Of a stretch of 64,000 bases of DNA, positions 1-64,000 are shown piece after piece. Every line of letters starts with the position of its first letter. Position 1 is the stretch's first letter. The stretch is taken from the NCBI GenBank assembly GCA_026874595.1, contig CM049313.1, positions 74,144,659 to 74,208,658 of the forward strand, in the 5' to 3' direction. Position numbers and translations under genes: made by a program. The notes under the pieces were generated by a model. That model saw only the letters and a program-made list of their open reading frames with translations, ran no database searches and was not told where the DNA came from. The DNA is from Sipunculus nudus. Its lineage: Eukaryota; Annelida; Sipuncula; Golfingiida; Sipunculidae.

Positions 1-569
1 GGGGGGGGGGGGGGTTAGAGACCATTTCATGATCTTTAATGACAGAAGTCATATTTCAAGCTCAAATAATTGAGATACTGTTTGATACCTTATATACCAC
101 TTTGTTAAGTGCAACCCCTTGTAACATGAATAAACAGTATTTCAGATCCACTCTTTTTTCTATAGGTCTAGCAATTGCACAGCATTTTTATGCTACTTTT
201 ATTATGCGCTTATTGGAAATGCTTAAAAAATAAGTTCTTTTTCTTGAGATGTTTGTTTTCACATACCTTGTAAGAAGTAGACTCACAGTGTTAATTTTTA
301 AAACATAAAATTTAAGCAGAGAAACATGTACAGAGATCCATATTGTTTATTGCTGCCATTGTATACTTCTAAAGGGGAAAAGTGTGTTGATGGAGCACAC
401 TTCAAGCACTGGTGTAACCGCCATTTTCAAGGCTGAACAGATTGGTGCCAACCATCTACTATTAACTGCCTATGTGTAGTATAATCGTATTTATTATGGG
501 TAAATGGAACCATGCAATACTAAATGAGCTGGTAAAACATTCAATGTTTCACTCCTGTGATAGTAAAAG

Positions 570-832
570 CATGGATCGCAATATGGGCTGGTCAAGTTTA
601 TGATTGTAATCTTGGCTGGACAGATCTGTCCAGCCCAGATTGCGATCCTGAAGCAAGAATGACAGGAATGCAATCTGGCCGGACCAAACTGCGATCGCAA
701 TCTTGGCTGGACAGATCAAAGATCTGGCCAGCCTGGATTGGGATCGCAATTTGGGCCAGCCTGAACTGCAATCACCATTTGGGCTGGACAGATCTAAGAT
801 CCGTCCAGATCGCAATCTGGGCCTTGACATTT
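570..832. repeat. Cluster of short direct and inverted repeats
   Basis: At least seven copies, in both orientations, of a motif like ATCGCAATCTGGGCTGGAC with GGACAGATC attached. Around 613-648 two copies meet head to head on the palindrome GACAGATCTGTC, which could form a hairpin. No coding potential is evident. Confidence 0.7.
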
Positions 833-894
833 ACATTAAGATTTAAATGTCATTTAATCTTGGGACCATGTCCATATTTGTTTCACCTGATCTG

Positions 895-896
<2 letters not shown>

Positions 897-955
<59 letters not shown>

Positions 956-977
956 TATATATATATATATATATATA
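897..977. repeat. AT dinucleotide microsatellite
   Basis: About 80 bases of almost pure TA repeat, interrupted once by GATA near 952. Confidence 0.95.
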
Positions 978-2642
978 AATAAATTATTCACAACTTTCAA
1001 AGGAAGAGTACATATAAAGGGCTTTCATGATATCTATATACACCAGGCATTCACTTTTCCAAACAGTTTTTCATCAAGCCCGCTTTGCCAATAGCTATCA
1101 GTTATCCTACGTTTTGTAACACTAAAGCAAACACTTTCTATATCTAGCTCCTGATATAAATATTTGATAATAAAGTACAAGTAAATATCCATAGAACTCA
1201 GCTTGTGAACAAATGTTGACATGAACTAATGAAATTACATGGAACACATTTTATGGATGGTTCAATGAAATATTTTTCCAGGAGTTATTGAAGTCTGATT
1301 TAAAGAAAGCTCATGTTTATCTGGATGTGTTTTTTCTCTGACAAAATTTTTTAAAATATTTTTTTAGCTGAATTGTAACATTTATGCTATATAACCAACC
1401 AATGTCATGGCTATTGTATGACCCCTTTGCTTGTTAACACTTTTCACATTCTATTCATTCTTGTTGTAAATTCATTTCTTTAGGCATGCTTTTGTCATTT
1501 TGCTTTCACTTTCTTCAGCATGCACAAATGCAGCACAGTATGAAGGCATTCAGTTAAATTCTGTGTAGTTGTATTTTATATATTTTGTATATTTATAAGT
1601 ATTTTTTTAGAGAATGTTCACTTTAAGATTAAAATCCATCATAATTATCAACCTGCAAGGTACATTTCATTTATTTAATATGTATTGCAATTTGGATATA
1701 CATGATATATATAAAATTTGAGTTTGCAGCAGATAATGAAAATAAAAATTATATTAATAATTATAATAATAATAATAATTAAAGTTATAATTTTCATTAT
1801 CATCATAATCATAATAAAACTAGAAATGTTAAATGGTTGAAATAATTCTCAGAGAATTCTGGTCTCAATAAAAAGAGCTAAAAAGACAGGTTGGATTGAC
1901 ATAGGTATCAAGAAAGTGAATAATTAAAATGCAAAATACTAGTACTAAAGTAAGTGATAATTAGATGTTTAATGCAAATAAATTTAATGGTATGTAATTA
2001 AAAAAAATATGTCAGTAGATAAAGAAATTGGAACAATTTTTATTTCAATTAAACTACTGATAGACCATTTATTGGAATTTGGAGATAATCAACAGTAAGT
2101 TTAGCAATGGTAAAAGAAACTAAATTTTCTTACCACTTAAAGGAGACCCATAAAGGCAGGAAATGTAGCAATGTAACTTATTATAACTTTCTCATATCAT
2201 ATTTATATACAAATGGCACCTAAACACTTTCTTCCCAAATTCTGTCAGCTTTTTCATAATCTTATTTCTAAATCTTATTTAAGTATATAAAAAATAACAC
2301 CCCCTACCTTATCTGGTGAAAATAAACTGTATAACCTTATTCAGTTTAATTGAATAATAAATTTGCATTGCCTTGAGGGAATTGAAAAGGCTTCTTTCAC
2401 ATGATAATATAATGAGTGTATAAAAAATTTTTGCTTATGAACATATTATAAGGGCTACACACAACATGAAGTTTGTAAGCAACTTGTAACTGGATAGTTA
2501 CATAAGCCACACCGAACAAATAAAAGTGTTATATGATTAATCAATAAATTTTCAAGTTGGCTGGTAAATCGGTAATATATTTTACAGATCTAGATCATGT
2601 AAACATCTTACTTATTGTTATGTTATTGTTTTGTTATTGTAG

Positions 2643-2735
2643 GGTAAATATATCGTGTGTTTTGATCCGCTTGATGGCTCATCAAACATTGATTGTCTGG
2701 TTTCCATAGGAACTATCTTTGCTATCTACAGAAAG
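2643..2735 (+). CDS. FBP1: FBPase exon with the metal-binding motif
   Basis: 31 codons beginning [15 protein letters not shown] and ending IYRK, followed by the donor gtaagt. The two aspartates and adjacent residues of the FDPLDGSS motif bind the catalytic divalent metals in this family. The acceptor is a TTATTGTAG tract. Phase 0 at both ends. Confidence 0.95.
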
Positions 2736-5700
2736 GTAAGTGATCTCTGGTAACATCCTTTTAATCATTCTGTAATTCATCTGTGGCACATCAAAAAAAG
2801 GATATGGTCATAGACTCACTTGGTGTCTTTGCCTTTATCAAGATCAAGCAGACTTTCACACAATATCTTGAGTTGGTGGACCTCAACACTTGTTTTATCA
2901 ATTTTTAGCTCAGCTGACTATAAGTCATCTGAGCTATAGTCGTGGTCCGTTGTTCGTCTGTCCGTCCGTCCGTCCATCCATAGATGTGGCACGTTTTGAA
3001 ACCGTAAGACCTAGGAATCCAAAATTCGGCATAATGTTACATGTCCCCAAGATCTCCTACCAAGCCGAAAACTGGGTCTTTGCGTCTTCGTTCCTTTGAG
3101 AAATAAGGAAAAACCTATTTTCACACTTCAGGACTGCCTAATATCAAAACTACTCATCTGTTTTTCCTCATATTTACCATAAATATTCCCCTATATAGTT
3201 CCTATGTACATGCCAGAAATTATGTCTGTATCATATAATTTAAAAAAGTTATGGGCCCAAACATAATGCATTTTGTAAAAAATCAGGAAAGATATTTGAT
3301 CATTTAACACAAAACATGTTAAAGCTATGGACTTTTTTTCCAGTAATATAACTTTAATTAATCAAAATTAAATTGTATACCCAAAATTAGATCAAAATCT
3401 TTTAATTTTTTTAAATATTAACAAATATAAAAAATTGGTACCTTAAATTTTGCCCAACTTTGACCATGGCACGTTTTTCTCCTGTAAGTACTGTTGATTT
3501 AATTTTCACAGCATGTTTTTGTTAGCATTTTGTCTGTTAACACCAAAAATTTGAAACCAGTTGATCAAAAACTAGATTTTATTCAAGTTTTCAAGCACCA
3601 TGTAACATATTGTTTACATCAAGCTAGAGTTATGCAGTTTGCAAGAGCTCAGCTCCCCAGCTTCAGCTCTCAGTTCCTAAAATTTGGCATACAATTAGAT
3701 GTCTCCAAAATCCCCTACCATGCAAAGAATTTGGTCACTAGGATTTAATACCTTCGAGATATTAATGAAAAACTTCATTTTTCCATTAAAAACCCATTGT
3801 TACTTTTCAAGACTGCCTAATATGAAAACCACTGATCTGACTTTAATCATATATAATATACATATTTTTCTATACATTCTCTGTGCACATGCCAGAAATT
3901 ATGTCAGTATTGCGTAATTGTTTTATGTTATGGGCCCAAACATAATGCACTTTGTAAAAAATCAAGAAATATATTTACTCCCTTAACAAGAGGATTGCTG
4001 AAGCTAGAGATTTTTTATCAGGGATGTAACATTATTTTATCAAGATTCAATTGAATACCCAAAATTAGTTCTGAATTTTTCAAATTTTATAAGTTATTAG
4101 TATAAATATAAAATTAGTACCTTAAATTTTGCCAAACTTTGACCATGGCACATTTGTTTCTGTGAGCACTGTTGATATAATTTTCATATCATGCACACAT
4201 AAGGATTTCAGCTTTTTAGTTTAGAAAGCTGAAAGAAATTGGCCAAAAATTGTAGCTTTTATTAATGTTTTTATGAGACCATGTCAGACCTTAGCTCTCC
4301 CCAGCCCCTCTTGAGTCTCCTGTATGTTGACCTAGTTGACCTTTCATCAAATTATGCACGCTTGACGCGAGGCATACACTGGGGCAGCCAGGCAGCTTAT
4401 GGCCAGCCACAGTTGATCCAGGTGTCCAACCCAACTCATCTAGTAGTTTTAACTAATAACATAACAATAAACAATAAATTAATAAATCTTTATTGTTTTT
4501 TAATAACAAATAAAAGAAAAATGGAAAAGGAATTTGTTAGTTGATAATAACAGGAAATTAACTTGCAGTTACTGATGATATAAGAATCTTGTATCGATTG
4601 ATAGAATGTCACGTATTCCAAATAACACCATGCAGTCACCTATGGTATTTTTCAGTTCAATTTTAATGATAAAAAAAAAAATCATATAATTCATTACTAA
4701 TCATTAGGGATCATATGAAGGAAATTAATGATAGACAAAGATGCAGTTGATAATATTAATCTAGATTATTTTTCTGCTGTGTCTAGTGTGTACATTGATG
4801 TGAAATTAGTCCAAAATGAATATATTACATTTATTTTTTTTTTAATATGAATAAAAGCCATAAAACCAGGTACTTATGATAATTATTTAAATGTGTGAAT
4901 TTTGTATATTCTGGATTCTCAACATCATTGTTTGGTGAAAACTAAATAAATACCAGACATTTTGCGAATACTTTGCAAATTTATTTGAATACAAATATGA
5001 ATATGTACTCCATTATAAAATTTCTTGCATAAGAATGGGAATTCAGGTAAAAATGAAAGTATATGAATACAAGTGCAAATACTTTCAAAATGTATTCATG
5101 AATGCATTCTTGAATATATTCCTTGAAATTATTTTAATAATCATTTCAGTTGTATTTTATTTTTAAAAATCACACAATTCTCTTATTATTTTTAATAAAA
5201 ATTATATTTGGGACAATTTGTAATTATTTTTAGAGAGTGACCTTGACCTTGAATAGGTCCATTTTGGGGGGAATATCACATGTTCTGAAATATCTCAAGA
5301 AATCTTGCATGGATCGATCCAAAAATCAACTTAAATAGTGTTGTCATGTACCAGAAACTGGTGGTGCCACCTGTTATCCTTTTCTTGTTTTCATGTTGTT
5401 TAATACCCCTATCACTGCCACTTAACAGTACTGTGAGCATTATAAGTCAAAAACTAATGGACAGATTTCTTTCATATTATGCATGTACATAGATATGGGT
5501 TATGGGATGATGTTTATTCAAATTGGGGTCATAACCTTTCCTATGAGAGTGGCCTTGACGTTGAATATTGCCATATATGGTGAAAATCACACAAAATCAT
5601 TAATATCTCAATAAGGGATGCATTGATTGGTCCAAAAATCAACTTGACTGAAAATCTTGGATAATGTTGTCATGTACCGGAAACTGATAGCGCCACCTGT

Positions 5701-8700
5701 TATTCTTTTACTTGTTTTTATACCGTTTAATACCTCATCATTGCCACTTGACAGTACTGTGAGCATTATAAGTCAAAAACTAATGGACAGATTTCTTTCA
5801 TATTATGCATATACATAGACATGGATTAGGGGATGATGTATATTGAAATTGGGATCATGACCTTTTCTATGAGAGAGACCTTTTCTATGAGTGTGGTGTG
5901 ATATTAATTGTTGCTGAAGATAGGGGGCCTATTCTTAAAGGGGGGGGGGAGGATTAATTGTCTGGGGATACTATGGCACCTGCGGTGCCAAGAAATGTCT
6001 AGTTCCATGTCTGTTGTTGGGAGAGCTGTTTATAAGACAATAGTGATGTCATGAAGATTTTCACATATGAATGTGCATTGACTGACATCTTCAGCCTGAA
6101 TGGCAGGTTTATTTCTCACTTTTTTATGATGGTGTGATGCTGCAAGCAATGTTAACTATTTTGTCATAATTGGAATTATTTTTCATATATGAAAAAGTGC
6201 AAGAAGAAGGCATTTTTCAATCCAGTGATCAAAGTAATACCTCCTGCAAAATTTTTTTTAGAAATAATCAGTTTATATACTGATTCACTTGTTTGAAAAA
6301 TAATTGAAAAAAGCAAGTGAACATAGGTACTAGTACTGACTCATAAATGAAACAAATTATAGACTTTATTTTTAAGCAGTATTCCCTTGAACTGGATACC
6401 TCTCATATGTAGGCATTTTAAACAGTCCACCTCTGGTCTTGAATGTCTAAGGTATAAAGGTTGACTATATTTTTTTTAGACTTCAGATGGACCACCAACC
6501 ATGAAGGATGCTCTGCAGCCTGGTCGTAAGATGGTCGCCGGTGGTTACGCCCTGTACGGTAGTGCCACCATGGTAGTATTGTCAACAGGAAACGGAGTTA
6601 ATGGATTTATGCTTGATCCAGTAAGTTGCCCTATCTTCTCTCATAAATTCGTAGGTCACTCTATTATAATGGGGCCTTGGCAGCTGAGCGGTAAGACGCT
6701 CAGCACTCTCCGCTGGTGACCTAGGTTCAATCCTCAGGGTGGCTATGAGAGTGGGTTATGGTTGCCCATCCAAGGTTGATGGTTTCTCCTCTGAGTCCTC
6801 TTGTATTCCTCTACCCTCTTAGACCAATCTGAACAATGGAGAGTGCCTTGGATTAGTTATTGAAACTAGTTGTACAATCCATGTAAAATAAAGTTTTATA
6901 TATCTATAACATACTTACAGTGGTGTTCCATCATCTTCATTTAAAGAAAAATGTTCAATATAAATCAAGTAATATTAGAAAATAATTTAAACCGTTATTT
7001 TGTTTGTTATTTCTTGGACAATATTAACAATGATTTAATCATAACATTATAATTCTAAGATTTTTCCACATTTATGTTCATGTGAGGCTTATCCTGTCAA
7101 ATGATCAGATTTAAAACTTAAAAAAAAAAACGGTGCATTTGAAATCTTATTTGATAAGGTAAGGAGCATCTTATGTCCAGTAGTTTCATTATTATAACAC
7201 ATGCTTTGGTTATTTCTTTTAATGGGATTCTTTTATCATTTGTTCAGGCCATTGGAGAGTTTATCCTGACAGAACGCAATATGCGCATCAAGCCCAGAGG
7301 CAAGATTTACTCCCTCAACGAAGGTTACGCCAAATACTGGCATGAACCAGTCAAGGAGTATATCAACAGCAAGAAATACCCTAAGGTATTTCCACCTAAT
7401 AAGCTCTTTTTATATGTATGTCTCCAAGTTAAAGGAAAACAGAAACCAGTATGTCATTTGTCCTTCATTCTACTGCCAGTCCAGCATCTGTAAGTCACAA
7501 CAGGATGGCTAAATTCTTCTGAAATATGGGCCAGTGTTATTGCCTTTGTTCTCAGTTTTGGACCTCCTAAATTTCTTTACTGAATCTTGTGTATCTCTGC
7601 TCTTTAATTATGGCTAATTTTTGTCCACAAAGAGATTCCTCAAGAATGTAATCACAAAGAATGAAAAGCTTAGATGCAACAACAGACTTTGAAAAACATC
7701 AGGATTTACAGCTTCTTTTAAGAAATCACTTCCCTTTTCTTTGAGTATTTAAAATAATTTAATAGTTTTCCTTGAACTTATTGCATCAGCACAGTATAAA
7801 TAATAATTTAGTATGTGATTTATATTACAGAATGGAAAACCATACGGTGCAAGGTATGTTGGCTCTATGGTCGCAGATGTCCACAGAACGCTTAAGTATG
7901 GAGGAATCTTTGCGTACCCTGCTACCACAGAAACTCCTAAAGGCAAGGTCAGTCTTGAGTAGAAACTTGTTCAAAACCATTTTTCTCCTATTTTTGTCTT
8001 CTAAATGTACAGTAAGCATGTAAATTTTTGGCTCTATGTACAAATTTATCTCTCATATTACCCTGCTGAGCAATAGTGATGGGTCCTGTCCGTCGTTTTT
8101 CCATGTGACCATCAAGCTATGTATTCAACTATTAGACAAACGATAATAATTAGATTTAGAAAGTTCTTGCTCAACATCCAGACAGATCTTGGTGGAATCT
8201 TTGTGTCCTTAATTCTGCTTGCTGTGCAGCTAAAAATGATGCTAAGCGCTTCAAAAGTGTAGACTTGTAAATAATTTGCAATTGGACCTTACATTTAAAT
8301 TAATGCCCCTCAATTACACACATATACTAGTCAGCATGCAAAATTTGAACAATATGGGCCTAACCAGCTCAAATCAGGACACAGTCTGTAATCCAATAGC
8401 ACAGTTTCTCCTATTGGTGTCAACCTTCAGAAAAAATTTTTCTCAGTGGTTTCTTGCATTAACAGATGGAAAAACTGATTCAAGTATGTTTAAATTTGCA
8501 CCTGGATCATTTAGCAGTGTAACCTTGTACCTAAGTCCCCAGGCTGTGGGTCCTCTACAACTTTGATCATGTGACCTTGATGTCTGGCTCGACTGCTGGC
8601 AATTTGTATTCATCTTTGACCTGACACATAGCACCTACACCTAGGATTATAGGAAATGTATGAAATAGGTTTTATTTTATTGTGTTAAGGATACTTTTTA

Positions 8701-8918
8701 AAATATTTTTGTTAACCCTGTGATCTCTATTTCAGCTGCGCCTTTTGTACGAGTGCAACCCAATGGCATTCATCATTGAACAAGCAGGAGGTCTGGCTAC
8801 AACCGGCACTATGCCGATCTTGGACATAGTACCTGAGGCCATACACCAGAGGACGCCAGTGTTTATGGGCTCGCGGGAAGATGTCGAAGATCTCATCCAA
8901 TGCTTCAAGAAAGCCTAA
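2643..8918 (+). CDS. FBP1: Fructose-1,6-bisphosphatase, C-terminal two thirds (five exons)
   Basis: Cytosolic gluconeogenic enzyme that hydrolyses fructose-1,6-bisphosphate to fructose-6-phosphate. Five exons (2643-2735, 6480-6620, 7248-7385, 7831-7947, 8736-8918) join in phase 0 throughout and give 223 residues plus TAA. The reading shows the metal-binding signature [12 protein letters not shown] in the first exon, the NEGYAKYW segment, [16 protein letters not shown] with the substrate-contacting arginine, and [17 protein letters not shown] with the catalytic glutamate. Animal FBPase is about 335-340 residues, so roughly the first 112 residues, including most of the AMP site, should be encoded left of the window; no exon for them is seen in 1-2642. 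All junctions are GT-AG. The gene converges on the kinesin gene. The symbol is for the family; liver- and muscle-type paralogues cannot be told apart here. Confidence 0.95.
2905..4260. repeat. Dispersed repeat with two diverged ~680-bp units
   Basis: The left end is TTTTTAGCTCAGCTGAC followed by a run of GTCCGTC. The text GTTATGGGCCCAAACATAATG occurs near 3248 and again near 3927, and flanking sequence is alignable over several hundred bases, giving a diverged tandem pair. The left end matches, in inverted orientation, the right end of the array at 25.7-29.3 kb, so both belong to one family. Confidence 0.65.
5234..6002 (+). mobile_element. Helitron-like non-autonomous element with two ~320-bp repeats
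   Basis: Two tandem units (about 5234-5550 and 5552-5870) share AAAAACTAATGGACAGATTT and the surrounding sequence. The right end shows the hairpin GGCACC-TGC-GGTGCC (5975-5989), then nine bases and CTAG (5999-6002) followed by T. A short palindrome just before a CTRR end is the mark of Helitron 3' termini. The left boundary is uncertain. Confidence 0.5.
6480..6620 (+). CDS. FBP1: FBPase exon, second in window
   Basis: 47 codons, from [16 protein letters not shown] to GVNGFMLDP. The acceptor is a poly-T tract ending TTTTTTTAG and the donor is gtaagt. The segment [13 protein letters not shown] is the conserved FBPase core strand and turn. A tRNA-derived SINE lies about 50 bases downstream in the intron. 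Confidence 0.95.
6668..6905 (+). mobile_element. tRNA-derived SINE in an FBPase intron
   Basis: The head resembles a tRNA with an A-box-like stretch (GGCAGCTGAGCGGTAAGACG) and the B box GGTTCAATCC at 6724-6733, followed by a non-tRNA body and an A-rich end (GTAAAATAAAG). It lies about 50 bases past the donor of the 6480-6620 exon, in gene orientation. I did not find a clear target duplication. Confidence 0.7.
7248..7385 (+). CDS. FBP1: FBPase exon, third in window
   Basis: 46 codons, [11 protein letters not shown] to INSKKYPK. It contains the NEGYAKYW segment, whose asparagine and tyrosine contact the 6-phosphate of the substrate in known FBPases. Acceptor TGTTCAG, donor gtattt. Phase 0 at both ends. 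Confidence 0.95.
7831..7947 (+). CDS. FBP1: FBPase exon, fourth in window
   Basis: 39 codons, [18 protein letters not shown] to TTETPKGK. The [16 protein letters not shown] block includes the arginine that reaches across the dimer to the substrate phosphate in characterised enzymes. Acceptor TATATTACAG, donor gtcagt. Confidence 0.95.
8736..8918 (+). CDS. FBP1: FBPase terminal coding exon
   Basis: 60 codons plus TAA, from [12 protein letters not shown] to DLIQCFKKA. It carries the catalytic glutamate of the YECNPMAF motif. The 3' UTR follows; candidate AATAAA signals lie at 10348-10353 and 10562-10567, but which one is used cannot be decided from sequence. Confidence 0.95.
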
Positions 8919-11900
8919 ACTGTTTGATATCACATTCACTGCTTAAGTTGTTATCGGGTAATTACATGCATGGACTGATTTGCAAATGTGTCAAATTATA
9001 TGGATTATAATCTGTATCACGGAGGGACATATATTGAAATTTGATTATTTTTCTCAACTATTTACACAGTTTAATGCTCAGAGAGGGCATATTAAAAGAG
9101 GACTTATCAAACTGAATTCCTTGGTGGAATAGACTGGTGTCTGCCCCTGATGATCATAATGCTGTGATCAGGATCAAAATGTTCTTCCTAATCATATCAC
9201 TAAGATACAGCTATTTTTTTGTTTTAAACTTGAGTATACTAACTTTGCTTCAGTCTTTAAACTGTTAGTTTATTTCAATGAAGGCTTAACTTTATTATCA
9301 GTGTTTTCTGATTGGAAAACTGTTGTCTCACTTGTTCTGCACTCTTAAACTTGCACTAACTCTGCACTCCAGAGTTGAGGAAAGGCATTTTTTTTCATTT
9401 ACATAGCCACAATGTTCAGTGCCTGTATAATACATGATTTGCATTTATATACTTTAAGTATGGCTATATTTGTTCTCCCAACAAAAATTAGGTCATATTG
9501 ACCTCCTTTGTTCAACACAGGCAACATCATTTTTCACACCACTGTCACCAAATCTGTTATGTTTATTATCATATAGACATATATTATCAATATGCAGGTG
9601 GTTTTGTTTTTGCTATTAGAAATCTCTGCATGTGGCAAGGTCTGCATCAAACTCCCTCACTCTCTACTGTATACAATGACCACATTGCAGACCTAAATTA
9701 TCAAGGGATATAGTGTGTCATTTTGCAAGTACATTCCATAATTAATTGGAAATCTGATATATAAAGAAACAGACTGCCTGATGCAGAAGATTTGTTTCTG
9801 ATATTTACAGGCAAGGAAATGATCTTTTTGTTTCTGTTGAGACTTAAATTAGCTTCAAACCCCATTGATATTTTCTTCTTTATCTTCATCAAGACACAAT
9901 GCCAGTACAACAGAGAATTGTTTGAGTACCAGTATCTGTTATTCCATTTTGGGTCTTAAGAAATATGAACTTACAGTGGTACAAACAGAATGTTGAACTG
10001 AGGATAATGGGGGATCACCTTCCTATATTTGTCACTTCAAAGCACAGGCTCTTTATTCAGTGATTACATCCTTCAAGGGTTCATCAGCTCATGGGAAATT
10101 AAAATAACTTTAAAGTTTAAGAGAGAACTAGTGAAGGTACACTTTTATACAGAGTATTTTTTTTTTCTAATTTCACGAAAGATAATGTTTAGAAGATTAA
10201 GTGAAGGTGACAGGGGTGCGCAGTGGAGTACATGCTGTGCAGCCCTCCTTTGAATCATTGACTGGTTTGTAATGACAAGTTAATTCTTGCCAACAGTGTT
10301 TTGATGTCTTGTTGTTCTTAGAAATGAGTTAGTAATAGACAGTAGTTAATAAAACCTTGTCATCTAGATGTGAATATATACGGTCACACTTGCCTGTGCA
10401 GCATGTTTATATACCTTTTTTAAAACAAAAATTGATAGATTTGTGTACTTAGGTTTGAAGATATTAAAATTCCTTTGTTAATTTTGTCTTAAATGCGTTT
10501 CAGGGTATGCTGTTCTTGGCATATTTTATAACATGTACCATTTCCTAATCAACCTGCAGGGAATAAACACATACTCATAAATTCCTTAGATTGTATTCAT
10601 ATTTCTGCTCCACAAAGTTGTTAAACAAAGTTTAACAACAATAGCCTAAAATGTAAATGTTTTCACCAAAACTGTGGTACTCAGAATTACTAGAAGCATT
10701 TAGAGTAAAAAGCATTTTTTTTAAACTCTTGGTTGCATTCAGTAGTTGCAAGAAGAAACCATTATACAAAAGACTTTTAGCACTCACTATAAGGAAATTA
10801 TTTTTGTATTAAAAAGTGTATTATATAAGGCTATCGTGCAATTACACATGCAAACCACTCATTTCCAGGTCAAGGCTTGTGTTGAGACCAACTAGATTCC
10901 GGTGACTTTGCAAGTATTAAATTTGATACTAGTATCAGGAATGGTAAAGTGCACTCTAAACATTTATTTGTTCTAATCTTAAGTGCATGCAAATGTGACC
11001 TAAATAAACAGACTTAATTTTTTAACAATTTGCAGCATGATGTATAATACCAGCTCCTATAAAATAGTAGCTTCTCACAGAAAAGATCAACAGTACTAAG
11101 GTTTATGTCATCTTTGTGATTTCTGTGGCTCTGTATAAGTCTTTCAACAAGCAAGCATATAGAATGTAGAGCAATATGGAATGTTGTGTCACAACTGTGG
11201 TTATGTTTTTGATTACCAAAGGGAATAAAGTGTTTATCCATCTTTGTTAGTGTTAATATTTGTTTAAATGTTGTCCCTCCTCTGATGAATGCCAGATACA
11301 TAGGATGTGTTATCACTTTTAAGTGTCTGGTCTGATTGTGGACAAGCTGCTTTCTGCCAGTCATAATAATCTAGACAGAAGCTGGTCTAGGGGGTCCGGA
11401 CTCCCCTTTTTCATCAGAAGCTAGTTTTTTTTAGGGCTTCAGACAAAATTTTGCAGCCACCTGGGGACCTTAATTTTAGGGTTTTCATTAATCCTCCTGG
11501 GTTGGACCTCCCCTTTTCCTAAATACTGGATCCGCTCCTGCTAGAGAAGGGACAGATAGCATTAACTGGAGAGGCTCAGAACACCCACTCCTTTATATAC
11601 CACCTCCTAAACAATAAAGCCATAATGATTTTGAAGTGAAAAAAAGAAAATAGCTGGAGGCTTGTCTGAATACCACTGAGAAAGGTTAGCTAAACCAGAG
11701 CCAGCTTCACCATTGCATGCTTGACTTGTGTCCCTTGGTCAAACACCAGACTTGAGATTCTGAGTGGACCTAACTCTTGTCTGTACACAGGCTAAAGACA
11801 ATTTGAGTTCTGGTTCTCAGTCTTTGTGCTAGAGGTCTGCACTTGACTGGGGTCAGCATAATCTCTCATGTCACAACAGACTGCAAGATGACTGTCCAAC

Positions 11901-14150
11901 TGTCAACTTAGAGGTGTTGGGAGTATGATCATCACCTAAAGATGGGTTGAGCATGGCACACATCAGCTAACAGGGGTTGGTTGAGGGGACTTAAGGTATG
12001 ATCTTCATCAAGAGATATAATCCAAATATTCAAATACAGGCTTTCACATTTTGCACCATATAATAATGTTTGCTAATGATTAAATGGCCATTGACCTGAC
12101 AGGTCTGTAAGGGTCCTGTAAAAGGCCCATAAACTTGCCACTTGTGTGGGCCGAGTGATGCTTAAAAAAATATAATCAAGGACCTGATCCAATGAAGAGA
12201 GGGAAGGAACTGACTAAAAGCAGTATTTAATCATCTGGACCAAGATGTTTGGTTTGAATGAGTGATAGTGGTGTTTAAATGTATTGAATAGAGTATCCAT
12301 AGCAACAGAGGCATAATTACATCTGAGGTATTATGTATAAACCTGGTCAGCCTATAGATCTGTAGAAGGGTAATGTGACCTTGAACTTGTAATATATAAA
12401 TCAATATGGTTCTTCCCCCAATTGTTAAGTAATCCAATAGTTAAAGATTTTGATGGAGCATTGACAATGCTGCTACAATCTTTTTAAAGATACGGGTACT
12501 GTGACCTTGACTTTTAACTATATAACCCCTAAATCAAAAGGGTTCCTACATTTATCAGAAGGGTTCTTAAACATGTCAAATTGAAATCCATGTCAATCCA
12601 AACTGTAGGTTACCCAGAATGAATTTGACCTTGTGATCCCATAATTGATAGGGATCTGCTTGTTGGCAGGTGAGTGATATGTGCAAGAGGGACAGTCAGG
12701 GATGAAAAGTTTGGCTTAAATGGATCCACAACCTTTATAAAGTTGTGGGTTCTGTGACTTTGCCCTATCATTAATATCATTAATGTTCTTGCTTTCTTGG
12801 TGGGCCAAGTTGAGTTTGAAATCCATATGTCCATCCAAACTGGATTTGTCATATGAAAACAAATTTGTGGATGGGTGGACAGATCGACTGGGTGATTACT
12901 TTAATACTTTAATATAGGGCACCTGCTAATTCAAGCGGGGCCCTAATAACAATTACAACGTGGTTTGTTGATTTATTTATTGAGGAACAATACCTGATAC
13001 AGTGCCTGCTGTACCAATCAATAAAACTAGCATTAAAAGCCACAAGGCAGTGGAGTGACTCTGTATAATACTTCTATGATCATATATAATACCTTTATGG
13101 AATATAAGGTCACTTGAGTGGTGTTACTCTATATAATTAATGATCTGCTTAATGTAAAGCCACAAATCTCTTTGTACTAATTATCACAGATCTACTGAAT
13201 TAAAAAAAAATTAAAATATATGTATAAAGAATTAAATATAATTAAAGTTAATGATCATCCTTTCATCCTAATTAGAGATTAACTCTAATATAATTATCAC
13301 AGAATGGATACAAATCACATAAAATCACAGATGAAATAGCAAACTTGTGCAGTAAACAAAACCCAAGGTCAGTAATAGCTTATGAAAATTAAAGAAAAAA
13401 CAAGTGTTTGGTACCTGTCTTGTTTCTCTGAAAAATGTCTTTTAAAAAAGTACTCTTAAGGAATAAATGCTTAAAGGAAAAGTAGCTTGTGTATATATAT
13501 ATTAATACTATATATTTTGCAAGAGTATCAATATATTACTTCCTGTCACTCATTTGTCCTACAATTTGTTTTATAATTGCTGGATCCTTAATTTGTGCAT
13601 GGCTGATATAATCATGTTATAAAAGTCAGTTGTCATACAAGTAAAAACCATGTGACCTTAGAGAATCATATGACAATATATAACTGAGTCTAATAATGTT
13701 ACTTGTAAAATATATCATTTCACACACAGGGCCTGCTGTGCATTGTATACATGATCTAAAACCCCCAATAAATGTATATATCACAAGGCACAAACTACAT
13801 GCTATAAAATACAAATATAAGAAAAGTGAAAACACTGGCATATAAGTTTGCACCTGTAAGCTTGGCACACTTTACTTTTCTACACATGGATGATCTTGAC
13901 CACAAGCCTGTACATGAATGATGTTGACAGAATGTTGAATAGAGATAATGGACAGAATCTTACACAACCAAACTTGGAAGGTAAATTAAGGGATTATACA
14001 CAAAAGCAGCTGTTATTTGCCATAAATTTACAATAATTTATCAAAGACCTCTGGCCAAGATATGATAATCACAGAAAGCTCCTTTCATTGGATAGATAAG
14101 GTAAGTGCAAAGTATCAAAAACAATTCTTATTGGTCAAGGTTTGGACGGA
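8919..14150. other. Intergenic region between convergent genes
   Basis: Contains the FBPase 3' UTR and unassigned AT-rich sequence. No further gene is recognisable on either strand. The stretch 11380-11545 and the stretch about 12450-12950 (rich in GTGACCTTGAC-type text and ending near a GGGCACCTGC/GCGGGGCCC pair) look like dispersed repeats, but I cannot fix their ends. Confidence 0.6.
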
Positions 14151-14161
14151 TTCTACAAGAT

Positions 14162-14167
14162 TTTATT
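14162..14167 (-). promoter_or_regulatory. Candidate polyadenylation signal of the kinesin gene
   Basis: AATAAA on the - strand, 66 bases past the TAG. It is the first canonical signal after the stop, which would give a very short 3' UTR. Further signals exist downstream, so use is not certain. Confidence 0.5.
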
Positions 14168-14232
14168 AGTAATCACTTAATGGCAGATCCCTATGACAAG
14201 GCAGGGCCTAGCAGTGGTGGACAGTTAATGCA

Positions 14233-14283
14233 CTAATCTCCCTCTTCTTCTACAGATTCTCCCTTCTTCATCTTGTTGATTAT
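14233..14283 (-). CDS. Kinesin terminal coding exon (post-motor tail)
   Basis: 16 codons plus [19 protein letters not shown], visible residues 1586-1601. A short basic helix followed by an acidic end, in the position of the calmodulin-binding and regulatory helix of KCBP. Acceptor ATCTGTGACAG-like with cag at the junction. Confidence 0.92.
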   Translation of the reverse strand: MINKMKKGESVEEEGD

Positions 14284-17200
14284 CTGTGACAAAGATAAAA
14301 CATATATATGTATACAAGCTGATACTTATTGCATAAAGGTCTCCACGATGTAACATTGTGATGTAGTGGCATGGTCAACTAATATTTACTCCCATCACCA
14401 AGGTTGACATTATGTCTGCCAGAGGTCTCTCAACTCTTTCATTTCAATTCTTTATTTGCATGAATCTTACACTTTATAAGCGAAAGAGTGTGTGGAAGGG
14501 ATGGGATCAATTTGCCACAATATTTGTTTTTTTGTAAGTAAGTCTACCTACATCCCTCCTATTCCTACGTCCTTAGTTTTGCTAGGCTCTTAATCTCTAG
14601 CTATGCATCATGTTAACCAACATAATTGAAAGTTCTTATAAATATATAGACCTTATAATTGTGTAAACATGATCTTCAATATACAAGACTTTGACACTGG
14701 ACACTCTGACCTGGCGTACCTGTTTGAGACGAGCGATCTCTTTGTTATCTGCATTCTTACTGGCATCATTTGTGATAAGTTTCACTCTGGATGCATATCT
14801 GTGAAATAGGAGGAAACATATGAACATCTAAATCTACAGACAAATAATATACTCTGATAGTTGATATTGACAATAGGAGACTGTGTGCAATAGGAAGACT
14901 AATAGCACAACTCTCCATACTTAATAAAACTAGCAAGTGTTCACTTTTGGCATTAAAAACATAAATGTTAATAATACACTGTTCTATAGATAACGACATA
15001 ATGACAGGTGAAAGGAATGATGACAGACTACAAAATATATGATAAGCTACCTTCAGAAAAACGTTTATACTGTAGCTCAGTTGCCTATCTTCAGTTATAT
15101 TATTTTTATGAAATGACCCTTACTGTTGGGACATAAAACTTGCTTATTAATTTTGTTTCCTTTTTGTCAGACAAGATTTTCAGTCAGTATAAAAAAGCAA
15201 CTGACACTGAATACACAATCTGCTAACATTATAGTATGAAACCAATACTATCAGTTATGCCATAAGAAACTAACAACACTGAAACATATGAGAAGGCATA
15301 TCAGAGGGATAAACTTACGTTAATGAAATGACTGTTTCATCTGTGTTGTAATCAGCTGGCGAGATGTTGACAAACATAAGTGTTTTTGCATTTCCACCAA
15401 GCGAGTCCTGCATCAACATTGTCAGTTTGTTGTTTCTGTACGGGATAAAGGCCTGCTCACTGGATAAAGCGGAGATGACGTCACCCAGTGCAGACAGCGA
15501 CTTGTTGATAGACATGGCTTCCTGAGAGTAAACACCATACATTCAATTTAAATACTGTTCAAGTGGAAAATGTGTATTTTAGTGGGGTTTTTTTTCAATA
15601 GACTATTTTACAATCCTTAATACAAATTATAAACAAAAGGACTATTTTGTGACAACAAGGGATGTGGACTTAAGAAATACAGTAAAACCTCGATATTATG
15701 ACTACCAATGGGACCTCATGATCAATAAAGTGGTTGTATTTTTATCCGTAGTGGTCTAATCGAGGTTTATATAAAGAGCAAAATAGAAACAGGACCATGA
15801 ACAAGTGATTGTTATTTTAAGGGGGTAGCTTAACTGAGGTGGTTTTAAGGAGAGGCTTCACTGTACTAGGGTTATATAATGAAAGGTGGTGTTGACTGAA
15901 AGTCATTGTGTCTCTAAAGTTGAATTTATTAGCTCAAATTAATATCTTCTGCCATAACATTATGCATGACGCTGGGGACGTCGCCAAGAAAATGTTGCAT
16001 TGCACAAGCTAAATTTTCAAATTTATTAAACTCTTTAAACCTTTTTTTTATACAAGTATAAATAATGCATTTTAGTATAACATCTAAATTGCACATTTAC
16101 CGTTCAAGTTTCTCAAGGTGAGAAAACAGTATATTTGCTCCAAAAAAGAGCATAAACAGAATCAGTGTATAACCAAAAATCCTATTTGAAGCAAAGCATT
16201 GATGCATGTTTCAAGTATTTGACAAGTATAAATACTAATTCTTTTACAGTTTATGCCAAGTGTTAAATAACAGTGATTCCAAAGAAACTGGCTTTGTATA
16301 CTGAATTCAAAAACTGCAGTACTTTCTGATCAATAACTTTCACATTTCTAAACAATAAAAAGTAGTATCAATGATGAAAGGGGGGGGGGGAGGGGTAAAA
16401 ATGTGTAGACAGATATCCTATTTTTATATTTTGAGTGTTTTTTTTTTATAAAAAAAAAAAAAGAATTGGATATTTTGATTAACATGTTCTGACCTTGAGT
16501 TGCTCTGCTGATGCTTGTGTTTTGGCAGCTCTCTCACTTCCTGCTAAATCTACCAGGCTGAGCTGAAAGATAACAAATAAATCAACTGTTTATTTTGATT
16601 ATCCAGCTAATAGGACCACTGAATGTTGTCATATTAGAACTGTCATCAGGGCTTTATTTTTAAGATGTTGATTTGCAGATTTTTCTTTCTCAAGTTCTAC
16701 AAGCACACAAAGCAAAAGGTATCTACATTAATTGGTTCAGAAAAAAAAATATGATACAACTGAATTTATGAAAGTCTCCCCTCCATTACCTATAAATCTA
16801 ACAATAATACTTTTAATTAACATAATGAACATTTGCTGGGTAAATATATATAATATACATTCTGAGAACAAGCAAAAAATAAGATGTGAGCTACATTCAT
16901 ACATGTAATGGTATGGTTTTTTTTTAAATTACCATTTTGAGTATTGCTGAAAAAGATAAAAAAAATAAAGTAGCATCAAGCAAACAAAAACAAAAGGTGT
17001 GATTCTCAGGCACCACCCACGTTGATTTTAACCCCCTGCATCAACAATTTTTATTTTGATTTTCATCTTATGATACAAAGATTATAATAATTTCATCAAA
17101 TAATACAATTTTGATAAGATTTCCTTTGTTATGTAGTGCTTAAACCTGTTTTGGAAAAAAAACTGTTATGATCATGGTTTTCCCTGATCATATGACATTT

Positions 17201-20200
17201 TTATAAAAAAAATATACAAAAAAAGGTAAAAACACAAAAATTGCCTGCCCACACCAATTTTTGAAAAAAAAAGTGCCTGACAACCATTCCTATTTTTTCC
17301 GCCTTACGGTACGAAATTGATGAAGAAACTAATCAAAATTTGTTGTCTGACCTTGCCCTTCATGACCTGTCCTGATGTCTTGTTGATGCTCTCTATGATT
17401 ATAGCAAGGATCAAGTGAGACCTCGAGCTGTCATCATTCATCTCTATAATGTTAAAACATACTTTTTAATGAAGCAATGTGATAAATGAAATGGAACAAG
17501 AATAGTTCTTTCAAACCATACAAAATAGCAGTACACAAAGATATCCTTTGATACAAAATCCTCCTGGCCATATTTTCATATGGCTTTATTTGCAAGAACT
17601 AAGTGTAACTGTTGAGGATTAAGTTTAAAAATAATAACTTTAGAAACAAGAGCACCGCAAACGTGCATAATAGGCCTCTTGTGTATCAGAATGTAACCTC
17701 TGACCTAATTTAATATGCGTGAATTTAGATGAGAAGGTAATTCAGGTGAGAAACTCTATTGTTTATTATGTATAACGAGTTTCATGAAAATCCACAGAAT
17801 TTTTGGTAAGTCACCAAGGTGCCTCCTGAGTGCGGTGACCTCTGACCTCGTTAAATATTAATGGATTTAGCTGGAAACTAAACTTACGCGAGATATTGTT
17901 CTGATTAACATTTCTGATGAGTTTGATAAAAATCCTTCATATCCTGCATAAGTTATCGCAGTGATACCACAAAGTAGCCAAGTGACTTGTGACTTGATTA
18001 AATATGCTTGGATGTTGCCAATAATCGAACTCGGGCAATATAACCTGTTAGTTAGTAGTAATGGTGAATTCATGAAAATTAATCAAAGCCCAGGTAAGTT
18101 ATATCAGCAACACTAAAAGTTTATGGACAGACATTGAGTATAGCATAATACATTAGTCATATGATGGGCATATAAAAATCGAGTGGAAGACAGTCACTTA
18201 TTGTAGACTTTGTAAACCAAAGTTTAAATGTAAAATTTTGGGCATGGATTAGTTTCCACTTTTAATGAAGTAACATGTACATTTTATTCAGTGATGTGCC
18301 CAATTCTGTCAAACTCAAAAATGAGGGAGGATAAAAATGTATATCTAATTGTATTCCTTTCATCTTACTGTAGCTCCTTAAACCAAGTTCACTGAACTAT
18401 GAATTCTGATTAAAAAGCCTAGCTGGGATACGTTACCCCCTCCCCTCCCCCTTTGAAAGCTCCCCCCTCCTCCTACAGTCCTATATGACATGTCTGATGT
18501 ACTGACTTGTAGAAGCAGTGTGTCTGTTCTTTGACCCCTCTTCAAACAGAGCAAACAGTTCCTTAGAGTTGCTGGCAGCCTTGATCTCTGCTCCCTGAAC
18601 ATACACTAGGCCCTTCTTGTCCTTCTTGATGTCAAACTTGTCCTGCAATCAAAAAGCAAGGAGTACATTAGAACCTCATTCATCCAGTTTTAATCTGTTG
18701 ATAAAAATATAAACTGTATATTATTACATAGTACAGTGCTACACAGTGAAGTTATAGTTAGGGCCATAAGTGTGGAACAAACAAACTTCTTACAGGAATC
18801 AGTTTTTTTCATGAGAATCTGACATTTTTATCAAAGGTTTGACAGATAATACTCTTGGAGAAAACTAAAAAGTCCAGTGAGTAACGTCTCCGGGGGACTT
18901 GTTAAAGGCTGCAGGAAGGACAGCACAACCAAAGATGATTAACAAGAAATTTAAAGTGAACAAACGGGTAACAAGGTTGCTATAGAGATGGCCAGAGAAG
19001 GAGCAGGGGCAGGAGAGTCCCTCAGTGCTCCATATTTTCAACCTCTGAGGGTGCACAGTCCATCAGAGATTAGTCCATGTAGTAAAACCACAAAGTTGTG
19101 GGCCCAGGTCCTTCTCACTAAACGGATTTTAAGGCACTGGTCATGGGCAGCAGGTAAATGTTAGGCCAGTCACCTTCTGGGTCTCATTGTGGTTTCATGC
19201 TCTAAAGCCAAAGGTACAGGAATGAACAAGAACAAAAGACAAGCTCACAAATTCACTTCAGTTCAAATATTGGTATCAATATGCAACATATGACATGAAT
19301 CCTGTATGACTGAAAGGCTGTTCAGTTCTCTGTTCATTTATTATTTTTACATGTGTAAACATTGGAAAGGTTCAGATATATTAAGTTCCTCCACATGTAA
19401 TTCCAGCTTCAATCATTCAATTCTCTGAAATACAATCTGCGAGAAACAAACTCAAGATGTATACATTTATGTTTAAGGCCTCAGCTGTATAAAAAAGCAG
19501 CCTATCTCATGGCTGTGAGTACATTATACTGAACAAAAGCTTGAAGGACTTGGTCTGTGCAGCTTTTATCAGGTGGGATAGTTTTTAAACATTATTCAAA
19601 AGAAGTTAGAAATAATACTAAAGAGCAAGGAAAAAAAAGGAAAAGCTATAATGAAATATTAAATGTTATGATCTCTTCTTACATCAGATGAGGCCCCAGG
19701 CTTGGCATACAGGTCCAGCAGCTTGTCATTGTATAACTCCAACATGTAGGAGGTCACCTTAAAGCGGAACTTGCTCCTGAAACATCATGTCTGAGTATTA
19801 GAACAGTGGCATACTGGTTACATAACAATAGTTGCTCTTGTCAATATTTTAACCTAACTTTTTAACATAATTTTTAAGAACTAAGGATATGCAGCATGAA
19901 TGATTAAATTGTATGAACAACCTATGGAGTACCTCCCAATTTATAAATACATTCTATCAGCCTAATTCCATTGTTTACTGCAATGTGGATACAAATAAAG
20001 CCAATCACAGGTTTAAAGAATATTTGTTATTTCATGGAGCAAGTTGCTGAAGAAGGGGCTGCAATAGGTTCTTTAAATAAAACCCCATAAATTAGGAAAA
20101 ATAAAATTTGGGTTCTCAGGCACTATCACAAACCTGTACCTTTTTATTACAACTCTTTGAAAAATATTTGTCATATGATAGGTGAAAACATGATAATACG

Positions 20201-23200
20201 AGGACAAGAATAGTTTAACTAAGCATGTAAAAGCACAAATTATCAGAACAAAATAACAACAAAATTTTAGGGCTCAATCATTTATTTCTACTGAAAATCA
20301 AAATAAAATTTTTTAAGGGAGGGGGGGTCTCAAAATTTATGTGCCTGTTGCCTGAGAAACAAACTTTTTTGTTGCCTTAGGTATATCAAGCTTAAGAGAA
20401 CTTGTAGGTATTTAACAGTGGAAAGCTCACTTGTTTTCCTCCATGACCTCAAACAATCTGTTGAAAGCTCTGGGTGCAATACCCGGCTGAGTTTGTTCTT
20501 TGTCTCCAATCATGGTGTATGTCTTACCAGAACCTGTCTGTCCATACGCAAATATACACACGTTATACCCGTCCACAGCAGACTGGATCAGATTCTGCAA
20601 GGAAAACGTCATCAACATAATAGGTCTAACACAAAAATATTTCCTGTATGACCTCTGCTCCTTATCAGACCAACCCTTACTCTATTTTCTGTAGTATTGG
20701 TTCATCAATTACTCTTCCATTTACACTAGATCATTTCATGTATTATTTTAAACCACTACTGCCTTGTCTATTAAAGTTTCTCTTCTATATTCATTCAGAA
20801 ATAAATGGTATCTATGTGTAAGTTCAGTTACAGTCAGTTTAAGAGAGACAGTTTCATTAATATTTTAACACAATTTCACCAATGTTTTCATGGAAAATTG
20901 CACTCTTAAAACTACTTCAGTTCCAAAGTTATTTACTTGCTCGAACTACATCGTGTTACATTCCTTTTAACAACATAATTCTGGCTGTCACAGAAAAACT
21001 TCTATATTTTAATTTACAGTGGTACTGAATTATTGTCACACAACTCCTCTATAGCCACTACTAGGAAATGTCCTTTTTGGTTATTGATGATGCCAAATGT
21101 GTCTTAAGGGGAGCATTTTCTTTATAATTTCCCATAAATCCCGAGGCTTTTATCTATGAGAAACTACTTCAGTGTATCAAGGGGTGAACTCAGCACATGG
21201 AATGTCTAGCTGGACTTGTCCCATTGCAAGGATGAGTAGATAATATGCTACTTACAGTAAGACATGCTCTACAAATCTGACCCCTGGTATGAAAGTTAAA
21301 CTTACATTGGTATCCTCAAACACCTTTTCTTGGGAGTGCTCTGGCATGAAGACCTGGTCAAACTGAAACTCTTTAATTCCTCTCTGGGAGTCCACATTGA
21401 TCGTATACTCATCAGGAGACTTTACTACTGAGTGGTTGCCCTGAATGAAAGGTAAAAATGATTGAAAATCTCACAATGTCACACTGAAATCAGCTCAGGT
21501 TATTCCAAATAAACTAGTAGGCTGCATGTAAGCTAAACTCAGATTACAATTAAGATTAACTGACTGCATTACTAAAATCAAATGAAATTCACTTGAGTTG
21601 GTCCCTTGTCACATCTGAGCTACATTTTGAACTACACATATCATTACAATGTGCAAATAAAATAAAAGTCATAAGAGTCCACAAACAAAAGCATTACTTC
21701 ATCATACATGCAATTGAGCCAGGGAATCTACCACATTCTACTTCAGACTTAATGATGGTCTTACTATAAACATACAAGAAAACAGCAGCTTAAGAAACAA
21801 AAAATACATGTATGCCTGGTTGCTTCACAGTGCTTTGGTTTCAAACTATGCTTTATTACTATTTTAATCATATATTGTAACATACACATTTAATGAGCGT
21901 GATTTCTAAAAGACTTACCCTTTCGTTTTCAGATTTACTCATAGGCCTTGCCCTGCAGTACACACGGATCTTGCCTTTCATGTCCTCAACTATGTTGTAA
22001 TATTTCTTCCTGAGTACCTGTGTATTTATAAAATCTATTTTATTGCAGATGAGCAGCAAAGTAATGTGTATATTAATTGGTTGTCATAAAAAATTTTAGG
22101 CTGAATCTTAGACCATAGAAAATACTGTATTTCTAATTAAACTCTAAACATTCAAACCCTGAAAACTGCAAATCTGATGCATTAAAGGATAAAGTATAAT
22201 GCATGGCAAAAAAAAACAAAAGACAGAAATAATGAATGTTTCTGTAATGACACGTTCAGTGAATAAAGACCATACTGGTATAATCGGTCTTCTACAAACA
22301 AACAAAAAGGCAACCTTTAACAGTAAAGAGGCCTTAAGCCCATAAAACAGCTTAACAAACTGCCTTAATTAACTGTGAACTCTGAACTGAATAAAATACT
22401 GACAACTGATTCTATGTAGCATGACAATTAGTTTGCATAAGATTTTTACACAGTTAGGGTAATGCTCTTAATCCTTATGACGCAAAAAGTATATAACCAG
22501 AGCAATGCAAATGTGCATCATAAGCCCCTCATGTATCTGGTGACCTCTGACCTTATTAGATATGCATGAAATTTTATGAGAAGTTAATTCAGGTGAGAAA
22601 CCCTATTGGTAAATATGTATAATGAGTTTCATAAAAATCCATAGGTTATTTGGTAAGTCACCAAGGTGCCTCCAAAGTGCATTGACCTCTGACCTCATTA
22701 AATATGCATGAATTTTGCAGGAAATTGACTAAGGGTAGATATTTTATTGTTAAAATTTCTGATGAGATTGATAAAATCTTTCATATTCTTAGTATGTTAT
22801 CGTGGCGACACCACAAAGTAGCCAAGTGACCCCATGACCTTATTAAATATACATTGATGTTGCCCATAATCAAACTTGGGCGAAAGATAATCTGTTGGTA
22901 GTAGTTATGGTGAGTTTCATGGAAATCCATCAAAGTCCTGGTAAGTTATGGCGGTGACAAATAAGGTTAATAAATGAACAGTGGGTATACCATTATACTC
23001 ATGTCATATGAAGGGCGTAAAAAAAGTCAAAGGAAAAAGATGAAGAAGTCCATAACAGGATGCTACTAGATCTGCCACCTACCCTCTCACTGTTGAAGTT
23101 TTCTGCCAGAGTTTTATTTTCCTCAGCCAGTTTCTTCACCTCCTTTTCCATACTTTTAACCTTCTGAGCGGCCTCTACCCCTTCCTTGGCCATCACACCC

Positions 23201-26200
23201 AGACTGCTTAATTCTGCTCGCAACTTTTGTATCTCATCGTCTTTACCACGGATATCCTGGAATTAAAAAAATATCCATATTCACAAAAATATCTTGAAAG
23301 CACTTTCCTTAATAGTGGCACAAAATGATTTCAAAGATTTCTGTAATTAGAATGTGGTCTCTCCTAAAGTTTCTTTTGGAATGGCTTACTGGTCATGGCT
23401 GGCCAGTAAATGTAGACAATACAATATGCTAGTACTAATTGTCCTGACAATGAACTACACATGACCTTAATAGCATATTCATTAAAAGCAAAATCATAAG
23501 TAGAGCAGTTGCAAGCAACCAATCAAGTTAAAATCAACAGGAACACCTAGATAGTCTTTACCAGTACCCATGTCTGCTTGTTTTCAGAGAAATTTTTTTT
23601 TTTAAATAAAGGAGACAGTATAAAACATTCTGGCCCAAGGGTTGCAGAAAATATTTATGCCGACTGTCAACTGATATTCATTTCGAGAAATAATCAAAAA
23701 TATGAAAAAAAAAAACACAACAATTATGACAAATGAAGCAAAATAATTCTTATGGGACTTAAAATAGCTGCATTGATAAATCACCCAGCAAGGTAAAGTA
23801 AAATGAGACTGACATCTTGGTGCTTTCTGGCTTAAATTTTACCCTATGGTGTCGCTCCCCAGTTTTTTTTTTTTGGTTAATGGTGTTATTTTAAAGCAGT
23901 CTTTTCACTTTGGAGCAATAAGAAGAAATGATATGTAATTATATAATTTATAGCATCCTGACCTTATTCGCCTCCTTTAGATCCTGCTCTCTCTTCTGCA
24001 GGTTCTCCTCGTTCTTCTTGTTTTTGTTAGTTTCATTTTCCAGCCTCTTTTCCAGTTCCTTCAGGATCTTCTCATGTCGCTTTAGCAGCTTTGGCTATGA
24101 ATGACAACCAAAACATATTTATAAATTTATTTTTTATAATATTTTATCAATAATTTATTACGGTATTTATTTATTTAATCTATGTTCATGTTCTTATATG
24201 TTAAAAACTTTATTTTGGACAGCTTTAAAGGAAAAATAAGATGCAACTTCCCTATCATACCTTAGAGAGTCTACAACCAGTGTACTAGTATCAGAGTGCC
24301 ATGACATCTTGTCTCAAGGACCAAACAGTAATGCTCTATCAGGATGCAAATATTTTCATCATTTTTTAAAAAGCCTCATGGCCTATAATTATGCTGTCAC
24401 TGGACATAAACCAGACCAATCATTTGCTTTTAAGTATACTTTCTAATAAAGCCTACCATATGTGAGAAAAATTGTCTAAGCTCAGCATATTGTTAAATCC
24501 CTCCTTATGTTTGTTGAATTTCTTACCACATAAATAAAAGGATGGCTCACAGAGGTTACTTTGATGCGAGAGAACTTGTAAACATACCATACAGAACTGA
24601 CTCGTTACCACAGGGACAGGTTTTCAGTTTGGGTTGTGAGTTCACATGTACTCTTTTGTGTTAATTCATCAGTCGTAGCCTGATGTTAAGATTATCAGCT
24701 GTTTACAATGATATCTATGCAACAGGATGGATGACTGTTGCAGCACATTCCCTCATATGACTTGTATCTCTACTCAGATTAGGCTTATGAGTCAAATATT
24801 AATGCCTACGTAGTTCTATATTCACAGCTTATCATATCTGCCACCACCAAAAACTTGTCCATACATCAAGTAGAATAACACATATGTGCTTTATGCAAAT
24901 GATAATATATGTAATTTCATTTCTACATGGACATAAATTAAAGAACAAAAGCATTTATACTTAAATTATTCTTCATTCTTAGTAAAATCCAAGATTAGTT
25001 TGCTTTGTAAGACCTGATAAATGCCTTTGATAAATGGCCAATATTTGTAAACCTATCATTCAGACATTTTTCCTAATTGTTTTAGCACGGAACTGATGAA
25101 AATATTCCAGATCTTATACAATTTCTGTGATATGTCAGAACTATAAATCAGATATATATACCCTACCATACAGTTCCATCTTCAACATCTTAATTATCAT
25201 TCTGATAATAATAAAAAAAGTTCACTTACATCAATGCCAGAATCACCTCCTCCAGCTGCTGCAGCTACCCTTCCCTTTTTAGCATCAACTTCCAGCTCCT
25301 TGATACGTTGCTTCAGCTCCTGGTTTTCACGACGAAGATTCTGAAGTTTTTCTTGGGCTACCTTTAGAGCTGCGTCACCACCCCGCCCCTGTCAATATTA
25401 TATTATATTTTATTATATTATATTATATTATATTATATTATATTATATTATATTATATTATATTATATTACAATATATGATATATAAATGTTTTATCTTA
25501 TTTCATCATACAATATTATACACATATTTGATATGCTAACAAGTGACCCATGGGTCATGACGCTCAGCTGACTGGGAAGAGATTCGCAAAAGGAAATTTT
25601 ATCATCTGAATGGTAGTATATACCCATTCAACTGAAGCATAAAACAGATTTACTAACAGGCCAAGATTGTGTCTGCATTTATATATATTTCAAAAATAGA
25701 GAAAAAATGTGTGAACTTAATAAAAATACAGGTGGCTCCACCAGTCTGCAGAAACTAATAAAAATACTTAATGGTCAATATACATGCAAAGAATCATGGT
25801 GATCTCTGCATAAGTTGTTCCGATACTTCAGCTTTTGTATCAAATTTTCCATTATTCTGAGGGATACTTCGGAGTCCTATAGCTTGAAGGATATGGGAAA
25901 CAGAGACCTAATTTCAGGTTTCCACAGACACTTTTCATTGGCCTCCTTGCATGACAAGAATGAAGATTCTAAGTCCAGTTGTTACTATTTGTATCCTGTT
26001 GACAGATAACCACATCTTAAAAGGTCTCAAAATAGAGAAAACTAGATGTGTCGGAACGACACGAATGCCCCCGCCTTGGGCAAATTAGAAACATTTGTAA
26101 AATTTTGAAAATTTTTTTAAGTTCAGAAGATGTCGTATGGTCAAAAGTAGGTCAACAAGGGCAAAATGCAAACTCGATCTGTAACGGGTCATTATAAGGC

Positions 26201-29200
26201 AACACACCAAAAATCATGCCAGTATATGCAGGCATTGTGGAAAAAAGTCCATACATGTGCATTTTCCATAAAAATTTCTGTCTTTCATGAAATTTTCTAT
26301 GTTTAGGAGCCGTAAAACAATCAAAAGTAGGTCAACCGGGATGAAACGCGAACTCGATCTGTAACTGTCATTATCTGCCCACACATAAAAAATCAGGGTG
26401 GTATCTGCAGGCATTGAGGAAAAAAAGTAAGTACATATGCATTTGTTATGAAAATTTATATTTTTCATGAAACTTTCTATGTTCAGGAGCAGTCAAATGG
26501 TCAAAAGTAGGTCAACTGAGAGAAAACAAGAACTCGGTCTATAACTGGTCATTATCTGCCTACACACCAAAAATCAGGCCTGTATCTGCAGGCACTGCGA
26601 AAAAAAGTCCATACATATGCACCTTTTTATGAAATTTTCTTTGTTAGAGCACCGTCAAACGGTCAAAAATAGGTCAACTGGGACAAAACGTGAACTTGAT
26701 CTGTAACTGGTCATTATCTGCCCACACACCAAAAATCAGGCCAATATCTGCAGGTATTGTGAAGAAAAGTCTGTACAAGTGTATTTGTCATGAAAATTTA
26801 TGTTTTTCAAAACAGTCAAAAGTAGGTCAACCAGGACGAAATGCGAACTCAATCTGTAACTGGTTAATATCTGGCCACACATAAAAAATCAGGCCAATAT
26901 CTGCAGGCATTGCGAAAAAAAGTCTGTACATGTGTATTTGTCATGATATTTCATATTTTTCATGAAATTTTCTATGTTCAGGAGCCGTAAAACGGTCAAA
27001 AGTAGGTCAACCAGGACGAAACGCGAACTCGATCTGTAACAGGTCTATATCTGCCCACACACCAAAAATCAGGCCAATATCTGCAGGCACGGCAAAAAAA
27101 GTCTGTACATGTGTATCTTTCATGAATATTTCTATTTTTCATGAAATTTTCTATGTTTGTACAACAGTCAAAAGTAGGTCAACCGGGACGAAACGCGAAC
27201 TCGATCTGTAACTGGTCTATATCTGTCCACACACCAAAAATCAGGCCAATATCTGCAGGCACTGCGAAAAAAAGTCCGTACATGTGTATTTGTCATGAAA
27301 TTTCATATTTTTCATGAAATTTTCTATGTTCAGGAGCCGTAAAACGGTCAAAAGTAGGTCAACCAGGACGAAACGCGAACTCGATCTGTAACTGGTCTAT
27401 ATCTGCTCACACACAAAAAATCAGGCCAAAATCTGCAGGCACTGCGAAAAAAAGTCCGTACATGTGTATCTGTCATGAATATTTCTATTTTTCATGAAAT
27501 TTTCTAAGTTTAGGAGCCGTAAAACGGTCAAAAGTAGGTCAACCGGGACGAAACACGAACTAGATCTGTAACTGGTCTATATCTGCCCACACACCAAAAA
27601 TTAGGCCAATATCTGCAGGCATTGCGAAAAAAAGTCCGTACAACTGTTTGATTTCGGAATGACGGAAGGACGGAATGACGGACATGGGTAAAACTATATG
27701 CCCCGGCCACTTTGTGGCGGGGGCATAAAAATTCGTAAAAATTTGGAAAAATAGAGGTGGCGCACCCAGTCTGCAGAAACTGATGGAACACTTCATGATC
27801 AATATGTATGCAAAAAATCATGACCATCAGTGTTGTAGTTATTGAGATACTGCAGTTTTTGTATCAAATTTTTTTTGTTAACAGATGTCCACATTTTTAA
27901 AGGTTTCAAAAAAAGAGAAAAAAATTCGTAAAAAATAAAAAAATAGAGGTGGCGCACTCAGGCTGCAGAAACTGATGAAACACTCCATGAACAAGAGCCA
28001 TGCAAACAGTTATGGTGATCTCTGCATTAATTGTTCAGATACTTCAGCTTTTGTATCAAATTTTCCATTATTCTGAGCTGTACTTTGGAGTGCCATAGCT
28101 CAAAGGATATGGGTAACAGAGACCTAATTTCAGGTTTCCATGGAGACTTTTCATAGGTCTCTCACTGTGTCAAGAATGAAGATTCTAGGTCCAGTCTTTA
28201 CGATCTGTGCCATGTTAACAGATGACTGCATCTTTTAAAGGTCTCAAATATAGAGAAAACAATACGTAAAGAATCGAAAAATACAGGTGACGCCACCAGT
28301 CTGCAGAAACTGATGAAACATCTCATGATCAATATGTATGCTAAAAAACCATGACCATCAGTGATGTAGTTAATGAGATATTGAAGTTTTTGTATGAAAT
28401 TTTTGACTATTCTGGGGGGGTACTTTTGGGCTCCATAGCTCAAAGGATATGGGTAACAGAGACCTAATTTCTAGTTTCAATTGAGACTTTTCATAGGTCT
28501 CTCAGTGTGTAAAGAATGAAGATTCTAGGTCCAGTCTTTACGATTTGTGCCTTGTTAATAGATGTTCACCTTTTTAAAGGTCTCAAAAATAGAGAAAAAA
28601 ATTCATTAAAAAACTAAAAAAAATACAGGTGGCACCGCCAGTCTGCAGGAACTGATGGAACATCTCAAGATTAATATGTATGCTTAATACCATGACCATC
28701 AGTGATGTAATTAATGAGATATTGAAGTTTTTGTATGAAATTTTTTTACTATTCTGGGGGGTACTTTGGAGCTCCATAGCTAAAAGGATATGGGTAACAG
28801 AGACCTAATTTCTGGTTTCCATGGAGACTTTTCATAGGTCTCTCAGTGTGTCAAGAATGAAGTTTCTAGGTCCAGTCTTTACGATTTGTGCCTTGTTAAC
28901 AGATGTTCACATTTTTAAAGGTCTCAAAAATAGAGAAAAAAATTCATAAGGAATCGAAATACAGGTGGCGCCACCGGTCTGCAGGAACTGATGGAACATC
29001 TCATGATTAATATGTATGCCAAAAATCATGACCATCAGTGATGTAGTAAATGAGATATTGAAGTTTTGTATGAAATTTTTGACTATTCTGGGGGGTACTT
29101 TGGGGCCCCATAGCTCAAAGGATATGGGTAACAGAGACCTCATTTCTGGTTTCCAAGGAGATTTTTCATGGACCTCTCAGAATTTCAAGTTACAAGATTC

Positions 29201-32200
29201 TAGGTCCAGCGGTTGCGATTTTGTGCCAGGTTAACGGACGGACAGACGGACGACGGACAAAGGGTCATCGCTATAGCTTAGATGACTTACAGTCAGCTGA
29301 GCTAAAAACCAGAAACACTTTCTGATATTACCATTCTGGACCAAAATTTACAAGTTTCCATTTTGCAAGCGAAATTCCATCAAGCTACCCTGACATTTTC
29401 AAAGGATAAAAACATAGGGCTATTACACAACTTTCCCTTCATATCATTTAAAGTACTAAAGATAACAATTTAAAGATAACAACAGTTGGCATGGTTATCT
29501 GCATATGAATGAAAGCATCCTTACATTAAAACTCCTATGTTATTACTACATTATCTGGATTAAAGATTTTTTTTTTCAAAACATGTAGCAAGAAATAATG
29601 AAGAAATCAAACCCTCTCTATATCCTCTCAATTTTTTCTTTGACAGTTGAGATCATATCTTATTTCATAAAAGGATTTGAATTGAGACCTGCAGTTCTGT
29701 TGTTCCTTGCCTAATGCACTGGTCTACATTCTGTCCAAAAAGATTACAATATAATATTCATGATACTTACAGCGCCAGGCCTGGCAGAAGGTGCTCTTCC
29801 CTGAGCTCTTAGCCTGTTCTGTAAGAGCACACATTACATTCATTGATTCAAGTTAACATTATTGAATTTCAACCTAGCAAAGTAGAATATTTATTTACCA
29901 GGGATTAAAGGAACAAACACAAATATTTCACTATATAATTTTAAAAGCTTAAAACTAACCATGCCTGATTTCTTTTGTGTAACTTGGTTTGACCATTAAA
30001 TTTGGTAATGAAATTGGCCATTCATCTAGAACTTACAAATATCCTACGCATGCTCACACCTTTCTCAGTACAATTTAATCATAGCTGATTAATGTTTACA
30101 TTAAACAATGTATACATTACTAATTTCTAGGTATAAAAATATTAAAACAATTAGGACAATCCTGCACAGGTCCATGTATAGTCATTGACCAATAGACTGA
30201 AGACTTACCTGCAGTTCACTTATCTCTTGCTTGAGTTGCTTGTTGTTTTGCTCCAGGCTTGCCACCTTGGCCTTCAGCTCTTGGACCTGACCCTCGGTGT
30301 TTGCCATTTCTTTAAGATTAGCATCTTTCTCCTTCTCGGTTGCAGTCTAAGAATACCACATGGACACAAGAAGAATATATAAACTATACATTGTTATACA
30401 AAAACAAAAAAATATGTATGTAAAGCTTCCTCCATGAAACAGGAATCAGGAGAGAGCACTAACTGAAAAATCAAAGTGGCACCAACATTCATCAACAGTT
30501 ACATTTAATTGTGAAAATTAAGTTAAATTTGCACCTTTGCATCACTGAAATCTAATATCTCCCCAGTTTGTGATTTGTTTCTTTTTCAAACAATTCTTTC
30601 AAAAGAACCACTTAGAATAATATTTTTCATAAACATTTGCTCTGATGGCAGACGTGGCAGTAACACTTCACAGATAAGTTTACTATTCCTGTCAATTGTG
30701 TCCTATCCTCAATTTAGGTTGACACTTAAAATGCATCAAAATAGAAAACAAAAACTGGCTGGGAGGGTGGGAAGACCACTGCAACTAGTTTCAGAGAAAA
30801 TTACTCAGAGGAACTCAGAGAAAACTGTAGAAACCTCTGACATACATAATAAAATCCAGGCCTATTCCTTATGAAGGCATCATTTTGTTTTATCCATGAA
30901 GCAAGACTTTCAGTATTCAAGCTGTATGTATCTTCAGTACTCACCAGTTTTGCTTGCATGGCTTTGATTTCCTTCTTTGCATCTACTGGCATGTTTTCAA
31001 TTCTGGCTTTCTCTAGTTCAGCCACTCGTTCCTTGTTCTTTGCCAGAGCCTAGCAAAAGAATGATATTCCATAATCACAACATATTTCTTAGTATAATTT
31101 ATTTTTATTAATCACAAACAATTCTGTCGTGACACATGAATGATCAAACAGATTTGTGTCTTTGTTGTTTGTTATCATACTCGGTAGAATCAAGGCCTGA
31201 AATAATTTTTCCAAGACAGCATTAAATAAAGTGGCTACCTGATATTTAACCTTTTCTCACCTTGGAGAGGTTGTTGATCTCTGCCTGTAGCTTGCTTGTT
31301 GCTCCCTTCAGCTTGGCCTCAGCATCGGAGTTGACGTTATTTAAGTCGGCCTTCAGCCCCTTGATCTGACGACGCAGAGCCTCCAGCTCCTCCTTGGTCA
31401 TGTCATGAGCGAGTTTCTCCTGACGAAGCTCACTGGCCGCTGCTGCGCCCGCCTTAAAACAGCAAAATCAGTTTCAATACACCATTTTAAATATTACACA
31501 TTCATGATTTAAAGTTCCCCAGGAGGTGTAGTGCTTATTTTGAACAAATATGTTCAATTTACGATTGTGATCATAATGTTTTGTATATTGCAATGATCAT
31601 TTATCCTCATATACTACCAAGAGTGTGACCATGCTTTCAAATACCTTGATCCAGTGAACTTCTCTATATCATAATAATGAATAAGGCAATTGAACCAACC
31701 AAATGGCTCACCGAAATTTGTTTTGTAAGGATGTCTGGTGCATCTTTTGAGGCATCAAGAATCTAACCAATGAAATAAGCCTGTTCCCTTTCTGGTAGGG
31801 CTGAAAGGAGTACTCGAGTACTCGAGTCCGGGTAATACTTACCGAGTACTTTAGTCCGAAATTTGGTCTCGAGTACTCGTGTATGTACATGCATATCTGC
31901 ATATAACTGCAAATTTATGGGCAGTCTGTAGGCCTATTTATTCCTCAGTTATCATAACCTGGCATAGGGCTCTAAACATATGCTAGTCGACCAGTCAAAT
32001 AGGTAGATAAAACAGAAGTCTTGACTCTTGTTATGACATATATCTATTCCTTCGTTGGGATAAAGTTAAGCCGTCACAAAGTCAAAGTTATGCATATTTT
32101 GCATGGATAAACAGATGTCTGTTTTATCTTTAAAGCGTTACCAAGGTAAAGAGTACTCGTGTCCGAGTCGGGGAATGCCTATCGGGAACTCGAGTCCAAA

Positions 32201-35200
32201 ATTTTGTGCCCGTTTCAGCCCTACTTTCTGGTACACATATTCTTGCTCAGACAGTGTGTGAACAGTGTATCGTTAGGATTATATTTGTTAGATTTGATTG
32301 GACGTTATGATTTCAGCCTGAACACATTCAGACTGATTCATTATTAGTGAAATAGACACCAGAGAGAGTCGCAGAATCAACTTGATAGTATGAAGATGTG
32401 GTAATTACTTTTGTCTCCAGCTTGAAAGTATGAAGTTTTGTTTATTTTAATCAAACAGGCTCAGTGACTTTCCCATCAGCCTTACTGGATTTTATTCGAA
32501 AGACAGCCAAGATATTTAAGTATTTTAGAAGATTCACAAACAAATATATGGGAAAACCTCTCATATGAAAATCTGATTGAAATATGTGAAATATGACCTA
32601 TCCATATTTCAGGCAGAGATGAATTCACTTTATTGGTGCATTTGAACTTTTCAAGATCATCAGGTTCATCATAATTAAATTTTCTGCATTACATTGTTGG
32701 CCGCCCTCTATGCCACATTATCTGGAGTGGGCATGCATGAACGAGGTTCTGCCAACCCGAGGTATTAGTGATTGATGAAGACAGAAGAGGGTGCTAATTG
32801 ATGACTTCATAAACTACACCTTTATGAAAGTTTATACTCATATCATTCACAGCACAACGTGACATATGAGTTCCTGCCACACCATAACCAGGGCACCTCG
32901 CATGCTGTCATACGTCAGTGAGTCTGCATTAGCGCCATCATGCGTCTGTCTGGGAAACTATTATACCAATTCCCAGAAGTTAAGTGGTACCCAGCACATA
33001 TGGTGTGGGTAACAAGTCAGCCTAGAAGTCTGCTGTTTTGGATCTGAATTGGTGTGATTAGAAGCAGTTCGTAAATTGTTATGTTAACATCTGTAGGAGG
33101 TGAAGGTCAGATATCAAAGGTCAAATTCATGATATACTCACCAAAGCACCAGCAGCAGTTGCAGAAGGTGCTGCCGCAGCAACAGTCTCTAACTCAGCCT
33201 CCAGATTCTTGATCTTCTCATTCAGATCCTGTGTGTTATAACATCACTCAGTAAAAATATGCAGTGTTATCTTTGAAAATTGTATAATTACTAGTGGTAT
33301 GCTAATTAACTGATAATAACGATGACTGGTCATTTTCTTTCATAACTGATTAATTCGATTGCATTTTTGCATGATCGATCACAAACTATTATGTATGCAA
33401 AGCCAAATATGTCATATAATCCAGATGCAATATTCTAATTTTGTTAAAGATATAAGAAAGACATGGCAAAAAAACACAAAGAGCAGCATTAAAACTTAAC
33501 CTTGTGCAACAAATACTTGTCAACAACCCCGCCAGTAGCTTGGTTTTTCAGTGTGATGTGTAAGTTAGGTTGAATTTATTTAGGTCTAATGCCATACAGT
33601 AGATTTCACTGTGATATAGATGATACATAAAATCATCAGTCGTTTTTTTATCTTTCATTCATCATATATGATTTTGCAACCAATTCCTACCACTTATAAT
33701 AACTGACATCACCTTACAAGGATAAATGTATTTTTTTTCAATTATTATATTTTATTATGTTGCAAACCATAATAAACTTTATAGTTAATTTATCTGTCTA
33801 TCACCATTACTGCAGTTAAGAATTTGTTTCAATTTTCGTTTCTTTCTACTCAATCCAGTTGAGATCATTCATATTCCAACATAAGGACAATACATATGAA
33901 ATAGTTCCCCCCCCCCCCATTCCCTCCCTGTGAATGGTGGTTTTGTTAGTAAACTGTTGTGAACTTTTCTGTATTAATGAGAATTTTCTCTGTTAAAGTT
34001 TATACGCCAGAGTTAGCCAACCAAAAATTTTCCCTTACTGGGCCTATTATCGCCCATCCCGCCTCACTCCAGTGTATCTAGGTCACACTTCCATTTCCTG
34101 TAATCACTTTTTCGATGGTGAACGGAAGGGAACTGGGAGGGAGAGCTGTTTGTTATACAGAAAAGCTCACAACAGTTAACTAACAAAACCACCATTCACA
34201 GGGAGGGAATGGGGGGTTTTATTACGTAAACATAATTGTGAGCTGTTTCTGTATTAATGAGAAAATAGCAGATATACCTTGGGGAGGGGATACCTACCTG
34301 GAATCATCAGGAAGGAGAAGAACATAACTGGAGCGAAGGTGCAATCGCAGACGTAGTCACAGGAACGGGAGAGGACTGAGAGGACGGCCTGGAGAATGTG
34401 AGGACCTCACCCGCAGCGACTACAGGGCCGAAGGTGTAAAGGCCCGAATCTTGCAGAGTGACATCTCGCAGATAAAACCAGGTGAAGGTGGATGGAGATT
34501 TCCAAAACCCTGTTATAACAAGTAGGTGAGGGGAAATCCACGATAAATGGGCCAATGAGGTATTGATGGCCCGGACGTCATGAGCTTTGACGTGATGTTG
34601 CTCCAAGGTCTAGGGGAAGCAGATTCATATGCAGACATGACGGTAGCTTTGAGCCATGCACTGATGGTGATAATGCTAATATCTTTGTGAGAAGAAGTGA
34701 TTTTCTTGGAAATGAACAACTTCTTGGCCCCCCCTCCCGAATAGAACTGGAAGCTTGAAGATAATATCGGAAAGCACGGACCGGGCAATTAGTGGCCCCA
34801 AAACCGGTACCGGCCTGTAGGGAGGACCAGGAAAGACCAAGGCAATGGAGGATCAGCACAATATAGGTTCATTCAATAGAAGGCAGGGGAAACGGGAAAG
34901 TGGCAGACAATTCATCAGCGGCAAATTGTGTGAAGGTCGAATCGGCCACTAGATCATGAAGCTCGGAACGGGGACCGTAAGATGCAAGAGCGAGGAGAAA
35001 AACCATTTCCAGTGACAATGGAAGTATATGAGTTGAGCGAAGAGGCTCAAATGGCGGGTCACATAGAAGATGTAAAACCACATCCAGACGTCAGGAAGTG
35101 GATAGAGAGGGAGGACAAGAAGACCACTCCATAACCCCTTTGAGAAAGGCAGGCACAAGTGGATGGTGCATGTAGAACAGGATATGGACCCAGCGGACGG

Positions 35201-38200
35201 AAGACCGACAACAGGACGGGACAGGAGCCGCTGAGGGAGGTAGAGGACAAGTGTTTTCCCTGGAGGAAATAACGAATAATTCGAAGACTGCCCTAACTGA
35301 TAGATAAAAAAAAGGAGAGTTCCCGTGGGTATCAGCCCAGCGGGAGAAGAGGAGCCACCGGGAGGCATAGATCCGGCCCAAATAACTGTGAAGGGGAGCT
35401 GAAGTAAGCACATCAGCTGTGTAGAAAAAGGGTCCTGCCTATCGAGGTGTTGGATGTTAACGAAGCAGGCGCTGAGGGAATGGACCGAACCCGGTAGAAC
35501 AATCAAGATCTGGAGAAGAACCGGTGGACGGGCCAAATATGAGCGGTATCGAGGAAAGAAATAAGCCGCCATCGGATACCGAGGGACGATGAGGAGAACG
35601 GTTGGAATTGATCAGGAAATATGGATTAGCATCCGCGGAACAAACTGGGAGCAGGTAAAGTATAGAGAAACCGAAGCAACCAGGTGGACGCGGGGAGCGT
35701 CCGTAATAAGGCTGTGAGGGTGACGGAGTCGTGGCACGGACAGGGTGAGGTCCGTTGGGGAAGGAAACGAACAACTCAAATTCCGGTAAAACAATGCGAT
35801 GTAACCTTGTTCAAAGGAGGCCCAGTGTAAAAAAAATATATGGTTGAGGAAGGGAAACGCGGCAAGGAAACATGGTGCCTGCGAGACCGTCCGAGACGCC
35901 TGGAACAGGACACGCTCGGAGGGGTGGCCGCAGCGGGAGACATAGGGAGAACAAAGGTAGGGTCCCAGAAGGAGTGAGGGAGACCATAGGCAATCCCCGG
36001 GGAATGGCCGTCAGAAGGAGAATATGACGGTCAAGTTAGTGCGGGGAACCCCCCCATTCCTTCCCTGTGAATGGTGGTTTTGTTAGTAAACTGTTGTGAG
36101 CTTTTCTGTATTAATGAGAATTTTCTCTGTTAAAGTTTATACGCCAGAGTATGCCAACTGAAAATTTTCCCTTATTTGGCCTATTATCGCCCATCCCGCC
36201 TCGTTCTCGTGTATCTAGGTCACACTTCCGTTTCCTGTAATCACATTTTTCAAAGGAGGAAGGAAGTGGACTGGGAGGGAGCGTTGTTTGTAATACAGAA
36301 AAGCTCACAACAGTTTACTAACAAAACCATCATTCACAGGGAGGGAATGGGGGGTTTTATTACGTAAACATGATTGTGAGCTGTTTCTGTATTAATGAGA
36401 ATAGAACAGATAGACCTTGGGGAGGGGACACCTACCTGTAACAACGGAAGGAGGAGAACCTCAGTGCTGGGATGGCGCAGAAGACGACATCGCTGGGGGA
36501 ACAGACGGAGAGGATGATGATGGCCTGGAAAACTGGAGGACCTCACCCGCCGTGATCACAGGGCCCAGGGAGTAAAGGCCCGAAGCTTGTAGCTGAACGT
36601 CCTTGAGATAAAAGCGGATGAATGTAGACGGGGACTTCCAGTAGCCATTCTTGACCAGTTGATTCGGTGAAATCCCCGAGAAGTGGCCCAACGATGTAGA
36701 AAGAGCTCGAATGTCATGAGCCTTGATGTGAAGTTGCTCTGAGGTTGATGGAGAAGCCGATTCATAGGCGGCGACAATAGTAGCTTTGAGCCATGCACTA
36801 ATGGTGATAGGGCGAATCTCCTTATTGGAAGATGTGACTTTTGTAGAAATAAACAACTTCTTGCGCCCCCCCCCCCCCCCCCGTAAAGAATGAGTAGCGT
36901 GTAGATAATAACGCAACGCACGAACCGGGCAATTGGTAGCCCCAAAACGGTACTGACCGTTAGGGAGGGCCAGAACGTGCCAAGCTGACGGAGGATCATC
37001 GAAATTTTGGTGCTTTCTATAAAAATCCGGAGGAAAATGGAGGGTGACAGACGAACCATCGGCCGCATTTTGTGTGAATTTCGAATCAGCCACGAGGGCA
37101 TGAAGCTCAGAGCGGCGACCGGCAGAGGCAAGAGCAAGGAGGAAAACTGTTTTCCGAGACAAATGGAGAAGATGGGCCGAACGCAGTGGCTCATAAGGGG
37201 GTTCTCGAGGGTGACGTAAGACGACGTCCAGGCGCCTTTCTGGCGCAACATACCGAGGACGAGACGCGCGGGCATGAACTCCTTGAGAAAATCCGACACC
37301 ACCGGATGATGAAGGACACGATCGTGACCTAGCGGACGGAGTACAGACAGCAGGGCGGCACGATAGCCAAGCAGAGACGGATAGGATAAATGTTTATCCT
37401 GCAGTAAACACGAAAAAATCCAAAACCTCTGCAAGCGACGGAGCTAAAGGGGAGATTCCACCGGAAGACGCCCACTCGGTGAAGAGACGCCACCGGGAGT
37501 CATAGATGTGGTCCGAAGAACGGCAACGGGGAGCGGAGGCAAGGAGAGCAGCCGGACTTGAAATGCCCTGATTCTTGAGTGTCCGAATAGAGCACGTATG
37601 CACACAGATGGCACAACCGAAATGGGCGACGCGCTCGTGGGAACTATGGGAGAGCGATCCGGAGCGGTAGAAGAAGCGGTGGCCGAGAGAGAAGCGAGCG
37701 CCACAGAGGAAACCAGGGAACCACAGGATGAAATGGTAGAATGAGAAGTAGAGCCGTCTTGTCCGCGTGGGACAAGCGGAGAAGGACACGGCGGATGAGG
37801 CACTGGAAACGCAAAGAGAAACCGGTGAGACGACACAGACGGCAGGGTGTCGGGGAGATGGTCGCGAGGGAACGTAGACGCGTCGCGGTAGGCTCGAGAA
37901 CAAGGGGGGACAGAAAATCGAACAGATCGAATTCTGGACGCCCCAGACGAGCGAAAATACTCCGAACAACCGGGAGCGGAAGGAGCACCGGCGGAGGAGG
38001 AGAGGCAGGGCAACAGGAAAGGGCGTCGGCAAGAAGGTTCGACACGCCCGGAAGATGCGACGCACGAATCGAGGCCCGGAGAGAGATGCAGAGATCGAAC
38101 AAAAGGTAGGTCTCCTGCATCAGTGAGGGAGACTGAGTACCGCCCTGCCTGTTGATATATGGTACGACCATGGTGTTGTCAGTCCGGACGAGAATGTGAC

Positions 38201-41200
38201 GGCCGATCAAGCGGGGGGACCAGCGGGAGATTGCGCGACGGATGGCAGGCAGTTCCAGGATATTAATATGCAGCAGACGTTCCGACGGGGACCAAATCCC
38301 AGAGGCGCGAAGATCGGCCATATGGGCCCCCCAACCGAGGAGAGACGCATCGGTATACACGGTGCAATTGATTTCCTGAGAAAAAGGAACAACCCGCAGG
38401 AGAAAGGGAAGGTCCAGGGACGAAGGGACCTCCACGTGAGCCGAAACGGGAGGACCGTAGGACGAACCGATGTTAATGGAGAAGGCCGTGATGGCGCAGG
38501 AGAGACTGAACCGGACGTAGGTACAGCTGGCCGGACAGGATAAAAGTGGCAGCCCAGTTGAGAGCGCCATGCACAAAAGCCGCTGTCCGAGAGTCGATAC
38601 GGCGCAGCGCGAGAAATGAACGAATCTGCCGGCGGAGTTTGAGAGCAAAATCGCACGGGGGAGACACTGTGCCGGACGCAAAATCTAGCGTGACACGCAG
38701 AAATTGCAGGGACTGGGTGGGAGTGAGAAGGGATTTCTCCGCATTGACGAGAAAGCCAAGGTTCTGAAGTAAGGCAAGAACCATGGAGCGATGAGACAGT
38801 AATAGGGAGCGATTGGCCGCATGGACAAGCCAATCGTCCAGATAAGGGAGCACAGAAATGCCCTGTGAACGGAGGTAACGCTTGACCGTGTGAACAAGCA
38901 TGGTAAAAATCCAGGGAGCCACATTGATCCCGAACGGGAGGGAACGGAATTGAAAAACGCGGTTCTGATATGCGAATCAAAGAAACGGTTGAGACGATGG
39001 ATGGATTGGAACGTGACAAGAGGCATCCGTGAGGTCTATTTTGAATGCCCAATCTATCCAACGGACAATGCGGAGAACAGCATGGATATTGAACATCCGA
39101 AACGGGGGCGGTTGGATGAACGAATTTAGGCGCTTGAGGTTTATGATGGGGCGCCACCGCCCGTGCGGCTTGGGAACAAGAAAAAGGCGGGAGTAAAACC
39201 CCATGGTGGACGGGAAACCTCGAAAATCGCCCTTTTGTCGATCACAGATTGAATTGCCTCCTCCAAAGCGAGGCGCTTGATGGGATCGGACGGAGGCGGA
39301 GTGTAGAACAGGTGCAGGGTGAAGGGAGGATCGTGCAAAAACGTGAGACGGAAACCGAACTTGATGGTGCTGAGAACTAACTGATGTGAGGTGATGCCCG
39401 CCCAAGCGGGAAAATGGGCGCTGAGGCGAGCGCTGACCGGATTGAATGAGTCATTTCTTGGTTGAACCCCGATGCGCCGGAGCGGGAGCCACACTAGAAG
39501 GGCGGAAGGACGGCAGAGGCGCAAGAGAGGCTGAGCAGAGGCGGGCCTGACAATCCGAGCGCTCCAAGGCGCGGTCAAAAAGAGGCCGCAAATGGCCGCC
39601 AAACAGAAGGGAGCCGGTGAAAGGTTGAGAATAAAGCTCAGTCAACTGCCCTTGGGTAAGTTCCAGCTTCAAGTGCTTTAAAGACTGAAGGCAAGCCGTG
39701 CAGCGTAACAAAATACAATTTTCAACAAGCCAGACAACCTGTTGCAACTCAGCACAGGTATGGGCAGAAGCCTGCCAGATGTCATTAAGCCTGGGCGAGT
39801 CAGGAGAGACGGCGAGCAGGCTAGTAACGGCCTGCAAGTCGTTGACCATACTGGCCACCTGCCGGCCGAGCCCCTCCAAATCCGACAGTTGACGATCAGA
39901 TAACTGGACAGACCTGGAAACAAGGATTTACCGTCTGCGAACGGCTGTTCAAGGCCGGACTCAAGACGCATCGGCGCTGACGGAATAAGCACCAGGGGAA
40001 CAGGCGAGGCCGCCGGGCGGACGGACTCGGGTCTAGACGAATCGTCTAGATCCGACATAAGGGACGCTAGCAAAAGCGAGATAATTTATGTAAGATGGAA
40101 TAAGCTGACGGGCCGTCGGCACGTGATGCCGCGGGAACCGGGGAAGATGGCCTTTTATTTTCACCCAGGGAAGGCTCCCCCCCCCCTCCCCCCCCCCCCT
40201 GGAGGCAACCACGGGACCAGATAAAGGAATCGTGGAAGGGGAACCCCCAACTACTGGGGAATGTGACCAATCGTGAAACAATGCCCACTTGTCTGAAGAC
40301 CATTTTTGACAGTAGAAACAGGGATCCGCCGGACCCCGGCAGGAGTCATTGTTCGAACGGCAATTGAAACAAGTGGGGTGGGAATCCCAAACCGGGATTA
40401 AGGAACCACAAGAAACACAATAAGTGGGGTTCTCCATGGCAGGAAGGGAAAAGAAACACAACTTACAGTTCAGTTGGCAAACTCGACTGTACAAACCCAA
40501 CAGTGGACGAATCGCGCAGAGCATGATCACATGTCCATCATGGCTTACGCCAGAAGAACAATGAGATTACAGGAGACGGAAGTGTGACCTAGATACACGG
40601 GAACGAGGTGGGATGGGCGACAATAGGCCCAATAAGGGAAAATTTTCGGTTGGCTTACTCTGGCGTATAAACTTTAACAGAGAAAATTCTCATTAATACA
40701 GAAACAGCTCACAATTATGTTTACGTAATAAAACTTTTCATTTTTGAAGGATAGCAAATAATAAAAGGACTTACTTGTTTGGTTTCCTTCAGAGAGTTGT
40801 TGTCAGCCTCCAGTTCTATGACCTTATTTTCCAGATCAGATAATTTTTCTTCAATGTTATCTGTAAAGATAATGCAGAAGTAAGCTTAAATGATTTTCTA
40901 TTTACATCATTGTCTGTAATTGGTAAATGTGAAAATCTGTTTTTGCTGAGATGTCCATTTATGTTGTTGTTCATATGCTCATTCAGGAGACATTCATATT
41001 TTTCAAAATAAATATACATCAGAACATCCATTTTCATCTGAAATATCCAAGTCTTTTTCAAGAAGAAAGTAAATGACCACCCATGGTAAACATTTTCAGG
41101 GTTCCTGCACCTCTTGGCAAAGCAAATTTAAGACCTTTTAAAGACTTTTAAAACCAGCTGACAAAAACTTTAAGACATTTTATACATGGAATTCTATTAT

Positions 41201-44200
41201 GGCCCTACCGTGGTTTAAAACTACTGAAGATCTATGGAGATCTTTCTTCAACAAGTAACCACGGCAACTTCTCCTAAACTGTCTCAAGCTTACGTTCAAT
41301 CACCAAACTGTTTGTGCACATTCAATATATCAGGATGGGTAAAATCAAATTTAAGACCTATTAAAGACCTATGTCAGGATTCCTGGCATTTTTAAAACCT
41401 TTTCAAGGCCTTGAAAATTCAAATTAAAAAATAAGACATTTATAAGGCCCTGTGGGAATCCAAATTTTTCATTGGATACAAAGGAATACAGGAATTTCCT
41501 TGATGTCCTGAGATCACATTTAAAGTAACCTATAAAATCATTATCTCTCCAGATTTGTTTCATTTAATTCACTTGAGCTATCTTCAAGAATAAAATAAAC
41601 CAATCAATAATTAACATGTAAAACATGGGAAACAATGTCTCTATTGAAACTCTGTTCCAACACCCCTGTCCACTAATTTTTGACACTATTTCTTTCAAAT
41701 TCATTTTGTTTAACTTTACAAATTAGACTTTACCAAAGGAGGTATGTGGCTATTTATGGTTGATTTATATAAGCATGAAATAAATATATTTACTCTGCAA
41801 TGAAGGAATGGTGTTGGCCCTATCTGGAAAGAGCTGCAACTATGATGGCCTCCTTTCAAGTGGCCATATTGCTTTATCCACATTATTAATGTAGGAGGGA
41901 CATATTTGTAAGGAAATAAATGTGTGAAGTACAAATTCCACTGTGACATCATCTCTATGAATCGTCATGAGGATTTAGTTTAAGGTGGGGTACTACCCTT
42001 ACTGAAAATTTTTATAAGTGCCATATATGTGAAAGTTATATGGCACATATAAGGCACATATATGTGCCATATATGTCCCTTATATCCAACCTTATAACTC
42101 CCATATATGTCACATATATGTCTGGTATATGGATTTTATATGCAAATTAGGTAGGAGCCTTATATGTCACATATATGGGCCTTATATGTCACTTATAAGG
42201 CTTCCACATATAGGTCCCCTATAACTCCCATATATACCATATATGTCCCTTATAACTCCCATATATGTCCCATATATGTGCCTTATAACTCCCATATATG
42301 TGACATATATGGGACTTATAAGTGCCATATATGTCCCTTATAAATGACATATAACTCACATACAAGTCCAGTGTATGCACCTTCTGTGCTGTTTGTCAAT
42401 AGCTCAGTTACTATCTGTTGTATGTTCTGTTTTGAAAGGTGTTTACTCTTTTCTTTATTCCACAAGCAATTACGTTAGATGATAGAAATTAAGCTTTGTG
42501 TGTGTGTGTGGTGAGCTTCCTGCACTGTGCAATTCCTTGAAATCAATGCTGGCCTGCGGTCACACTGGGGGTCATCAACTTCACACAGTCACATGGACGC
42601 AAACACATGAAACATAAAAGTAAGAAAATACAATAGCCAAAATTAATGTTTATTTACACATTTGTAAACTGAAAATAATATTTTCATAAGATTTTTAAAA
42701 CTCCCTGGTTCAGTCAGATTTGAGAGTGTTGTCATTTTAGGGAATGAAGGCTGGAAGGAAATATACACCCTTGCCACACTCTAAATCCTTTTCTGTCCCC
42801 TGCTGTTTGACCTGCAAAAACAAATGTTACCAGTCTAAGTATATACATATAGTCATTATTGCTCAAATTAATTATTTTATTACATAAGTTTAAAGATAAT
42901 CTTTTGACATTGATGCTTAGTTTTTCTTTTCTTAACATTAACATTAGTTTACCTTATCTGGAGGCAACACACAAGTCAAAAAATGAAAAGAATTTATTTC
43001 ACTGAAAGTACATCTGCTCTCTATATAGGGGTTTTAAATGTTCTGAAAATATGCCTGTTTTACATTTAGGATTATAATTTAATACAGTTGGACTTCTCAA
43101 TTACTAACAGAGGAAGAGTTTTCCAGTTATACAGAGTATATACAAACATACAGATTATTAAATATACTGGTCACAGGACAGACACTGTGGCCTAAAGATG
43201 CTCATAGGTTCAGAAAGTAGGTTACTCAGTTGAAACAATTTTAAAATGTAAGCAGTTATATTAATATCCCATATGCACAATAAATGTTAACCACCAAATT
43301 TGCACTTCAAATATGGTAAGTTCCAGCTATTTGATTAAAAAAAACCTTACAATTCTTAACATTTCCCATTTGCTAAAAGATTTAAATGTTCCTTTATATG
43401 ATAAACTGAATATGCTTACCAGACAATTCTTGCAAGGGCTGGAGATATCTGGGCTCTCCTTATACTTTCTGCACCATTTCTTCATACTGGTTCTAAGAAA
43501 AGTAAAGAAATCATTACAAATCATAGAAACAAAGGTTGTTGGAAATAAATAATTAAGAACATGGAGTCTTGCATATTTTGACTTTTAAGTAGACAAATTA
43601 TTTAACTAAAAAAGGGCCTCACATCAATAATATTACTAAAACAGTACATCAATGATATATTGGTGGTCAGTAATGTTCAAAATGACGTCTTGATCTTTTA
43701 TGGTGAAATGGCACTAATACATTTACATGTAAAAAGAAATCATTCAAGATGGACTAAAAACCCACTCTTGATTAACCTGTAAATTGAACCGGATTTGATT
43801 TCTCTTTGGGAATCAAAACAGTACCTAATGAAATCATCTGATCCTTAGTGAAACAAATTCCCAAATTATTATGCTTTTTCTTTTGTGATGAAAGTGAATA
43901 TGTCAGAAAAACTTCAAAGGAAAGGAAAAGTCAGAGGACCAAGCCCTTTAAAGTGCTCATAACCTTTATAAAGAGTGTTCTTGATCTTCTGATGTCAAAT
44001 TCAGATTAAATTCATACATATGGTTATGAATGGTTTATGGGTTGTTATGAAACATAGTGTGTTATGTGTCAAATTGTTAATTAATTGGTGTTTACAGTAT
44101 ATGTAAATGACATGTAGAAAGGCATATTACCAAATTAAAGCTTAATTTAGGAGCTTTTGTGTGATAGACTCCAATGGTAAAAAAAAAATTTGATTAGTTG

Positions 44201-47200
44201 ATATGTTTTGGTTGAGTACAGCAAACCTCTCTTCAATTTTATTAAAAACAGCATTCATCAAAATTGAGACAGTGGCTGTAAATTCAGCAATGATCAACAG
44301 TGTTAATGTTTACTTTGCCTGAAAAAAACTTATAAATATTGTATAATTAAACATTTTTAATCATATTATAACTTTTGGGCACTCTAGCAAGATAGAAAAA
44401 TTCAAGTCAATTTGAAAAAAGGAAAGGAACATAATTACCTTGTAGCAGCTTTTCTTTTCATGACCCAGAGTTCAGCTAAATAATAACATGGTCAATAGCC
44501 ATGTATAGGTTCAACAAATAAAATGGTAGTATGTGGTACTCATAGCATTTGTGTGGCGATTAAGCTTTATGTAGGTTAACTGATCAACCCTTCACAGGTA
44601 GGGGACATTCAGAAATTAAATCAATATGTAACTTTAGGGCCTGCTGCTGACTCTTGATTTTTCCACACCCTATTGCAAATAGCAACATTGAAAAGAATAT
44701 GTTCTTAGCCTCCTGTTGGTGCATAGAACATGCACATTGTCACTATATAGGGGCAACAGCATCAGCTTTTTGTAGAAAATGTGGTATTTTGTAAAAATGG
44801 GCCACCAAATAGGAAATGTTATCTTGAAACACACAAATTCTGTTTTTGCAGGGCAAACCAAGATATGTAGCATCTTTATGCAATCACTGGTTTACTATGC
44901 AAAAATAACTTAAATAATGCAAGATTACTTACCAATGAGACCTTTTTTCAGCTATACATTCCCCTTCTGCTTGAGCAGCTTGACAAAGAACTTCTCTTCA
45001 AAGTGTGTACACCTTTAACGGTTACCGGATGTTATCACACAGATGTAAACTGACTCTGCATGCCTTAGTTGTGCACAGCCTGTACAGTATTCATGTGACG
45101 TCACCACTATTCCAGGGCAGGGTACAGTAAGGTCAATGGCCCATTGCAGAGAGTGCTTGTACAGCAAGCTTGTCTGCTTGGGGGGGGGGGGGGGTAGTTA
45201 CATATACTAGTGAAATTTACTGATTAGAATGCTGGTTATTGTCACAATAAGAATGCAGATACTTATTCTTTTTAAGTACCTCTGCTTTTATCAATGCTAA
45301 TGCCTATGGATTCCCATAATTGGTCAGTGGCACACTACATCAGTACCCTTTGTTCTGTATTTATGAAGTAGTTATCAATTGCAATTAGATGCTGAAGTAC
45401 TTGTATATACACTACATTCCAAAAGAATTATTTTTTCTTATAATTATCAAGGGCACAAATTATAACCAATGTGAAATATAGTCAAATTATTTTTTTGTAT
45501 TGTGTTTTGTGTAAATGATGTTTTACTGCATGCATGATTACTATATTTTACACTTCTTAATGAATAAGTCAGATGAAAAAAAAATTATTTATAGTACTAT
45601 TTTTCTAATATACATAAAGTTCTGAGGAAGCTGGTTATTTTGATACCCATTTTAACATACTTCTTCAGTATTTATTATTCAATTATAATTCATTTTCTTA
45701 AAACCATAATGGAGCTGGGACTTAGAAGTTTCTGCAGCATTTGTGTTCCCTTGGAAAATGTCTAAGTCCTATCTTATAGAACAGTAAGCTCACAGTATAT
45801 AAACTTATAACTGACATATAACTGACATATACAGAACCCCTTCACGTTCACCTCCCTTATATCTCCCATACAAGTCACATATAAATGAAATGTACAGAAT
45901 GGCCTCATGTGCAACTCCCTTATAACTGACATATAACAAACATACAACTCCCTTATAACTCACATATAACAATGCCTGACTAAACATATGGCTGCAATAT
46001 ACATATAACTCACATACACAGCACTTATATGGGAAATATAAGGGACATATAAGGCCCTTATAAGGGGCATATGAGGCACATATATGTGGGTACTTTCCAT
46101 TTTCGTAAGGGTAAGTACATTTGTTCAGTCATATTTCTTTATGATTTAATCATTTTGAATCCATTCACAGATGAGTATTATTTTGCCATTAGTTAATTAC
46201 CACATTTGTCTGATTTGCATATGAGGTAAATAAAGGTTAGCTTTAGTGCCTTTAATAGGAGTTAAGGTGTGTTTCCTTGTGCACGTTTTTGCGTGTGTAT
46301 ATGAGTGAAAAATATAGGTGTGTCTCAATGTGCCTATATATGAGTATATGCATGGACTGGCAGACTAACATATTTATACAGTGGATCAAGTGGGACTTCC
46401 ACAAAAAAACGGTGATGTCATTTTATCCCGAATCCCTGAGTCACGCAGGCGTGAAAATTGCTCCTATGGTGATTTAACAGATATATGCTGACAGACACAT
46501 GGAAACAGCCCAGTTATAAATCAAATGAGCAATTTTTACATGTTTACACACATGTGGAAACACCCCTTTATCATGAAAAATCAGATGGACAGGGGTAGTG
46601 GAATGGAGTACACAACCCTATACACAACCTATATGCTAATATGCAATGAGGTGTTTCAGTGACTGTTTAGGAGCCAGGTGTAACAGCCCTGTACCTTTGT
46701 CTGTGGGTTTCCCGGCACTCTGGTCTTTCAGCTTCTGGTACTGTCTCATCATCTTCTTCATGTCCTTCTCCATCTCCTTCCTCTGATCCTCCTTATCCTG
46801 CAGCTTCCCTTCCAGATCCTGATGGTAATAACACATATAATTTATTTTAAAAAAGTGCCCAAGTCTGCAGTGATACAAACATATTAAAATCTTACTATCA
46901 AATTCTGTTATAAACTTTTTTACTTTTAATGAATGCCTATGCAAAGAATGCTCAGAAAATTACAGCATAAGATATATGATAACAGCATCCATATTTATTA
47001 AAGAATTTCTTTCTTATAATACTTAAACTGATATTGTTATAAAGTGATTTGACATTTCATTGCTTAAGTTTCTGAGAAGTTAGGTATCTTAAATATCTCG
47101 AACAAGAGCACTGTACAGGTGCAAAATATGCCCGTCTTATATCTTGAGACCTCTGCCCTCAATAAATATCCTTGAATTTTGCAAAGAATTTAATTCAGGT

Positions 47201-50200
47201 GAAAAACTGTATTGGTTAATATTTATAATGACTTTCATGAAGATTGGTCATATTTTTGGCTAGTGAAGTCTGGTGATCTCTGACCTCATTAAACATGCAT
47301 GGACTTTAACTGGAACTAAACTTAATAATATATTGGTTAATATTTTTGAGTTTCATTAAAATCCATCATAGTCCTGATAAGTTATTGTGGCAATACCACA
47401 AAGAAGCCTCATGACCTCTGACCTCATTAGATATGCGTGGATTTTGCCTGTAATTGCACTCGGGCATATAATTTATTGTTCACAAGTTATGGAGAGTTTC
47501 ATGAAGATCCATCAAATCCCTGGTAACAGTGGTGAGTTATCACAGCGACACAAAAACTAATGGACTGACAACACGACGGTCAGACCATGGGTAGACCATA
47601 ATTCATCCTGTTATAGATGGGTGTATATTTATAATAAAACCACTGCATCAATGCATCACTGGTTTCTTACTTTGATAGTTTGGTTCAGCTTCTGAATGTC
47701 AGCATCCTTCTGTTTAAGCTGGTTCTCTAGGTCAGTCAAGGCTTTCCTTAAGTCCTAAACAGAAAATGTCATATTAGTGAATATTAACATTCAAAAACAA
47801 AGTCTTCTCTGCTACAGAAGATTTTCCTAATTATTTAACCATTTGTATATAAGATATTCCCTCTGACTATGCCAAGAGTTAATGATATAACAAAAAAAAT
47901 TCAAATATCAGTATGTTTGTCTGTCATATATAATTGATAAATGAACATGATAACCACACCAATTGATCATTAAGGTTTGTACTCCAACCTCTGCATCTTC
48001 TGCTGTTACTGCTACAGCAGCGACTCCACTCAGCTCAGCAACTTTGGCCTTGGCATCCTCCAACTCTCTCTCCAGCTCTGTGATCTTGTTGTCTTGTTGC
48101 TGCAAATAATAAAGCAAAAAATGTACAAGAAATAAGATTAAGGTTCCAAATATGTTTATTATGAAAATTACCTGTAAAATCTACAATCACCCACTGATTA
48201 ATAATATATACTTGTCTAAATTATAAAAAAAAATTAATAAATTCTGTCAAATTTGTCAAAATAAAAAGTATTTCATTGTTCCTTTCCAGTAAATCAAGAC
48301 TGCATTATTCAAGGATATTTTTTAGCAAGGCCTAGGTATGATCCGGCTATACAGGCTACAATAATAGTTAGTTTATTGAAAGATGATTTCATCAAAACTC
48401 TTAGATGGTTGCTCTAAATTCTAAGCTGTTACCATGACAGTACACTTGGAAGTGTTGACAACATTACTTAATGCTAGTTTTTAGTTACAGAGTGCTGGAC
48501 TCCAAGTAAATGGATACATCAGAACTCCTTACAATTTGTAACTAAATAACTGTTAACTTACCTCAGTTTTATTGGTCAGAGATTCCTTATCAGTCTCCAG
48601 GTCTATGATTTTGTTCTCCAACTCTCCAATGTTTGCCTCTTCACCATCTAATTCCATAAATAATACAATCATTATCATACATGCACATGTGAGGCAATAA
48701 ATAAACTGAAAAGTGAAAGCACTGTGTTTCAGATATCAAGGTTATTTTTTTTAAATCAATGAAATTTAATACTGAAAATCAGATAACTGATTTGCAGGAT
48801 GTCTGACAGCAAAATAATCTAGCCAAAATGAGGCAGTTCTATGTCACGACTCAAGTGAGCCTTAGTGGCCCTCCAAGCAGTTAAAGAATAAACTTTCTCT
48901 GTGGCTGGCTCAGAAATATGAATTTTCTTATAGCGGAGATGAAAATTAATTCTGATCAAGATATAATGTTTAGTTGTACCATAAGACCCTATGATGTACA
49001 TTATCATGCTTTCCATTTCCTTTAATTTATCTTCAAGGTTCTGATACTGTCTCAGCTATATTAAGTTTACTATTTTTAAAGGAGAATTACTCATGACTGA
49101 TATATAATTCAAGAGATGGCTAAAAAATATTAAGTTTCTATTACATTTAAGAATATGCTATAACCAACATGTACTATTGGTTGTGCCATGTGACCCTCTG
49201 ACATACATCATCAAGCCTACCTTCTCCCTTGAGTTTATCTTTCAGCTTCTGGTACTGCTTCATCATCTTCTTCATGTCCTTCTCCATCTCCTTCTTCTCA
49301 TCTTCCTTATCCTGCAGCTCCTTCTCCAAGGTCTATCATCAAAAGAGAACAAACATCACGGTCAACACCTTACATCTTAAGACATTACATACCAGTGGTA
49401 AAAGTGCAATATATAATCCAATATATAATATAAGTGTTTATGAACGACTATAGTTTCAGGGAGTCCAACCTAGTTTCGCAATATCAGGCTAGACAAGTGT
49501 ATTTCCTCTTTCATCATACTTACAAATTTGAGAAACATTTTCTTTTAAGGTCACTGATATGACTTGAAAAATGTCCACTTTGTTGATGGATATGTTTTCT
49601 TAAGGAAGTGTAGACTTGTAACTGTTATCTGCTCCGTAACAATCCAGCCTTCAAATACAGATACAGATTCAGCCTACAGATAAACAGATATTGCCTGTGT
49701 TTTTCTCTACAATAGTTCATATCAGACAAACAGGAATCCATGAATATTAATTTAAAAAAGTCTTCAGTAAATAAAGCAGTAATGAGTATGCCACAAAGCA
49801 TTTGGTTTTAACTAAAAGTAGGTCCTAAGTATTTTGATCAAAGTACTAAAACAGCTAGTTGATTTCAAGGAGATGTTAAAGTTACTCAAACTATCTTAGT
49901 GAAGAATCACCCACCTGTTTGGCCAGACTCTCTTTATCAAAGTCTTCTCTGGTCTGTCTCAGCAGGGCCTCCAGCTCAGCTTTGGCTCGTCTCAGAGCTT
50001 CAACATCCTCAGCACTGGCAGCACCAACAGCAGCTCCACTGAGCAGGGCCAGCCGCTGCTTAGCTTCATCTAACTCCTGATCCAGCTTGTCTATCTTCTC
50101 TTCTTGTTTCTACAAATTGTACATGATAGATTGAATCAAATCAATACAGTATGCAGGACATGGCACAGTGTTGTTTAGGCCATATACTTCAAAATTATTC

Positions 50201-53200
50201 TTTTGAAAAGTCTTAAACCACTATGAAGAGGGGTTTTTCCCACAGAGGTGCATACCAACATTAAATCAAAAGGGTTTCTAATGACACACCATGCTTTACT
50301 GAATGGTTATCTTCATTCTCAGTTGATAGGTCAATCCAACAATAGTCAATGACCAAAATCTTAAAGGGGCCTATCCTGATATCTGACATCTATGAAATAA
50401 AAATAATTCCTTGGACCTTTCATGAAAATAAGCCAAAAAGCACTAATACCATGTTTCACAGGCTGTCCATTTTTTTTTATATTTATGTGTTTACAACATC
50501 TGGGGTCCTTCAACATTGGCACATGTTCCGTGTTAAACTGCTTCTAGATAAACAAGCTGATATCACCATCACAGGGGCATGACAAGATACTTTTTTACCA
50601 CACATTATCAAGATACTTATTTACCAGGCATTGTCTACATTTCATTGATATGTTTAGAGTAAGCCAGATATCACATTAATTCTTCAATCAAGGCAGGTGA
50701 ATAGCTGGCTTTAAGGAAAAACAAACGTAGATATAGGAGTGAGAAGATTTTTATTCCCTGTGACAGGTAGTTAAGTTTAATGCAGAAAAAAAAAATTTAA
50801 TTAAAAGCTCAACATTTCATATCCTTTTAAAAAAATAAATCACCATGTCTGTTTTTGAATCTATGCGTTAACTTCTTCTGATGTATTAATTTTGTTAATA
50901 TCAAGAGACATCTAATGTTACCTATGCAAACTTTAAGAAATTTTTTTGTATAAAATACTTTATGATGTTTTTACCTTGTTCTGGCCAATAAGAGTGTCAC
51001 GGTCTCCTTCCATGTCAATGATCTTCTCCTCTAATTCTGTAATTTTCTCCTCCAGTTTTGATGGGTCTGAAGAAAAACAAATAGAGTATGTAGCAATGCA
51101 ATCTTCTCTTCTGCCACTTTACAAACAACTGTGTTTACATAGCATTTTGTTCATATAAAAGCCTGTATTCTTTCCCTTTGTCCAGAATCAATGTACACAG
51201 TAATTAACTTTGTTGAACTAAATGGTTAATATAACACAAGAGTGTAAACTGATTGTTTTGTTGTGTATCTCCAGGGTGCAGGACCAGACTGAGACTGGCT
51301 AAGCCTGAAAACATAACTAGCTCAATTACTGTGTAATAAAAAAGAGTATTTGGTAAGGCTCTTTTAAAAAATCAGTTTTTCCAAAAAGTGCACGTCAAAG
51401 TGTACCATTAAAGTTTAATGTTGGTTAAAAGCACCCATGTCTGTCTGTTTTTTTTTTATTCGATTTTATTTCAGTAAGGGGGGGGGGGTCTCTGTGTCTA
51501 TATTACCTTGTATAAAAAGGTATCTATGAGGTTAACAGATAGATGTTCGATGGGGATAATCATGATACACAGTTATCTTCTGTCTGTTTGCATACAAGGG
51601 AGGAAATCCTAAACACTAATTGGTGGGTCTTTTTAAGCTGGTGAACTCCAGGACTGGTAGAGATCTGCACTTTCTGAGTAATGTCCTGCTGTTTAAAGGT
51701 AAATTGTGCATAATAATCAAGATGCAGGTTTCTAATGAAGCCTGATGATTGAGTTTTACCTGTGACCCCATCACTCTTGGCTTTCTCCTTCAATTTGTTG
51801 TACTGTTTGATCATCTTCTTGATGTCCTTCTCCATCTCCCGCAGCTGAGCATCCAGGATGGTACACTGTTTCTTGGATTCCTAGAAATAAATCAATATAA
51901 AGTTTTGAGGTGCACAAGTCAAACAGTGACTTGCTGAATCCATGGTAAGAACCTAACTTTGCTTTTTGGGCCCCTGGAAATGATGATATATAAGTCTGAG
52001 CTGCATGAATGAAATGTTTTATTTTTATGGATTAAATTTTGGGTCAATGTCAATAAGTTCTTTAAAACAAAAGCACCAAAAAGTGCATAATACACCCATT
52101 TTATGTTTTGTGACCAATGTAGCCTCATGACCTCTGACTTAATTAAATATGAATGCATTTACTTATAATCAAACTCGGGCCAGATAATCTATCAGTAAGT
52201 AGTTATGGAGAGTTTGATGAAAATCCATCTAAGCCCTGGTAATTTATTGCTGTAACAGAAAAAGTTAATAGACGGACAGGCGGACAGACAATGGGCAAAC
52301 CATTATAAGTCCAGTCATGGACGGGCATATAAAAAAGCACACCACATATACCTCACAACTTAATAAAATCAAGGTAGAGAGCTAAAAACTCAGTGGAATA
52401 TCTGTACTATAGGCACAGAGAAGAGATCAAAAACACTTCAATCAGATTTCATTAACTGACCTCTTTTTCTTGCTGTTCTTTCTGAAGCTCTTCTTCCTTC
52501 TGTCTTAGTAGTTCCTCAAGCTCAGCCTTTGCTTTTTTCAAGGCCTGAAATAATAAATCAGATTATGAATAAACCCTGTGTGACGTGAACCCTTTAAATA
52601 TGTGAAACAACCTTTCAAGCAAAACAATATCAAGTTTTAGCTTGGTTTATAGTATAGCACTGCTAAACTGACCGAACCTGGAACCAAATAGGTAAGTTTT
52701 GCAAGAGAGCTGGCCTGAATAGACATTTACATTGTACATATTTGGAACACAATAAATGGTCTCCCTAATGGACAGGATAGCTGTGAGGTGGGAATTTGCT
52801 GTACATCAAACAGCTATTCTGTTTGGGTTTTTTTTTTTTTTTGGTGGAGGTAATCGCCTCCATTTTTTTAATGCTGACTTATCTAATTCTTAATCTAAGT
52901 ATATACATCTGCAGAGTTTCCATTCCGGTTTGGGACTACTTGACAGGGCGGTAGCACTCTCTTCATATCATTTTTTTATTTTGTATCCTGGTGTCACCCA
53001 GGCCCGGTGTCTACCACACCTGCGGGTCCTGGGTGTGTAATCATTCCCATTGCTAGGTCATAACACCGAGGAACCCCCCAAAGACGCACTCGTATGTGAG
53101 TGATACACGGCTGTGGGGCACAGCCTTCCCATTAAGCATTTAGAGCGCTCACCCTGGGTGGGGGCCGACCATGAAAAACCTCAACGCCTCTGCTGAGATT

Positions 53201-56200
53201 CGAACCCACGATTTCCCGGCTTTGAGTCCTGTGCTCTACCCCTGAGCCTCAGAAGCCAGTTCAATTCTGTTTGGGTTCATAGCACTTGTGAAGGCCTACT
53301 CTAACCAAAGGATTTTGCCTTTCAATTTGACACAGGAGATTGAAGACACATAAGACTACAGGTTTTTACATCAGTCTTTAACAGGACTGCATGTAAAATA
53401 TCTAAACAAAGCTTCTGACATTATATTTGATAAACGTGCCCCCCTTCGATCAGGAGTAAACATTCCATATATGTTCTAACTGACCTCAATATCCTCCTGA
53501 GAAGTTCCTGCCGATGCCACAGCGGCCGTGACCCCCAGCTGACTTGCCTTCTCCTTGGCCTCCTCAAGGTCAGCCTCTAGGGAGGCAATCTTCTCTTCCA
53601 GGCGCTATTTAAAACAAAAATAAGTGGAAAACTACGCAACCAGTCGTCAAGTTTTATTATTTCATAATAAAATGCTGGGCAGATGTTAATGATATGTGAT
53701 TGACAGGCATATGCCACATATACAAAAGACAATTTTTTTTATTCAAAGTGAAACATGATCTAACACAATGATCACATCACAATGATGACTTATTCAAAAT
53801 GAACAAAACCATCTGATGCCTACTAATATTCCCCCTGATTTCTTCATTATTACATGTTTAAACAGCCTGAGTGGCAACCACAAACTGGTTTGTCTATTTA
53901 TTAAGTGACAATGAAGACTCCTCACTGCAAAATGGGAATTAAATAAATCTGCCCTAAGATCTTTATCTTTATATATTTAAATATGTAGATCAGACATATA
54001 CTGGCCACGAGTCACATAAACTGGATAAATTCCTACGACATACATAGAACTGACAGATATATGTTCTACATACAATGGTCATAGATTATCTGACGGATTA
54101 TACTCACACATATTTACCACAGTAAGGAAGAGGTTACCTGAACTTTAGCCTTCAGAGCCTGGTTATCAGAGTCCAGGTCAGATATGTGGTTTTCCAGGTC
54201 CTCTATCTTGTCTTCTGTACCAGCAGCCTCCTCCAGGATGGCATCTTTGGCAGCAGACTGTGTCTCTGTGTCAGAAGAAAAAAAAGAATATGAAAGACAA
54301 TCAAGTTTATCAACAATTTTATTTTGCTGGATAATCTGGAATTTCTTAGAATTTCTGTAGAAGATTATATTTTATTTTATTTTCAAGATCATATTTGATG
54401 TATAGAAGTTTTTTATAACCATATATGTTACCCTCTGATTTTAATCTAATTTTAAATTAAATTTTACTTTTGAATATCATATTTTTGATTTGATCATATT
54501 TGTTGAGCCTTTTACTACAGATATACTTTATCTTTATGCATGTTCAAAGTAAATGCTGATGCAACTATCCTGTCCATTGAAGACTGTTAATTACAAGCAA
54601 GGCTTTATTTGAGTTTATGTCTGAGCACTGTGTCTACTTACCACCAACAGTTTTTTCTTGTTTATGTTTCAGATCAGGCACAAGTCCTGTCTTCATCATC
54701 GTCAAGGCAACCACCAGGTTATCCTGGTCCTTCATGTTTTTCTTACTCTTCCCTTGTTCATCGTAAAGTAACCGTCCATCACTGTCCATCTCCCTACATG
54801 CGTAATACAATATGATCAGGATGACCTAATAATCACAGACTTCATGATCTTGTCAAAAATCAACTTTGTGCAGTTCCAATGAGCAAATCTGATTCTCCAA
54901 GTTAATGAAACAGTGAATACAGACCTTATGTATAATCAGATTATCATGACATAATGAAAAAACATAGATTCCAATATTTTGTCAAATGGAACTGTTCCAA
55001 TGGGCAAATAGTGTCTCCCCCCCCCCCCCCCCCCCATAGTCATGATATAATGACCATAATATGCCCTTGCACATGACAAACCTTGCATAGCAATACACAA
55101 CAAAAGTTGCCATTGAACATACAGGTAAGACAATGAAACAATTAAATATCTGAAAATACAATCACAGGTAGGGCAATATGTCGGAGAGTAGTAAAGGATG
55201 GAGTCAAGCAGATGGATTTGGCTTAGATCAAATTCAAGTCAGCAGCTGCTACCTGGACCGAGTTAAAATTGATGAATTTGGGCAACATGTTAAGATGCGA
55301 GTCAAAAAGGGGAAAGAACAGCCTACAGGAAAACATGACGGTATAAGGCTATCTTTACATAATTCTTTGAACATGGATCTATATACAACATATTCTGAAT
55401 TTCTTATCAATGTTATATCATTATGAAAAATATATAGAACTGAAAGGTGATGCAATTTCTTGTACAGCCACAAGCATACAGACCTGTCTGCCTCTGTTGG
55501 TTCTTTTCCATTCTCTTCAGCCCAGCCCAGCTCCCAGGACTCATACTCCTTGCTTGCTTTCTCTACATGTCTCTTTGCCTTGGTTTGGTTTGTCTCAGCC
55601 TCCCTCAGCCTGTCACCCACCATCTCTGATGCAGGCAAAACAAGTCGGTGGATTTCATGTACCTGCAATGCCAATCTGTTCTTGTAATTTTCTAGTTTGT
55701 AAATGACTTCATGAATACATGCTGTGTTGTTCTGATTGCAATTGGGTAAAATATTATCAGTAAATAACATGTTTATCACTTCATCAGATTTGTGAGGTAG
55801 TCTTTTTAATTTCCATTTTTTTCTTTCTCTACATGTCTCTTTGCCTTGGTTTGGTTTGTCCCAGCCTCCCTCAGCCTGTCACCCACCATCTCTGATGCAG
55901 GCAAAACAAGTCGGTGGATTTCATGTACCTGCAATGCCAATCTGTTCTTGTAATTTTCTAGTTTGTAAATGACTTCATGAATACATGCTGTGTTGTTCTG
56001 ATTGCAATTGGGTAAAATATTATCAGTAAATAACATATGTTTATCACTTCATCAGATTTGTGAGGTAGTCTTTTTAATTTCCATTTTTTTCTTTGTCAAA
56101 TCATGAAATATGCTACATAATTGAAGACATAATATAATATGCATCTTCTCCCCAAGATATGCTACAATTAAGCAAACACACAAGTCACAGTTCCCCCCAG

Positions 56201-59200
56201 TCACAGATTCTTGAAATTATACAGACTTTCACTAACATCACCAGACTATGGAAACTTTCCTATAATTTTCCTTGTATCCTCCACCCAACAAGGCCGTGTG
56301 TGTGTATCTGTGTACTTTTGTGTTTGGTCTGTAGGTGTGTGTGACTGTGTGAGACTGTCTTTGTGTGTGGATATGTACTTGTCAATGTGTGTAACTATGT
56401 GTGTGACTGTGTATGTGTGATAGGTTTTGATATTCAAATATTATGTGATCACTGGCCATAAATGTTGGGGCCATCCCTCTATCTGACCTGCTGTATGACT
56501 ACAGGTAGGATCTCGTTATAGTGGTCCTCCTTGGCGGTCATCTTCTGTTTGAGTTTGGCGTGGGCTTTCAGCAGCTTCTTGATGTCTCTCTCCATCATCT
56601 TCTTCTCCTTCTCTAGCTGCTTTATCCTTGCCTCATAATCCTGAAAAAAATAAATAAAAAATCCAAATATCCAATATCTCTACTTCATATCATCATTGGA
56701 TCAGCACTGGCTCAAATTATCAATAAAGCAAGGGCAGAAAGCTCTGCTCAGTGTCTGCTTGTCTGCCAGATGGATGTTTCAAAAGTTGTCCATATGTTAT
56801 TTTCATTATGTTTATATTAATGGCATGACTAGTCAACAGGTGAAGATTAATTGGCAGAGTACTTCTCTCTATCACATATTAACACTTGACATACATATTT
56901 AATATGTAGGCTAATTGCATTTTGTGGCTGGTCCAGTTGAGAACACCTGTCACCTAATGTAACAACCAGGGTAGAATTCTGGTACAGCAGGCCTTAGATT
57001 TGTTGTTCCACATATTTTACATGATTAAATTTTAATCATAAAATTTATATATTTTGTGCATCATCACAGTGCCTTCTAGCGACATGAACTTGTATGATTA
57101 CCTGAAATTATCTGTAAATTTTACATTCTAAAGGATAAATACATTAAGGCCTTTTGTATATCTTTGGACAAGTCTTAAGGTCCTCTCTCGTTCCTGCCTG
57201 CCTTACCTCCTGCTCCTCTGTCGTTCCTGCCTGCCTTACCTCCTGCTCCTCTCTCGTTCCTGCCTGCCTTACCTCCTGCTCCTCTCTCGTTCCTGCCTGC
57301 CTTACCTCCTGCTCCTCTCTCGTTCCTGCCTGCCTAACCTCCTGCTCCTCTCTCGTTCCCGCCTGCCTTACCTCCTGCTCCTCTCTCGTTCCCGCCTGCC
57401 TTACCTCCTGCTCCTCTCTCGTTCCTGCCTGCCTTACCTCCTGCTCCTCTCTCGTTCCCGCCTGCCTAACCTCCTGCTCCTCTCTCGTTCCCGCCTGCCT
57501 TACCTCCTGCTCCTCTCTCGTTCCCGCCTGCCTTACCTCCTGCTCCTCTCTCGTTCCTGCCTGCCTTACCTCCTGCTCCTCTCTCGTTCCCGCCTGCCTT
57601 ACCTCCTGCTCCTCTCTCGTTCCCGCCTGCCTTACCTCCTGCTCCTCTCTCGTTCCTGCCTGCCTTACCTCCTGCTCCTCTCTCGTTCCTGCCTGCCTTA
57701 CCTCCTGCTCCTCTCTCGTTCCTGCCTGCCTTACCTCCTGCTCCTCTATCGTTCCTGCCTGCCTTACCTCCTGCTCCTCTCTTGTTCCTGCCTGCCTTAC
57801 CTCCTGCTCCTCTCTCGTTCCTGCCTGCCTTACCTCCTGCTCCTCTCTCGTTCCCGCCTGCCTTACCTCCTGCTCCTCTCTCGTTCCTGCCTGCCTTACC
57901 TCCTGCTCCTCTCTTGTTCCTGCCTGCCTTACCTCCTGCTCCTCTCTCGTTCCTGCCTGCCTTACCTCCTGCTCCTCTCTCGTTCCTGCCTGCCTTACCT
58001 CCTGCTCCTCTCTCGTTCCTGCCTGCCTTACCTCCTGCTCCTCTCTCGTTCCTGCCTGCCTTACCTCCTGCTCCTCTCTCGTTCCTGCCTGCCTTACCTC
58101 CTGCTCCTCTCTCGTTCCTGCCTGCCTTACCTCCTGCTCCTCTCTTGTTCCTGCCTGCCTTACCTCCTGCTCCTCTCTCGTTCCCGCCTGCCTTACCTCC
58201 TGCTCCTCTCTCGTTCCTGCCTGCCTAACCTCCTGCTCCTCTCTCGTTCCCGCCTGCCTTACCTCCTGCTCCTCTCTCGTTCCTGCCTGCCTTACCTCCT
58301 GCTCCTCTCTCGTTCCCGCCTGCCTTACCTCCTGCTCCTCTCTCGTTCCCGCCTGCCTTACCTCCTGCTCCTCTCTCGTTCCTGCCTGCCTTACCTCCTG
58401 CTCCTCTCTCGTTCCTGCCTGCCTTACCTCCTGCTCCTCTCTCGTTCCTGCCTGCCTTACCTCCTGCTCCTCTCTTGTTCCTGCCTGCCTTACCTCCTGC
58501 TCCTCTCTCGTTCCTGCCTGCCTTACCTCCTGCTCCTCTCTCGTTCCTGCCAGCCTTACCTCCTGCTCCTCTCTCGTTCCTGCCTGCCTTACCTCCTGCT
58601 CCTCTCTCGTTCCTGCCTGCCTTACCTCCTGCTCCTCTCTCGTTCCTGCCTGCCTAACCTCCTGCTCCTCTCTCGTTCCCGCCTGCCTTACCTCCTGCTC
58701 CTCTCTCGTTCCCGCCTGCCTTACCTCCTGCTCCTCTCTCGTTCCTGCCTGCCTTACCTCCTGCTCCTCTCTCGTTCCTGCCTGCCTTACCTCCTGCTCC
58801 TCTCTTGTTCCTGCCTGCCTTACCTCCTGCTCCTCTCTCGTTCCTGCCTGCCTTACCTCCTGCTCCTCTCTTGTTCCTGCCTGCCTTACCTCCTGCTCCT
58901 CTCTCGTTCCTGCCTGCCTTACCTCCTGCTCCTCTCTCGTTCCCGCCTGCCTTACCTCCTGCTCCTCTCTCGTTCCTGCCTGCCTTACCTCCTGCTCCTC
59001 TCTTGTTCCTGCCTGCCTTACCTCCTGCTCCTCTCTCGTTCCTGTCTGCCTTACCTCCTGCTCCTCTCTCGTTCCTGCCTGCCTTACCTCCTGCTCCTCT
59101 CTCGTTCCCGCCTGCCTTACCTCCTGCTCCTCTCTCGTTCCCGCCTGCCTTACCTCCTGCTCCTCTCTCGTTCCCGCCTGCCTTACCTCCTGCTCCTCTC

Positions 59201-62200
59201 TCGTTCCCGCCTGCCTTACCTCCTGCTCCTCTCTCGTTCCCGCCTGCCTTACCTCCTGCTCCTCTCTCGTTCCTGCCTGCCTTACCTCCTGCTCCTCTCT
59301 CGTTCCCGCCTGCCTTACCTCCTGCTCCTCTCTCGTTCCCGCCTGCCTTACCTCCTGCTCCTCTCTCGTTCCTGCCTGCCTTACCTCCTGCTCCTCTCTC
59401 GTTCCTGCCTGCCTTACCTCCTGCTCCTCTCTCGTTCCCGCCTGCCTTACCTCCTGCTCCTCTCTTGTTCCCGCCTGCCTTACCTCCTGCTCCTCTCTCG
59501 TTCCTGCCTGCCTTACCTCCTGCTCCTCTCTTGTTCCCGCCTGCCTTACCTCCTGCTCCTCTCTTGTTCCTGCCTGCCTTACCTCCTGCTCCTCTCTTGT
59601 TCCTGCCTGCCTTACCTCCTGCTCCTCTCTTGTTCCTGCCTGCCTTACCTCCTGCTCCTCTCTTGTTCCTGCCTGCCTTACCTCCTGCTCCTCTCTTGTT
59701 CCTGCCTGCCTTACCTCCTGCTCCTCTCGTTCCTGCCTGCCTTACCTCCTGCTCCTCTCTTGTTCCCGCCTGCCTTACCTCCTGCTCCTCTCTCGTTCCT
59801 GCCTGCCTTCCCTCCTGCTCCTCTCTCGTTCCTGCCTGCCTTACCTCCTGCTCCTCTCTCGTTCCTGCCTGCCTTACCTCCTGCTCCTCTCTCGTTCCTG
59901 CCTGCCTTACCTCCTGCTCCTCTCTCGTTCCTGCCTGCCTTACCTCCTGCTCCTCTCTCGTTCCTGCCTGCCTTACCTCCTGCTCCTCTCTCGTTCCTGC
60001 CTGCCTTACCTCCTGCTCCTCTCTTGTTCCCGCCTGCCTTACCTCCTGCTCCTCTCTCGTTCCCGCCTGCCTAACCTCCTGCTCCTCTCTCGTTCCTGCC
60101 TGCCTTACCTCCTGCTCCTCTCTTGTTCCTGCCTGCCTTACCTCCTGCTCCTCTCTTGTTCCCGCCTGCCTTACCTCCTGCTCCTCTCTCGTTCCTGCCT
60201 GCCTAACCTCCTGCTCCTCTCTCGTTCCCGCCTGCCTTACCTCCTGCTCCTCTCTCGTTCCTGCCTGCCTTACCTCCTGCTCCTCTCTCGTTCCTGCATG
60301 CCTTACCTCCTGCTTGTCCTGCAGCTCCTTCTTCAGGTCGTTCTCTGTCTGTCTCAGCTGCTTCTCCAGCTCAGCCTTCATCTCAGCGTGTTCTACTGGA
60401 TCCACACCATTCTGTGGACACAAACAAATATACTCAGGTTTCCTCACACACCCTTAATACAATCAATGTGTAATATTTAACATATAAATATATGAATATG
60501 TAGCTAGGCATGACACTGGCCTGAGGGACAAAAGAGACCAACAAATCACTTGTCTTTGAGGAAATTAAGTAGTCTGTTATAACTGACTAGCTACCTATTC
60601 TTACTTATTGAGATCAACCTCAATGGGTGATTCAATGAGTGAGCTGTAATTTAAAGCCTTGCACATTTATAACAAAACATTTTAATATGTGAATCAGCGT
60701 GAAAAGAAGAAACATTTGTTTAGTAAGAGTCACTTCAGAAAAGTTCATGTGTTTCTTGACTGCACTTCAGAACCTTTGTATGCCCTGACTACAAAAAGTA
60801 CAGAGAAATTTTCAAGAATTATCAAGTGCACAAACTTACAGCAAAGTCTCAAACAAAAGTACCAAAAAATAACATTTTTCATTTGAATAACTTGATGAAA
60901 GCTAAGTGATGAAAGGTTGGTTTCTTATTGATTTTGTATTTGATATTACCTACCTTTGCAGTGGTTGCCACAGCAACCGCACCTGCTCCAGCACCTGCTC
61001 TTCGCAACTGATCTTCTAGCTCCTGATTGGCTGCCATCAACTTGTTGATTTCAGCCTTGGCTTGAGCCAGACGGCTCTTGAGCTGGGTCTGTTGGCTCTG
61101 TAGAGTTGTGGCTCTGTTCTTAAGTGCCATGACTTGTTTACGGAGAGCGTCCAACTCAGCTTGGGTCATCTCGAGCTGAGCAATAACCTCGGGATCTGGT
61201 ACTCTCAGCTGTAAAAATATAACATTATATCCCTTAATCTATATTTATCAAATGTGATAACACAGATTTATACAGCTAATTAGAGTTATTTATCAGATCT
61301 GTGTCTGTGATAAAATGCTACAAATTTTACAATGCAAAGCAACTAAGTGCTGCTATATTAATACTTAATAATACTAATCAATAGCTACCATATCATTACA
61401 GGAGACGTATATTTTTAACTCAGTTATAGAAACTGAATGCACAGGTCATTTGAGACTATCTGGTTAAAACAGAGTTATATTCATTTTCCAAATAAACCAC
61501 ATTAAAAATAAACTTTTCTGGGACCAGAAAAACAAGTTAAAAGAAACAGGTAAAACCATGCATTGTTTTCATAATCCGATTAGAACACTGACCTCAACGA
61601 CCTTGACCTCAGGGTCAGGGATGACTACAGGTAGTGGCTTGACCACTGGAGCATCAGGTGTCTCGCCACGCTTCAGTTTCTCCAGGGTATCCACCTTGAT
61701 ATTAAGAGCATCTATCATTCCATTGGCCTCATCCAGGGATGTGATAGTCTCTTTCATGGAGTCAGTGCTAATATAAATGACATGAAAATAAAATTTAATC
61801 TCAAGGCTAAATCGATTGGTACATCATTATCAGAAATAAAGCATGAAATAAAAGCAGGAAGATGGATGAGACTGACACTGTTGATGATACCAGATTATAA
61901 ACATGATCCCTGTGTTCTTAAGCTTGTGTCACTTATGAAATTTCACAAAAAAATATGCACAATGAGGTTAACAGGTTTGTTTTATTCCTGAGATTGCACA
62001 AAAGAAATGACTATCATGTCTTTATCTGCACTGTGGAAAGTTCTTTAGAATTAAGTGAGCAACAAAAATAACATGAATGGAATATTCTTGCTTCACATCA
62101 CTGACAGGATTTCCTCTTTGGCTGACTGGCCACCAATCTTACAGTACATTATGCGGGGAATGAGCCTTTTAGGGATCTGTCTGTTACTTTAATTACTGAA

Positions 62201-63504
62201 ATTATTATGATTATACATCTACATGACCACACATACAAAAGACATATAGTTCTCTGTTCTACACAGTGACAGTTCTTACTGGTCATCTGAAGTAGGGTCT
62301 CTCATGTTCTTCCTCTTGAAGTCATCAGTCCACTGCTTGGCATCCTGCTCTAACATATCCTTCTGTTCCTCCATCACTGTTTTATCATCCTTAGCTTTGT
62401 TGATCATGTCCTATAGAACACACAGTGATCATATTTAGTCTCTCATACGGTTAAATAATTATTAATGATTAACATTAACACTTTAGTACACACACTGAAT
62501 TAGGTACTGTGGTTGCCTTTTTTTTGCAAGGGTTTTAATTTCCCTATATTCGTGAATATGAAATAATCATGAAAATAAAACCCTCGAGAATAAAATGCCC
62601 CATCAACTAAGATGAACAAGAGGGGATGGTGCATTTGCAAAAACAGATTGGTCATGCGGTAATTGCATCAGATATATCACCTGTGATGCCGGTCATAAGT
62701 GAATTACTGAACCAGAAATGAGTGAAGTATTGTAAGATTTGTTTCTAAATTTAAAATCAATACAAATACAGTACTAGAGTCTATAGGTTCTGGTGCAATA
62801 GCAAAAAATAAAACCCCCTATTATAAAGACGAAAATAAAGAAATCACGAAATTTCAGCCTTGGGAATATAAAGCTAACCACAGTATATCATATCAATTAT
62901 ACTATTTATTGAAACAAACAACAATTCAGCCTTCAGAAAAGCCAAGTTCTTTGGCTGTTATTCTGGGGATAACATGGCCAATATCAATCCTGGTCTATTA
63001 ATGCAGATCACATTCTGTAATATGAGCATATAACCATGAATTTAATTAGATTGATCACTCTTTAAACAGAGCAAACAGTTAAGAATATTAATGGATATTA
63101 AATATACATTTTAAAACTGATTATCCCCATGTAATGTAAAAATATTCCTACAAATGAATTTCTCTCCTGAAATTTCGTGCTCATACAAAACTCCCCTCAG
63201 AATATCCCGCCATGACCAGTACAAAAGTGAAACTCATTCAAAGATACAGAATGAATCCTGTATACCATGCATCTTAACCCCCCACCCCCCACCCCAATCC
63301 ATCAAATATTGTAGGGTATAATGGTCACTTTGTGCATCTTCAGCTTACATTTGCCCTCTTCTGGTCTTCCTCTGTTGCTATGACAGCCACTGACAACACG
63401 GCATCAAACTGAGCCTGAAGAGCATTGTTCTTGGCCTGTAACTGTCCCAGTTTCCTCAGCTCATGTTTCAGGGCATCGTACTTTGCCTTCCACATTTCAG
63501 CATC
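14233..63504 (-). CDS. C-terminal-motor kinesin (kinesin-14), KCBP / kinesin-C type
   Basis: Thirty-eight exons join in frame to give 1601 residues plus TAG; the start lies beyond 64 kb. Visible residues 1-1225 are mostly coiled coil with acidic-basic heptads and Ala/Gly-rich breaks; residues about 1241-1570 form a kinesin motor. The motor has the kinesin-14 neck [14 protein letters not shown]-loop GQTGSGKT (1324-1331), switch I NDDSSRSH, switch II DLAGSER and [16 protein letters not shown]. After the motor comes a basic helix and acidic end ([18 protein letters not shown]). This order and the post-motor segment match calmodulin-binding kinesins: plant KCBP and, from memory, sea urchin kinesin-C of about 180 kDa. 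No MyTH4-FERM domain is seen. Expected role is minus-end-directed motility on microtubules, possibly Ca2+/calmodulin-regulated; that regulation is inferred from family only. KIFC3 is a more distant alternative. Confidence 0.9.
14720..14798 (-). CDS. Kinesin exon 37 in window (end of motor)
   Basis: One base plus 26 codons, [18 protein letters not shown] to IARLKQ, visible residues 1560-1585. YASRVKLI closes the motor core; [16 protein letters not shown] resembles the segment after the motor in KCBP. Donor gtacgc. Confidence 0.95.
15319..15521 (-). CDS. Kinesin exon 36 in window (motor, microtubule-binding face)
   Basis: 67 codons plus two bases, [18 protein letters not shown] to NTDETVISL, visible residues 1492-1558. 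It includes [12 protein letters not shown] and [20 protein letters not shown], the helix alpha-4 to alpha-5 region that contacts tubulin. Donor gtaagt. Confidence 0.97.
15678..15865. mobile_element. Short MITE-like element, TACAGTAAAACCTCG family
   Basis: Begins TACAGTAAAACCTCG and ends CACTGTA, 188 bases, with the inside showing a weak inverted symmetry. A second member with the same ends lies at 63636-63811. Confidence 0.6.
16494..16562 (-). CDS. Kinesin exon 35 in window (switch II)
   Basis: 23 codons, [18 protein letters not shown] to AEQLK, visible residues 1469-1491. DLAGSER is the switch II motif. Acceptor ATCTTTCAG, donor gtcaga. Confidence 0.96.
17352..17443 (-). CDS. Kinesin exon 34 in window (switch I)
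   Basis: Two bases plus 30 codons, [18 protein letters not shown] to GQVMKGK, visible residues 1439-1468. NDDSSRSH is the switch I motif that senses the ATP gamma-phosphate. The acceptor CATTATAG|AG is set by the split Lys codon. Confidence 0.95.
17645..18180. repeat. Dispersed intronic repeat, family A, copy 1
   Basis: Starts AACAAGAGCACCGCAAACGTGC (hairpin-like GCAC...GTGC) and contains repeated GTGACCTCTGACCT and TTTCATGAAAATCCA text, ending near CATATGATGGGCATATAAA. Related copies lie at 22496-23030, 47100-47625 and 52065-52335. Confidence 0.75.
18507..18642 (-). CDS. Kinesin exon 33 in window (motor)
   Basis: 45 codons plus one base, [18 protein letters not shown] to NRHTAST, visible residues 1393-1437. 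The last A joins AG of the next exon to give Lys. The donor is gtcagt. Confidence 0.93.
19683..19776 (-). CDS. Kinesin exon 32 in window (motor)
   Basis: One base plus 31 codons, [18 protein letters not shown] to KPGASSD, visible residues 1362-1392. The [14 protein letters not shown] motif is the conserved kinesin motor strand. Donor gtaaga. Confidence 0.95.
20431..20594 (-). CDS. Kinesin exon 31 in window (P-loop)
   Basis: 54 codons plus two bases, [18 protein letters not shown] to LFEVMEEN, visible residues 1307-1360. It holds the ATP-binding P-loop GQTGSGKT at residues 1324-1331. Donor gtgagc. Confidence 0.96.
21306..21440 (-). CDS. Kinesin exon 30 in window (motor)
   Basis: 45 codons, [18 protein letters not shown] to QEKVFEDTN, visible residues 1262-1306. 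The stretch [19 protein letters not shown] is the usual motor segment before the P-loop. Donor gtaagt. Confidence 0.93.
21919..22017 (-). CDS. Kinesin exon 29 in window (neck and first motor strand)
   Basis: 33 codons, [18 protein letters not shown] to SKSENER, visible residues 1229-1261. The start is fixed by the acceptor AAATACACAG|GTACTC; using the next AG (ten bases on) gives a stop. The [20 protein letters not shown] text is the kinesin-14 neck and first beta strand and is close to that of KCBP. Confidence 0.93.
22496..23030. repeat. Dispersed intronic repeat, family A, copy 2
   Basis: Starts CCAGAGCAATGCAAATGTGC and aligns over about 500 bases with copy 1, in the same orientation. It ends about 50 bases from kinesin exon 28. 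Confidence 0.75.
23083..23256 (-). CDS. Kinesin exon 28 in window (stalk before the neck)
   Basis: 58 codons, [18 protein letters not shown] to AENFNSER, visible residues 1171-1228. It ends with the coiled coil [19 protein letters not shown] that leads into the motor neck. Donor gtaggt, phase 0. Confidence 0.92.
23963..24094 (-). CDS. Kinesin exon 27 in window
   Basis: 44 codons, [18 protein letters not shown] to DLKEANK, visible residues 1127-1170. Very Lys/Glu-rich helix. Acceptor CATTCATAG, donor gtcagg. Confidence 0.9.
25230..25388 (-). CDS. Kinesin exon 26 in window
   Basis: 53 codons, [18 protein letters not shown] to GGDSGID, visible residues 1074-1126. Coiled coil followed by an Ala/Gly linker. 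The acceptor TATTGACAG directly follows an ATATT microsatellite and lacks a normal pyrimidine tract. Confidence 0.88.
25390..25480. repeat. ATATT pentanucleotide microsatellite
   Basis: About 15 tandem copies of TATTA/ATATT. It ends within a few bases of the 3' splice site of kinesin exon 26 and so occupies the branch-point and pyrimidine-tract position. Confidence 0.93.
25690..29310 (-). repeat. Tandem array of ~340-bp units split by a nested element
   Basis: Units start near AAATAGAGAAAA and contain CAGTCTGCAGAAACTGATG, TTGTATGAAATTTTT and GGATATGGGTAACAGAGACC. Starts are seen near 25696, 27735, 27905, 28245, 28583 and 28922, with a period of about 338-340 in the last three. The right end (29225-29310) has GACGGACAGACGG and GTCAGCTGAGCTAAAAA, the inverse of the left end of the 2.9-kb repeat. 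Confidence 0.8.
26041..27730 (-). mobile_element. Helentron-like element with ~9 internal ~175-bp repeats
   Basis: Left end is ACTAGATGTGTCGGAACGACA: read on the - strand this is a short hairpin followed by CTAGT, as at Helitron-type 3' ends. The right end holds ATGCCCCGGCCACTTTGTGG and GCGGGGGCAT, partly inverse to the left GAATGCCCCCGCC. Between them about nine copies of a unit with GTCAAAAGTAGGTCAACCGG, CGAACTCGATCTGTAAC and CAAAAATCAGGCCAATATCT. Similar in layout to mollusc Pearl/cvA-type elements. It interrupts a 340-bp array unit. Confidence 0.7.
29771..29818 (-). CDS. Kinesin exon 25 in window (48-bp microexon)
   Basis: 16 codons, [16 protein letters not shown], visible residues 1058-1073. 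It is basic and rich in Pro, Gly and Ala, so it breaks the coiled coil. Clean acceptor (CTCTTACAG), donor gtaagt and phase 0 on both sides make it a candidate cassette exon that could be skipped without a frame change. Confidence 0.85.
30209..30346 (-). CDS. Kinesin exon 24 in window
   Basis: 46 codons, [18 protein letters not shown] to QEISELQ, visible residues 1012-1057. Strong heptad pattern [19 protein letters not shown]. Donor gtaagt. Confidence 0.9.
30945..31049 (-). CDS. Kinesin exon 23 in window
   Basis: 35 codons, [18 protein letters not shown] to KAMQAKL, visible residues 977-1011. Coiled coil with one proline. Acceptor TTTTGCTAG, donor gtgagt. Confidence 0.9.
31261..31452 (-). CDS. 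Kinesin exon 22 in window
   Basis: 64 codons, [18 protein letters not shown] to EINNLSK, visible residues 913-976. It contains [18 protein letters not shown], similar to the second cassette segment, and extends the coiled coil. Phase 0 at both ends; donor gtgaga. Confidence 0.9.
31796..32223. mobile_element. hAT-type MITE with intact 8-bp target duplication
   Basis: Begins TAGGGCTGAAA and ends TTTCAGCCCTA, 428 bases, with no coding sequence. It is flanked on both sides by CTTTCTGG (31788-31795 and 32224-32231). TAGGG-type ends with 8-bp duplications are typical of hAT elements. The inside is rich in GAGTACTCGAG and GAGTCC in both directions, so it may fold. Confidence 0.88.
33142..33228 (-). 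CDS. Kinesin exon 21 in window (cassette 4, first exon)
   Basis: 29 codons, [18 protein letters not shown] to ATAAGAL, visible residues 884-912. It resembles the first exon of the cassettes but with a shorter helix and Ala-rich end. It is separated from exon 20 by a 7.5-kb intron filled by the retroelement. Confidence 0.88.
33908..34222. repeat. Palindromic end segment of DIRS copy 1
   Basis: Inverted arms (CCATTCCCTCCCTGTGAATG at the left, its complement near 34195-34220) as in copy 2. It starts with a C run at 33906-33918. Confidence 0.78.
34307..36000 (-). pseudogene. DIRS-like RNase H end and tyrosine recombinase, copy 1
   Basis: A diverged relative of copy 2: [24 protein letters not shown] and [13 protein letters not shown] match its catalytic blocks. 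The upstream end stops just before RNase H ([11 protein letters not shown]) at about 36030, where the terminal sequence of copy 2 begins. Several frames are used, so it is broken. Confidence 0.75.
36050..36355. repeat. Palindromic end segment of DIRS copy 2
   Basis: CCCCCATTCCTTCCCTGTGAATGG at about 36050-36075 with GGTTTTGTTAGTAAACTGTT after it is repeated inverted at about 36290-36355. The arms are about 60 bases with about 180 bases between. The same arrangement occurs at 33908-34222 in copy 1. Confidence 0.8.
36461..37434 (-). pseudogene. DIRS-like tyrosine recombinase, copy 2
   Basis: N-terminal part [18 protein letters not shown] is in one frame and the catalytic part in another, so one frameshift lies near 37200. 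The catalytic part has the first Arg (GRRSELHAL), the HxxR box ([13 protein letters not shown]) and a FIRFYL end with the Tyr. These are the residues of tyrosine recombinases, which replace a DDE integrase in DIRS elements. Confidence 0.82.
37900..39450 (-). pseudogene. DIRS-like reverse transcriptase and RNase H, frameshifted
   Basis: RT motifs are readable in pieces: [38 protein letters not shown], and the catalytic PYLDDWL at about 38829-38849. RNase H follows with [11 protein letters not shown] (about 38325-38360), RTDNT and a [13 protein letters not shown] end near 38020-38055. The pieces lie in more than one frame, showing at least two frameshifts. Confidence 0.8.
39451..40437 (-). pseudogene. 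DIRS-like gag, frameshifted
   Basis: Begins with [11 protein letters not shown] and has a Cys-rich start (CVSC, CFNC, CFYC pairs) typical of DIRS-family gag, then a Pro/Ser-rich part, then a helical C-terminal part ending GSTKK before TGA. The three parts lie in different frames, so at least two frameshifts are present. A C/G homopolymer zone near 40180-40200 encodes a Gly run and is a likely site of length change. Confidence 0.75.
40775..40860 (-). CDS. Kinesin exon 20 in window (cassette 3, fourth exon)
   Basis: Two bases plus 28 codons, [18 protein letters not shown] to SLKETKQ, visible residues 856-883. The donor is gtaagt. The edge of the DIRS-like retroelement begins only about 40 bases downstream of this donor. 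Confidence 0.9.
41095..41465. repeat. Probable MITE remnant, CAGGGTTCC type
   Basis: Left end CAGGGTTCCTGCACC and right end CCCTGTGGGAATCC are roughly inverse; inside are many AAGACCTTTTAAAGAC-type words in both orientations. It is diverged and boundaries are approximate. Confidence 0.45.
42737..44461 (-). CDS. Possible small three-exon ORF inside the inverted-end element
   Basis: Three segments with good splice sites and matching phases: 44439-44461 (from ATG), 43420-43492 and 42737-42811 (to TAA), giving 56 residues. A possible non-coding leader exon ends at 44933 (donor gtaagt). The product starts with the basic MKRKAAT, and its only four cysteines are spaced C-x12-C-x2-C-x12-C (residues 15, 28, 31, 44), a symmetrical layout that could bind metal. 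I recognise no family. It could instead be a chance chain of splice-like sites. Confidence 0.3.
45096..45103. promoter_or_regulatory. Perfect CRE/ATF-type site TGACGTCA
   Basis: The palindrome lies about 90-160 bases upstream of the putative leader exon of the small ORF, in a locally less AT-rich stretch. One such site is expected by chance about every 65 kb, so alone it is weak. Confidence 0.3.
46695..46818 (-). CDS. Kinesin exon 19 in window (cassette 3, third exon)
   Basis: 41 codons plus one base, [18 protein letters not shown] to KPTDK, visible residues 814-854. The signature is [19 protein letters not shown]. The terminal G joins AT of the next exon across an intron of 5.8 kb that holds the 4.1-kb inverted-repeat element. 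Confidence 0.9.
47100..47625. repeat. Dispersed intronic repeat, family A, copy 3
   Basis: Starts AACAAGAGCACTGTACAGGTGC and shares the CCTCTGACCTCATTAGATATGCGT text with the others. It ends about 45 bases from kinesin exon 18. Confidence 0.75.
47671..47754 (-). CDS. Kinesin exon 18 in window (cassette 3, second exon)
   Basis: 28 codons, [18 protein letters not shown] to LNQTIK, visible residues 786-813. Same length and phase as the 52461-52544 exon. Donor gtaaga. Confidence 0.9.
47989..48099 (-). CDS. Kinesin exon 17 in window (cassette 3, first exon)
   Basis: 37 codons, [18 protein letters not shown] to VTAEDAE, visible residues 749-785. The donor gttgga is weak; I chose it because the sister exons end at the same SAEDVE-like point and phase 0 is kept. 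Confidence 0.82.
48562..48647 (-). CDS. Kinesin exon 16 in window (cassette 2, fourth exon)
   Basis: Two bases plus 28 codons, [17 protein letters not shown] to SLTNKTE, visible residues 721-748. The acceptor is GAATTAG and the donor gtaagt. Split codon gives Asp with the previous exon. Confidence 0.9.
48970..49062 (-). pseudogene. Decayed partial copy of kinesin exon 15 and its donor intron
   Basis: The - strand text [15 protein letters not shown] aligns with [14 protein letters not shown] of exon 15. The intron beyond also aligns (GTACATTATCATGC... against the ACATACATCATCAAGC... of the intact copy). The donor GT at the matching place is changed, so the copy cannot be spliced as its parent is, and the 5' half of the exon is gone. 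Confidence 0.65.
49221..49332 (-). CDS. Kinesin exon 15 in window (cassette 2, third exon)
   Basis: 37 codons plus one base, [18 protein letters not shown] to DKLKGE, visible residues 683-719, with the signature [19 protein letters not shown]. The donor is gtaggc. A decayed copy of part of this exon lies just beyond, at about 48970-49062. Confidence 0.9.
49915..50109 (-). CDS. Kinesin exon 14 in window (cassette 2, first and second exons fused)
   Basis: 65 codons, [18 protein letters not shown] to KESLAKQ, visible residues 618-682. Its first 37 residues match the first exon and its last 28 the second exon of cassettes 1 and 3, with no intron at the join [12 protein letters not shown]. That is a precise intron loss, or absence of the intron in this copy. 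Confidence 0.9.
50975..51066 (-). CDS. Kinesin exon 13 in window (cassette 1, fourth exon)
   Basis: Two bases plus 30 codons, [18 protein letters not shown] to TLIGQNK, visible residues 588-617. Acceptor TTCTTCAG, donor gtaaaa. Confidence 0.9.
51760..51880 (-). CDS. Kinesin exon 12 in window (cassette 1, third exon)
   Basis: 40 codons plus one base, [18 protein letters not shown] to KAKSDGVT, visible residues 547-586. The final G joins AC of the next exon to give Asp. The signature is [19 protein letters not shown]. Confidence 0.9.
52065..52335. repeat. Dispersed intronic repeat, family A, copy 4 (short)
   Basis: Starts AAAACAAAAGCACCAAAAAG and keeps only about half of the unit, including CATGACCTCTGACTTAATTA and the end CATGGACGGGCATATAAA. 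Confidence 0.65.
52461..52544 (-). CDS. Kinesin exon 11 in window (cassette 1, second exon)
   Basis: 28 codons, [18 protein letters not shown] to KEQQEKE, visible residues 519-546, a pure charged heptad strand. Phase 0 at both ends; donor gtcagt. Confidence 0.9.
52830..53263 (-). mobile_element. tRNA-derived SINE with 14-bp target duplication
   Basis: On the - strand it starts with a tRNA-like head having GGGGTAGAGCACAGG (A box region) and GGTTCGAATCT (B box) and ends with an A run, seen as T's at 52830-52842. ATTCTGTTTGGGTT occurs at both sides (52816-52829 and 53264-53277). It sits in the intron between kinesin exons 10 and 11, in gene orientation. Confidence 0.88.
53485..53604 (-). CDS. 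Kinesin exon 10 in window (cassette 1, first exon)
   Basis: 40 codons, [18 protein letters not shown] to AGTSQEDIE, visible residues 479-518. Coiled-coil strand followed by an Ala-rich break (VTAAVASAG). Phase 0 at both ends; donor gtcagt. Confidence 0.9.
54138..54265 (-). CDS. Kinesin exon 9 in window (cassette 0, fourth segment)
   Basis: Two bases plus 42 codons, [18 protein letters not shown] to NQALKAKVQ, visible residues 437-478. The acceptor is TCTGACACAG|AGACACAG; a second AG eight bases on would break the frame. The [20 protein letters not shown] stretch matches the fourth exon of the later cassettes. Confidence 0.88.
54642..54793 (-). CDS. Kinesin exon 8 in window
   Basis: One base, 50 codons and one base, [18 protein letters not shown] to KQEKTVG, visible residues 386-435. 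It is less helical than its neighbours and interrupts cassette 0 together with exon 7. Donor gtaagt; the terminal G joins AG of the next exon to give Glu. Confidence 0.88.
55484..55662 (-). CDS. Kinesin exon 7 in window
   Basis: 59 codons plus two bases, [18 protein letters not shown] to EPTEAD, visible residues 326-384. It is not part of the repeated cassettes. It joins the previous exon in phase 0 (VVIQQ/VHEIH) and its last AG joins G of the next exon to give Arg. A partial second copy of its 5' two thirds lies 266 bases upstream at 55823-55928. Confidence 0.9.
55557..56092. repeat. Recent 266-bp direct tandem duplication
   Basis: Copy A is 55557-55822 and copy B 55823-56090/56092. In the text I see only one substitution (GTCTCAGCC versus GTCCCAGCC) and one 2-base indel (ACATGTTTA versus ACATATGTTTA). 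The unit includes 106 bases of kinesin exon 7 and its upstream intron. Confidence 0.93.
55823..55928 (-). pseudogene. Partial duplicate of kinesin exon 7
   Basis: Matches the first 106 bases of the 55484-55662 exon with one coding substitution (Glu to Gly in the REAETNQ region). The copy breaks off inside the exon and has no donor of its own, so it is unlikely to be spliced in properly. It keeps the acceptor, so a cryptic mis-spliced exon is possible. Confidence 0.85.
56290..56425. repeat. Degenerate GT-rich simple sequence
   Basis: Runs of GTGTGTGT mixed with GACTGTGT. Low complexity, no function inferred. Confidence 0.8.
56488..56640 (-). CDS. Kinesin exon 6 in window (cassette 0, third segment)
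   Basis: 51 codons, [19 protein letters not shown] to EILPVVIQQ, visible residues 275-325. The [19 protein letters not shown] stretch corresponds to [19 protein letters not shown] of the later cassettes. The acceptor has a strong T tract and the donor is gtcaga. Confidence 0.9.
57180..60306 (-). repeat. Minisatellite of ~95 x 33 bp built on a splice donor
   Basis: On the - strand each unit reads GTAAGGCAGGCAGGAACGAG then AGAGGAGCAGGAG. Almost every unit therefore repeats the exon end CAGGAG plus donor GTAAGG of the adjacent kinesin exon, preceded by purine-rich text of exonic-enhancer type. About six units have GTTAGG, one has GGAAGG near 59808, and one unit near 59719-59749 is 31 bases long. 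Read through from the exon, the frame stays open ([11 protein letters not shown] per unit) to the 31-base unit, then shifts and ends at a GTTAGG unit near 58655. The simplest reading is intronic satellite. Confidence 0.95.
60307..60411 (-). CDS. Kinesin exon 5 in window; its donor founds the 33-bp array
   Basis: 35 codons, [18 protein letters not shown] to KKELQDKQE, visible residues 240-274. It corresponds to the second exon of the later cassettes. It ends CAGGAG|gtaagg, and that same junction text recurs about every 33 bases for 3.1 kb downstream. I place the exon end at the first donor because phase 0 then joins the next exon ([12 protein letters not shown]) and because sister exons end at the same point. 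Confidence 0.85.
60954..61208 (-). CDS. Kinesin exon 4 in window (cassette 0, first segment)
   Basis: 85 codons, [16 protein letters not shown] to AVAVATTAK, visible residues 155-239. The end, [16 protein letters not shown] followed by an Ala/Gly run, corresponds to the first exon of the later four-exon cassettes. Acceptor TTTTTACAG, donor gtaggt. Confidence 0.9.
61593..61767 (-). CDS. Kinesin exon 3 in window
   Basis: One base plus 58 codons, [17 protein letters not shown] to DPEVKVVE, visible residues 97-154. It has a helical first half and a Pro/Val-rich second half ([17 protein letters not shown]), probably a flexible linker. Donor gtcagt. Confidence 0.88.
62280..62410 (-). CDS. Kinesin exon 2 in window
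   Basis: 43 codons plus two bases, [18 protein letters not shown] to RDPTSDD, visible residues 53-95. The acceptor is CTATAG and the donor gtaaga. The last two bases CA join C of the next exon to give His. Confidence 0.88.
62505..62885. mobile_element. MITE with TACTGTGGTT inverted ends
   Basis: Left end TACTGTGGTTGCC and right end GCTAACCACAGTA are inverse over about 13 bases; length 381. Inside, GAATATGAAATAATC and AAAATAAAACCC words occur in both directions. TA at the very ends may be the target duplication. Confidence 0.75.
63349..63504 (-). CDS. Kinesin exon 1 in window (tail coiled coil)
   Basis: 52 codons, [16 protein letters not shown] to EEDQKRAN (visible residues 1-52). Flanked by TCTCAG and gtaagc. 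It contains [21 protein letters not shown], a coiled-coil strand followed by a short Ala/Val break like those at the start of each later cassette. Phase 0 start; upstream exons are outside the window. Confidence 0.88.
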
Positions 63505-63635
63505 CTGAGATTGAGATGGTTTCATTAAAAACACGATGGATTTGGCTAAATCATGGAATGATATTTGTAAGGGTGAACTAGGTCTACAGAATGAGGATGA
63601 AAAAATTTATTCTAACGATAAGGTTTTTCAATATA

Positions 63636-63811
63636 TACAGTAAAACCTCGCATTAAAACCATCTCAGTTTAGCAACCACCTAAAAAATGAACACCTTTTG
63701 CGGTCCCAATTCTATTTAGCCCTTTACACCAGACCTCCCTTAGATGATCACCTTGAAATGGGACCATTTTATCAAGGTCCGTTGGTGGTTATAATTCGTG
63801 ACTTAACTGTA
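63636..63811. mobile_element. Short MITE-like element, TACAGTAAAACCTCG family, second copy
   Basis: Begins TACAGTAAAACCTCG and ends AACTGTA, 176 bases; internal text (GGTCCCAAT..., CATTTTATC) is related to the 15.7-kb copy. It lies in the intron upstream of kinesin exon 1 of this window. Confidence 0.6.
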
Positions 63812-64000
63812 GATGGTTTAATCCAAATATTATAGCCTGTTGTAAAAACATATAGCTCTGTTGAAAGACATCAGTCTTTAGCTTTAAAGATTCCAACAGG
63901 GTTCATTTCCTGAACCTTTACTAAAGCGTTCATTATTAAGGAGTATAATATACTATCATACACCCAGTCTATTATAAAACACCATCTGTCACTAATAAAA

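What the first reader, a model, noticed from the sequence alone, without database searches (positions are those of the whole stretch)
57180..60411. About 95 tandem 5' splice sites founded on a kinesin exon end
The 33-bp satellite begins exactly at the donor of kinesin exon 5. Nearly every unit repeats both the exon end (CAGGAG) and the donor (GTAAGG), behind a GAGAGGAG stretch of exonic-enhancer type. Units are 33 = 3 x 11 bases, so use of any donor in the first 17 or so units adds whole 11-residue blocks ([11 protein letters not shown]) without a frame change. The array could act as a ladder of competing donors, as a U1 snRNP sink, or as a source of length-variable tail isoforms. Homogeneous units imply recent expansion and probably allele length variation.
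Basis: partly seen in the sequence, partly recalled or inferred. Interest (0 to 1): 0.85.

Follow-up and report, generated by a model that had tools for sequence, protein, structure and literature searches.

The report
Repeated exon end: a splice-site minisatellite
A 33-letter piece straddling the end of one kinesin exon has been copied 95 times in a row, so the gene carries 88 intact copies of the same splice start signal; this is an extreme case of a known oddity ("mirage" repeats, described in amphioxus) that seems to occur at many exon edges in this animal's genome and gives a natural test of how cells choose among identical splice sites.

Summary
On the minus strand, 95 head-to-tail units (94 of 33 bp, one of 31 bp; window 57181-60314) start 8 nt inside a 105-nt coding exon and fill about 85% of its intron; 88 of 95 units keep GAG|GTAAGG. 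The gene is a kinesin with a C-terminal motor, closest in the PDB to KCBP. Donors 1-18 are in frame with the next exon, 15 of them intact; later donors shift the frame.

It is not a one-off. Of 20 other donor-motif arrays fetched, 18 could be judged and 14 begin, by eye, at a coding exon end; 5 of the 14 have homology support (PKA-RI, ABCC, FANCD2, DOCK, SLC22). Arrays at exon starts exist too (MMS19). None of 11 reversed-motif control arrays carries a donor at an exon end. This matches amphioxus "mirages", reported not to disturb splicing, and resembles human IFI6.

Most likely donor 1 does most of the splicing and the array leaves with the intron. In-frame ladder isoforms are possible but not specially supported: 3n periods (7 of 15 exon-end arrays) do not exceed chance. 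No RNA data were available.

The parts
57181..60314 (-). 33-bp minisatellite, 95 units; 88 keep the donor core GTAAGG; units read from 60314 downwards
   Evidence: TRF, unit table, donor table
60307..60411 (-). coding exon whose last 8 nt are the start of the array (peptide [35 protein letters not shown])
   Evidence: flanked by CACAG acceptor and GAG|GTAAGG
60305..60306 (-). GT of donor 1, the presumed authentic donor
   Evidence: use inferred
59723..59753 (-). unit 18, 31 bp: 2-nt loss that breaks the frame for all later donors
56488..56640 (-). next exon ([34 protein letters not shown]...), phase 0, acceptor TTTTTTTCAG
55557..56094 (-). 266-bp tandem duplication, 2 copies, 98%: part of the following exon (probably its start) plus upstream sequence; a possible second boundary duplication in the same gene
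   Evidence: exon start not proven, the frame stays open upstream of the putative acceptor
20421..20603 (-). kinesin motor exon (PF00225 positions 62-122, E 2.7e-19)
   Evidence: genome coordinates converted
15321..15527 (-). kinesin motor exon (PF00225 positions 249-318, E 1.5e-23)
   Evidence: joined motor peptide best PDB match 1sdm, E 6.3e-57
49891..50109 (-). paralogous coiled-coil exon ([16 protein letters not shown]|) that shows the same junction without an insert
   Evidence: aligned by eye

Best explanation
The array is a 'mirage' minisatellite. A short tandem duplication spanning the exon end and its 5' splice site (33 bp: 8 nt of exon plus 25 nt of intron) arose, then expanded by slippage or unequal exchange to 95 copies. 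Copy 1 is still the authentic exon end; the other 94 lie in the intron. In transcripts the exon is most likely defined by its acceptor and donor 1, which gives a normal 105-nt exon and is transcribed first, and the array is removed with the intron. The downstream donors are mostly silent U1-binding decoys that may add a few 11-residue in-frame insertions. SHOWN: anatomy, frame table, donor complementarity, recurrence at other exon boundaries. INFERRED: origin by tandem duplication, intronic removal, predominance of donor 1, minor isoforms.
For: Anatomy. Recurrence: of 20 fetched donor-motif arrays, 18 assessable, 14 start at a coding exon end by eye. Homology support for 5 of the 14: PKA-RI alpha E 8.6e-25, ABCC2 9e-9, FANCD2 6e-5, DOCK Pfam 6.6e-5, SLC22A3 1e-3. 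Exon-start arrays: MMS19 5.4e-10 (L029), and by eye L026 and L030. Controls: of 14 reversed-motif loci listed, 11 were fetched; 0 of 11 carry a donor at an exon end by eye, 1 of 11 (L044) abuts one on the other strand (Fisher 5e-5, or 4.8e-4 if L044 counts). Locus density 25 in 396 Mb against 8 in 498 Mb for the reversed motif, while the single 8-mers differ only 1.25-fold. Later copies do not lose the donor preferentially: GT substituted at 3.5% per site and the 7-nt core at 3.2%, against 4.7% for the rest (12 arrays). Amphioxus mirages: same architecture, splicing reported undisturbed, length-unstable (PMC3087553, passages; PMC3902484, passage).
Against: No RNA evidence; donor use is inferred. 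In IFI6 downstream repeat donors are used, so donor-1 predominance need not hold. The exon calls were by eye and not blinded: L006 is unclear, L004, L014 and L015 show no exon, L017 and L022 could not be judged. A mechanical Pfam scan of the 17 donor-array frames of 20 aa or more gave only 3 hits under 1e-3 (DOCK, ABC, FancD2), against 0 of 13 control frames scanned. Arrays were chosen by the AGGTAAG motif, which biases both the exon share and the donor-conservation figure; in L007 and L023 the donor core is more substituted than the rest of the unit. By raw match counts one donor pattern (AGGTAAGT, 687) barely exceeds its reversed control (538).
Confidence: 0.7

Rival explanations
1. Donor ladder: several of donors 1-18 are really used, giving a series of kinesin tails with 0-17 extra blocks of [11 protein letters not shown]; donors beyond 18 feed nonsense-mediated decay, so array length tunes dose.
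For: 18 donors in frame and open, 15 intact; the intact donors are equal in U1 complementarity (-10.1); IFI6 precedent with three mRNA species (PMC4526556, passage).
Against: Other exon-end arrays show no significant excess of 3n periods (7/15) and three of six other 3n arrays have early in-frame stops; amphioxus mirages are reported to splice normally; the unit peptide contains Gly and few coiled-coil core residues (my reading, no prediction run).
Confidence: 0.2
2. The array has a selected regulatory role as a U1 snRNP platform: many bound U1 particles shield the intron from premature polyadenylation or slow the removal of this intron.
For: 88 intact U1-complementary sites in 3.1 kb.
Against: Similar arrays occur at unrelated exons, and at exon starts, which fits a general mutational process; conservation could not be tested.
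Confidence: 0.06
3. Ordinary minisatellite by chance: arrays start anywhere and this one merely overlaps an exon end. (Not exclusive of donor-1 splicing.)
For: Tandem arrays are common in the stretches read; the amount of exon inside the array varies freely between loci (roughly 5-45 nt).
Against: Per-site excess at donor-like 8-mers about 12-fold (rough: locus ratio 3.9, CI 1.7-10, P = 0.002 against 1.25).
Confidence: 0.15
4. Assembly artefact (copy number inflated or collapsed).
For: A 3.1-kb near-identical tandem array is a known assembly hazard; no reads were available.
Against: 80.9-Mb contig; 13 distinct unit types in an irregular order; similar arrays elsewhere.
Confidence: 0.04

Closest known systems
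Amphioxus 'mirage' minisatellites (Adh3, globins BflGb6/BflGb9, TnC, PGBD5)
   [quoted passage not shown] both exon ends and exon starts affected; several genes; unit of 33 bp lies in the 10-72 bp range given for Adh3 (PMC3087553; PMC3902484; passages read).
   Different: Far more copies here (95; the two BflGb6 haplotypes have 6 and 3 units). Whether the host is a cephalochordate is not settled: the genome is 1.43 Gb and a GFP search found nothing, but no control rang there either. No RT-PCR here.
Human IFI6 (6-16) donor minisatellite
   Same: Minisatellite at a 5' splice site whose units offer donors.
   Different: There two downstream units are used as donors, giving three mRNA species (PMC4526556, passage). 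The original paper (Turri 1995) is not held and was not read; only its title was seen.
Internal tandem repeats at human exon-intron boundaries
   Same: Repeats at exon edges that can alter splicing or make introns (PMC2812944, passages).
   Different: On average 30-bp units repeated 4 times, in genes of segmental duplications.
Intron gain by tandem duplication
   Same: Duplication of a splice-site-bearing segment.
   Different: Here an existing intron is enlarged; no new intron is shown (PMC4974935, search listing only).

Membership tests
Mirage minisatellite | tandem repeat spanning an exon-intron boundary | tested here: met
   array starts 8 nt inside the exon and runs into the intron
Mirage minisatellite | many units carry the AG/GT splice signal | tested here: met
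   88 of 95 intact GTAAGG, 94 of 95 keep GT
Mirage minisatellite | recurs in several genes, at exon ends and exon starts | tested here: met
   14 of 18 donor-motif arrays at exon ends by eye; among 9 acceptor-motif arrays, MMS19 (homology) and two more (by eye) at exon starts
Mirage minisatellite | does not disturb regular splicing | not testable with these tools
   no RNA
Mirage minisatellite | allelic and somatic length instability | not testable with these tools
   one haplotype; 97% unit identity fits recent turnover
IFI6-type donor minisatellite | downstream units used as donors in mRNA | not testable with these tools
   no RNA; 18 donors would be in frame
C-terminal-motor kinesin, KCBP-like (host gene) | motor domain downstream of the coiled coil | tested here: met
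   PF00225 exons at 20421-20603 and 15321-15527 on the same strand; the link of all exons in one transcript is assumed
C-terminal-motor kinesin, KCBP-like (host gene) | motor sequence closest to KCBP | tested here: met
   best PDB matches are 1sdm (potato KCBP by recall; 'kinesin heavy chain-like protein' in the table) and 3h4s KCBP
C-terminal-motor kinesin, KCBP-like (host gene) | calmodulin-binding C-terminal helix | not tested
   -

The most novel reading that the evidence does not exclude
Exon-intron boundaries are preferred birthplaces of minisatellites in this genome (about 12-fold per site at strong donors, by a rough estimate), so that many genes carry ladders of identical splice sites: 14 exon-end cases seen by eye among 18 arrays, and about 67 extrapolated genome-wide for one donor 8-mer alone (from the rates). 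The kinesin gene, with 88 intact identical donors of which 15 are in frame, is the longest ladder found here at an identified exon, and its array length sets a spectrum of tail isoforms.
Probability: 0.3. Interest if true: 0.8.

Novelty: new member of a known kind. Interest (0 to 1): 0.58.

Why it matters
How the spliceosome chooses among identical, closely spaced donors has mostly been asked with short engineered transcripts (my recall). Here nature offers 88 intact identical donors in one intron, and shorter ladders in other genes; long-read cDNA of one animal would read out donor choice against position directly. It would also show how widespread exon-boundary minisatellites are beyond the amphioxus genes in which they were described, what feeds them, and whether they make length-variable proteins or only large introns. 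For annotation, such arrays may lead gene predictors to add false repeats to exons (inference).

Tried and rejected
Other copies of the array: none found in the genome apart from a 70% match on C72. Paralogous or second-haplotype gene: none found. Pfam on coiled-coil exons and PDB on the two exons joined: only weak coiled-coil noise. Higher-order block structure: not significant (58/500). Preferential loss of donors in later copies: not seen (L009, L018, L019 gave too few aligned copies and were dropped). Acceptor pattern TTTNCAGG: 2618 matches against 1855 reversed, too overdispersed to quantify; 9 listed loci were fetched: 3 lie at exon starts by eye (L026, L029, L030), L034 probable, L032 not assessable, 4 not. 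Raw match counts were dropped as a measure because one array gives many matches; AGGTAAGT (687) against reversed (538) shows little excess by that count. L013 as ACSL and L016 as Rab are recall; L013 gave only an unrelated weak Pfam hit (0.009), and the exon-frame peptide of L016 was too short to search (the frame scanned was another one). L035 as LINE-ORF1-like is recall; no Pfam hit. DNA-PKcs for L023 is weak (E 0.61, although all six hits are that protein).
Full report
WHAT IS THERE. The window lies at G000:C8:74144659-74208658 of a 1.43-Gb unnamed eukaryotic assembly. On the minus strand a 105-nt coding exon (60307-60411) ends CAGGAG|GTAAGG. From 8 nt before that junction, the sequence repeats 95 times down to 57181: TRF gives period 33, 95.0 copies, 97% matches. 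Splitting it unit by unit gives 94 units of 33 bp and one of 31 bp (unit 18), and 13 distinct unit types. The donor core is GTAAGG in 88 of 95, GTTAGG in 6 (units 4, 8, 51, 64, 87, 91) and GGAAGG in 1 (unit 16). By these coordinates the array takes 3,126 nt of the 3,666-nt intron. The next exon starts at 56640 in phase 0. No second copy of the array was found apart from one 70% match on C72, nor a second copy of the exons.

THE GENE. PF00225 motor exons sit at window 20421-20603 and 15321-15527 on the same strand, downstream of the coiled-coil exons. The joined motor peptide is closest to kinesin-like calmodulin-binding protein structures: 1sdm 6.3e-57 (KCBP by recall) and 3h4s 2.7e-54, well ahead of the third hit at 2.1e-38. 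So the motor is C-terminal and the array lies in the N-terminal tail or stalk. That all these exons form one transcript is assumed. A paralogous exon pair at 49.2-50.1 kb has the same junction, [38 protein letters not shown] against [39 protein letters not shown] here, equal in length to one residue; a further paralogous second exon lies at 51.8 kb (by eye). The coiled coil is therefore continuous when donor 1 is used.

THE LADDER CLAIM. Joining each donor to the next exon gives 18 of 95 open and in frame; 15 of those 18 have GTAAGG. From donor 19 on the frame is +1 and the reading meets a stop (only part of these 77 donors was printed, the rest follows by arithmetic). U1 pairing is -10.1 kcal/mol for GTAAGG, -6.9 for GTTAGG and -6.3 for GGAAGG; the 12 other predicted donors of the gene that I scored range from -4.3 to -12.7 (U1 end typed from recall). 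The claim is anatomically sound. Whether the donors are used cannot be told without RNA.

A GENOME-WIDE CLASS. Searching G000 for three donor motifs at short spacing showed many arrays (listings cut at about 100 places). I fetched 20 of the listed loci on C1-C4 with 2.5 kb on the 5' side, chosen without sight of their flanks. The array start was found for 18; L017 and L022 were dropped. In 14 of 18 a coding exon runs into the array and ends at its first donor, by eye: L005, L007-L013, L016, L018-L021, L023 (in L021 and L023 the first donor is GTATGT). L004, L014 and L015 show none; L006 is unclear. Homology supports five: PKA-RI alpha (L012, 8.6e-25), ABCC2 (L010, 9e-9), FANCD2 (L019, 6e-5), DOCK (L008, Pfam 6.6e-5, below the curated cut-off), SLC22A3 (L005, 1e-3). 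DNA-PKcs (L023) is only suggestive (0.61). A mechanical version, scanning the longest frame running into the array, gave Pfam hits under 1e-3 in 3 of 17 donor-array frames (the 18th, L004, had 8 aa) and in 0 of 13 control frames scanned (the control set had 22 frames, of which 9 were not scanned). In the PKA array the unit is the last 30 nt of the exon plus the first 8 nt of the intron; in the ABCC array about 38 nt of exon plus about 5 nt of intron.

CONTROLS. The reversed motif GAATGGAC, treated the same way, gave 8 array loci on C1-C5 (498 Mb) against 25 loci for CAGGTAAG on C1 to C4:88.7 Mb (396 Mb), counted by hand from the listings. The single 8-mers number 46,239 and 37,054 genome-wide. 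So the locus ratio is 3.9 (CI 1.7-10) against 1.25 expected (P = 0.002), or roughly 12-fold per excess site. This is rough: it treats the excess 8-mers as real donors, and does not correct for array density in genes. Of 14 reversed-motif loci listed, 11 were fetched; none has a donor-bearing unit at an exon end by eye; one (L044) abuts a 123-aa open frame on the other strand. Fisher 14/18 against 0/11: 5e-5; against 1/11: 4.8e-4. Exon starts are affected too: of 9 acceptor-motif arrays fetched, L029 (MMS19, 5.4e-10), L030 and L026 lie at exon starts by eye, L034 probably; L026's exon has an array on each side. In the kinesin gene itself the exon after next carries a 266-bp two-copy duplication of coding and upstream sequence (55557-56094).

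DOES THE CLASS LOOK SELECTED? Fifteen exon-end arrays (14 plus kinesin) have 3n periods in 7 (P = 0.20). Of the six 3n arrays other than kinesin, three hit a stop within the first two units (L018, L019; in L021 in a variant second unit), two stay open for several units before a stop (L010, L011) and one stays open throughout the 500 nt read (L008). The GT of later copies is changed at 3.5% per site and the 7-nt core at 3.2%, against 4.7% for the rest of the unit, over 12 arrays, a figure biased by selection on the motif; in L007 and L023 the core is the more variable part. There is thus no sign that extra donors are purged, and none that frame is maintained. This favours a mutational origin and a spliceosome that copes.

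COMPARISON WITH WHAT IS KNOWN. PMC3087553 (passages) describes 'mirages' in amphioxus: minisatellite-like duplications of exon-intron boundaries in Adh3 (10-72 bp units) and two globins, at either boundary, length-unstable and even somatically variable at Adh3, with data suggesting regular splicing. PMC3902484 (passage) adds TnC and PGBD5. PMC4526556 (passage) states that human IFI6 uses downstream repeat units as donors, citing Turri 1995, which is not held. So the kind is known. What I did not find in print in the searches is a genome-wide survey, or an array with this many identical donors; the library lacks most subscription papers.

VERDICT. The best reading is a very long mirage minisatellite, spliced mainly from donor 1 (0.7). 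The ladder of isoforms is a real but secondary possibility (0.2). The wider point, that exon boundaries of this genome often carry such arrays, deserves a proper annotated census.

Noticed in passing
window 55557-56094: 266-bp tandem duplication (98%) covering part of a kinesin exon ([23 protein letters not shown]...) and sequence upstream of it: probably an exon-start boundary duplication in the same gene.
   Followed up: partly
L026 (G000:C1:2333142-2334442): An exon (VTVAGTYVFKDRNGWPV...SPVPQ) with an acceptor-type array (23 bp) upstream and a donor-type array (30 bp, CCACAAAGGTAT) downstream.
   Followed up: partly
G000 contigs C60, C61, C62, C66, C72, C74, C75, C89, C123: COX1-family genes open in the standard code; neighbours on C123, the only one read, look bacterial by eye: probably symbiont or associated bacteria in the assembly.
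   Followed up: partly
L017 (G000:C1:1647460-1650460), minus strand: Array of TTTTGTTTTATAGGAGGTAAGACTTGGTG-like units that carry an acceptor-like and a donor-like signal 3 nt apart.
   Followed up: no
L044 (G000:C10:38692683-38695307), minus strand: A reversed-motif control array abuts the end of a 123-aa open frame that reads ...FYTGYSQ and then a possible donor, although its unit lacks the donor.
   Followed up: partly
window 26141-29235: Large tandem arrays with 153-180 bp and 341 bp periods between exons of the same gene region.
   Followed up: no
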